DNA of 37,825 bases from a virus: positions 1 to 37,825 of IMG/VR virus record IMGVR_UViG_3300015371_000100; one strand, given 5' to 3'. Position numbers and translations under genes: made by a program. Shown piece by piece: positions 1 to 37,825 of this stretch (positions are counted from its first letter, which is position 1; each line of letters begins with the position of its first letter). Under the pieces are notes generated by a model. That model was not told where the DNA came from. It made no database searches and saw only the letters and a program-made list of their open reading frames with translations.

Positions 1-60
1 CGCTCCGTGCTGACGCACATGCTGTACGTGGTGGCAGATCCCCCCACCCCTGACGCGTGA
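1..60 (+). CDS. C-terminal fragment of an upstream virion gene, probably portal
   Basis: Frame 1 is open from the window edge to a TGA at 58-60 and encodes 19 residues ending in PPTPDA. The stop overlaps the GTG of the capsid protease gene in a GTGA junction, the coupling style used throughout this genome. In tailed phages the gene just before the maturation protease is usually portal, so portal is the best guess. This rests on gene order alone, because the fragment is too short to recognise. Confidence 0.5.
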   Translation, partial: RSVLTHMLYVVADPPTPDA

Positions 61-1652
61 CGCCTACGCTCCGCACCATGCACACACCTCAGCGCCCGGT
101 CCCCGCGCTCCGGTTCATGCAGTTCAGCCCGTGGCACGTCACCGAAGGTGCCGATGGCTGCCCGACCGACCGGCCGTGGGGTGTCGTCAACGAGACCGAC
201 CAATCGGTCGAGGGCTGCCACGCCAGCGAGGACGAGGCCAACGCGCAGGTCGACGCGCTCTACGCCAACGAGAACGACGCGGGAGCAGCCGAGGTGGCGT
301 TCACCGCAGTGCTCGCCGTCGAGGGCTTCGACACCGGCGACGGGCGCGTCCTGGAGGAGGGCGGCTGGTCCGACGCACGCCACTTCCCGCTGCCGCTGTG
401 GATTCAGACCGACCAGCCCGAGTGGGGCGGTCACGCGGGCGCGTTCATCGGGGGACGCATCGAGGGCATCGAGCGCGCCGAGGACGGGCGTCGCCTCATC
501 GGCACCGGCTTCGTGTCCGTCGCGGACGAGCGCGGGCAGTGGGCCGAGGGGCAGATCCGCTCCCGCAACCTGCGCTTCGTGTCCATCGACGTGGGCGACG
601 CCGACATCGAGTACGAGGTGCGCGAGGTCGACGCGGACGGCTGGCCCATCGACGTGCTCGCCAGGTTCAGCAACTACGACATCGCGGGTGCGACCGTGTG
701 CGGCAGCCCGGCGATCACGTTCGCGTGCATCTGGCTGGAGGGCATGGACCCGCCCGACGAGTTCGCTGCACCGCTGCCCGACGCGCCCGAGCGCGTCGCG
801 GAGCCGACCGTGGTCGAGGGCGAGGACGCGCCGCTGCTCATCATCGCCAGCGCGCGCGACGACGCGGGCAACCCGCCTGCCGACTGGTTTGAGGACCCCG
901 ACCTCGATGAGTTGACGCACGTCACCGTCACCCCGGACGGCTACGTGTACGGGCACCTCGCGCCGTGGGGCGAGTGCCACATCGGGATGCCCGGCTGCGT
1001 CACCGCGCCGCGCTCCCCGAGCGACTACGCGCACTTCCGCACCGGGGAGGTGCTCGCGCACTGCGACTGCGACGACGAGGGCGACGGTGACCACCTGGTC
1101 CGCATCGCGACCGGGCCACTCACCCTCGGCACGGACCACGCGGCGCGCGGGCTGAGCGCGCAAGAGGCGGCGTGGCACTATGACCACACCGGCTCGGCAG
1201 TCGCGGACGTCGCGGTCGGTGAAGATGCGTTCGGCATCTGGATCGCCGGGGCGGTCCGCGAGCACGCCACGCCTGCACAGGTCCGCGACCTGCGTGCGGC
1301 AGACGTGTCCGGTGACTGGCGTCGCCTCGGCGGTTCCCTGGAACTCGTCGCGGTCCTCGCCGCGAACGTGGCCGGGTTCTCCATCCCACGCCAGCCGCAG
1401 GCGCACCTCGTCGCGTCGGCAGGCCGGATGCTCCAGACCAGCCTGCTCGCGCCCGTGGGGACGCCACAGCGCCCACGGTTCGGGCACGAGGACCCACGCA
1501 TCCTGTCGCTGCACTCCCGTCTGCTCCAGGTCGAGCGTGACCTGCGCCGCCTCGCGTCCATCGCGGACCCGCTCCAGGCGATGGCCGCACTGGAGATCGT
1601 CGCCTCGATGCAGCGTCACCCCACGCGTCGCGATGACGACGTGGTGGCGTAA
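57..1652 (+). CDS. Capsid maturation protease
   Basis: A 531-residue protein starting at GTG 57, overlapping the previous stop. I recognise the actinophage capsid maturation protease type, which cleaves scaffold or capsid N-termini during prohead maturation. The N-terminal third (about residues 75-230) has the beta-rich HFPLPLW...GHAGAFIGGRI...GTGFV pattern. The central part carries GHLAPWGECHIG (about 302-313) and the stretch LTLGTDHAA ... AAWHYDHTGSAVADV (about 360-395). This is followed by a GDWRRLGGSLELVAV segment (about 430-445) and AGFSIPRQ. The last 80 residues look helical. Catalytic residues cannot be assigned by eye, but the conserved HYDHTG and GDWR blocks make the family call fairly firm. 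It lies upstream of the major capsid gene, as expected. Confidence 0.8.
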   Translation: MTPTLRTMHTPQRPVPALRFMQFSPWHVTEGADGCPTDRPWGVVNETDQSVEGCHASEDEANAQVDALYANENDAGAAEVAFTAVLAVEGFDTGDGRVLEEGGWSDARHFPLPLWIQTDQPEWGGHAGAFIGGRIEGIERAEDGRRLIGTGFVSVADERGQWAEGQIRSRNLRFVSIDVGDADIEYEVREVDADGWPIDVLARFSNYDIAGATVCGSPAITFACIWLEGMDPPDEFAAPLPDAPERVAEPTVVEGEDAPLLIIASARDDAGNPPADWFEDPDLDELTHVTVTPDGYVYGHLAPWGECHIGMPGCVTAPRSPSDYAHFRTGEVLAHCDCDDEGDGDHLVRIATGPLTLGTDHAARGLSAQEAAWHYDHTGSAVADVAVGEDAFGIWIAGAVREHATPAQVRDLRAADVSGDWRRLGGSLELVAVLAANVAGFSIPRQPQAHLVASAGRMLQTSLLAPVGTPQRPRFGHEDPRILSLHSRLLQVERDLRRLASIADPLQAMAALEIVASMQRHPTRRDDDVVA

Positions 1653-1757
1653 GCCCTGGCTCCTCCTCCGGCGTGCGGCTCATGCCGCGCGGGCACTCAC
1701 GCATCTGCCCGACGAGCACGGCTACTCCTCCTCGCACCCCTCCGCGCTCCGACGATC

Positions 1758-1798
1758 ACGACGCGACCAGCGGGGATGAGGTACCGTCCCGAGTCGTG
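1758..1798 (+). promoter_or_regulatory. Possible promoter with TACCGT -10 box
   Basis: The gap 1653-1891 holds no clear gene. At 1782-1787 there is TACCGT, followed by CCCG. Similar G-N-TAC(C/G)(G/C)T boxes occur in other gaps of this window. A weak GAC-containing -35 (about 1758-1763) lies 18 nt upstream. A GTG at 1796, in frame with the next gene, would sit at the predicted transcription start, so a leaderless message is possible. Purely pattern-based. Confidence 0.25.
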
Positions 1799-1891
1799 CC
1801 GTCCATCCGAATCGACTGGACCGAGGACTTCGTCGATATCAAGGCGACGCTGGATACGATCCTCGGGCTACTGCAACAGGAGCGAATCGAC

Positions 1892-2161
1892 ATGAGCGAA
1901 CTCACCGACGCCGTTGGAGCGATGAAGGCGCGGGTGGACGAGGACGTATCGCACCTCCTCGACCTGCTCGCACAGGCGAACGCACGCGCCGAGGCGGCAG
2001 CCGCCAACGACGCGGCCGACGCCGCCGCGATCGCGCAACTCCAGGCCGAGAACCAGGCGGCGATGGACGACGCGACCGCGACCGTGGCCGCGCTGAACGC
2101 CATCGACCCGGTGGCCGACTTCCCGGAAGCACCACCCTCCGAGGAGCCGTCGGGGACCTGA
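1892..2161 (+). CDS. Small Ala-rich coiled-coil protein, possible capsid assembly factor
   Basis: An 89-residue protein starting MSELTDAVGAMK. The ATG at 1892 is preceded by AGGAG at 1878-1882, the best start in the frame. An in-frame GTG at 1796 would add 32 residues (including DFVDIKATLDTILGLLQQE) that also look protein-like, so the longer form cannot be excluded. The protein is almost entirely helical and acidic, with heptad-like Ala/Leu spacing (DLLAQANARAEAAAA, IAQLQAENQAAM) and a Pro/Glu tail. Its position between protease and major capsid gene would suit a scaffold-like or assembly role. However, the capsid protein itself has a scaffold-like N-terminus, so the role is uncertain. Confidence 0.65.
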   Translation: MSELTDAVGAMKARVDEDVSHLLDLLAQANARAEAAAANDAADAAAIAQLQAENQAAMDDATATVAALNAIDPVADFPEAPPSEEPSGT

Positions 2162-2211
2162 TCGCACGGCTGCACGACCGCGGCTGGCATTGGGGCCGCG
2201 ACAAGTCGTGA
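2155..2211 (+). other. Open -1 frame extension of the small coiled-coil gene
   Basis: Directly at the end of the preceding gene the -1 frame is open for 18 codons and reads DLIARLHDRGWHWGRDKS before TGA at 2209-2211. The zero frame ends GGG ACC TGA, and the GGG lies in a GGGG run (2152-2155) where a glycyl-tRNA could slip back one base and re-pair perfectly. The extension could reflect a frameshift, an indel or chance. Confidence 0.25.
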
Positions 2212-2216
2212 GAGCG

Positions 2217-2285
2217 AGCGGGCGGGCCGGTGCTCGCCGCGGTCCCATACGCCGCGGCTTGCAGGTTCGACTCCTGCGCCCGCTA
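2217..2285 (+). tRNA. tRNA-like element, anticodon-loop CAT, degenerate D arm
   Basis: A 69-nt cloverleaf can be drawn. The acceptor stem is 2217-2223 with 2278-2284 (7 bp) and the discriminator is A2285. The anticodon stem is 2239-2243 with 2251-2255 and the loop CCCATAC. The variable region is 2256-2260. A perfect T arm (GCAGG TTCGACT CCTGC) lies at 2261-2277 and matches the GGTTCGANNCC box. Weak points are a D arm of only about 3 bp, no U8, C instead of U at position 33, and no encoded CCA. It may be a divergent tRNA-Met, a decayed tRNA, or a phage attachment core matching the 3' half of a host tRNA. Confidence 0.4.
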
Positions 2286-2306
2286 CGAGTTGTCGGCGCT
2301 GCGAAG

Positions 2307-2342
2307 CGTCGGGTTACTTCCCCTGTCAAGAGAACCCCGACG
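2307..2342 (+). terminator. Stem-loop in the non-coding gap
   Basis: CGTCGGGTT at 2307-2315 pairs with AACCCCGACG at 2333-2342 with one bulged C, leaving a 17-nt loop. No T-tract follows. It lies just after the tRNA-like element and could terminate or process its transcript. Its loop and right arm overlap a promoter-like pair, so only one of the two readings may be right. Confidence 0.4.
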
Positions 2343-2351
2343 CGCTACGGT
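2324..2351 (+). promoter_or_regulatory. Promoter-like TGTCAA / TACGGT pair
   Basis: TGTCAA at 2324-2329 and TACGGT at 2346-2351 are separated by 16 nt, with CGC before the -10. It has the same TACGGT hexamer as the box at 2489. It would read into the capsid gene. Pattern only. Confidence 0.25.
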
Positions 2352-2418
2352 GCTCGCCGACAACCGCCCGACAACGAGGAGGCCGCCCCCTTCACGGCGT
2401 CGTGCGTGTCATAGGCGT

Positions 2419-2452
2419 CAACGCCCCCGGCCCCCCCGGCACGGGGGCGTTG
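2419..2452 (+). terminator. Strong GC-rich hairpin, terminator-like
   Basis: CAACGCCCCC at 2419-2428 pairs perfectly with GGGGGCGTTG at 2443-2452 (10 bp, 14-nt C-rich loop). There is no T-run, but high-GC actinobacterial terminators often lack one. It would separate protease-region transcripts from a new transcript for the major capsid gene. Confidence 0.6.
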
Positions 2453-2465
2453 TCGCGACCATCCC

Positions 2466-2494
2466 TCGTTGTGTCCGCGCGCGCGTGCTACGGT
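2466..2494 (+). promoter_or_regulatory. Promoter-like site upstream of the major capsid gene
   Basis: TACGGT at 2489-2494 is preceded by TGC, giving an extended -10 (TGNTANNNT). A TTG lies at 2469-2471, and depending on alignment the spacer is 14-17 nt. It sits after the strong hairpin and about 130 nt before the capsid start, a sensible place for a capsid promoter. The rest of the gap 2162-2623 holds no convincing ORF. Confidence 0.4.
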
Positions 2495-2623
2495 CCCGCT
2501 CCAACGAGCACAGCCCTGCGTAGCAGGCGGCCAGCGGACCCGTGCCAGTCGTAGACGGCGGACCCCGGCTCGATCGCCCAACCCCAGCGCACACGACGTG
2601 CGTACTCCTGGAGGCATCGAGCC

Positions 2624-4468
2624 ATGCACGAATCACTGCTCCGCCGCCTGGCGCTGTACGGCTACTCCGGCAGCGACGGCAACGACACCGCTGACGCGGA
2701 CCGCCTCGCCGAGGTCCGCTCGATCCTGTCCACCGAGGAGCAGATCGGCGCGCTCACCGACGACGAGTTGGGCGCGACCGAGACCGAGTTGTTCGAACTG
2801 GTCGACCGGATCATCGACGGCACCGCGTCGGGCATCGGCCGCAACGACACCGAGGCGCTCACCGAGATCGCGGAGGCACTCGACGCGATCCGCGGCGAGG
2901 CCGCGTCACGTCTGGCCGCGCTGGAGGAGCAGCAGGAGCAGGTCGACGCGCTGCTCGCGCGCATCCGCCCCGAGGCTGACCCCGACCCCGAGGCCGACCC
3001 CGAGGCCGACCCCGAGCCTGCCGCCGAGGTGGACCCGCCCGCGGACCCCGAGCCGGTGGCCGACCCCGAGCCGGAGGCAGAGGTCGTCGTCGTGGTGGAC
3101 GAGCCGCAGCCCGTGCTCGCGTCCGCGCAACTGCCGACGCTCGCGGAAATGGCGGCACGCACGTCGCGCAGCCGTCGCACGCCGTCGATGCAGCACGCGC
3201 GCACCGAGGACCGCTTCATCCGTGCGCTGGAGCGCGGCGAGATGCAGGACCTCCAGACGTTCGCGAGCACGCTCGCGGAGCGCTGGCAGGACCTGCGTGG
3301 CACCGCGCCCGGACAGGGCGAGGTGAAGTTCCGCCTCGGTCGCATCTCGCTGTGGGACCGCTTCCCCGAGGACCGCATCCTCCGCTCGTCCGACTCCTGG
3401 TCTGTCAACGACGCGAAGATCGACGCGGTCACCGCGTCGGCCATGCGCCCCGAGTCGTGGAGCAACGAGATCGTCGCCTCCGGTGGCTTCTGCGCGCCGA
3501 CCCCCGCGGAGTACGACCTCATGCAACTGAGCGGGGCACAGCGCCCCGTGCGTGACGCGCTCGCCCGGTTCCTCGCGGACCGCGGCGGCATCCGGTTCAC
3601 GCCCCCGCCCGACATGAGCCAGGTCCTCGTTGACCAGGCAGGCGGCGCGGTCGGCCTCTGGACCAACACGAAGGACATCACGCCCGGCGAGGACACGAAG
3701 ACGTGTCAGGTCGTCCCGTGTGGCAGCCCCGAGGAGGTGTTCACGCAGGCGATCTACCGCTGCCTCGGGTTCGGCAACTTCGGGGCGCGCGCCTACCCCG
3801 AGTGGGTGCGCACCTGGACGCTGAACACCGCGGCCGCGTGGGCGCGCGAGTCCGAGCGGGAACTCCTCGACGGCATCGACAACGCGTGCACGTCGATCAC
3901 CGAGACCGGGCTGTACGGCTTCGTGTCCGAGTTGCTGACGCACATCGTGCAGTTGGCAGCCGGCGAGCGGAACCGTCAGCGCATGGACCCGGAGACCCGC
4001 GTGCGTGTGCTGCTCCCGGCGTGGGTGCCCGCGCAGATGCAGATCGACTATCTGCGTCAGGGCAACGTCGAGACCTCGCTGCGGTCGGTCGCGGAACTCC
4101 GCGCCATGTTCTCCAACGCGAACGTCAACGTGTCGTTCTACGAGGACGAGCGGACTGGCTCCGGCCAGATCGTCGGCCCTCAGGGCGGCGGTGGCGCGAA
4201 GTTGCGGGACCTCCCCGACGTGGTCGAGTGGTACATGTGGCACGAAGGTGCGTTCCAGTTCCTCGACGGTGGAAGCCTCGACCTCGGCGTCGTGCGTGAC
4301 AGCACGCTGAACGCCACCAACGACTTCCAGATCTTCGCGGAGAACTGGGAGGGCGTCGCCTTCCGAGGCATCTGGGCGTACCGCTGCCGCGACACGCTCT
4401 GCCCGAGCGGCCAGCGCCAGGCTCCGAAGATCGGTGACACGTTCTCGGATCCCTGCGCAGCGTCGTAG
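2624..4468 (+). CDS. Major capsid protein with scaffold-like N-terminal region
   Basis: A 614-residue protein, ATG with GGAGG about 10 nt upstream. Residues 1-115 are helical and acidic (for example LAALEEQQEQVDALLARI), the look of an HK97-type delta or scaffold domain. Residues about 117-165 form a Pro/Glu/Asp linker built on DPEA/DPEP repeats. A basic stretch (RTSRSRR, about 178-186) follows and could mark a processing site for the upstream protease. The remaining ~400 residues resemble an HK97-fold coat protein: MRPESWSNEIVASGGFCAPT, the SERELLDGID helix, RVRVLLPAWVPAQMQIDYLR, and a C-terminal LDLGVVRDSTLNATNDFQIFAE. It is the longest head gene and lies in the expected place. Family call by pattern, not alignment. 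Confidence 0.82.
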   Translation: MHESLLRRLALYGYSGSDGNDTADADRLAEVRSILSTEEQIGALTDDELGATETELFELVDRIIDGTASGIGRNDTEALTEIAEALDAIRGEAASRLAALEEQQEQVDALLARIRPEADPDPEADPEADPEPAAEVDPPADPEPVADPEPEAEVVVVVDEPQPVLASAQLPTLAEMAARTSRSRRTPSMQHARTEDRFIRALERGEMQDLQTFASTLAERWQDLRGTAPGQGEVKFRLGRISLWDRFPEDRILRSSDSWSVNDAKIDAVTASAMRPESWSNEIVASGGFCAPTPAEYDLMQLSGAQRPVRDALARFLADRGGIRFTPPPDMSQVLVDQAGGAVGLWTNTKDITPGEDTKTCQVVPCGSPEEVFTQAIYRCLGFGNFGARAYPEWVRTWTLNTAAAWARESERELLDGIDNACTSITETGLYGFVSELLTHIVQLAAGERNRQRMDPETRVRVLLPAWVPAQMQIDYLRQGNVETSLRSVAELRAMFSNANVNVSFYEDERTGSGQIVGPQGGGGAKLRDLPDVVEWYMWHEGAFQFLDGGSLDLGVVRDSTLNATNDFQIFAENWEGVAFRGIWAYRCRDTLCPSGQRQAPKIGDTFSDPCAAS

Positions 4469-4506
4469 GGCCACTGACCTGACCGACACGACGAAGGAGG
4501 CGCGGG

Positions 4507-5406
4507 ATGGTGCTGCCGGTGACCATGGGGATGGTCGTCGACTCGATCCCGCTCGCGCCTCCTCGCGTGTCGCTCGTCACCTCGGTGGACGTTGCCACCG
4601 GGGACGGGGACTGGCTCAGTGGCATCGCGTTCGGCCCCGAGCCGTGCGGACCTCCACCGCAGCCGTACTGGTGGTCGTGCCCGCAGGGCGACGGCGGGAC
4701 GCCGCAGCAGGTGTTCGGCGCGCTCGAGAACGGCATCGACACGAAGCAGGTGCCAGCCCCCGAGAGCATCGTGCACTACCAGCCGTACGACGTCTGGCTC
4801 GGCATCCGGTGCGGGAACATGGCGATCCGCTCCGGCGAGTACCAGACGAAGGCACGTCAGGCGATGGACGCGTTCCAGTCCGCGCTCATCGAGACCGAAC
4901 TCTGGACCGGCGCGATCGCGCAGGCCGCAGGGTTCCCGAACGACTACCTGGAGAACTCCCCGACCGAACTCAACAGCGGCACCGCCGCGCCGATCATCAG
5001 CGCACTCGGTGAGATGGAGCAGGGACTCGCGGAGTGCCAGCCGGGACAGATCGGCGTGATCCACGCGCAGCCGCGCGTGGTGAACGCGTGGATCGCCTAC
5101 AACCTCGTCCAGGCCGAGGCGTCGGGCCGTCGCCTGCGCACCCAACTCGGGACCATCGTGGTGCCCGGTGGCGGCTACCCCGGCACCGGCAACGGCGTCG
5201 CGTCCCCCGGCGTCGCGTCGTCGTACATCTACGGCACCGGCATGGTGCGCGTGTACCTGGGCGACATCGCGACGATCCCCGAAGGCGGGATCGAGGTCGA
5301 CCGCGCGACGAACGACCAGGTCATCCGCGTCGAGCGCACAGTCGCCGCGGTGTGGGACGAGTGCTGTCAACTCGCCATCGAAGTGGATCTCTCCAAGGCG
5401 CTCTAA
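4507..5406 (+). CDS. Second HK97-like coat-type virion protein
   Basis: A 299-residue protein with AAGGAGG just before ATG 4507. The N-terminus (VVDSIPLAPPRVSLVTSVD) is followed by a Cys/Pro/Trp-rich segment (residues 40-65). The rest has features I associate with HK97-type coat proteins: a long helix (residues about 118-145, QAMDAFQSALIETELWTG), a second helix (ALGEMEQGLAECQ), IGVIHAQPRVVNAWI, LGTIVVPGGGYPGTG, and a final VIRVERTVAAVWDECCQLAIEVDL. I recall relatives following the capsid gene in other actinophages, usually without an assigned function. It could be a minor capsid, decoration or vertex protein. Virion role likely, exact role unknown. Confidence 0.55.
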   Translation: MVLPVTMGMVVDSIPLAPPRVSLVTSVDVATGDGDWLSGIAFGPEPCGPPPQPYWWSCPQGDGGTPQQVFGALENGIDTKQVPAPESIVHYQPYDVWLGIRCGNMAIRSGEYQTKARQAMDAFQSALIETELWTGAIAQAAGFPNDYLENSPTELNSGTAAPIISALGEMEQGLAECQPGQIGVIHAQPRVVNAWIAYNLVQAEASGRRLRTQLGTIVVPGGGYPGTGNGVASPGVASSYIYGTGMVRVYLGDIATIPEGGIEVDRATNDQVIRVERTVAAVWDECCQLAIEVDLSKAL

Positions 5407-5418
5407 GGAGGCCGAGTC

Positions 5419-6180
5419 ATGCACGACCAGCGAGCCATCGAGCAGATGCTCATCGAACAGGGTGTCCAGGGCGCGGCCGGTGGCAACTGGTGCTTCGGCT
5501 CCCTCCAGGTGTGTGCGTACCGCGTCACGCAACTGAACAGCAACGGCACCGCGTGGAACGGTGCGGGCCACGGCCTCGCCAACAACGCGCTCATCGACGC
5601 GGAGATCGAGCCGGTCTACTCCACGGGCGCGGACCTGGAGCAGAAGAACGGCTGCGGGACGATCTGCCAGACGTACAAGGACTGCGACAAGTTGAAGGCG
5701 TTCAACGTGACGCTCAACCTGTGCGTCCTCGACGCGCAGTTGCAGCAGTTCCTCATGGGCGGCTACACGTTCCGCGACACGGGCGGCGCTGGCTCCGGTG
5801 ACGCCATCGGGTACGAGTACCCCGGCCTCACCGACGCGTGCGGCTCGGGCGTCTGCATGGAACTGTGGACGCGTCCGTGGGACGGCTCCAGCCAGGCGCA
5901 GCCCCCCTATGCGGGCGGCAGCATCGTGTACTTCCACTGGGTGTTTCCGAAGACGACGTGGAAGCAGAACTCCACGAAGTTCGAGGACGGGTTCAGCGTG
6001 TTCCCGTTCGTGGGCTACGGCGTCGCCAACAGCCGCATCAGCGCCAACGGGCCGTACGACGACTGGCCCGCCGACATCGCTGCCCACGGTGGCATCCGCA
6101 ACGCGGGGGGCTGGTTCTACGACACGAGCCTGCCTGCTGCCTCCTGCGCCGCGATCACGGTGACCTCGGCGGCGTCGTGA
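5419..6180 (+). CDS. Virion protein, probable major tail (tube) protein
   Basis: A 253-residue protein with AAGGAGG upstream of ATG 5419. It has the order CAYRVTQLNSNG, NNALIDAEIEPVYSTGADLEQKNGCGTICQTYK, KLKAFNVTLNLCVLDAQLQQFLMGG and CMELWTRPW ... YFHWVFPKTTWKQ, seen in a conserved actinophage virion family that I associate with tail-tube proteins. The length is typical for one. No other tail-tube candidate exists between the tail terminator and the tail chaperones, where this gene usually sits, which supports the call. Its place among head genes is unusual. It has about ten cysteines. It could instead be a capsid decoration protein. Confidence 0.5.
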   Translation: MHDQRAIEQMLIEQGVQGAAGGNWCFGSLQVCAYRVTQLNSNGTAWNGAGHGLANNALIDAEIEPVYSTGADLEQKNGCGTICQTYKDCDKLKAFNVTLNLCVLDAQLQQFLMGGYTFRDTGGAGSGDAIGYEYPGLTDACGSGVCMELWTRPWDGSSQAQPPYAGGSIVYFHWVFPKTTWKQNSTKFEDGFSVFPFVGYGVANSRISANGPYDDWPADIAAHGGIRNAGGWFYDTSLPAASCAAITVTSAAS

Positions 6181-6512
6181 GCGTTCCCGTCCTCGTCCCT
6201 CGGCGGCTGGTCTGCCCGGCTGGCTGTGGCACCTACGCGCTCGACGTCCTCGATGTCGAGCGCCAGGTGCCCGTGGGCGGGGGCGCGGCAACGCTGCATC
6301 GCTGCCGCAACCTGGCCGGGATGGACGTGCCGCTCGTCCCGGAGGGGGAGCGGGCTGAGGCCCGCTCCCTCGTACGCGAGGACTACGTGGGCACCGACGA
6401 GGTGCAGTACGACGCGGACGGGCGGCCGATCATGGCCGTCGAGGTCGTGCGCGACGATGGCACGGACCGTGCGGTGTTCGCACCGCTGGCGAGAGGAGCA
6501 GCCGATGGCTGA
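6177..6512 (+). CDS. Conserved small phage protein with Cys cluster
   Basis: 111 residues from GTG 6177, overlapping the previous stop by GTGA. The N-terminus has CPAGCG and, about 30 residues on, LHRCRNLAGMDVPLVPEGERAEA. It ends with a REDYVGTDEVQYDADGRPIM pattern followed by EVVRDDGTDRAVFAP. I recall this two-part layout as a widespread uncharacterised actinophage protein found among virion genes. The cysteines (CxxxC plus one later Cys) might bind a metal but do not form a full zinc ribbon. Function unknown. Confidence 0.65.
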   Translation: MSVPVLVPRRLVCPAGCGTYALDVLDVERQVPVGGGAATLHRCRNLAGMDVPLVPEGERAEARSLVREDYVGTDEVQYDADGRPIMAVEVVRDDGTDRAVFAPLARGAADG

Positions 6513-6741
6513 CGACATGGACACCGGTGGGAGCGCGGTGAGCCACGACGCGGCTGCCAGCGACGAGGTCGACGCGGCAGAGCCGGTGGACTACGAGGCG
6601 TTCTACACGTCGCGCATCGAGCACGCGCAGCGCAAGGTCGCCAAGGCCGAGGAGAACCTGCGCCAGGCGCAGGAAGGCGTGCAGGTTGCACAGCGCAACC
6701 TCGACGAGTGGCGCGCCGCAGAGCAGGAGGCGATGGCATGA
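6505..6741 (+). CDS. Small coiled-coil protein
   Basis: 78 residues from ATG 6505, with GAGAGGA about 8 nt upstream. It overlaps the previous gene by 8 nt. The first 35 residues are acidic and disordered-looking. Residues about 38-75 form one long helix with heptad spacing (RKVAKAEENLRQAQEGVQVA). The stop overlaps the next ATG (ATGA). No family recognised; the context suggests a virion or assembly factor. Confidence 0.6.
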   Translation: MADDMDTGGSAVSHDAAASDEVDAAEPVDYEAFYTSRIEHAQRKVAKAEENLRQAQEGVQVAQRNLDEWRAAEQEAMA

Positions 6742-7238
6742 CCACGTTGGAGCGACTCATCGAGCGCGGCTACGCAGGCGCGGCGTGGTCGGCGTCGAAG
6801 ATGTTCATGGCCACGATCGAGGTGAAGGAGGAGAACACCGCCGCGCTCGACATGGACACCGACACCTTCAAGGCGGCGCTCTACAACAACACGATCACGC
6901 CTGACCAGACCGTCGCGATCGCGAGCACCGCGTACAACGCGGGCCAGTGGGCGAACACGCAGGAGGTCATCGACGGCACGAACTGGCACGCAGCCGGTGA
7001 GCCGCTCACGGGCGTCACCTCGGGCTACTCATCGAACGTCTACACGTTCGACGCGGCGAACACCCCGCAGGCAGGCGCGAGCACCACGCTCGCCAACGTG
7101 TACGGCTGCCTCGTCTATGACACCTCGGTGTCGTCCTACGGCATCTCGTACCACTACTTCGGCGGGGTCCAGTCCGTGACCGGTGGGACCTTCACGATCG
7201 TCTGGCACGGCTCGGGCATCTACACGATCACGGCGTAG
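6738..7238 (+). CDS. Virion protein of a conserved beta-rich phage family
   Basis: 166 residues from ATG 6738 (AGGAGG upstream, ATGA overlap). An upstream in-frame start at 6708 has no such support. After a short helical N-terminus, residues 30-166 are beta-rich and carry LDMDTDTFKAALYNNTITPDQT, AYNAGQW, LTGVTSGYSSNVYTFDAA, ANVYGCLVYD and VTGGTFTIVWHGSGIYTI. I recall this as a common phage structural family, variously named head fibre, decoration or minor tail protein. It precedes the fibre-like block and may be its base or a capsid-surface protein. Confident virion protein, less sure of place. Confidence 0.6.
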   Translation: MTTLERLIERGYAGAAWSASKMFMATIEVKEENTAALDMDTDTFKAALYNNTITPDQTVAIASTAYNAGQWANTQEVIDGTNWHAAGEPLTGVTSGYSSNVYTFDAANTPQAGASTTLANVYGCLVYDTSVSSYGISYHYFGGVQSVTGGTFTIVWHGSGIYTITA

Positions 7239-7244
7239 CGCGCG

Positions 7245-9665
7245 ATGGCGCGCGGCCAAGCCATCGTCGGCGGCAACGCCCGCGTGGTCTCCGGCGTCGC
7301 GACCGAGGAACCGCCCGAACCGCCGCCGCCCCCGGCGAGCACCTCTCCCGTCCCCGCCCTGGTCGGGCAGACCGCGTGGCGCATGGTCGCCATCGGCGCG
7401 GTCGGTGCGCCGGTACCGGGCTGGTGGCTCCTCGATGCGGCGTCGTACGCGACGCTGCACGCGCGCGGCTGGGGTGGCAACTCCTCCCTCGTCGGCTACA
7501 TGGGCGGCTCGTCGGGCCAGGGCGGCACGTACAACTTCAAGAGCACCACCGCCTCGGGGGACGCGGGCGGGGTCGGCCAGCCGTACTACCTCCAGCGCGT
7601 GGTCGAGGGCTTGGAGGCGGTGAACGCCAACGGCACGCCGGTCACGTACGCGACGAGCAACGCCATGACCTCCGGCATCGGGTTCTACGCCGCGAAGTCG
7701 GGGCAGGCCGCAGGCTCACCACCGTTCGGGGGCGACTGGGCGAACACGACGAACCGCGGGAACATCGCCACCTACCTCGGCAACGTCGCCGGGTTCTGCA
7801 ACCTGGTCGGCATCGGGCAGATCCACCTCGACACGCTGGCGGGCGCGTCGTGGGCGGTGACCGCGAACCGTCAGCAGCCGTTCGACTTCGGCAAGGCACT
7901 CGCGCAGGCGGTGTACGCGGTGCGCCCCAGCCTCGACACGCTGGTGTACGGGTGGCAGTTCCCGTACGGGTTCGGGGCCGAGGTCGACTTCGTGCGCAAC
8001 GCAGTGCCGTTCAGTGACGGTGACGCGCAGCAGGACTTCTGGATGGGCTGGCTGGAGGGGATGCGCCTCTCGTCGGCCACGGGCAAGTGCTACGTGGTGG
8101 ACCGCGTGTGGCTGCGCCCGCCGTCCGCGTGGATCGCGAACGCGACCTTCGCCGGGGCGTACCGCCTCGCGATCGAGCGCGCGCTGGCCGCGCTGTCGAA
8201 GAACCTCACCGTGGGCCACGCGCTCGCCCGCGTGTACGCGTCCGACGACTTGCGCGCGTACGCGCTGCGCACGATCCGCATGACGGGCATGACGTGGCGC
8301 GGCACCGATGGCACGGCGTTCTACGACGCGACGCAGCCGTCCGACGCGGCGTGGGGCCAGATGCGCTCCGCGTCCCGCGACCTCGGCATGGGGCCGAAGT
8401 GCTGGGAACTCACCCTCGGCGGCACCCCGATGGACAGCGCACTCTACGCAGGGGCGAACTGGATCGCGCAGGCGACCGCGTACGACGACCCCACGTCGAT
8501 GGTGTCGCCGTACCCGGTGATCTCCTCGGTGGTCCAGACCGCGCAAGGCGGCGGCTCCTGGCTGGTGACGTGCACGGTGCAGCACTCGCAGGCGGTCACC
8601 AGGGTCGAGGCGTGGCTCGGTGAGATCTTCCTCAAGACGTTCACCGCGGTGGACTGGCTCGACAACGGTGGCAACCTCACGAACGGCTACCCGAACGCGA
8701 CCGTGACGCAGACGGTGACGCTCGCCGGCCGCAGTGGTGGTGACGTCATCACCATCGCCGCGTACTCCTCCAAGGACGACTGCCAGACCACGACCATCGA
8801 ACTGGTCACGACCCCCCCGCCGCCGCCTCCGCCACCACCGCCGTCAGGGACGATGCCCTCGTTCGCGAACACCGGGAGCCGCGGCACCAACGGCACAGTG
8901 ACTGCCGCGCAGTTCCTCGCCGCGGGCGGCGCGACCAGCAAGGTCGTCACCGGCCCCTTGAACATCGGCGCGGAGGTGCACGGCCGCACGTTCGTCGCGA
9001 CCGACTGCGTGTTCGACAGCCAGATCTTCTACGACGAGTCGTTCAACCCCGGCGACGCGAACCTGCCGCACTGGGTGATCGACCACTGCACGTTCAACGG
9101 CGGCTGGGTCAGCGCGGGCGCGCATCGTGTCGACGCGAACTTCTGTCTGTTCTTCGGCTCGTTCTGGGTGCCGTGCAACTACTGCGCGGGGGAGGACCAC
9201 TCCCCGAACCAGACGATGCGGCTCAACCCCGTCACGGTGTCGAACTCCATGTACTACGCGTACCTGAACCGCGCGACGCCGCCCTCGTACCACACCGAGG
9301 GGCTGCACATGACGGGCGGGAACCACGGGTGCAACTTCACCAACGTGCGGTGGTCGCACCAGTCGGACGGCGTGCTCAACGGCAACGCGACCGGCTCGAT
9401 GAAAACCACCACGTCGGACTCGTCGTACATCGACTGCTACTGGGACTACGACGGGCCGGGGCCGTGCTCGTACATCAACATCAACTTGGAAGGGTCGAAC
9501 TGCACGGTGCAGGGCGGACGGGCGATGATCGGCGTGATGCCGGGCGGCGGCTACTACATGCCGATCGTGCAGTCGCCGCCAGGTGGTGGTGGCAGCAACG
9601 GCTACTCGGTGCCGCCTGGTCTCGCGAACGTGCGGGACTGGTTCACCGGCAACCCGATCGGCTGA
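7245..9665 (+). CDS. Large surface protein: putative TIM-barrel domain, Ig-like domain, beta-helix-like C-terminus
   Basis: 806 residues, ATG 7245, 6 nt after the previous stop and without a clear ribosome site, so probably coupled. Residues 22-31 are Pro-rich. Residues about 45-420 look like an alpha/beta barrel, with NIATYLGNVAGFCNLVGIGQ then IHLDTL, LDTLVYGWQFPYGFG and CYVVDRVWLRPPSAW. This suggests a glycoside-hydrolase-like fold, but no catalytic pair is identified. Residues about 425-520 look like an Ig-type beta sandwich. A run of ten prolines (about 524-533) links to a C-terminal beta-rich domain with repeated FVATDCVFDS / WVIDHCTFNGG / FTNVRWSHQSDGVLNG turns, typical of right-handed beta helices in tail spikes. 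It may act as a carbohydrate-cleaving or binding adhesin. Confidence 0.6.
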   Translation: MARGQAIVGGNARVVSGVATEEPPEPPPPPASTSPVPALVGQTAWRMVAIGAVGAPVPGWWLLDAASYATLHARGWGGNSSLVGYMGGSSGQGGTYNFKSTTASGDAGGVGQPYYLQRVVEGLEAVNANGTPVTYATSNAMTSGIGFYAAKSGQAAGSPPFGGDWANTTNRGNIATYLGNVAGFCNLVGIGQIHLDTLAGASWAVTANRQQPFDFGKALAQAVYAVRPSLDTLVYGWQFPYGFGAEVDFVRNAVPFSDGDAQQDFWMGWLEGMRLSSATGKCYVVDRVWLRPPSAWIANATFAGAYRLAIERALAALSKNLTVGHALARVYASDDLRAYALRTIRMTGMTWRGTDGTAFYDATQPSDAAWGQMRSASRDLGMGPKCWELTLGGTPMDSALYAGANWIAQATAYDDPTSMVSPYPVISSVVQTAQGGGSWLVTCTVQHSQAVTRVEAWLGEIFLKTFTAVDWLDNGGNLTNGYPNATVTQTVTLAGRSGGDVITIAAYSSKDDCQTTTIELVTTPPPPPPPPPPSGTMPSFANTGSRGTNGTVTAAQFLAAGGATSKVVTGPLNIGAEVHGRTFVATDCVFDSQIFYDESFNPGDANLPHWVIDHCTFNGGWVSAGAHRVDANFCLFFGSFWVPCNYCAGEDHSPNQTMRLNPVTVSNSMYYAYLNRATPPSYHTEGLHMTGGNHGCNFTNVRWSHQSDGVLNGNATGSMKTTTSDSSYIDCYWDYDGPGPCSYININLEGSNCTVQGGRAMIGVMPGGGYYMPIVQSPPGGGGSNGYSVPPGLANVRDWFTGNPIG

Positions 9666-9668
9666 GTC

Positions 9669-10622
9669 ATGACGGTGCTCACCGACAACTTCACGGGTGG
9701 CGCGCAACTCACGTGGGTGGTCGTGACCGGCTCCACGCCGTCGTACGCGTCGAACCAGTCGAGCGTGGCCGCCGCGAACGGGTGGACCACCGTGCGCGTC
9801 GACACGCCGACGACGACCGCGGACCAGGACGTGAGCCTCAAGACGATCTACTCCAACGTGCCCGCGGACTCCACGGTGATCTGCTTCAACGGGCCGCTGG
9901 TGCGCGCGGTCGTCACCGCGGACACCTTCACCGGCTACATCATGAACGTCGACTGCTACTCGTCGCCGTTCACGGCGTACGTGCAGCGCGTCATCAACGG
10001 CAGCGGTGAGACCTACTGGTCGGAGTCGGGGATCACGCAGACAGGCTGGCAAGGCTCCACCGCCGCGTCCGGGCACACGCTGCGCCTCACCGTCGCGAAC
10101 GAGGGCGGCAACGTGCGGCTGCACGCGTACATCGACGGGGTGGAGTGCCTCAACATCCTGGACTCCGAGGCGAATCGGCTCACCACCGGCTCGTACGTCG
10201 GCTACTCGGGCTGGGGTGACGGTTCCACGGTCTACACCGACGTGTTCGTGGGCCAGGACCTCTCCGGTGCGCCGACCACGAACGCGCCCGCGGGGCTGAG
10301 CACCGAGACCCGCGCCGCGCTCTCGCCCACGGTGACGACCACCGGGGGCGGGGGCGGGAACACGCAGGCTCCCGCGGGCCTCGCGGCCGCCACGGGCGCG
10401 GCACGCCAGCCGATCCCGCAGGGCGATGTCACGTTCAACCATCCCGGCCAGATCCGCGCCGCGCTCCAGCCGACGATCAACGCCGTGTCCGCACCAGGGC
10501 AGGCTCCCGCGGGGCTGCCGACGACCGCGAGCCACGCCGCGCTCCAGCCCACGATCAGCACGGGCACCGCCTCGGAGGGCACGCACGCCACCGGGGGCGC
10601 GCTCCAAGTCGTGTCGAGTTAG
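9669..10622 (+). CDS. Fibre-like protein: lectin-like head plus Ala/Thr-rich repeats
   Basis: 317 residues from ATG 9669. Residues 1-195 form a beta-rich domain resembling concanavalin/LamG folds (LTDNFTGG, TLRLTVANEGGNVRLHAYIDG, GSYVGYSGWGDGSTVYTDVFVG), suggesting carbohydrate binding. Residues about 203-300 hold about four degenerate repeats starting APAGL (APAGLSTETRAALSPTV, APAGLAAATGAA, APAGLPTTASHAALQPTI), broken by a Gly run. The last residues, TGGALQVVSS, resemble the end of the next protein (TGGALRLTSVAP). The DNA there also shares 14 nt (10590-10603 and 12609-12622). Likely a virion surface protein related by its repeats to the next two genes. Confidence 0.6.
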   Translation: MTVLTDNFTGGAQLTWVVVTGSTPSYASNQSSVAAANGWTTVRVDTPTTTADQDVSLKTIYSNVPADSTVICFNGPLVRAVVTADTFTGYIMNVDCYSSPFTAYVQRVINGSGETYWSESGITQTGWQGSTAASGHTLRLTVANEGGNVRLHAYIDGVECLNILDSEANRLTTGSYVGYSGWGDGSTVYTDVFVGQDLSGAPTTNAPAGLSTETRAALSPTVTTTGGGGGNTQAPAGLAAATGAARQPIPQGDVTFNHPGQIRAALQPTINAVSAPGQAPAGLPTTASHAALQPTISTGTASEGTHATGGALQVVSS

Positions 10623-10625
10623 CCG

Positions 10626-12647
10626 ATGCCGCCGACGCTCAAGTTCAACACCGGCTTTGAGCACGGGATCTCCGGCCCGACGAACTCCTCCGCGGGCCTG
10701 CGCGTGTTCGACGCGAACAACGGCTCGACCGCCATCGTGACGACCGGGCCGACTGCCGGGATGATCTCGACGCGGTGTATGCAGAACAACACCGCGGGCG
10801 CGGTGTCGAACACGCAGCACACGTTCGGGTCGGCGATCGCGTCACCGGCGACGCAGGTGGCGCGGTTCAAGTTCACGTACAACACGCGCCCGAACGGGAA
10901 CTGCCTGCTGTGGAAAGACAAGTCGGGCACCTACGGGCTGATCTACAACTCGGCCGACAACACGGTGCGCTGCCATGCGAACGGCACCACCGCCGCGTCG
11001 GGGTTCGCGGTCTCCGCGAACACCTGGTACATGGTCGACATCAAGATCGTGAAGAACACGACGGGGACGTGTGACGCGCAGATCACCACGCTCGACGCGA
11101 GCGGCCTCCCGACCGGGGCACCGTCGACGCTCACGCAGGCGAGCGCGGCCGCGGCCGCGGCCACCTCGACCGGGTTCCTCGTCGGGACCATCACCACGTC
11201 GGTGACCGCCAACGCGTTCTTCGACGACATCGCGGTGTCGGGCACCGCGGCGGACTACCCCATCGGGTTCGGCAAGGGCGTCGGCCTCTACCCGAACGGT
11301 GACGACTCCTCGAACCACGTCTACAGCGCGGCCACGGACTTCGGGAAGGGATCGGCGGGGGGCACGAACCTCGCGACCCCGTCCTCGTCGGAGACCACGT
11401 CGTGGCAGTCGCTGGAGAAGCCGATGCACACCGCGGTGCAGACGAACTTCGTCACCGACAAGACCGGCAGCACGACCGAGTGGCTCCAGTGGACGCTGGA
11501 GGACCTGCCTGCGGACTTCGGCACGCTGAACGGCTTGCAGTGGGAGGTCACCGTCCACTCGGCGGCGACGACCGCGGGCAGTAACCACACGATCCAGCAG
11601 ATGCTGTCCGCGGATGGGAACACGTCGCGCTCCGGCGCGCCGTGGGAGTTGTTCAACCTCTCCATCGTCATCACGTCGAAGTCGTGCATCATTTCGCGGC
11701 CGACCGTCGCGCCCGACAACGCGGCGTGGGATGCCACGAAGATCAACGACCTGCGGGTGCGGTTCCTGTCGTCGAACCCGGCCCCGGACGTGCACCTCGA
11801 CGGTGTGTGCCTGGAGATCGACTACACGCCGCCGTCCGGCACCGACGTCAACGTCCCCGACGTCGTCACCGAGACCGGGGCCGCGCTCGCGCCCTCCACC
11901 GACCTCGGGGTCAACGCCGGGCTGAGCACCGAGACCAACGTTGCGCAGGTCGCGCAGGCAGGCGTCGGGCCGCTCGCCGGGCTGACCACGCAGGCACGGG
12001 ACGCGCTGGCACCCACGGTCGCGCTCGGGCAGCCGGTCGTGGGTCTGGCCACGCAGACCCGCGCCGCGCTCGGCCCTCAGGGCGGCCTCGGCGCGCTCGC
12101 CCCGCTCGACACCGCCGCGGTCGCGGTGCTCACCCCCACCTCGGCGCTCACGTTCGCGGCCGCGCTCGCAACCGCGACCGACGCGGCGTACGCGCTGACG
12201 ACCATCGAGACCCTGCCCGGTGGTCTCGGGGCCGACACCGCGAGCGCGCTCACCCCGCAGGCGGGCATCGCCCCGAACAGCGGGCTGGCCACCGCGGGAG
12301 CCGCGGCGTACGACGCGACGGTCCAGACCACTGTCGCCGGGCACGATGCCCCGGCTGGACTCGCGACCGCGAATGACACCGCGTACGACGCGACGGTGGC
12401 GCTGGGCAGCCCGGCTGAGATCAGCACCGCGGGCGCGACCGCGTACGACGCGACGATCCTCCTCGGCACGCTCGCCCCCGCGGGGGAGGTGCTCACGGGC
12501 GCGACCGCGTACGACGCGACCGCGAGTATCGGGGCCAAGGCCGAACTCGCCCTCGCGTCGAACGTCGCGCTCGACGTGAGCGTGCCCATCGACTACGGCA
12601 ACGAAGTGACCGGGGGCGCGCTGCGCCTGACCTCGGTGGCCCCGTAA
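10626..12647 (+). CDS. Fibre-like protein: two beta domains plus about 12 AYDATV-type repeats
   Basis: 673 residues from ATG 10626, 3 nt after the previous stop. Residues 1-215 look like a LamG/concanavalin domain (KFNTGFEHG at the start, WYMVDIKIVKNTTGTCDAQI, AFFDDIAVSG at the end). Residues about 225-405 are a second beta-rich domain. Residues about 410-650 are about twelve degenerate ~20-residue repeats, degenerate at first (AGLSTETNVAQ) and regular later (AGLATANDTAYDATVALGSP, AEISTAGATAYDATILLG). The 14-mer GCGTACGACGCGAC encodes AYDAT in four repeats. It ends TGGALRLTSVAP. Probable virion fibre; the repeats are Thr-rich and could carry sugars, which is inference. Confidence 0.6.
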   Translation: MPPTLKFNTGFEHGISGPTNSSAGLRVFDANNGSTAIVTTGPTAGMISTRCMQNNTAGAVSNTQHTFGSAIASPATQVARFKFTYNTRPNGNCLLWKDKSGTYGLIYNSADNTVRCHANGTTAASGFAVSANTWYMVDIKIVKNTTGTCDAQITTLDASGLPTGAPSTLTQASAAAAAATSTGFLVGTITTSVTANAFFDDIAVSGTAADYPIGFGKGVGLYPNGDDSSNHVYSAATDFGKGSAGGTNLATPSSSETTSWQSLEKPMHTAVQTNFVTDKTGSTTEWLQWTLEDLPADFGTLNGLQWEVTVHSAATTAGSNHTIQQMLSADGNTSRSGAPWELFNLSIVITSKSCIISRPTVAPDNAAWDATKINDLRVRFLSSNPAPDVHLDGVCLEIDYTPPSGTDVNVPDVVTETGAALAPSTDLGVNAGLSTETNVAQVAQAGVGPLAGLTTQARDALAPTVALGQPVVGLATQTRAALGPQGGLGALAPLDTAAVAVLTPTSALTFAAALATATDAAYALTTIETLPGGLGADTASALTPQAGIAPNSGLATAGAAAYDATVQTTVAGHDAPAGLATANDTAYDATVALGSPAEISTAGATAYDATILLGTLAPAGEVLTGATAYDATASIGAKAELALASNVALDVSVPIDYGNEVTGGALRLTSVAP

Positions 12648-14520
12648 TGGCGATCTCGCACGTCGGCTCACTCGCGGACGCCACCGCGAACCGTCAGACG
12701 TCGAGCACGATCACGCTCAACTTCGCGACGCAGGCCGGCGACCTGATCCTGGTCGCCACCACCAACGGCGGCGCGGACACCGACCCCGCGGTGGGCGGCA
12801 CCGTCGTCAGCACGGGCGGCGTGTCGTTCTCCAAGGTCGATGGCACCAACGGCGGGGCGTCCACGGACCTCAACGGGACCCTCTGGATCGGTGTCGCGAC
12901 TGGCGACCACAACGGCCAGACGCTGGTGTCCTCGGGCATGACGAACTCCGCCGCGTCCGCGGTGACCGTGCTGCGCGGCGCGGACCCCACGAAGGTCGCG
13001 TCGAACCCCGTGCTCAACGCCAGCGGCACGAACTCCCTCGCCGCGCTGAACGCGGGGGGCAACGCGGGCTGCTGGCTCGTCCTCGCGCTGTGCTGTGACG
13101 ACAACATCGCGACGACCAGCCCGGTCGCGACCGACCCGGCTGCGATCACCCCACGCGCGGAGCACCTCTCGTCCGGTGGTGTCGACAGCGCGGCCGCGCT
13201 TGCCGCGGCGGCGATGGGCGGCACCGGCTCCACCGGGACGATCTCCTGGACGAACGCACGCGGTGCGGGCCTCTACCAGATCGCCATCGGCGCGATCTTC
13301 AAGGAGGCGATGCCCGTCGAGACTGCCGACGCGGTCCAGACCACCGATGGCACGCACGCCTCCCTCGACCCGGACATCGCGCTCACCGTCCCGGCTGCGC
13401 TGAGCACCGAGACCACCGCCGCGCTCGACGCGCAGGGCGGGGTCGGCGCGGCAGGTTCCCTGAGCACCGCGGGCGCGTCGGCGTACGACGCGACGGTCGA
13501 CGCGGTGAGCGGGCCGAGCGAGGCCAACGCGCCCGCGGGACTCGCGGCCGCGGCCGAGGTGGCGCAGCCCGCGACGGTCACCGTCGATGACACGTTCGTC
13601 ATGCCGGTCGCGAGCGCGACCGCGTACGACGCGACGGTGGACGTGGTCCAGGGGGTGTTCACCGACGCGCCCGCGGGGCTGGCCGCGGCGAGCGACCAGT
13701 CCTACGACGCGACCACCGCACAGTCGGCCAGCGCGGACCTCGCCACCGCGACGGGTGCCGCGCCCCCCATCCGGGCCGATCTCGGCGCGAACGCGCAGCA
13801 CGCCGCCGCGGGAGCCGCAGCGTATGACGCCACCGTCAGCACGCTCACGCTGCACGACGCGCCCGCGGGCCTCGCAGTCGCGGGGGACCAGGCGTATGCA
13901 CCCACGACCGCGCAGAGCGCCCCCAGCGCGCTCGCCACCGCGGGAGCCGCGGCTCACGACGTGAGCGCGGCACTGGGGCCGGTGGCCCTCCCGGCCTCCG
14001 CGGGGGCTACCGGCATGGCTCCAGAAGCCCAGGAGGCAGCCCTCACCGGCCCTGTGGCCGTTTCAGCAGCCGCGCGGGTACCCACCACTGCCATTTCGGC
14101 CCCGGCCGGTGTGGCCGCGCAGGTCCGCGAGGCTTGGCCGCCCAGCGCGACCAACGACCAGACCGTGGCCGCGCCGCATGTCACGGAGAGCGCGCAGGCG
14201 TACGACGCGACGATCGTCGCGGTCAGCCACGTCGACGCGCAGGCGGGGCACAGCGCGGCAGGCGCGGCCGCACATGACGCCACCGTCAGCATCGGTGCAG
14301 TCGCCGGGGTCGCGACGACGACGGGAGTGGCCCTCACCGCGTCGAACGGCCTCGGCGCGGCCGCGGGGGCGGCCTCTGCCGGAGGCACCGTCCCCGCGGC
14401 CACGACCGCCATCGAGGTCGGGGCAGGAGCCGCAGGAGCAGGCGGGGTCGCCGGCGACGTGGTGGCCCCCTCGTTCCTCGTCGGACTCGCGCACGCCTCG
14501 GCCACCGCGTACGACGCGAC
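12306..14520 (+). repeat. In-frame coding repeat with eight exact copies of a 14-mer
   Basis: The 14-mer GCGTACGACGCGAC occurs exactly at 12306, 12381, 12441, 12507, 13481, 13622, 14198 and 14507, always in frame as AYDA(T). The underlying protein repeat is about 20 residues. About 12 units lie in the 673-residue protein, about 18 in the 687-residue protein, and four weaker ones upstream in the 317-residue protein. Spacing varies (60-90 nt for close neighbours), so these are degenerate coding repeats and not a CRISPR array. Confidence 0.8.
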
Positions 14521-14710
14521 CGTCGCGATCCAGCGGCCCACCGGGCACCTCGTCACGTGGGCCAGCCACGACCATGTGGCCGCGCGCGCGCACGGGGCGC
14601 GCGTCCATGTGGGGGCACGCGCCCGCGCCCATGTCCGCACCAGCGCGACGCACGATCAGGTCGCCGTCCATCACGGGGAGCCGGACCGCGTCGAGGTATG
14701 GTCCGACTGA
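12647..14710 (+). CDS. Fibre-like protein: beta domain, about 18 AYDATV-type repeats, His-rich tail
   Basis: 687 residues. The ATG at 12647 shares one base with the preceding TAA. Residues 1-220 are a beta-rich domain (MAISHVGS, TLNFATQAGDLILVATTNGG, GLYQIAIGAIFKEA) of a type common at the start of phage fibre proteins. Residues about 245-635 are Ala-rich repeats (AGLAAASDQSYDATTAQSA, STAGASAYDATVDAVSG, SAAGAAAHDATVSIGAVAG), some highly degenerate. The last ~50 residues carry nine histidines in an alternating pattern (SHDHVAARAHGARVHVG, HDQVAVHHGE), unlike the rest, and may bind metal or form a beta tip. Same family as the two preceding genes. Confidence 0.6.
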   Translation: MAISHVGSLADATANRQTSSTITLNFATQAGDLILVATTNGGADTDPAVGGTVVSTGGVSFSKVDGTNGGASTDLNGTLWIGVATGDHNGQTLVSSGMTNSAASAVTVLRGADPTKVASNPVLNASGTNSLAALNAGGNAGCWLVLALCCDDNIATTSPVATDPAAITPRAEHLSSGGVDSAAALAAAAMGGTGSTGTISWTNARGAGLYQIAIGAIFKEAMPVETADAVQTTDGTHASLDPDIALTVPAALSTETTAALDAQGGVGAAGSLSTAGASAYDATVDAVSGPSEANAPAGLAAAAEVAQPATVTVDDTFVMPVASATAYDATVDVVQGVFTDAPAGLAAASDQSYDATTAQSASADLATATGAAPPIRADLGANAQHAAAGAAAYDATVSTLTLHDAPAGLAVAGDQAYAPTTAQSAPSALATAGAAAHDVSAALGPVALPASAGATGMAPEAQEAALTGPVAVSAAARVPTTAISAPAGVAAQVREAWPPSATNDQTVAAPHVTESAQAYDATIVAVSHVDAQAGHSAAGAAAHDATVSIGAVAGVATTTGVALTASNGLGAAAGAASAGGTVPAATTAIEVGAGAAGAGGVAGDVVAPSFLVGLAHASATAYDATVAIQRPTGHLVTWASHDHVAARAHGARVHVGARARAHVRTSATHDQVAVHHGEPDRVEVWSD

Positions 14711-15720
14711 TGGACGAGGCCCTCCAGGTCGGCAACGTCGCCACGCTGCACAGCGAGTTCACGAACCAGGCCGGGCAGCGCGCGGACCCGGTGACCATCG
14801 ACCTCACCGTGGTGAAGCCCGATGGCACGACCGCGGTCCACCAGATCGGCGCGCTCATCCACGTCGGGACCGGGCTGTACGACTACGACCAGGCGCTCGA
14901 CCAGCGCGGCGTGTGGACCTACACCTACGAGGGGCACGGCAACGGCGTCGACGCGGGGCCGCTCATGAAGTTCCTCGTCGTCGGGCTGCGCCTCAGCCCC
15001 GGCCCGTGCGACGACTGGATCACCGACGAGGACGTGTTCGCCTGCGGACCCTGCGCGGAGATCCTGGAGAGCGACCGCAACTACGCCCTCGCGCAGACGC
15101 TCGCGCACGCGGCGAGCGAGTTCTACTGGACCCACTCCGGCCGCCAGTTCTCCGGGCTGTGCGAGGAGACCCTCCGCCCGTGCTGCCGTCCCACGTGCAC
15201 GACCGCCATGTGCGGCTGCCCCGACCCGATCATGATCTCGCTGCCCCGCCCGCTGCGCGGCGTGCTCGAGGTGCTCCAGGACGGCCAGGTCGTCCCGCCC
15301 ACGTCATACCGCATCGACCAGAGCCGCTGGCTGGTCCGCACCGACAACCTCCCGTGGCCGTCGTGTCAGAACCTGCGCGCCGCGCCGACCGAGGTGAACA
15401 CGTTCCAGGTCCGCATCCTGCGCGGCACGCTGCCGCCGACCATGGGCGTGCTCGCAGCGCGGGAGTTCGCGTGCGAGTTGTACCAGGGCTGCACTGGAGG
15501 CGACTGCACGCTCCCGACGCGGGTCACCAACGTCGCGCGCCAAGGCGTCACGATGCAGTTCATCCGCCCCGAGGAGGTCGGCCTCGACGGCACCGGGAAG
15601 ATCAGGACCGGCCTGCGCGTCGGGCAACTGTTCCTCGCCACCTACCCCGGCAACAAGGGGCGCGCGCGTCCCACGATCGCGTCACCGGACTCCGTGTCGA
15701 GCGTGTGGCGCGTGTCGTGA
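14710..15720 (+). CDS. Head-to-tail adaptor, Cys-rich, with N-terminal Ig-like domain
   Basis: 336 residues from ATG 14710, whose A is the last base of the preceding TGA. An in-frame ATG at 14698 is the alternative. Residues about 1-95 look like an Ig-type domain (VATLHSEFTNQAGQR, DLTVVKPDGTTAVHQIG, GVWTYTYEGHGNG). The rest follows the actinophage head-to-tail adaptor pattern: DDWITDEDVFACGPC, ALAQTLAHAASEFYWTHSGRQFSGLCEETLRPCCRP, then VLEVLQDGQVVPPTSYRID and REFACELYQGCTGGDCTLP. The protein has 14 or so cysteines, several paired (CxxC, CC, CxC), which may be structural or metal sites. It lies directly before two further connector genes, which supports the call. Confidence 0.7.
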   Translation: MDEALQVGNVATLHSEFTNQAGQRADPVTIDLTVVKPDGTTAVHQIGALIHVGTGLYDYDQALDQRGVWTYTYEGHGNGVDAGPLMKFLVVGLRLSPGPCDDWITDEDVFACGPCAEILESDRNYALAQTLAHAASEFYWTHSGRQFSGLCEETLRPCCRPTCTTAMCGCPDPIMISLPRPLRGVLEVLQDGQVVPPTSYRIDQSRWLVRTDNLPWPSCQNLRAAPTEVNTFQVRILRGTLPPTMGVLAAREFACELYQGCTGGDCTLPTRVTNVARQGVTMQFIRPEEVGLDGTGKIRTGLRVGQLFLATYPGNKGRARPTIASPDSVSSVWRVS

Positions 15721-16127
15721 GCGCGCTGGACACGCAGTCGTTCGTCCGCGACGTAGAACGGTGGTCCCTCGACGTGTTCGCGGAGGCAGTGCAGGAGATC
15801 CTCGACACGCTGGACGACGCGTGCCCCGAGGGTCCCGACCGGGCGCGCACCGAGCCGCGGCTGAAAGACACCCGTGAGGTGCGCGTCGGCCCCGACTACG
15901 TGGAGATCGCCTACCTCTCGGAGCACGCCTCGTTCACCGACGAGGGCACTGACCCGCACCGCATCGAGGGCAACCCGCTGCTCGCGTTCCACGTCGACGG
16001 GGAACTCGTCATCGTCCACTGGGTGGACCACCCCGGCACCGAGGGGACGCACTGGTGGAGCGACACGATGAGCGAGGAGTCGTGGCAGAACGCGCTCGAC
16101 GGCGCGGCCGAGCGGGTCGGCTTCTGA
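15717..16127 (+). CDS. Head-tail connector (HK97 gp10-like)
   Basis: 136 residues from GTG 15717 in a GTGA overlap. It begins with an amphipathic helix (FVRDVERWSLDVFAEAVQEIL), then REVRVGPDYVEIAYLSEHASFTDEGTDPHRI and a beta segment HVDGELVIVHWVDHPGTEGTHWWSD, ending with a helix. This layout (N-terminal helix, central EGT/PHxI loop, closing H-P-G strand) matches the gp10/minor neck family that joins head to tail. Its position between adaptor and terminator agrees. Confidence 0.65.
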   Translation: MSALDTQSFVRDVERWSLDVFAEAVQEILDTLDDACPEGPDRARTEPRLKDTREVRVGPDYVEIAYLSEHASFTDEGTDPHRIEGNPLLAFHVDGELVIVHWVDHPGTEGTHWWSDTMSEESWQNALDGAAERVGF

Positions 16128-16676
16128 ATGGACGCGAACTACCTCAACACGATCGCGGCCGACCTGCTGGACTCCGCGCTCGACGGCCTCGACATCACCC
16201 GCACCGGCATCGAGCCGCCCGCACGCCAGTACCGCGCGCACTCGCGCCCCGCGGTGGACATCTGCACCGAGACCGAGGGGCGCGGCCAGATCAGCGTGTA
16301 CCTCGACCCGTCGCGCGCGCTCACCTTCGCCACCTCGCCGGCGAGCACGCCCGGCCGGGCCACCTCCGCCGCGGTGCCGCACATGCAACTCGTCGCGCCC
16401 ATCGCGACCTTCGTCGTGGAGTGGTGGCGCTGCCATCCTGCGTTCGCCATCGGCGGGCAGATCCCGAGCGCGGACGACCTGGACGACGCGGCGACACTGC
16501 TCGGGCGTGACCTCTGGTGCGTGACCCAGCAGTTCCTCGCGGAGTGGAAGGCGGGCACGCTCATCAGCGTCGGCTGTCGCAGCATCGACATCGCGGCGGT
16601 CTCGGTGCTCGGCCCCCAGGGCGGCGCGGCGGGCTGGACCGTGAGCGTGCGCGCGGGCTGCTCCGATCCCCCGTAA
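16128..16676 (+). CDS. Tail terminator-like protein
   Basis: 182 residues, ATG directly after the previous TGA. It contains LLDSALDGLDITRTGIEPPARQYRAHSRPAVD, a central APIATFVVEWWRCHPAF segment, a helix DDLDDAATLLGRDLWCVTQQFLAEW and a final beta part ending VRAGCSDPP. Size and position, after the gp10-like connector and before the tail chaperones, match a tail terminator or head-tail stopper that caps the tail tube. No diagnostic motif is visible, so the call leans on gene order. Confidence 0.55.
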   Translation: MDANYLNTIAADLLDSALDGLDITRTGIEPPARQYRAHSRPAVDICTETEGRGQISVYLDPSRALTFATSPASTPGRATSAAVPHMQLVAPIATFVVEWWRCHPAFAIGGQIPSADDLDDAATLLGRDLWCVTQQFLAEWKAGTLISVGCRSIDIAAVSVLGPQGGAAGWTVSVRAGCSDPP

Positions 16677-16714
16677 CCTCGGGGCGTCAACTCGCACACC
16701 AGGAGGGCCAACCT

Positions 16715-17308
16715 GTGACGACACCCGAGATGCCCGACGCGGTCCCGCCGCCTGAGCCGCCCGTGGTGGAGACCCGCACCGACGACCTGCCGTTGGAGTT
16801 CGCGGACGAGGAGGTCATGTTCCGCAAGGACGGCACCGTCGTGTGGCGCGCCGGTGGTGTGCGCACGGTGCTGCGCCGCCCGAAGTTCAAGGAACTGCGC
16901 GTGCTGCATGAGGAGATCAACACACTGGCCGAGGAGTCACGCGTCGCGCGCGAGCCGCTCCAGACCCGTGTGCGCGAGATGAGCGACCCGCTCCAGGAGG
17001 CGATCCGCGCGCTCGACCCCGAGGACCCGCAGAACGGCGCGCGCATCATCGAGTTGAGCCAGGAACTGCGCGACGTGCAGACGAGTCCCGAGTTCCTCGA
17101 CCTGCAAGCCGCGCTCCGCAAGCAGCGCGACGAAGCCGACGACGCGCTCATGGAGTGGTTCGCGGAGTCGATCCTGCGGCGGCTCGGCCGTCCGGTGCCC
17201 CGCATCGAGGACGTGGGCGACCTGCCCGCGTGGTGTCTCGACTCTGCGTTCCAGCGCGACCTGCTCCAGCACTGGGCGTCGGTCCCTCGTCGCCCTGGCG
17301 TCGTCTAG
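16715..17308 (+). CDS. Tail assembly chaperone (G-type)
   Basis: 197 residues from GTG 16715, with CAGGAGG about 8 nt upstream. A Pro-rich start leads to FADEEVMFRKDGTVVWRAGG then VRTVLRRPKFKELRVLHEEIN. A long charged helical region and the closing DVGDLPAWCLDSAFQRDLLQHW follow. It sits just before the tape measure and is followed by an open -1 frame, the classic layout of tail chaperone gene pairs in which a programmed frameshift makes a G-T fusion. The product would help assemble the tail tube around the tape measure and not remain in the virion. Confidence 0.7.
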   Translation: MTTPEMPDAVPPPEPPVVETRTDDLPLEFADEEVMFRKDGTVVWRAGGVRTVLRRPKFKELRVLHEEINTLAEESRVAREPLQTRVREMSDPLQEAIRALDPEDPQNGARIIELSQELRDVQTSPEFLDLQAALRKQRDEADDALMEWFAESILRRLGRPVPRIEDVGDLPAWCLDSAFQRDLLQHWASVPRRPGVV

Positions 17309-17661
17309 ATCCGGGCGAGACACCAGGGGTCATACCTCCCGAGTACGCAGGCATCGAGTGGCTGTGGCCGTTCGCGGAGGTGATCCGCCTCGCCGCGCGC
17401 GTGCCCGGACTGCTGAGCGCGCTGGACGAGATGGAGCCGTGGGAGATCGCGGCCGCGCTCGGCGTGCACGAGCCTCCCTCGGACGAGGGGGGCGGGAGCG
17501 TACGCTCCGCACGTGGAACGGGCACGATCGCGAAGCGCATGGCCGCGGCCGCGGCAGGTCTCGCGGAACCCGAGCCGGAGCCACCTGACCCTGCCGTCGC
17601 GTCGTGGGCGGCGCAGTTCAACGCACTCGGAGGCGTAGGCGGTGGCGGAACTCCGGGGTGA
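17308..17661 (+). CDS. Tail assembly chaperone extension (T-type), probably reached by -1 frameshift
   Basis: The -1 frame relative to the preceding gene is open past its stop and encodes PPEYAGIEWLWPF ... RLAARVPGLLSALDEMEPWEIAAALGV, then a Gly/Ser and Pro/Glu-rich end, stopping at 17661 inside the tape measure start. The frame is formally open back to an ATG at 17155, but the earlier part reads like a shadow. No ribosome site fits the natural protein portion, so translation by frameshift near 17280-17305 is likely. No canonical slippery heptamer is evident; two CCCT sites (17284, 17293) would let a prolyl-tRNA slip. The start given marks the first codon after the upstream stop region. Confidence 0.6.
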   Translation, partial: DPGETPGVIPPEYAGIEWLWPFAEVIRLAARVPGLLSALDEMEPWEIAAALGVHEPPSDEGGGSVRSARGTGTIAKRMAAAAAGLAEPEPEPPDPAVASWAAQFNALGGVGGGGTPG

Positions 17662-20600
17662 CCTCAGCCTCGACACCTCCGATGCCGCATCCTCCATCGA
17701 GGCGCTGGAGCCGATCTTTGAGTCGGTCGGTGCCGGGTTCGCACAGGCACTGGTCGAGGCGCTCGACGTGCTCGGCGCGATCCCCGCCCCCGAGATCGAC
17801 ACCAGCCAGATCGACGCCGCGCTCGCGGACTCCGCGACGACGGGGGCCGAGGTGCTCGCGTCGAGCATCAGCGACGCGGCGACCGAGGGCGGCACCGCAG
17901 GGGCCGAGGCGGTGCAGGAGTCCCTCGCCGGGATCGAGGTCCCCGAGATCGACGTGCCCGTCACCGCGGACACCGATCCCGCGGTCGCGGAGATCCAGGC
18001 CATCGACGTCGAGCAGTTGACCCTGGAGGTCAACGCCGACACGACCGCGGCGCAGGACGACATCGAGCAACTCGGGGACAGCGCGGTCGGCTCGACCAGC
18101 GACATCGGCGGGCTGACCGGCGCGACGCAGGGCTTCCAGGCGGCCGGCGACCTCGCCACGGGATCGGCGGCAGGACTCGGTGGTGCCATCGGCGGCATGA
18201 GCGGGGCCGCGACCGCGGCGGTCGGCGCGGTCACCGTCACCGCGGGCGTGCTCAGCGTGTTCTTCAACGAGGCCGTGGACGCCGCGGGCGCGACGCAGCA
18301 GTGGAACGTCAGCCTCGGGGAGGCCGCACGGCGCGTCGAGAACATGCGCGACATCGAGGGGCTGAACTTCACCCTCGGGGAACTCGCGCTCACGCTCGGC
18401 TCCGACGACGACGCGCTCCGCAAGGTCGTGGCGCGGCTCTACCAGACCGCGACCGCGAGCGGCATCACGACCGACAAGTCCGCGCTGTACGTGGAGCAGT
18501 TGACCGCGCTCGCCGCGCGCGCGGTCGCGCTCAACCCCGCGCTCGGGACTGTGGACGAGGTGGTGGCGCGGCTGTCGAACGGCCTGGCGCGCGGCGGGCG
18601 CTTCGCTGCGAACTACGGCATCGCGCTCACCGCCGCGGAGATCCAGGCCCGCGCGCTCACCGACACCGGCAAGACGCAGGCGGCCGAACTGACCGTGGTC
18701 GAGAAGTCTATGGCGGGTGCGGAGATCGCCGCGGAGAAGTACGGGAAGGGTCTCAACGACGTCGTCGTCACCGGGTCGGAGAACGCGATCATCACGCAGC
18801 GGCGGCTGTCGCAGGCGTTCCGTGAGACCTTTGAGCGGCTCGGCGCGCCGCTGGTGGTCCCGATCTTCCAGATCCTGGAGGACTCCCGCCCCATCGTGGA
18901 GGACGTGGGGCGCATCTTCGCCGTGCTCGGCGCGACCGTGCTGCCCATCGTCATCGCCGCGCTGCTCGCGCTGGAGCCACCGCTGCGGCTCGTCGCGAAC
19001 ATCCTGGAGATCCTCCAGCCGATCCTGCCGTTCGTGCTCGGCCTGTTCCTCGCCTACGAGGCGCTCACGATCATCCCCGCGATCCTCACCGCGATCGCGA
19101 CCGCGTTCACCGCCATCTCGGTCGTCGCGCCCATCGCCGGGGGCGCGGCCGCGAGCGCGGCAGTCGGGATCGACGCCGCGGCGATCAGCACGACGGGTCT
19201 CGGCGCGGCGTTCCTCGCGGTCGCGGCTCCCGCGGCGATCCTCGGCGGCATCGCGGCGGGGACGCTGTTCCTGCTCGGCGCGTTTGGGGAGATCTCCTCG
19301 GGCGTGAACGTCGAACTCGCGGCCACCGGGGGGCACACGAAGCGGCTCACCGAGGACCTGAGCGCGCTCGGGGACATGCAGCGCAACGTGAACGCGCAGG
19401 CGGACCAGTACCGCGAGTCGCTCGGCATGGTGGGCGCGACCACGCAGGAGGTCGCGAACCGCTCGGGGTCCTCCGGGCTGGTCGCCGCGCTGTCGCTCGT
19501 CGATACGAAGTTCGAGAAGGTCGCGAACGACGCGGAGAAACTCGCTGCCGCGAACCCGGAGGCCGCGCAGTCGTTCCTGGAGATCGCGCGCAACGCCGAC
19601 ATCACGGGGGGACGCCTCGACCAACTCACCGAGGCGGTGGAGCGCGGCACGAAGGAGTACGACCGCCGCGTCAAGAAGCAGGCCGAGGCGCAGGTCGCGT
19701 CGGAGAACTTCCAGAACGCGGTCGCGGGCGAGGTCGACAAACTCCACGGCTCCACCGCGGCGACGCAGGAGGCGACCGACGCGTGGCAGCAGTACGTCGA
19801 CTCGCTGACCGCCACGGTGCCCACGGTCACGTCCACGTACCAGGCGGTGTTCCAGACCGCGCAGGACAACATCACGAACTTCGTCAACAACATCGGCAAG
19901 ACCCCGCCGCCTCCGATCCCCGCCCCCGACCCCGACGCGCTCATCGCGGGACTGCAAGCCGCGTTCCAGGCCGCGGAGGACTACACCGCCAACGTCCGCA
20001 CGCTGTTCGCGGGGCACTTCACCGAACTCGCGCGCACCGCGGTCGAGCAGGGTCCCGTCGAGGGCGCGGCGTTCGCGGACCTCTGGTCGCACGCCACCGA
20101 TGCGCAGAAGGCGGCCGCCGAGACCTGGCTGGAGAACCTCCGTCACCAGGGCGGCGTGCAGGCAGGGATCATCACCGACGAGTGGGCACCGCAACTCGCG
20201 GACGCGACCGACGCGGCCGCGGAGCGCGCCCGCGCCGCGTTCACTGAGCGGTGGGGTCTCGTCGTGTCGGACACCGGGGTCGTGTTCGACCAGGTGACCG
20301 GCGACATCGTGGGCTTCCAGCCGCAACTCGCGGACGCGGGCAAGCAGGCAGGGACCGCAGGAGCGACGGGCTACGGCGAGGGCATCGACCCGATCCCCGG
20401 CAAGACCGCCAACACGCTGCTCGACGCGCAGCACGCCTTCGGCGCGAGCGGCGTGCCCGGCGAGGCTGGCTCCACAGGTGGCTACGCGGCGTTCCTGTTC
20501 GGCGCGGGGTTCGCCAACTCGGCTCCCATCGCGGCCGCGATCCTCAACGACGTCGGCACGATCATCGACCAGAGCGCGTCGCCCCTCGGCTCCGCCGCGA

Positions 20601-21055
20601 ACATCGCCGGTCTCGCCATCGGCTCGCAACTCGGGTGGGGCATCTCGGCGGGGATCTCACCGTGGATCCGTCGTGTCGAGGACCAGTTGCAGGAACTCAT
20701 CAACAAGGCGCACGCCGCGGCCGCCGCGGAGGCCGAGGCGAAGTCGCCGTCGAAACTGTTCATGCGCCTCGGCTCCGACATTGGTGAAGGACTCGCGCTC
20801 GGCATCGAGTCGATGGCACCACGCATCACCGCCGCGCCCGCGATGGCAGTCACCGACGCGGCGCAGATCGGCGCGACCTCACGCTCGATGACGAGCACCT
20901 CCTCCAGCACGCAGGTCACCTTCGACATCGACGTGCACGGGGTCGCGGACCCAACCGTGGCGCGCCAGGTCGGGCAGCAGATCGGGGAGGGCGCGATCGA
21001 CGCGCTCGCCCGGCGCGGGGTCGTCGTCGCGGCCCGGATGCAACGGAGCGGCTGA
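17642..21055 (+). CDS. Tape measure protein
   Basis: 1137 residues from GTG 17642, overlapping the chaperone extension by 20 nt. It is the longest gene here and lies right after the tail chaperones, the expected place. It is rich in Ala and helical. Hydrophobic stretches occur at about residues 178-210 (GGAIGGMSGAATAAVGAVTV) and about 421-555 (LPIVIAALLALEPP, ILPFVLGLFLAYEAL, AIATAFTAISVVAPIAGGAA). A Pro linker (PPPPIPAPDPD) lies near 755, and the C-terminus has the SPSKLFMRLGSDIGEGLALGI motif common to tape measure proteins. By the usual ~0.15 nm per residue rule the tail would be about 170 nm. Confidence 0.88.
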   Translation: MAELRGDLSLDTSDAASSIEALEPIFESVGAGFAQALVEALDVLGAIPAPEIDTSQIDAALADSATTGAEVLASSISDAATEGGTAGAEAVQESLAGIEVPEIDVPVTADTDPAVAEIQAIDVEQLTLEVNADTTAAQDDIEQLGDSAVGSTSDIGGLTGATQGFQAAGDLATGSAAGLGGAIGGMSGAATAAVGAVTVTAGVLSVFFNEAVDAAGATQQWNVSLGEAARRVENMRDIEGLNFTLGELALTLGSDDDALRKVVARLYQTATASGITTDKSALYVEQLTALAARAVALNPALGTVDEVVARLSNGLARGGRFAANYGIALTAAEIQARALTDTGKTQAAELTVVEKSMAGAEIAAEKYGKGLNDVVVTGSENAIITQRRLSQAFRETFERLGAPLVVPIFQILEDSRPIVEDVGRIFAVLGATVLPIVIAALLALEPPLRLVANILEILQPILPFVLGLFLAYEALTIIPAILTAIATAFTAISVVAPIAGGAAASAAVGIDAAAISTTGLGAAFLAVAAPAAILGGIAAGTLFLLGAFGEISSGVNVELAATGGHTKRLTEDLSALGDMQRNVNAQADQYRESLGMVGATTQEVANRSGSSGLVAALSLVDTKFEKVANDAEKLAAANPEAAQSFLEIARNADITGGRLDQLTEAVERGTKEYDRRVKKQAEAQVASENFQNAVAGEVDKLHGSTAATQEATDAWQQYVDSLTATVPTVTSTYQAVFQTAQDNITNFVNNIGKTPPPPIPAPDPDALIAGLQAAFQAAEDYTANVRTLFAGHFTELARTAVEQGPVEGAAFADLWSHATDAQKAAAETWLENLRHQGGVQAGIITDEWAPQLADATDAAAERARAAFTERWGLVVSDTGVVFDQVTGDIVGFQPQLADAGKQAGTAGATGYGEGIDPIPGKTANTLLDAQHAFGASGVPGEAGSTGGYAAFLFGAGFANSAPIAAAILNDVGTIIDQSASPLGSAANIAGLAIGSQLGWGISAGISPWIRRVEDQLQELINKAHAAAAAEAEAKSPSKLFMRLGSDIGEGLALGIESMAPRITAAPAMAVTDAAQIGATSRSMTSTSSSTQVTFDIDVHGVADPTVARQVGQQIGEGAIDALARRGVVVAARMQRSG

Positions 21056-21056
21056 G

Positions 21057-23354
21057 ATGGCGAACTGGAACCCCAACGCGACCGCGACGAAGGGGCTGGA
21101 GTGGTTCCCGACGTACGCGGGCGCGCAGGTGATCGGGTCGAACCAGGACGTGGTGTGCGAGTCCATCGTGCAGTCGGTCGCCCAGGCTGCCCCGTCGCTG
21201 CGTGTCGGCCTCGGCACCATCGGCGCGCGCAAGGGCCTGTACGCGGTGGAGGTGTACGACAACGAGTCCGCTGTCGCCGCGGGCTACGCGTACACGTTCT
21301 TCTTCCCGAACGAGGACGTGAGCCGCACCGCGGGTCTCGGCGGGCCGACGTGGGTCGAGGACGACGGCACCACCACCAACATCTACGACCAACTCGGGAA
21401 CATGTACTCGCAGGCGAACTACATCCGCCTCGCCTCGCCCGGCTCCGACGTCTACACGGGGCGCTTCGCGACCGGCACCGCGATGACCGGCAAGCGCGTC
21501 GTGTCCATCGGCATCCTCGCGCGCCCGCTCATCATCGGCGCGGCGCTCATGTCACTCGGCCTCGTCATCGGCGGCGTGCGCTACACCGCGTGGTCGAACC
21601 TCAACGGCTACGACGGGAACCAACTGATCTTCTTCCGGTGGCTCTACAACCCGGCGACCGGGCTGCCGTGGACGGTCGCGGACGCCAACTCGTTCGACAC
21701 GACCAACGGGTTCTTCGTGGACGGCGGCATGTACGCCGACCAGTACCTCGCGCTCTACGGCCTCGGCATGTCCATCGACTACGTGGACGAGAACCGCCTC
21801 GCCATCGGCGTGCTCGATGACCGCGCCGATGGACTCGCGGCGAACAACTGGAACACCGTCACGCTCACGACCCCGACCGGTGGTGCGTGGACGAAGGACG
21901 GCACCGGCCGACACCTGGTGCTGATCCACCGCGTCAACAACCGCGGCTCGATCACCGTGCCGTACCTGAGCGACGGCAGCGACGGCGCGCTGCGCTCCCC
22001 GCCCGTGGCGACGGGGTTCTTCCCGTCCCTCGACCCGCTGTACGGCTACGTCACCGCGATGGGCGCGCCCTCCTCGCGCGTCTACCCGGTCGAGTTCCAG
22101 ACCACAGGGCCGACCGACTCGGTCGACGGGCAGCCGTACCACTCTCAGATCGAGGCGCGCGTGTACGGCGCGCAGCGCGCCGAGCAGGAGATGAGCGACT
22201 TCGCGGCGACGAACTACGGCGTCGTGCGCGCGGCGGTGAAGCCGAACGGGGCGCTCACCGACCTGGAGATCACGATGCACAAGCGGTCGGACTCCTCGCA
22301 GGTCGGCGGGGCGTTCCTGCTCACGGCCGCCGCGGCTGCCGCGCTCCCCGACGCGGGCAACGGCTGGAAGGTCCTCCGGGCGCAGATCGGCCCGCCGTCC
22401 GCGGGTCTGGCTCCCGCGACGCAGTACTACTTCCAACTGCGCGCGCCGGGCGAGGCGGGCACCGGCACGCGCTACTGGTCGGTGCTCGCGCTCGACACGC
22501 TGAACGCGGGCAACGTCGCGTCGTTCGGGAGCACCACCGACCGCGCGGTGGTCAACAACGTGGAGGCCGACCGGTACGAGATCCCCGCCACCATCGCGAC
22601 CGTCCCGACCGCGCTCACCGGCGTCAGCGCGTTCACGTCCACGCAGACCGTCACGTCCTCAGTGTGCGGGGCCACGCTCATCCCGCGCACGACAGTGGTG
22701 TGGAACCCGTCCGCGCTCGGCGGCTCCTTCGCCCGGTACGAGATCGAGCGGTCCGAGGCGGGTGGCGCGTGGTCCAGCGTCGCCCGCGTCACCGCGGAGG
22801 GCCTGAACTCGTTCGTGGACTACGAGGTCTCGCTCGGCCTCCAGGCGTGCTACCGGCTGCGGGTGGTCCGCACCGATGGCGCGGTGTCGGACTGGTCCTC
22901 CTCGGTGTGCGCGACGAAGGCGGCGCTCGGGGACTGCGTGCTGTACCTGGTGAGCAACTACCGGCCCGCGCTCAACATGGTCCTCGACTACGACCCCGAC
23001 GTGTCGTACGACTTCCTGGAGGCCGACGAGCAGGTGGTGCACGCCATCTATGGGCAGGACGACTCGCTCGCGTTCCAGCCCATCGAGCAGCGCGGCACCC
23101 GTGCGATCTACGCGGTGACCCTCGCCTTCGACGGGCACGGCACCGTGGGGACGCGCGCCACTGTGTTCGCCGGGCTGCGCGCGCTGGCGACCGCGGCGAT
23201 CCCGTACGTGTGCATCCTCGACTCGCTCGGCAACCGCTTCTACGGCACTGCCCGCGTCGCGTCCGGTGACACGTCCTGGCCGTCACGGACCCACACCGCG
23301 CCGCTGGAGGTCACCTCGGTGCGGCACGACTTCGTGCTGTCCGTGAGTGCCTGA
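21057..23354 (+). CDS. Minor tail protein (distal tail) with FN3-like domain
   Basis: 765 residues, ATG one base after the tape measure stop. The N-terminal half (about 1-340) is beta-rich with lectin-like patches (GVRYTAWSNLNGYDGNQLIF, GGAWTKDGTGRHLVLIHRVN). Residues about 541-620 look like fibronectin III (TTVVWNPSALGGSFARYEIE, SFVDYEVSLGLQACYRLRVV, WSSSVCATK). The C-terminal ~130 residues (SYDFLEADEQVVHAIYGQDD, TVFAGLRALATAAIPYVCIL) resemble the end domain of actinophage minor tail proteins. Its position just after the tape measure suggests a distal tail or tip protein. Confidence 0.65.
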   Translation: MANWNPNATATKGLEWFPTYAGAQVIGSNQDVVCESIVQSVAQAAPSLRVGLGTIGARKGLYAVEVYDNESAVAAGYAYTFFFPNEDVSRTAGLGGPTWVEDDGTTTNIYDQLGNMYSQANYIRLASPGSDVYTGRFATGTAMTGKRVVSIGILARPLIIGAALMSLGLVIGGVRYTAWSNLNGYDGNQLIFFRWLYNPATGLPWTVADANSFDTTNGFFVDGGMYADQYLALYGLGMSIDYVDENRLAIGVLDDRADGLAANNWNTVTLTTPTGGAWTKDGTGRHLVLIHRVNNRGSITVPYLSDGSDGALRSPPVATGFFPSLDPLYGYVTAMGAPSSRVYPVEFQTTGPTDSVDGQPYHSQIEARVYGAQRAEQEMSDFAATNYGVVRAAVKPNGALTDLEITMHKRSDSSQVGGAFLLTAAAAAALPDAGNGWKVLRAQIGPPSAGLAPATQYYFQLRAPGEAGTGTRYWSVLALDTLNAGNVASFGSTTDRAVVNNVEADRYEIPATIATVPTALTGVSAFTSTQTVTSSVCGATLIPRTTVVWNPSALGGSFARYEIERSEAGGAWSSVARVTAEGLNSFVDYEVSLGLQACYRLRVVRTDGAVSDWSSSVCATKAALGDCVLYLVSNYRPALNMVLDYDPDVSYDFLEADEQVVHAIYGQDDSLAFQPIEQRGTRAIYAVTLAFDGHGTVGTRATVFAGLRALATAAIPYVCILDSLGNRFYGTARVASGDTSWPSRTHTAPLEVTSVRHDFVLSVSA

Positions 23355-24604
23355 TGGTCAACGTCAACGCTGGACTCGCGGCGCGCACGCACGCGGCCAA
23401 CGCCCCCTCGCCGCTGATCCAGGACCCGTTCGCCCGCCCCGTCGCGGGAGCCACCGCGTACAGCCCGACGATCATCACGACCGAGTCCCTCCCGCTGCCC
23501 GGCGCGCCGACCGCGGACGAGTACTTCGCCGGGCGCGTCGGACGCCGCGTCGAGGCCATCCGCTTCGACGTGCTGGACCGCGACCGCAACCCGCTCGGCA
23601 CGCTCGCCGTCGACCGCGATACAAGTCCCCGTATCACCAACGACGTGAGCCGCTCGCTGCGCCGCCAGGTGGAGGGCCTGCACGTGCTGCCACGCCCGGT
23701 CGGGGACCAGGACCCCACCCGCTTCTACGCCGACGAGTTGGACACGCTCACGATGCGGGTCAAGCCGTGGTGGATCGTGTCGGGCCTCACGACGCCGTTC
23801 CCGCTCGGGGTGTTCGTGCTCGCGGACGACAACGCGGAGGTGTACTCCTGGGGTGAGCCGCGCTCGATGTCGGGCGTGGACTACTGCCACACGCTCGCCC
23901 AGCCCCTCTCGCAGAACGTCGGGTACCCCGCGGGCTGGCTCATCACCGACGCGCTGCGCACCGAGGCCGACCGGTGGGGCATCGGTGGCAGCGAGCGGGT
24001 GATCGACTCCTCCGCGACGCGGATCTCGGAGCCGGTGGCGTGGGCAGCCGGGCGTGACACCGGCCTCAAGGTCATGGAGTCGCTCTGCGCGCTGGCCGGG
24101 TTCTTCCCGCCGTACTTCGACAACAACGGGCTGCTCCGCTGCGTGCACGCCACCGACCTGGCGACCGCACAGCCCGCGTACACCTACGGCTACGGCGTCG
24201 GCGCGGTCCTCGCCGGGAGCATCCTGCGCTCCTCCGACATCCTCGACGCGCCGAACCGCTACGTCGCCATCGACACCTCCGCGCAGAAGGGTCCGGTGGT
24301 GGGGATCTACGACGTGCCGGCGAGCGCGCCCCACTCGTACGCACACCGCGGGTTCTTCGTGGTGCGCACCGTGGAGTTGCAGGGACTGGAGAGCCAGGAG
24401 GCGGCGACGGCTGCGGCAGCCGCGGCAGCCGCGTCGGACTCGGCCACCTACTCCTGGCTCGCCTTCGACACGCCACCCGACCCGCGCCACGACACGTTCG
24501 ACGTGCTCTCGTTCGACGGCGTGAACTACCGCCAGCAGGGCTGGAGCCTGGAGTGCAAGGCAGGCGGGACGCACAGCCACGACTGCCGCGGGACGTACCA
24601 GTGA
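23354..24604 (+). CDS. Minor tail protein, putative baseplate hub type
   Basis: 416 residues; the ATG at 23354 shares its A with the previous TGA. The body follows a tail-hub-like pattern: VEAIRFDVLDRDRNPLGTLA, ITNDVSRSLRRQVEGLHVLP, TLTMRVKPWWIVSGLTTPFPLGVFVL, KVMESLCALAGFFPPYFDNNGLLRC, then a final Ala-rich helix and YSWLAFDTPPDPRHDTFDVL. I associate this with phage tail tip or hub proteins. The N-terminus has VAGATAYSPTIITTE, strikingly like the AYDATV repeat of the fibre-like genes. Placed second after the tape measure, as expected for a hub. Confidence 0.6.
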   Translation: MVNVNAGLAARTHAANAPSPLIQDPFARPVAGATAYSPTIITTESLPLPGAPTADEYFAGRVGRRVEAIRFDVLDRDRNPLGTLAVDRDTSPRITNDVSRSLRRQVEGLHVLPRPVGDQDPTRFYADELDTLTMRVKPWWIVSGLTTPFPLGVFVLADDNAEVYSWGEPRSMSGVDYCHTLAQPLSQNVGYPAGWLITDALRTEADRWGIGGSERVIDSSATRISEPVAWAAGRDTGLKVMESLCALAGFFPPYFDNNGLLRCVHATDLATAQPAYTYGYGVGAVLAGSILRSSDILDAPNRYVAIDTSAQKGPVVGIYDVPASAPHSYAHRGFFVVRTVELQGLESQEAATAAAAAAAASDSATYSWLAFDTPPDPRHDTFDVLSFDGVNYRQQGWSLECKAGGTHSHDCRGTYQ

Positions 24605-24906
24605 ACGCGGACGAGGTGCGCCTGGTCACTGACATCGCGGCGCGGGTCGCCCGCGAGGTGCTGCGCGACGCACGCTGGTCCATGCCGATCCTGCGGCCCG
24701 CGTCGGTGGACCATTACAACGACGACGGCACCGGGACCTGGCGGACTGCGGTCGTGCGGTGCGACGGCGACACCGACTTTCTCGAGGTCGTCAACGGGCT
24801 GCCGGTGGCGTACCCGCAGGGGACGCGGGTGCTCATCTGTTTCCAGCCGCCGCACGGGGTATTCCTCACGAACACGATCGGTGTGCCCCCGGATATCGGA
24901 GCGTGA
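24601..24906 (+). CDS. Small OB-fold-like tail protein
   Basis: 101 residues from GTG 24601 in a GTGA overlap. A short helical start is followed by beta strands: MPILRPASVDHYNDDGTGTW, TAVVRCDGDTDFLEVVNGLP, GTRVLICFQPPHGVFLTNTI. The pattern of five short strands with a G-x-RVLI...PPHG ending is what small OB-fold tail-tip proteins look like. Probably part of the tail tip; function inferred from fold pattern and position. Confidence 0.5.
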   Translation: MNADEVRLVTDIAARVAREVLRDARWSMPILRPASVDHYNDDGTGTWRTAVVRCDGDTDFLEVVNGLPVAYPQGTRVLICFQPPHGVFLTNTIGVPPDIGA

Positions 24907-24910
24907 GTGC

Positions 24911-25168
24911 GTGCAGTTCCCCGCCCAGTGGATCGCCGGTGGCTCGGCAGTCGCGCTGCTGTCGTGCGCGGGGGTGCTCACATGGCGGCTGTTCCGGCTG
25001 CTGAACGCGCAACTCGACCGCGACCGCAACCTGCACATCGCCAACACCCGATGCGAGCACCGGCTCTCGATCCTCGTCCAGGTCGCGCAGGAGCACGGGT
25101 GGCAGATCCCCGCCGAGTTCTGGGCAGACGAGGAAAGGTCGTCCCATGACGACAGCCACGCCCCCTGA
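24911..25168 (+). CDS. Small single-span membrane protein in the lysis region
   Basis: 85 residues from GTG 24911, with GGAG about 9 nt upstream. The frame is open further upstream without a better start. There is one hydrophobic segment at about residues 8-26 (WIAGGSAVALLSCAGVLTW), followed by a charged helical part (RLFRLLNAQLDRDRN) and a His/Glu-rich tail. It overlaps the next gene by 23 nt. Short membrane-anchored proteins before endolysins are often holin or spanin-like partners, but no specific family is recognised. Confidence 0.6.
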   Translation: MQFPAQWIAGGSAVALLSCAGVLTWRLFRLLNAQLDRDRNLHIANTRCEHRLSILVQVAQEHGWQIPAEFWADEERSSHDDSHAP

Positions 25169-25547
25169 GTTGCGGTTCGTCAAGACGATGGTGTGGCTCG
25201 GCGTGGTCGCCTGGCTGCTCATCCTGCTGCTCGTCGGCGCGGTGTACCTCACCGCCCGTGACACGCAGGACGCGTCCGACGTGACCCGCAACGCCATCGT
25301 CATCAACCGGGGACTGATCCGCGAGAACAACCGCCTCATCAAGGCCCACGTCGCGGAGGAGACCGAGCGTGTGACGTGCTCGGACCGGGTGCAGTCGAAC
25401 CTGGAGGTCGAGTGGCGCAAGGCCGTCAACACCGTGCTGGAGCACTACGTGCGGGGGGACGTGGCCGGGGCGGTGCAGGCGCTGCCGATGCTCGACGTGG
25501 CGGCCAACATCGACATCGCGAAGGCGATCACCGACGAATGCGGGTGA
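25146..25547 (+). CDS. Membrane-anchored protein in the lysis region
   Basis: 133 residues from ATG 25146, with GAGGAAAGG upstream. One strong membrane span lies at about residues 15-36 (MVWLGVVAWLLILLLVGAVY), preceded by a short N-terminus. The remaining ~95 residues are polar and helical (RNAIVINRGLIRENNRLIKA, VEWRKAVNTVLEHYVRGDV) and probably outside the membrane. With one span and a helical soluble domain it could be a spanin-like or antiholin-like factor. No family recognised. Confidence 0.6.
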   Translation: MTTATPPELRFVKTMVWLGVVAWLLILLLVGAVYLTARDTQDASDVTRNAIVINRGLIRENNRLIKAHVAEETERVTCSDRVQSNLEVEWRKAVNTVLEHYVRGDVAGAVQALPMLDVAANIDIAKAITDECG

Positions 25548-25559
25548 CGGGGCTACGCT
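25531..25559 (+). promoter_or_regulatory. Promoter-like site before the two-span membrane genes
   Basis: TACGCT at 25554-25559 lies 17 nt after CCGACG (25531-25536) and just after the end of the upstream gene. It shares the GCTACG(C/G)TCCC context of the box at 2489. It would start a transcript about 20 nt before the ATG at 25588, reading holin-like genes and endolysin. Pattern only. Confidence 0.35.
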
Positions 25560-25587
25560 CCCGGCGTTGACTCCCTGAGGAGGCACC

Positions 25588-25770
25588 ATGCTCGCCATCA
25601 TGGACCCGACCGTTCAAGGCGTGCTCTACACCATCGCCATCGTGCTGTTCGTCGTCGGTGCGCTGCTGGTGTTCGCACAGCACCGGGCCGCGACGTTCGC
25701 CCTCGGCCTCGGCCTGCTCGGCCTCGGCATCGTGTGGTTCGTCGCCGCGTGGAATGCGTACTCGGTATGA
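25588..25770 (+). CDS. Two-span membrane protein, holin candidate
   Basis: 60 residues from ATG 25588, with GAGGAGG 5 nt upstream, one of the best ribosome sites in the lysis region. Two hydrophobic segments (about residues 11-29 and 34-54: GVLYTIAIVLFVVGALLVFA, FALGLGLLGLGIVWFVAAW) are joined by a short basic turn (QHRA). This is a typical small class II-like holin topology. It lies two genes before the endolysin. Confidence 0.6.
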   Translation: MLAIMDPTVQGVLYTIAIVLFVVGALLVFAQHRAATFALGLGLLGLGIVWFVAAWNAYSV

Positions 25771-26009
25771 CCACCGACGCGAAGACCATCCGACTCGTCA
25801 TCGGCGGCCTCGTCATCATCACGCTCGCGTTCATCGCGCTCATCGGGATCATCGCCGTGCACGACCACCCGTCGACGGTGCCCGAGGCGCTGTGGACCCT
25901 GCTCGGGGTCGCGGTCGGCGCGCTCGCCGCGATGCTGGCCCGCACGTCGTCCACGTCCGACCAGCCGCCGCAGGTCGCGCCGACCGCGGAGCACTTCGAC
26001 ACGCCGTGA
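25767..26009 (+). CDS. Two-span membrane protein, holin candidate
   Basis: 80 residues from ATG 25767 (ATGA overlap). There are two spans: about residues 10-31 (LVIGGLVIITLAFIALIGII) and about 41-58 (ALWTLLGVAVGALAAMLA), with a short loop containing HDHPSTVP and a polar C-terminal tail. It sits immediately before the endolysin, with which it overlaps, so it is a strong holin candidate. Together with the preceding gene it may form a two-component holin or a holin/antiholin pair. Confidence 0.65.
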   Translation: MTTDAKTIRLVIGGLVIITLAFIALIGIIAVHDHPSTVPEALWTLLGVAVGALAAMLARTSSTSDQPPQVAPTAEHFDTP

Positions 26010-26947
26010 GCACCGGCATCGACTGGTCCGAGCACGACAACCGCAGGCACCCCGGCCTCGACCTCGCGCAGTTCTTCGCCGGGTTCGACTACGTGATCGT
26101 CCGCACGCACAACGAGAACGCGGGGCTGGACGCGTTCGTGGGCGTGAACGTCGACGCGGCGAAGCGATGCGGGAAGCCGTGGGGTCTGTACGCGTGGCCG
26201 GTCACCGGCTGGGGCCATGACGGCAACCGCCAGCACGCGGCGTCCATCGTGCGTCAGTTCGGCGCGGGACCGCTCGGGCTGTGGGCCGACGCGGAGCACT
26301 CCCCCCGCGGCTTCGCCACGCATGACGAGGTCGTCGGGTTCGTCATCGGCGCGGGCGACAGCGGCGCGGTGGGCGGCTACTACTGCGCCATCGGGGAGTT
26401 GTACCGCTCGCCGCTCATCGACCGCGTGCCCTGGTGGATGAGCGACTACGACGTCAACGACGGCACGTACCACGACCCGAACCGCATCGCGCCACGCCCA
26501 CCCGAGGACCGGCCGTGGGCGATCCACCAGTTCACGTCACTCGGCTGGCCCGGTGGCGGGAGCCTCGATGTCAACTACGCCGAGGCGATCGCACCGCCGC
26601 CACCGCCACGGCCGAAGGAGTCCGACATGTACGTCGTCCAGAACAACGACCACCCCGAGAAGATCGTGCTCCACACCGCGCTCGGCACCACCGACAACAT
26701 CGACGCGCACTACCGCGACGTGCTCGCCTACTGCGGCGTGCAGGTCGTGAACCTCCCCGACCAGCAGTTCAACGACACCGAGTTGATCCACTACGGCCAG
26801 CGCCGCCAGTTCATCGACGACGTGGTGACCGCGATCCCCGCGGACGGTGAGCCGCCGCCCGTGAGCGACGCGGCGGTGCTGGCCCGCACGAACGAGATGC
26901 TCGCCGCGGGCACGGCGCACATCGACGGCGGGCAGGTCGCGGTCTAG
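26006..26947 (+). CDS. Endolysin, GH25-type muramidase
   Basis: 313 residues from GTG 26006 (GTGA overlap with the holin-like gene). Residues 1-195 show the GH25 lysozyme pattern: GIDWSEHD at the start, FDYVIVRTHNENAG, GLYAWPVTG, the catalytic WADAEH (D95 and E97), WWMSDY (about 143-148), AIHQFTS (172-178) and LDVNYAEAI (187-195). GH25 enzymes cleave the MurNAc-GlcNAc bond of peptidoglycan. A Pro-rich linker (about 197-203) leads to a ~110-residue C-terminal part (MYVVQNNDHPEKIVLHTALG) of unknown type, perhaps a wall-binding domain. Its stop overlaps that of the convergent glycosyltransferase on a CTAG. Confidence 0.85.
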   Translation: MSTGIDWSEHDNRRHPGLDLAQFFAGFDYVIVRTHNENAGLDAFVGVNVDAAKRCGKPWGLYAWPVTGWGHDGNRQHAASIVRQFGAGPLGLWADAEHSPRGFATHDEVVGFVIGAGDSGAVGGYYCAIGELYRSPLIDRVPWWMSDYDVNDGTYHDPNRIAPRPPEDRPWAIHQFTSLGWPGGGSLDVNYAEAIAPPPPPRPKESDMYVVQNNDHPEKIVLHTALGTTDNIDAHYRDVLAYCGVQVVNLPDQQFNDTELIHYGQRRQFIDDVVTAIPADGEPPPVSDAAVLARTNEMLAAGTAHIDGGQVAV

Positions 26948-27960
26948 GCGAGCGTCCGCTCCCAGCGGTCCAGCAGCCGCGTCCAGGAGTTGCGCTCCGC
27001 CCACGCACTCGCCGCGTCGGAGGCCTCGGTGATGTCGATGAGGGTCGAGCACCACGCCATCGCGTCGGCCACGTCCCCCGGCTCGGCCTCGTACACCGAG
27101 AAGTCGCCGCCCTTCATGCGCGCCATCGAGGACCCCGTGACCGGGACCGTGAGCGCACCGCCCCACGTCCGCTCGGGGTCGCGCTCCAGGCAGATCGTCG
27201 GGCAGCCCGCAGCCGCGGCCTCCAGTTGCACCATGCTCAGCCCGCCGTAGCGGCGCGGCTGGAGGAGCACGTCGATGTCGGCCTGCCACCGCTCCCAGTA
27301 CGACTCGACGTCGGGCACCGGGTAGATCGTGACCTCGCCCACGGTGGTCACCTCCGCGGGCTTCGCCGGGCCGGCGACCATGAGGTCAATCGGCAGGCCG
27401 TCGTAGCGCTCGCACGCAGCCCGCACCAGTTGCGTCCCGTTGCGGTCCAGCATCGCGGGGGACGAGATGTGCAGGAACGTGCGGGCCACCCCGAGGCGGG
27501 TGCGGTAGGGGATCACGTCGCGGGCCACGGGCTGGGGCAGCAGCGTGTGCGCGCCGAGGCGCTCGACCTCCCACTCGGTCGGGGCGTACACCTCGATGAT
27601 CCCGCGGCGCGCGAGCGCGGCATACGAGGGGACGAACAACTCGGGATTGACGAGCAACTGGAGCCTGGTGCCGACGCCCGCCTCCATGATGCGGTCGTCC
27701 AGGTAGAAGGTCTCGGGGGCGATGACGCGGTCGCACTCGCACAGCCACTCGACCATCGGGTGCGCGATGGGGTTCTCCGCGATGAGCATGGTCTCGCCCA
27801 TCACGTAGCCGAGGTTGACGAACCGCAGCATGTAGAACCCGCCGCGGCGCGGGTGCACGTCCACGATCAGCACCCGGTCGGGCCGCAGATGCCGTGCCAG
27901 TTCCCACGCCTGCGTGCCGAGGCCGCCGTTGTCGGCGCGTGCGATCAGCCCGAGCGTCAT
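26944..27960 (-). CDS. Glycosyltransferase, GT-B fold (GT4-like)
   Basis: 338 residues from ATG 27960, in an ATGA overlap with a 25-codon ORF. The frame is open upstream (reading DFSWWVLLAERPRPD) but has no usable start except a TTG. It begins LGLIARADNGGLGTQAWELA, the N-terminal GT-B sugar-acceptor loop. It has VYAPTEWEVERLG mid-protein and LHISSPAMLDRNGTQLVRAA in the second domain, then YWERWQADIDVLLQPRRYGG and LSMVQLEAAAAGCPTICLER. The EAxAxG...P pattern is typical of nucleotide-sugar binding in GT4 enzymes. It is the last gene of the leftward operon. Substrate unknown. Confidence 0.75.
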   Translation of the reverse strand: MTLGLIARADNGGLGTQAWELARHLRPDRVLIVDVHPRRGGFYMLRFVNLGYVMGETMLIAENPIAHPMVEWLCECDRVIAPETFYLDDRIMEAGVGTRLQLLVNPELFVPSYAALARRGIIEVYAPTEWEVERLGAHTLLPQPVARDVIPYRTRLGVARTFLHISSPAMLDRNGTQLVRAACERYDGLPIDLMVAGPAKPAEVTTVGEVTIYPVPDVESYWERWQADIDVLLQPRRYGGLSMVQLEAAAAGCPTICLERDPERTWGGALTVPVTGSSMARMKGGDFSVYEAEPGDVADAMAWCSTLIDITEASDAASAWAERNSWTRLLDRWERTLA

Positions 27961-28034
27961 GTCCGGCCGGGGCCGCTCTGCGAGCAAGACCCACCAGGAA
28001 AAGTCGCGCGAGCGACCCCGACCGGAACCTTCAT
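27957..28034 (-). CDS. Tiny ORF bridging two genes by ATGA at both ends
   Basis: 25 residues starting MKVPVGVARATF and ending SGPGRT. Its ATG overlaps the stop of the oxygenase-like gene and its stop overlaps the ATG of the glycosyltransferase, both as ATGA. The double overlap suggests it is translated, at least to carry ribosomes to the next gene. The peptide has no recognisable feature. An open alternative frame in the same DNA reads FSWWVLL, continuous with the glycosyltransferase, so it may be fortuitous. Confidence 0.35.
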   Translation of the reverse strand: MKVPVGVARATFPGGSCSQSGPGRT

Positions 28035-28471
28035 GCCGCTGCCCCTTGCGGCAAGTAGTAGAGCAGAGATGCGCGGTACCCCGCACCCGTGATGGGCGTC
28101 ACCTCATGCTTGAACCGCGGATCGAACACGATCACGTCCCCGTCGTCGCACAGGTAGATCGTGTCCGTGCCCGCCGACCAGACGTGCAGTGCCCCGCCCA
28201 TCGTGTCGTGGCGGAAGATGACCAGCCCGTTGACGCACGGGGCGTAGGGCGCGGTCTTGTCGACGTGCGGGGCGAGCCACGCGTTCCAGTTGAGCAACGC
28301 GGCGCGGGGCGCGTCGACCGTGTACCCGCGCTCGACCGCCGCGACGGCCACGTGGTCACCGAGGCGCTCGATCGCGTGTGACCAGGACGCGTCATCGAAG
28401 CGCCAGAACGTGCGGGGCGGCAGCGCGAGCGCGAGCAGTTCGGCACGGACCTCCTCCAGTAGCGCGCTCAT
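28031..28471 (-). CDS. 2-oxoglutarate/Fe(II) oxygenase-like protein
   Basis: 146 residues from ATG 28471 (ATGA overlap). It has the double-stranded beta-helix iron-binding pattern: H69-V-D71, then GLVIFRHDTMGGALHVW, IYLCDDGDVIVFDPRFKHEV with distal H122, and R133 in GYRASLLYYLP, the usual 2-oxoglutarate anchor position. Enzymes of this superfamily hydroxylate proteins, sugars or nucleotides using Fe(II), oxygen and 2-oxoglutarate. At 146 residues it is short but contains all key positions. Among glycosyltransferases it might hydroxylate an acceptor residue or modify a sugar; the substrate is unknown. Confidence 0.6.
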   Translation of the reverse strand: MSALLEEVRAELLALALPPRTFWRFDDASWSHAIERLGDHVAVAAVERGYTVDAPRAALLNWNAWLAPHVDKTAPYAPCVNGLVIFRHDTMGGALHVWSAGTDTIYLCDDGDVIVFDPRFKHEVTPITGAGYRASLLYYLPQGAAA

Positions 28472-28752
28472 GCGTTCGACGCCAAGATGCCAGTGACCGC
28501 GGAGAACGCGAGCGCGGCCGCGACGGGGGACCAGGCCCGCGGTGCGACGCGGCGCGCGACCACGACCCCGCAGGAGACCCACCAGCCCACGCACCAGGGG
28601 CACGACAGCAGCGTGTTCACCTTCGCGGCCACCCCCGGTGAGTCCACCGAGCGCATCGCCGCGTGACGCACACGGTCGCGGATCGGCGCGGTGATCTCGT
28701 CCTCCACGATCAGGCGGGTGAGCCGGTAGGTGGCGAGCGCGTCGATGCTCAC
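28468..28752 (-). CDS. DUF1360-type membrane protein
   Basis: 94 residues from GTG 28752 (GTGA overlap with the 27-residue gene). It starts SIDALATYRLTRLIVEDEIT with APIRDRV following, then LLSCPWCVGWWVSCGVVVA, the pattern of the DUF1360 family found in phages and bacteria. There are probably two membrane segments (about 54-67 and 77-92). The CPWC motif resembles a redox or metal pair. Function of the family is unknown to me. It sits in a run of tiny membrane proteins. Confidence 0.7.
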   Translation of the reverse strand: MSIDALATYRLTRLIVEDEITAPIRDRVRHAAMRSVDSPGVAAKVNTLLSCPWCVGWWVSCGVVVARRVAPRAWSPVAAALAFSAVTGILASNA

Positions 28753-28832
28753 TTCAACGCCAGTCCGATCGCGACGGCGGCGAGGAACGCCAACGCCACG
28801 GCGACGAGTATCCATTCGGGCGGGTCCTCCAT
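28749..28832 (-). CDS. 27-residue membrane peptide
   Basis: ATG 28832 directly follows the preceding stop. The stop overlaps the GTG of the DUF1360 gene (GTGA). The peptide begins MEDPPEW and continues as one hydrophobic helix (ILVAVALAFLAAVAIGLAL) ending in Lys, a clean single-span topology. The abutting start, exact 4-nt overlap and perfect membrane design argue that it is real, although too short for most gene callers. Confidence 0.55.
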   Translation of the reverse strand: MEDPPEWILVAVALAFLAAVAIGLALK

Positions 28833-28964
28833 TCACGACAGCGCGGCGTCGAGGATGAGCAGCGCGATCGCGAGCAGCGACAGGCCGAGGCCGATCCAGC
28901 ACATGAGCGTCAGGTGGTCCTCCCACCAGTCCACGACGATGTCGAACCAGCGCGGCGCGTTCAC
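28833..28964 (-). CDS. 43-residue membrane protein
   Basis: GTG 28964 lies in a GTGA overlap with the upstream gene. A longer frame exists, but its earlier part shadows that gene. The N-terminal half is amphipathic and Trp-rich (APRWFDIVVDWWEDHLTL). The C-terminal half is one membrane span (MCWIGLGLSLLAIALLILDA). With the adjacent 27-residue and DUF1360 genes it forms a three-gene membrane cluster. Function unknown. Confidence 0.55.
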   Translation of the reverse strand: MNAPRWFDIVVDWWEDHLTLMCWIGLGLSLLAIALLILDAALS

Positions 28965-29125
28965 GACTTCCGTCCCCACACCGCACGCCACTCGTAGCCG
29001 ACCTCGGAGAACAGGTACCAGAAGCCCTCGTTGTCCGCAGACAGGAAGCGTGCCCCGTCGAGCCAGCCGAGGAACACCAGGTCCTCCGCAGGCGGGGGCG
29101 TCGCGTACTGCTCGCGCCACGTCAC
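28961..29125 (-). CDS. Small protein, function unknown
   Basis: 54 residues from GTG 29125, overlapping neighbours by GTGA at both ends. It reads TWREQYATPPPAEDLVFLGW then LDGARFLSADNEGFWYLFSE and ends EWRAVWGRKS. It is rich in aromatic residues and looks like a small folded beta domain. No family recognised. Confidence 0.5.
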   Translation of the reverse strand: MTWREQYATPPPAEDLVFLGWLDGARFLSADNEGFWYLFSEVGYEWRAVWGRKS

Positions 29126-29391
29126 GGCTGCCTCGGGAACGGGTCGGGCGGCAAGTCGGACGAGATCGTCAGCCCACCGAGCGCGGTGCTCTGGATGTTC
29201 TCGGCCAGTGCGCGCATGTCGGGGGCGGGGGCGAACAGCACCACCGCGCCGGTGAGCGTGTGGAAGATGAGCCGCAGCATCGGCGCGGACTCCCCGTTCG
29301 GGAGCGGTGCGTTGCCGACGCGTGAGACATGCCAGGAGAACGGTGTCGGCTGCGGCTGCACCTGCGGTGGCGTGGGCTGCGCGTCAGCCAT
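29122..29391 (-). CDS. Small protein, function unknown
   Basis: 89 residues from ATG 29391, 2 nt after the methyltransferase stop. A Pro/Gln-rich start (QPTPPQVQPQPTPFSW) leads to GNAPLPNGESAPMLRLIFHT, GAVVLFAPAPDMRALAENIQ and a Pro-rich end. The middle alternates strand and helix and may form a small alpha/beta domain. No recognisable motif. Confidence 0.6.
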   Translation of the reverse strand: MADAQPTPPQVQPQPTPFSWHVSRVGNAPLPNGESAPMLRLIFHTLTGAVVLFAPAPDMRALAENIQSTALGGLTISSDLPPDPFPRQP

Positions 29392-29393
29392 GG

Positions 29394-30086
29394 TCAGTAC
29401 CTGTACGCATAGAGCATCCCCCCGTGGTTCGGGTCACCGAACACCGTGACCGAGTGCGTGTAGATCAGCCGCTCGACCATGCGGCCCATCTTCCCCGCCG
29501 CGGACTCGCGCACCGCGCCCATCTGGCCGTGCCACTCCATCGCGAACCGCGCCACGCGCTGCAACGCCTCGTCGGACGCGGCCTCGATGAGGTCGAACTC
29601 GCAGCCCTCGCAGTCCACCTTCACGATGATCGGCCGGTCGTGGCCGAAGTGCGCGAGGAGCCTGTCGAGCGTCGTGCCCTCGACCGCGGGTCGCCAGTCC
29701 ATGACGTACCCGTGGCGGTCCACGACTGCGCGGAGCGTGGTCTGGCTCGGGCCGACGCCGGGGCCGAGGACGCGCGCGCACCCGTCCCCCGCGGCCGCAG
29801 TGACGAAGTGGACGCGCCCGTCATGGCCGAGCATCTTCGCGGCGCGGTCGTGGTGCTCCTGCATCGGGTCCACCGCGACGACGAAGTGCGCGCCGTGGTA
29901 GAGCGCGAACGCGGTGAAGTAGCCCACGTTGCTGCCGACGTCGAGGACGACGGTGCCCTCCAGTTCTGAGCGGCCCAACTGGTACACGTTGCGCTGCCAC
30001 ACGTCGCGGTACGCCGCGTCCTCGTCCGCGCTCCTGGTCTCGACCCAGCCACAGCCGGGGACCTCATGCGTCGTGTAGCGCGTCAC
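29394..30086 (-). CDS. FkbM-family SAM-dependent methyltransferase
   Basis: 230 residues from GTG 30086 (GTGA overlap). Motif I is VVLDVGSNVGYFTA (46-59), with VVAVDPM as the motif II acid. IIVKVDCEGCEFDLIEAA (about 153-170) is the K-x-D-x-E-G-x-E signature of the FkbM family, and GGMLYAYRY ends the protein. FkbM proteins O-methylate hydroxyls of sugars and natural products using SAM. Beside four glycosyltransferases it most likely caps a glycan by methylation. Complete and with all key motifs. Confidence 0.78.
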   Translation of the reverse strand: MTRYTTHEVPGCGWVETRSADEDAAYRDVWQRNVYQLGRSELEGTVVLDVGSNVGYFTAFALYHGAHFVVAVDPMQEHHDRAAKMLGHDGRVHFVTAAAGDGCARVLGPGVGPSQTTLRAVVDRHGYVMDWRPAVEGTTLDRLLAHFGHDRPIIVKVDCEGCEFDLIEAASDEALQRVARFAMEWHGQMGAVRESAAGKMGRMVERLIYTHSVTVFGDPNHGGMLYAYRY

Positions 30087-30298
30087 GGGTTGACCCGCAC
30101 GCACCGCAACTTGACCTCCACGGTGCCTGACTGGACGAGCAACTTCGTGTCGCGGTCGGTCGCGATCTGGAACGGCTGCACGACGGTGATCTCGCCGCCC
30201 TCGGTGATCGTGTACTCCTCCCCTGTGTCGCGCCCGTTCGCGCCCACGACGCGCAACGTGACGGACTTCTTGCGCCGGAACATCGTCTTGAAACTCAT
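30083..30298 (-). CDS. Small beta-rich protein, function unknown
   Basis: 71 residues from ATG 30298 (ATGA overlap, AAGGG 8 nt upstream). A basic start (MSFKTMFRRKKSV) precedes alternating strands: TLRVVGANGRDTGEEYTITE, EITVVQPFQIATDRDTKLLV, GTVEVKLRCVRVNP. It looks like a small beta barrel or sandwich. A longer frame exists but overlaps the upstream glycosyltransferase. Role unknown. Confidence 0.6.
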   Translation of the reverse strand: MSFKTMFRRKKSVTLRVVGANGRDTGEEYTITEGGEITVVQPFQIATDRDTKLLVQSGTVEVKLRCVRVNP

Positions 30299-31098
30299 GG
30301 GGTGATCCCTTCGGGCCAGTCGTACTCGGACGGGTCGACGTGCAGCAGCGCCAGCCCGTTGATGTCCATGCCCGACACCGCGAGGTCGCCGAGGTCGTCG
30401 TGACGGTAGGCGAGTTCGCCGTGGGAGAACGCGTGCAACTTCCAGCGGCGTCGTGCGTCGTCGCCCCACCACGACAGGTGCCACCCGCCGTAGGGCGCGG
30501 CAGGCTGCGGCGCGTCCACGTGCACCTTGTCGCTCACGTCCCCGATGGTGCGGCAGAGGTCGGTGCCCCGTGCGTCACGCATCCACTGCAAGCCCTCACT
30601 CGCCACCGTGTTGTGCGTCGCGATGGTCGTGCCCAGCCACGGGCCGGGGTACAGCCACGCCGCGGACCAGGGGTGCATCCGCATGGCGAGGCAGAGGACC
30701 CGCCCATCGGCCACGTCACCGCGCTCGATCGCGCCCAGCACCTCGGGGCGCGGGATCTCGTCCACGTCGCTGAGCGCGACCAGCCCGTCATCGCCGGCGA
30801 GCCGACACGCCCGCGTGCTGGCCCCGAGGCGATGCGCGCGCTCACGCACCTGGTAGCCGGGCATCCCCGCGCCGCCACCAGGCGTGCCGTCGTAGGCGGC
30901 CAGGCTCACGAACGCGACCATGACCGGCAGGTCCCCGCACTCCTCGATCCACGCCTCGCTCGGGGTCACCTCCCCCTGGTGCGTGCGGTCCGCGACGATG
31001 GCGAGGTGCAGCACGTCCAGCGGGGCGAGCGTCGCGACGCGGGACTCCAGCAGGTCGCGCTCGCCTGCGTACAGGAACGCGTCCACGACGCGTGTCAC
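30295..31098 (-). CDS. GT17-like glycosyltransferase
   Basis: 267 residues from GTG 31098 (GTGA overlap). It matches the GT17 layout: VVDAFLYAGERDLLESRVAT at the start (EldlLEiRL-like), HLAIVADRTHQG, GLVALSDVDEIPRPEVL with the D111-x-D113 metal motif, LCLAMRMHPWSAAWLYPG, and GGWHLSWWG ... LHAFSHGELAY. Known GT17 members add GlcNAc in beta-1,4 linkage to mannosyl cores, and similar genes occur in large phages and bacteria. The phage substrate is unknown. One of the firmest calls in this operon. Confidence 0.78.
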   Translation of the reverse strand: MTRVVDAFLYAGERDLLESRVATLAPLDVLHLAIVADRTHQGEVTPSEAWIEECGDLPVMVAFVSLAAYDGTPGGGAGMPGYQVRERAHRLGASTRACRLAGDDGLVALSDVDEIPRPEVLGAIERGDVADGRVLCLAMRMHPWSAAWLYPGPWLGTTIATHNTVASEGLQWMRDARGTDLCRTIGDVSDKVHVDAPQPAAPYGGWHLSWWGDDARRRWKLHAFSHGELAYRHDDLGDLAVSGMDINGLALLHVDPSEYDWPEGITP

Positions 31099-31565
31099 GA
31101 CGCGACCAGCATCGACGCGAGCATCCGCGGCGGGACGTAGTAGCAGCCGCCGCCGTAGCGGTGCTCCTCCCACCACTCGGCCCGCAGCCCCCACCCGGGG
31201 CGGTAGTACCCGACCAGGTCCACGGTCGCGCAGTGGTTCGTGAGCAGCGCGACGCGGGCGAGCACGTAGGCGCGGCCAGGTGGATCGTCACCGTGCAGGA
31301 TCAGCCGCCCGTTGGTGCGCGTGGTGGCCCGCACCTCCAGCCGCCCGACATCCCCGTACGGGGACTGCACGTCGTCGGGCGTCGGCCACGGGAGGTCGTA
31401 GTGCCGCGCCACCGCCAGTTCCCCGAGCACGCCGATGTGGTGGTCCTGGCGCGAACGGTCGTCCCCCTGGCCGAAGCGCGTGGTGCCGAGGGGGTGGCGT
31501 CCGTCGCGTCGGCGTGCGTAGTCCGCACACGCGGCCACGTCCGCGGCGGTGAGTTCCACGATCAC
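31095..31565 (-). CDS. PD-(D/E)XK-like protein, possible nuclease fold
   Basis: 156 residues from GTG 31565, with GGAGG 7 nt upstream. The pattern HHIGVLGELAVARHYDLPWP (45-62), then D72, then L-E77-V-R79, a RLILHGDD strand and AYVLARVALL ... VDLVGYY resembles small phage members of the PD-(D/E)XK fold (E...D...ExK with R in place of K). The Lys-to-Arg change could mean altered or lost catalysis. It may act on DNA; its presence within a sugar-modification operon is odd. Call by pattern only. Confidence 0.45.
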   Translation of the reverse strand: MIVELTAADVAACADYARRRDGRHPLGTTRFGQGDDRSRQDHHIGVLGELAVARHYDLPWPTPDDVQSPYGDVGRLEVRATTRTNGRLILHGDDPPGRAYVLARVALLTNHCATVDLVGYYRPGWGLRAEWWEEHRYGGGCYYVPPRMLASMLVAS

Positions 31566-31684
31566 GGGGTGTCCTCCACCGCGTGCAGCACCGCGCCCTC
31601 GGGCGGCTCGGGGAACGCGAGCGCGAGGCGCTTGGCGTCCCGTAGCCCTCGGCGGTTGCGCCACCATCGTCGGAGCGCGCTCAC
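31562..31684 (-). CDS. 40-residue basic protein
   Basis: GTG 31684 with GAGGAGGG about 6 nt upstream, overlapping both neighbours by GTGA. It begins MSALRRWWRNRRGLRDAKRL, strongly basic and amphipathic, and ends acidic (PPEGAVLHAVEDTP). The good ribosome site and double overlap support translation. The basic helix could bind nucleic acid or a membrane surface. Function unknown. Confidence 0.5.
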   Translation of the reverse strand: MSALRRWWRNRRGLRDAKRLALAFPEPPEGAVLHAVEDTP

Positions 31685-32457
31685 TCTTTTCCCTCCTCAA
31701 CCGAATGCCACGTGTCGAGCGAATAGAAGAACTGGCACTCGCGCAGCATCACGGCGCGGTCGGTGCTCCCACACGTAGGACACGAACGAACATCTGACCC
31801 GCCCGTCGGGGTGGGACCGCCCACGTAGGTCCAGTCGAGGGTCGGGTCGTTGTACGGGGTGCGGTACCGCTCTCGGCGCGGCAGCCCGCCCCACTTGCTG
31901 ACGTAGTAGCCCTGCGCCCAGCCGAAGTCGGGGTCGGCCAAGCCGCGGTTGATCGAGTGCGCGTCGCCGCGGTTCACGCGCAGGTCGACGTACGCCTGCA
32001 CGTTGCCCTCGACCCACAGGTCCCCGAACCCCGCCAACTTGTGGCGGTAGATCCAGTCGCTGTCCTCGTAGTACGCGACGAACCCCGCGTCGAACACGCC
32101 GACCTCCGCGAGCATCGGCACGGGGATCGCGTGCAGGTGCCAGCCGCAGCCGATGCCGCTCACCATGCGCCGGAACTCGGGCCGGTGCGGGTTCGGCTCG
32201 GCGCGCTCCAGCGCGTCCGCGAAGTCGGCACCGCCCGCGTGGCCGAGCACGATCGCGGTGCTCATGAGGATGAGCCAGTCGAACCCGTCGCACTCCAGCG
32301 CGAAGCGTGCGGCCGACTGCCACACGGGTGCGACGCCGATGTTGCCCGCGGAGTTGTCCCACTCGCAGAACGTGCGCAGCCGCGCGTCGGTGATCGAGTC
32401 GATGGTCGCGTCGCGCAGCGCACGGTCGAGCCACGGCAGGCACACGACGGCCCTCAT
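31681..32457 (-). CDS. GT-A glycosyltransferase-like protein with C-terminal CxxC
   Basis: 258 residues from ATG 32457 (ATGA overlap). It starts MRAVVCLPWLDRALRDATID then FCEWDNSAGNIGVAPVWQSA, the usual GT2/GT-A opening. DWLILMSTAIVLG (60-72) takes the place of the DxD strand but lacks the second acid (MST), so catalysis may differ. VSGIGCGWHLHAIPVPMLAEVGVFDAGFVAYYEDSDW is a typical acceptor-side segment with the ED base pair. The C-terminus carries CPTCGSTDRAVMLREC, a partial zinc-binding site unusual for this family. Sugar and acceptor unknown. Confidence 0.65.
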   Translation of the reverse strand: MRAVVCLPWLDRALRDATIDSITDARLRTFCEWDNSAGNIGVAPVWQSAARFALECDGFDWLILMSTAIVLGHAGGADFADALERAEPNPHRPEFRRMVSGIGCGWHLHAIPVPMLAEVGVFDAGFVAYYEDSDWIYRHKLAGFGDLWVEGNVQAYVDLRVNRGDAHSINRGLADPDFGWAQGYYVSKWGGLPRRERYRTPYNDPTLDWTYVGGPTPTGGSDVRSCPTCGSTDRAVMLRECQFFYSLDTWHSVEEGKE

Positions 32458-32816
32458 GCGACCGGCACCGCGCTCGTCCCGACCCACCACTGATCCACGC
32501 GGCCCGACAGTGAGCGCAGCCACGCAGGGTGCGCGTGGTGCATCGCCGCGAACAGGAGCCACGGCATCGCGTCGGGCGGCTCATCGAGCACGAAGCAGTG
32601 CTCCATGCGGTCACACGTCAGCATCTTCGACGTGAGACCCACGTCCTCGCGGCGCGGCGTCGCGAGCGGGGTGGCCCACCAGACCGCAGGTGCGTCCGCG
32701 AGGCCGGTGTCGTAGCCGAGCGCGTCGAGCGCAGCCCACGCCACCAGCGGCTTCACGACCCCCGACGCGGCGATCCCCGCCGCGCCGTGGCTGCACGTGA
32801 AGTGGTACAGCCTCAC
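32454..32816 (-). CDS. Putative ADP-ribosyltransferase-like (ART fold) protein
   Basis: 120 residues from GTG 32816 (GTGA overlap). It begins RLYHFTCSHGAAGIAASGVV and continues VWWATPLATPRREDVGLTSK, CDRMEHCFVLDEPP and a helical region. The opening Y-H-F-T followed by a helix and GxxxP, then a W-x-T strand, resembles ART or KptA/RES-type NAD-binding domains; H5 would be the NAD histidine. I recall related small phage proteins without assigned function. If active it might modify a host protein, nucleic acid or defence factor. Weak fold-level call. Confidence 0.4.
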   Translation of the reverse strand: MRLYHFTCSHGAAGIAASGVVKPLVAWAALDALGYDTGLADAPAVWWATPLATPRREDVGLTSKMLTCDRMEHCFVLDEPPDAMPWLLFAAMHHAHPAWLRSLSGRVDQWWVGTSAVPVA

Positions 32817-33808
32817 TCGTCCAGCCCGATCTCGTTCAGCACGCGGCACACGCGGTCGACGTAGGTGTCGCGCTTGCGGCTGATCGTGGTCATGAGTTCC
32901 TGCATGTGCAGGCGTGGCACCTCGGCCGTGATCCACGACGTGATGAGGTCGCGCAGCGTGCGCCAGTCCCCGCACTCCCACTGCCAGCCGGGGTGCTGCT
33001 CGCCGGTCAGTTGCAGCGCGCGCTCGTTCAGCGCGTCGACGCGGGGGTGGATCAGGAAGCCGCCACGCCCCCACGTTTCGGGGACGCGGTCGGACCAGTA
33101 GCGGAAGTCGGGCGCGGTGAGGCAGGAGTCCCCGACCCACACGGGCACGCTGCGGTACCAGCGGTTGAGGTCCTCACCGTTGACGCGCGGCGTGGACGTG
33201 CCCCCGAGATGCACGAAGCGGTCCCCGTACCAGTCGCGCAGGTGCGCGAGCAGTTCACCGCGGTGCGGCCACTCGACGTGGTAGCGGTCCGACCCGGCGA
33301 AGCCGACGAGGTACTGGCTCGGCATGGGCGTCGCGTCGTAGCACCAGCGCGCGCCGACACCGGGCGGGAGCCAGTGGTGGTTCACGCCGTCGCGTTTCCA
33401 CAGGTGGTCGTGGCTGCCGTCCGGGGTGAACACGTGCGCGACGCGGAACATCGGGTGCTGTGCGGGGAGGTGCCGACGCTGCACACCACCGCGCTTCGCC
33501 GCGCCGATGCCGTAGAACAGGTCGAGGTGCATCGACGCGGTCGGGATGCCGCGCTGCGCGCACAGGTTCCAGAGCCGCACTGTCGCGTCGGTGTCGGGGT
33601 ACTGCCCCTGCGTCATCGTGTGCAGCACCAGGTCCGCGGCGACCGCGCGGTCCGCGACGAGGGCGCGTCCACGCTCGGTGTCGAGCGCGGTCATGAAGTC
33701 GGCTTCCTGGTGCGCGTCGACGTCCCAGCCGAGGGACTCAAACGCGAGGCGGATCTCGTTCTCGGTCGAGTACGGCGCAGCAAAGTTGCCGATGTAGTAC
33801 GCACGCAT
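32813..33808 (-). CDS. Glycosyltransferase, GT-B type (CgeB-like)
   Basis: 331 residues from ATG 33808, with AGGAG 7 nt upstream. First gene of the leftward operon. It starts MRAYYIGNFAAPYSTENEIR and has AADLVLHTMTQGQYPDTDAT, RGIPTASMHLDLFYGIGAAK, a VGFAGSDRYHVEWPHRGELL segment opening the second Rossmann domain, and VWVGDSCLTAPDFRYWSDRV with PETWGRGGFLIHPRVD. The final R-x-x-E-x-x-x-x-G-G-F-L-like pattern is the nucleotide-sugar site of CgeB/GT1-type enzymes. Substrate unknown. Confidence 0.68.
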   Translation of the reverse strand: MRAYYIGNFAAPYSTENEIRLAFESLGWDVDAHQEADFMTALDTERGRALVADRAVAADLVLHTMTQGQYPDTDATVRLWNLCAQRGIPTASMHLDLFYGIGAAKRGGVQRRHLPAQHPMFRVAHVFTPDGSHDHLWKRDGVNHHWLPPGVGARWCYDATPMPSQYLVGFAGSDRYHVEWPHRGELLAHLRDWYGDRFVHLGGTSTPRVNGEDLNRWYRSVPVWVGDSCLTAPDFRYWSDRVPETWGRGGFLIHPRVDALNERALQLTGEQHPGWQWECGDWRTLRDLITSWITAEVPRLHMQELMTTISRKRDTYVDRVCRVLNEIGLDE

Positions 33809-33835
33809 CGGAGGCTCCTGGTGTGGACGAGCCGC

Positions 33836-33841
33836 AGTATA
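33836..33841 (-). promoter_or_regulatory. Promoter -10 box TATACT for the leftward operon
   Basis: Read on the minus strand, TATACT (33841 down to 33836) lies about 28 nt upstream of the ATG at 33808, in the only long intergenic gap (33809-33872) of the minus strand half. It is the best -10 match in the window and notably AT-rich for this genome. No clear -35 is visible; the palindrome occupies that space, so activation or repression through it is plausible. Confidence 0.55.
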
Positions 33842-33842
33842 C

Positions 33843-33858
33843 GACGCCCGTGGGCGTC
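33843..33858. promoter_or_regulatory. Perfect palindrome next to the -10 box (operator or terminator)
   Basis: GACGCCC GT GGGCGTC (33843-33849 and 33852-33858) is a perfect 7-bp inverted repeat with a 2-nt centre, starting one base from the TATACT box. It could be an operator for a dimeric regulator, or a short hairpin ending transcription from the packaging genes, whose last stop is at 33873. Confidence 0.45.
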
Positions 33859-33872
33859 ATGGCGGGATGCGG

Positions 33873-34136
33873 TCAGCCGCCCCCGCAGCCGCAGTCCATC
33901 TTCTCGATGAGCCACGCCTCGCCCGTGTCGCTGACGAGGTCGGCCACCTTCCCGTTCACGTTCCCGGTGATGCCCGTCGCCTCGGCCGCGAGCAGCCCGT
34001 TGGCATGGAACACCTGCACCTTGGCGGTGGAGAACACGACACGCACCCTGCGGTCCCGCACCGGGGACGCGTTGCGCCCGTTCGGCCAGCGCGTCACCTT
34101 CGCCTTCGCCCACACCAGGTCGGTCGGCAACGTCAT
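33873..34136 (-). CDS. Small protein with CGC-ended C-terminus
   Basis: 87 residues from ATG 34136 (ATGA overlap with the JAMM gene). It starts MTLPTDLVWAKAKVTRWPNG, has strands RRVRVVFSTAKVQVFHANGL and ends DTGEAWLIEKMDCGCGGG. The terminal CGC could bind metal. I recall similar small proteins near virion genes in actinophages. Function unknown; pairing with a peptidase gene may be meaningful. Confidence 0.6.
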   Translation of the reverse strand: MTLPTDLVWAKAKVTRWPNGRNASPVRDRRVRVVFSTAKVQVFHANGLLAAEATGITGNVNGKVADLVSDTGEAWLIEKMDCGCGGG

Positions 34137-34552
34137 GGGTCCAACGCTACCGACAGTTCCAGGATGCGCGCGGGAGCCAGGATGCGGTAGGCGTGCACCG
34201 CTTCGTGGCGGCCGACGAGCAGATGCACGAACGCGGGGCCGAGGTGCGCGTTGTCCGCGCAGTCCTGCACCGACAGATGGTCGGGACCATCGGGATGCGA
34301 GTGGAAGCCCCCGAAGATCGCGAGGCCGAGCCGCAGCGCGCGGTGGATGGTCTCGATGGTGTCGTCGCGTGCGATGGCGAAGTAGTGCTCGGGGTCCGCG
34401 GCCACGTTGGGGACCGCGACCACGAACAGCACGCGGCGGTCCAGTTCGGTGCCGAGGAGGTAGCCGCACGCCTCCGCGGGCTGGGCGGCGCGGCACGCGT
34501 CAAGGACGGCGTCCATCGCCCGGTGCGAGAGCGTGAGCGTGAGCGGGTTCAT
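34133..34552 (-). CDS. JAMM/MPN-type metallopeptidase
   Basis: 139 residues from ATG 34552 (ATGA overlap with terminase). All JAMM zinc residues are present: E27 in AEACGYLLG, H84-S-H86-P in GFHSHPDGP, then S94 and D97 (H-x-H-x7-S-x2-D). Length is right for a stand-alone MPN domain. Such enzymes remove ubiquitin-like tags or cleave proteins. In lambda-type phages a related domain is part of tail protein K, but here the gene follows terminase. Target unknown; the catalytic set looks intact. Confidence 0.78.
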   Translation of the reverse strand: MNPLTLTLSHRAMDAVLDACRAAQPAEACGYLLGTELDRRVLFVVAVPNVAADPEHYFAIARDDTIETIHRALRLGLAIFGGFHSHPDGPDHLSVQDCADNAHLGPAFVHLLVGRHEAVHAYRILAPARILELSVALDP

Positions 34553-35919
34553 GTCGGGGTCACCACCTTCCGCCCCGCCGCCGTCGAGCCAGTGATGTCG
34601 GGGCGCACACGCACGCGGGCGAAGCCACCGGAGCAGCCGTCCACCTGGTCGTCGTGCGCGCCGGAGTGCTGCGGGTCCTCGGAGAACGCCTCCATCTCGT
34701 CGAACAGGGTCTCGACCCAGGGGCCGCGCACGAACTGCACGCGGTGCTTCTCCATCGCCGCGGCGAGCGGGCGTGCCCGCAGCCCCTTCGATCCCTTCAC
34801 AGGGTCGCCCCGCATGGTGATCCCCTCAGGACACACGTTGCGCTTGTAGTGGTCCACCAGCGCCTTCCCGGCACCGGGGACCTGCTCGACCCACTGCGTG
34901 CACCTGGAGCCGTCTGAGCGGGCTGTCTCGGCCACGATCTTCTCGGTGGTGCCGGGCGTCTGGCGGAACCGCACCAGGTGCTCCACGCAGTACACGCCGG
35001 AGCGCCGGCGAGAGATCCGTGCGCCCGCGGTGTAGTCGGGATCGGGGTTCGCCTCGGACGGCTCCGCGGCCGCGAGGTCCCAGTAGCGCACGCGCGCCAG
35101 CACGTCGGTCGGCACCGCGTCGAGGAAGTCGGTCGGCTCCAGCCACACGCGCGGCTGGAACATCTCGCCGGGGTCGGCCGCGTCCCAGTCGCCGTACAGG
35201 ATGCGCCGCCAGTGCGTGGGGTGCAGTTCCTGGAGGGTCTCGACGTACTCGGCCGCGTCGAGGTACGGGTTGTCGTCCAGCAACGCCTTGATGAACACGG
35301 CGCGCCCGAGGCGTGTCACCGGGTCCACGAACCGCGCCTTGACCCACGCGTGCCCGCGGCCACCGGGGTTCGACCCCGAGCGCATGCGGATCGGGACGGG
35401 CAGCCCCTCGACACGACGCAGGCGTGAGAACAGGAAGCGGTAGTCGGACTCCTCCCAGGAGGTCAACTCGTCCACGCCGATGTACTGGAACTCCGAGGTC
35501 TCGTACTTCCGCACGTCGTCGTAGTTGGCACCCACGAAGCCGAAGGTGAGCGTGGCTCCGCTCGGGAACGTCCAGCGCTTCTGGCCCTCATGCCACCGCG
35601 CGTCGGTGCCGTCGAGCCAGGAGTGGCTCAGCGGGATCAGCGAGCCGGGCAGCGCCAACTGCTTGTAGTTCCGCCGCAGCAGCAGCGCGGCGTACCCAGG
35701 CACGTCGACGTACTGGAGCGCGCCCATGAGCAGCGCGGTCGTCTTGCCCGGACCTGCCGCCCCGCCGTAGAACGCCTCACGCTCGTTGAGCAGCAGGAAC
35801 GCCGCCTGTTTAGGCGTCGGGACCAGCGGGATGTACTTCGTCAGCCTCGGGATCGTCGCCGTCGCCAGTGCTGCCCGTCGCCCCTCGCTCACCGTTGGGA
35901 GAAACGACGACGAGTTCAC
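34549..35919 (-). CDS. terL: Terminase large subunit
   Basis: 456 residues from GTG 35919, with GGAGG 6 nt upstream. This start overlaps the terminase small subunit by 110 nt but is well supported. The ATPase has Walker A GGAAGPGKTT (52-61), Walker B YIGVDE (146-151), and the coupling segment SGSNPGGRGH. The nuclease has D281 in RYWDLAAAEPS, and HDDQVD (422-427) near the C-terminus. It cuts and translocates phage DNA into the prohead. Read on the strand opposite the capsid genes. Confidence 0.9.
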   Translation of the reverse strand: MNSSSFLPTVSEGRRAALATATIPRLTKYIPLVPTPKQAAFLLLNEREAFYGGAAGPGKTTALLMGALQYVDVPGYAALLLRRNYKQLALPGSLIPLSHSWLDGTDARWHEGQKRWTFPSGATLTFGFVGANYDDVRKYETSEFQYIGVDELTSWEESDYRFLFSRLRRVEGLPVPIRMRSGSNPGGRGHAWVKARFVDPVTRLGRAVFIKALLDDNPYLDAAEYVETLQELHPTHWRRILYGDWDAADPGEMFQPRVWLEPTDFLDAVPTDVLARVRYWDLAAAEPSEANPDPDYTAGARISRRRSGVYCVEHLVRFRQTPGTTEKIVAETARSDGSRCTQWVEQVPGAGKALVDHYKRNVCPEGITMRGDPVKGSKGLRARPLAAAMEKHRVQFVRGPWVETLFDEMEAFSEDPQHSGAHDDQVDGCSGGFARVRVRPDITGSTAAGRKVVTPT

Positions 35920-36658
35920 CTACGACCTCCGCGTCCACCACGTCTGCATCCGCCATGATGCGCAGGATCTCGGCCGTGCGCGCGTCACGCGTCGCGGGGT
36001 CGAGGCGCTGCAACTCCTCGGTGACGGTGTGCTCCAGTTCGATGGCACCACCACCGAGGCCCGAGTGCTCATGGCGTGACACCTGCGCGAACTGCTCGGG
36101 GAAGCGACGCTCGAGAAGCCACGCGCTCGCCTGCCACGCGCGGTCACGCCGCCGCTTCGTCGTGGTCGTGGTCTCCAGCACGCGGCCGTCTGCGTCCTGG
36201 CGGGTGACGGTGGTGGTCTCCTCCACCGTGTAGCCCGTGCCCGCCTCCTGGATCAGCCCCACGTTCCGGGCGATGTTGAAGCCCTGCGCGCGTTCGATGG
36301 CGCGGAACAGTCGGTAGTACGGGCGCAGCCGCTCGTCCACGTACGCCTCGATGGCGAGGTCGCGCGCGCTCGGCACCGCGAGATCCTGCTGACCCTGCTC
36401 GTTGACGCGCCGCTCGTCATCGAGCAGTTCGATGGCGTCGCGGGTCTCCTCGTCCAGGCCGGCGAGCACCTCCTCGACCTCGCGGTAGGCGTGCTCGCCC
36501 CACAACTTCCAGTCGAAGATCGTGCGGTAGCCCACGTTGGCGTACGCGGCGGCGTCCTTCCAGGTGAGGCCCGCGCTCACCGCGTCGATGACGCGCTTGT
36601 GCGTGGTCGGGTTCAGCAGCGTCGGCTTGCCGCGCGGGCGCAGCACGGGGGTCGTCAT
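35810..36658 (-). CDS. terS: Terminase small subunit
   Basis: 282 residues from ATG 36658 (ATGA overlap). The N-terminus has a helix-turn-helix: KRVIDAVSAGLTWKDAAAYA followed by NVGYRTIFDWKLWGEHAY (about 21-58). A long helical acidic region follows, then VEETTTVTRQDADGR and WLLERRFPEQFAQ, a segment often seen in phage small terminases. The C-terminus is acidic and disordered. Directly upstream of the large subunit, it would recognise the packaging site. Confidence 0.8.
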   Translation of the reverse strand: MTTPVLRPRGKPTLLNPTTHKRVIDAVSAGLTWKDAAAYANVGYRTIFDWKLWGEHAYREVEEVLAGLDEETRDAIELLDDERRVNEQGQQDLAVPSARDLAIEAYVDERLRPYYRLFRAIERAQGFNIARNVGLIQEAGTGYTVEETTTVTRQDADGRVLETTTTTKRRRDRAWQASAWLLERRFPEQFAQVSRHEHSGLGGGAIELEHTVTEELQRLDPATRDARTAEILRIMADADVVDAEVVGELVVVSPNGERGATGSTGDGDDPEADEVHPAGPDA

Positions 36659-36873
36659 CGTGCGTAGCGCGCGAGTGCCTTGGCGACCTGGCCCTTGTGG
36701 ACCCCGGCCCGGTCAGCGAGTTGCTCATGCGACGCGCCCGCGGCGACGCCCTTGGCCCACACCTCACCGCGCTCCGCGGCGAGGTCGTGCGCGATGCGGC
36801 GGTGTCGCTCGATGCGGCGCGTGAGGCGTTCACCGCGTCGCGCCAGTTCAGTGATCTCAGGAGAGAACCGCAT
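36655..36873 (-). CDS. Small helix-turn-helix protein
   Basis: 72 residues from ATG 36873, with a weak ribosome site. It is very basic and helical: TELARRGERLTRRIERHRRI, then GASHEQLADRAGVHKGQVAK, a typical helix-turn-helix near the C-terminus. It overlaps the small terminase by ATGA. It could regulate packaging genes or assist packaging-site recognition. Family not recognised beyond the fold. Confidence 0.6.
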   Translation of the reverse strand: MRFSPEITELARRGERLTRRIERHRRIAHDLAAERGEVWAKGVAAGASHEQLADRAGVHKGQVAKALARYAR

Positions 36874-36883
36874 GGACGAGAAC

Positions 36884-37192
36884 CTACTGCTCGGGGACGC
36901 CTCGGGGCGTCATGCGCGTCCACACCGTCGTCGGTGCAGGTTCCCACGACGGGATGAGCAGCCCCTCCTCCGCAGCCCACGCGGGTCGCCGGTGGATCGC
37001 GAGCGGCCCGAGGACGTGGCACCACGCGCACACGCACACCAGGTTCTCGTACGTGTCGGGACCACCACGCCCCTTGCTCTTGCGGTGGTGCGGGTGCAGG
37101 TCGCGCGTGATCCAGCAGCCGTGCAGTTCCACCTCGCAGCGGAACATCGCACGCCGGAACACCGCGGCGCGCAGGTCGTCAGGGACCGGCAC
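36884..37192 (-). CDS. HNH endonuclease
   Basis: 102 residues from GTG 37192, with GGAG about 8 nt upstream. HPHHR (33-37) gives the first His pair, N50 the Asn, and CAWCH (55-59) with H67 the zinc and final His, a complete HNH core. A further Cys pair (C19, C26) precedes it. HNH proteins beside terminase genes often take part in DNA cutting during packaging, as in HK97. It overlaps its upstream neighbour by 14 nt. Confidence 0.82.
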   Translation of the reverse strand: MPVPDDLRAAVFRRAMFRCEVELHGCWITRDLHPHHRKSKGRGGPDTYENLVCVCAWCHVLGPLAIHRRPAWAAEEGLLIPSWEPAPTTVWTRMTPRGVPEQ

Positions 37193-37478
37193 GGCTCAGG
37201 CTCCACTTCGTGTCGCAGCGGTTGTCCATGAGCGGGTCGGGACCCTCCCACCAACGCGGCTTGAACCCGAAGTCCTCGTAGTACACGCGGACGGCAGTGC
37301 CTGTGCCGTCGACCGCACGGTGCGTCAGTTCGCGCCGCACCTCGATGGGCACCCACACGACGCCGCCTGCGTCGAGGATCGCGGAGCACAGCAGCCGCGC
37401 CAGTTCGTCCCCGAGAATCCACCAGGAGAACTCGCCATCACGGAACGGCCCCGACTGCCACGCCTCCAGGTCCTTCAC
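37179..37478 (-). CDS. Conserved-looking phage protein, function unknown
   Basis: 99 residues from GTG 37478 (GTGA overlap). It reads KDLEAWQSGPFRDGEFSWWI, then LGDELARLLCSAILDAGGVV, VWVPIEVRRELTHRAV and YYEDFGFKPRWWEGPDPL. Rich in aromatics, probably an alpha/beta fold. The FSWW(I/V)L string also appears in the open frame upstream of the GT4-like gene. No family recognised. Confidence 0.6.
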   Translation of the reverse strand: MKDLEAWQSGPFRDGEFSWWILGDELARLLCSAILDAGGVVWVPIEVRRELTHRAVDGTGTAVRVYYEDFGFKPRWWEGPDPLMDNRCDTKWSLSRAGP

Positions 37479-37825
37479 AGCAGTTGCCCCTCAGGCGCGC
37501 CGCACTCGGCCCGGTGGCGCTCGATGTCGGCACTCAGGCACTGGAGCGCGTGCTCGCCCTGCCGCACCCCGCACGCCGCGCACGGTGTGAACTTCTCGTG
37601 CAGGCGCTTCAACTGCTCGCGCTGTGCTCCCGTCAGCCCGACCCTGCGGCCCTCAGACGGCTCGTAGGACCGTTCCACGTGGAACGTGAGGGTCGGCACC
37701 TCAGGCGGGTTCGGGTTCAGCGCACTGAATGACGCTCGTTCCTTGTCCACCTTGAGCGCGAGGTCGAGCATGGCTCGCTGCTCGTCCCCCGTGCGGTCCT
37801 CGGTGAGGCAGGCAACGAGCAGCAC
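37475..37825 (-). CDS. Zinc-binding-type protein at the window edge, possibly incomplete
   Basis: The frame is open to the window end; the last three bases form a GTG, so it may start there or continue outside. 116 residues are visible. The middle holds VPTLTFHVERSYEPSEGRRV then LTGAQREQLKRLHEKF, followed by TPCAACGVRQGEHALQCLSA and a final HRAEC, a CxxC-x(n)-C-x(n)-C arrangement that suggests a zinc site. It is the first visible gene of the packaging operon. Function unknown. Confidence 0.55.
   Translation of the reverse strand: MLLVACLTEDRTGDEQRAMLDLALKVDKERASFSALNPNPPEVPTLTFHVERSYEPSEGRRVGLTGAQREQLKRLHEKFTPCAACGVRQGEHALQCLSADIERHRAECGAPEGQLL

Follow-up and report, generated by a model that had tools for sequence, protein, structure and literature searches.

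The question raised by this locus is what a phage would modify with an operon that encodes several putative glycosyltransferases, a methyltransferase and a candidate oxygenase. The operon lies in IMG/VR virus record IMGVR_UViG_3300015371_000100, of which positions 1 to 37,825 (37,825 nt) were analysed and are referred to here as the window. The virus infects high-GC, probably actinobacterial, hosts; megablast of the right half of the window matched no known phage. We consider it probable that the operon is a phage cassette for virion glycosylation, a reading in which we infer all of the biochemistry, the acceptor and the order of the sugars.

Organisation and gene content of the operon

As reported in the initial annotation, the region 26944-33808 holds a 16-gene operon: exactly 16 co-directional ORFs were found on the minus strand, 14 of 40-338 aa and two tiny ones of 27 and 25 aa. 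At 13 of the 15 junctions the stop and start codons overlap by 4 nt, and the remaining two measure 0 and +2 nt. The genes are listed from first to last, preceded by the terminase gene as context.

34549..35919, minus: terminase large subunit (TerL), upstream of the cassette (phrog_979, 3.5e-105)
32813..33808, minus: CgeB-type GT-B glycosyltransferase, with which the cassette begins (phrog_28745 'glycosyltransferase', 1e-36)
32454..32816, minus: 120-aa protein with a faint HYD1-type ADP-ribosyltransferase likeness (Pfam Tox-ART-HYD1 only, E=0.35)
31681..32457, minus: GT-A (GT2-like) glycosyltransferase candidate (phrog_29879 'galactosyl transferase', 8e-4; no Pfam match)
31562..31684, minus: 40-aa ORF, 4-nt overlaps on both sides
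31095..31565, minus: phage protein phrog_18407 (6e-16)
30295..31098, minus: GT17-like glycosyltransferase (PF04724, 8e-6)
30083..30298, minus: 71-aa ORF
29394..30086, minus: FkbM-family methyltransferase (NCBIfam TIGR01444, 6.5e-20; PF05050, 1.4e-9)
29122..29391, minus: 89-aa ORF
28961..29125, minus: 54-aa ORF
28833..28964, minus: 43-aa ORF containing a membrane-like hydrophobic segment
28749..28832, minus: 27-aa hydrophobic ORF
28468..28752, minus: DUF1360 protein (PF07098, 1.3e-15)
28031..28471, minus: 2-oxoglutarate/Fe(II) oxygenase candidate, 146 aa (PF13640, 4e-4, below cut-off)
27957..28034, minus: 25-aa ORF
26944..27960, minus: GT4-type GT-B glycosyltransferase, with which the cassette ends (PF13692, 1.5e-4, below cut-off)

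Genes for JAB, TerL and the small terminase subunit (TerS) lie upstream of the CgeB-type gene on the strand of the operon, and the upstream ORF stops at 33873, leaving a gap of 64 nt. A search for a sigma-70-like promoter or terminator of the operon found none; position 33808 is therefore unproven as its boundary, and the transcription unit may extend further upstream. An endolysin gene adjoins the other end. The orientation of the operon is opposite to that of most virion genes in the window. No sugar-nucleotide genes were seen among the scanned ORFs, in agreement with the earlier annotation.

The earlier proposal of four genes resembling glycosyltransferases, together with an FkbM methyltransferase and an oxygenase-like gene, was supported. 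Profile searches of the individual enzymes upheld the CgeB-type protein (in PHROG) and FkbM, left GT17, GT4 and the oxygenase below their Pfam cut-offs, and gave no Pfam match for the GT-A candidate. The predicted family membership of the FkbM protein is firm, with 72 bits against a curated TIGR01444 cut-off of 37.7. The CgeB-type protein has 42% identity to a protein of locus L008, and homologues are also present in Streptomyces phages including Dryad. The GT17 and GT4 scores fall slightly under the thresholds, and both proteins have clear phage relatives: PF04724 gives 25.6 bits for the window GT17 (cut-off 26) and its relative in L064 passes at 36.7, while the GT4 protein has 39% full-length identity to a phage GT4 in L075. 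The GT17 protein carries the motif DVDEIP, and DxDEIP is also present in Orf4 of Gordonia phage GMA2. The GT-A candidate is assigned putatively, through its relatives in L086 and L088, which pass the cut-off of Pfam Glycos_transf_2. It retains EDSDW; in an alignment read by eye, the DxD position is STA, SAA or SSS in this protein and all three of its relatives, STA being the form in the window. Its predicted structure (mean pLDDT 37.8) was too low in confidence to be usable, and a PDB sequence search with GT-A, GT17 and CgeB matched nothing useful. The 120-aa protein had no relatives among the fetched loci.

Recurrence of the cassette beside head genes

The comparison set comprised 16 other loci (14 viral contigs and 2 actinobacterial MAG contigs) with the GT4 family present and at least 3 kb of upstream sequence. 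A CgeB homologue was found upstream of GT4 on the same strand in all 16 (direct matches, E about 1e-31 or better), and FkbM lay between the two, in the order of the window, in 13 of the 16 by an iterated profile and in 7 by direct matches. The 16 loci are phylogenetically non-independent; the cassette coordinates of L084 and L092, for example, are almost identical. None of CgeB, FkbM and GT4 was found in 23 control loci (270 kb). These data suggest that the three genes form a conserved core. The view that the operon travels as a block held for the core, with its order and strand, and failed for the whole 16-gene set: the one clear cassette with GT17 alongside a GT4 homologue was that of L064, a GT-A homologue was found in three (L019, L086 and L088), and no other cassette contained a homologue of the oxygenase. 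The interior varies between loci, with GT47, GT2 and GT-A genes, and two fusions were observed, CgeB-FkbM in L085 (one case) and GT47-GT4 in L010. The description of the set as unusually rich could be kept only in part, as the related phages L008, L037, L016, L082 and L009 carry three to five enzymes of such kinds.

Most loci with identifiable neighbours adjoin portal, capsid or terminase genes belonging to several head lineages, which supports a mobile virion-glycan cassette. The cassette of the window adjoins the TerS-TerL-JAB group; in L008, L012, L020, L037, L064, L073, L075, L076, L079, L082 and L085 it lies in or beside portal, capsid or tail modules of the same head lineage. An unrelated lineage is linked to it in L084 (TerL-portal-MCP, phrog_2/2662/10) and in L083, L087 and L091 (portal phrog_2662), and a third portal family in L072. 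The exception is L088, where a CgeB-GT-A-GT4 set is located beside ribonucleotide reductase and not head genes. Recurrence of the order CgeB ... FkbM ... GT4 beside several unrelated capsid lineages suggests that the trait is transferred as one unit, and would make this order an easy way to recognise glycosylated virions from sequence. Viral contigs were scanned productively with alignments of CgeB, GT17, the oxygenase and GT4; a GT-A alignment found none, and single-sequence scans with CgeB, GT-A and TerL returned nothing.

Possible acceptors and the role of the oxygenase

In the proposed mechanism, one glycosyltransferase would place a host-derived sugar on a virion protein late in infection, the remaining glycosyltransferases would lengthen it, and the FkbM enzyme would O-methylate a sugar hydroxyl to give a short capped glycan. 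GT-A, GT17 and the oxygenase would be exchangeable additions to the core that set the detailed structure of the glycan; the least certain step is that of the oxygenase, whose probable role is hydroxylation of a sugar or of the acceptor residue, the latter being a guess. The acceptor may be the capsid or the Ser/Thr-rich repeat proteins encoded between tail tube and tape measure.

2624..4468, plus: major capsid protein, possible acceptor (phrog_777, 1.6e-65)
9669..14710, plus: three Ser/Thr/Ala-rich proteins between the tail-tube and tape-measure genes, possible acceptors (A[YH]D[AV][TS] repeats in two)

The A[YH]D[AV][TS] motif occurs 11 times, against 0.05 in shuffles. Since the repeat proteins were found in the window only, among the fetched loci, they can be no more than possible acceptors and give no general account of the cassette.

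The oxygenase call itself is weak, although alignments indicate that the catalytic residues HxD...H...R are retained; its predicted structure (mean pLDDT 46.8) was too low in confidence to be usable. The closest phage relatives are gp2 of the Acadianvirus mycobacteriophages Acadian and Reprobate (annotated as queuine tRNA-ribosyltransferase) and proteins in L070 and L071, all of which match Pfam Tet_JBP (1.4e-4 to 4e-7). The TET-like phage profile gives the window protein 27-29 bits; a catalytic core of about 90 aa is shared with gp2 at 36-43% identity (36% over 92 aa with Acadian), and a profile of the group, window protein included, had Naegleria Tet as its sole PDB match (1e-5). The ancestry may thus point as much to DNA as to a protein substrate, and because its nearest relatives are TET/JBP-like, DNA modification is a live rival for this enzyme. 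For the operon as a whole we consider it unlikely that the oxygenase hydroxylates a pyrimidine methyl in phage DNA and so provides a hydroxyl for decoration by the glycosyltransferases and methyltransferase, as a means of evading restriction. The TET-like relatives adjoin ParB-like genes and, in L070, also a P-loop nucleotide kinase gene, as such a role would favour; the window protein, however, is half as long as gp2, lacks the N-terminal block conserved among its TET-like phage relatives and their ParB/TerS neighbourhood, and lies inside a glycosyltransferase operon. On its own it prefers PF13640, with no Tet_JBP match at E<=1. The ORFs scanned in this contig, which is probably incomplete, revealed neither a DNA methyltransferase gene nor one for nucleotide hydroxymethylation, and the oxygenase is absent from every other core CgeB-FkbM-GT4 cassette; a search for HxD...H...R among their unlabelled ORFs gave nothing convincing, a pattern that another oxygenase family could escape. 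A rather unlikely variant is that a TET/JBP-derived core, originally serving DNA modification, was taken over by a virion-glycan operon and would there make the hydroxyl, on an amino-acid side chain or a sugar, to which the methylated oligosaccharide then attaches. If the oxygenase does act in the same pathway, it would link DNA and virion modification, two phage strategies hitherto treated apart.

It is possible, though we think it the minor case, that the late operon is mixed: CgeB, FkbM and GT4 would build a virion glycan, compatible with the main reading, and the oxygenase, DUF1360, phrog_18407 and the other small genes would be co-transcribed passengers. Other cassettes lack counterparts of the oxygenase and of most small ORFs, and DUF1360 is found between TerL and portal in L070 and L071; yet 4-nt overlaps join nearly all the genes, and the oxygenase gene is directly upstream of GT4 save for the 25-aa ORF. 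A role at the host surface, in which the enzymes would modify cell-wall glycan or teichoic acid in infected cells so as to block superinfection or aid release, appears quite unlikely. The adjoining endolysin gene, the small hydrophobic proteins and DUF1360 would fit it, but neither a flippase nor a polyprenyl-phosphate glycosyltransferase like those of serotype conversion was recognised in the scanned ORFs, and such a role would not predict the repeated association of the cassette with head and packaging genes across several lineages.

In favour of virion glycosylation we counted the 16 coupled ORFs, the conserved gene order, the two fusions, the linkage to head genes, the similar sets in Dryad, Wentworth, Yara and GMA2, and the mycobacteriophage precedent. 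Counted against it were the lack of a mycobacteriophage glycosyltransferase match, the orientation opposite to most virion genes, the setting in L088, the resemblance of the oxygenase to DNA-acting TET/JBP enzymes, and a GT-A protein without DxD.

Comparison with known phages

Antibody recognition is affected by phage glycan coats, and knowing which phages carry glycan machinery is relevant to ecology and phage therapy. In mycobacteriophages, the capsid and tail tube are glycosylated by phage-encoded glycosyltransferases (Freeman 2023, as cited in PMC11256854 and PMC12363180). Like Che8, Corndog and Myrna as presented there, the window, from an actinobacterial-type tailed phage, encodes its own glycosyltransferases, proposed to act on virion proteins. 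Unlike them, it has many enzymes in a single operon together with FkbM and an oxygenase. As tblastn of the four window glycosyltransferases against 50,697 phage records gave no mycobacteriophage match at E<=0.01, homology does not connect them to the proven enzymes of these phages. The cassette would be a variant of the already known actinophage virion glycosylation, its oxygenase making the window copy unusual.

Gordonia phage GMA2 shares the capsid family (34%) and has a GT17 homologue near TerL, with a methyltransferase and two GT2-type genes among its head-tail genes. It differs in that the genes are at two separate places, with no match to CgeB, GT4 or the oxygenase, and its methyltransferase is Methyltransf_24/TylF-like and not FkbM. 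Orf22 ('galactosyl transferase') and Orf21 (methyltransferase) of GMA2 were considered as kin of the window GT-A and FkbM and rejected, no relation being detectable.

Streptomyces phages Dryad, Wentworth, Yara and phiRKBJ001 encode a CgeB-type glycosyltransferase (31-33% identity to that of the window), followed by a GT-A-like (MobA) protein and FkbM. Their GT-A-like protein has no detectable relation to the window GT-A, no homologue of GT4, GT17 or the oxygenase was found, and the set is not adjacent to the terminase genes; it is located downstream of a large tailspike-like gene.

Organisation of the genome and identity of the operon enzymes

The window is an IMG/VR virus record of 37.8 kb with a G + C content of 70.6%, in which the following features were recognised:

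Plus strand: portal, major capsid protein, major tail protein, tape measure, tail protein, endolysin
Minus strand: terminase small and large subunits (TerS and TerL), JAB-domain protein, then the 16-ORF operon
32813..33808, minus: CgeB-like glycosyltransferase
31681..32457, minus: GT-A candidate
30295..31098, minus: GT17 candidate
29394..30086, minus: FkbM methyltransferase
28031..28471, minus: 2-oxoglutarate oxygenase candidate
26944..27960, minus: GT4 candidate

The scanned ORFs included no recognisable replication gene, and the sequence is therefore probably incomplete. The capsid protein matched those of actinophages of Arthrobacter, Gordonia, Mycobacterium and Microbacterium, which makes an actinobacterial host likely. 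A tRNA-Met gene (CAT, 2213-2286) lies inside the structural module, with the portal region on one side and the capsid gene on the other. The JAB-domain metalloprotease-like gene (34133-34552; PF14464, 5.5e-15) immediately follows TerL and matches the NCBIfam desampylase model at 6e-16, under that model's cut-off.

The operon is real and well structured: 16 minus-strand ORFs fill 26944-33808, in agreement with the 16 genes of the initial annotation once two very small ORFs (25 and 27 aa) are counted, and 13 of the 15 junctions are 4-nt overlaps, the remaining two being 0 and +2 nt. A search for promoter and terminator consensus sequences gave no match, and TerS, TerL and the JAB gene lie upstream on the same strand; the transcription unit may therefore be larger than the 16 ORFs. 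A small protein at 32454-32816, beginning RLYHFTCSHGAAGIAASGVVKP, has a faint likeness to HYD1-type ADP-ribosyltransferases (E=0.35) and no relatives in the fetched loci.

Two enzymes proposed initially proved firm, the FkbM methyltransferase (TIGR01444, 6.5e-20, exceeding the cut-off) and, at PHROG level, the CgeB-like glycosyltransferase (1e-36). The GT17 candidate fell just under the Pfam cut-off (25.6 bits versus 26); its motif DVDEIP aligns with DGDEIP of Gordonia phage GMA2, and its relative in L064 (L-numbers denote fetched viral, phage or genome contigs) exceeds the cut-off. Nearly all of the metagenomic viral contigs L048-L062 have a pair of neighbouring GT17-like genes, which looks like a tandem duplication. 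GT4 also scored under the cut-off; judged by its 39% identity to an L075 protein over GT4's length, it is a member of a clear phage family, the profile of which matches maltose-1-phosphate synthase in PDB at 0.0025. The GT-A candidate had no Pfam match of its own. Two of its three homologues passed the Pfam GT2 cut-off, and DxD was missing from all four proteins when the alignment was inspected by eye.

Core cassette and its position

Viral and genome contigs were scanned with alignments of CgeB, GT17, the oxygenase and GT4, and all fetched loci were then searched with the window's proteins. The main new result is a core order, CgeB-FkbM-GT4, conserved across head lineages. Of the loci retrieved with GT4 as the sole query, 16 extend at least 3 kb upstream. 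In all 16, a direct search matched CgeB upstream of GT4 on the same strand (E 7.5e-72 to 1e-31), and FkbM lay between them in 13 when an iterated profile was used, or in 7 when searched for directly; none of the three was found in 23 control loci, which comprise GT17-only and TET-like loci and total 270 kb. The other GT4 loci (L074, L076, L081, L089, L090 and L093) were cut near the match, and L074 has both genes in a different order. The interior varies, with GT47/RXYLT1-like genes in L008, L037 and L082, GT-A in L019, L086 and L088, GT17 together with GT4 in L064, and an NDP-sugar epimerase in some related sets (L022). Thus the suggestion that the operon travels as a block holds for the core but not for the complete 16-gene set. 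CgeB and FkbM are fused in a single ORF in L085, and GT47 parts are fused to GT4 in L010; these fusions are independent evidence of a shared pathway.

Within the window's head lineage, the site of the cassette differs from locus to locus. In L008 it is flanked by the portal and capsid genes, in L073 it separates the capsid gene from the next head gene, and in L020 it separates the head genes from the tail-tube genes; in L012 and L075 it stands between the tail-tube and tape-measure genes, and in L079 it is located upstream of the portal. In the low-GC phages L083, L084, L087 and L091 the cassette immediately precedes the packaging and head genes, and their portals (phrog_2662, accompanied in L084 by TerL phrog_2 and MCP phrog_10) are unrelated to the window's lineage. 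L092 resembles L084 by coordinates, and L072 has a third portal family. The exception is L088, where the set adjoins a ribonucleotide reductase. Such recurrent adjacency to head genes at shifting positions would be the pattern expected of a virion-modifying, horizontally exchanged cassette.

Intein-like inserts of roughly 290-330 aa were seen in CgeB (L037, L072), where they sit at the conserved WSDR motif, and in GT4 (L072). They start TEVLT..GW and finish YFTGN or YTGN ahead of S. The interrupted genes are:

L037:9974-12085
L072:2842-4980
L072:8780-10768

In L016, a CgeB-GT4 cassette contains two FkbM genes, and a radical-SAM-like gene (L016:1838-2677; phrog_13987, 6e-4) sits immediately upstream of this pair.

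Possible acceptors and known systems

Three window proteins at 9669-14710 are rich in Ser and Thr (18-24%), and two of them contain A[YH]D[AV][TS] repeats (11 observed versus 0.05 expected). They were absent from the other fetched loci, and so would be acceptors in the window phage only, at most. The two consecutive virion-module proteins at 10626-14710 consist of degenerate Ala/Thr-rich repeats with this motif, and a search of 50,697 phage records gave no match to the first.

In the mycobacteriophages Che8, Corndog and Myrna, phage-encoded glycosyltransferases add sugars to virion proteins (Freeman et al. 2023, as related in PMC11256854 and PMC12363180). No mycobacteriophage relatives of the window's glycosyltransferases were detectable; therefore the likeness is one of role, not descent. 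The closest isolates with comparable enzyme sets are Streptomyces phages and GMA2. Overall, we favour, with moderate confidence, a virion glycan cassette as the most likely identity of the operon.

The oxygenase

The window oxygenase contains the residues HxD, H and R, and its match to PF13640 is sub-threshold; no counterpart was found in any core CgeB-FkbM-GT4 cassette. It is related to gp2 of the Acadianvirus mycobacteriophages Acadian and Reprobate and to proteins of L070 and L071. Pfam Tet_JBP is matched by the Acadian, L070 and L071 proteins, and a profile dominated by proteins of this type matches Naegleria Tet in PDB. ParB-like genes adjoin the TET-like genes, in L070 with a P-loop nucleotide kinase (PF18751). 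Since the window oxygenase alone gave no Tet_JBP match and lacks the N-terminal block of its TET-like phage relatives, it was not filed as a TET/JBP member; it may be derived from one. A candidate TET-like oxygenase within a glycosyltransferase operon is the most intriguing loose end.

Acadianvirus gp2 is annotated as queuine tRNA-ribosyltransferase in Acadian and Reprobate. It looks like a TET/JBP-family oxygenase (L003:813-1691, L066:807-1670, L070:5048-5944, L071:1181-2065), and the label is probably a mis-annotation of a DNA hypermodification gene.
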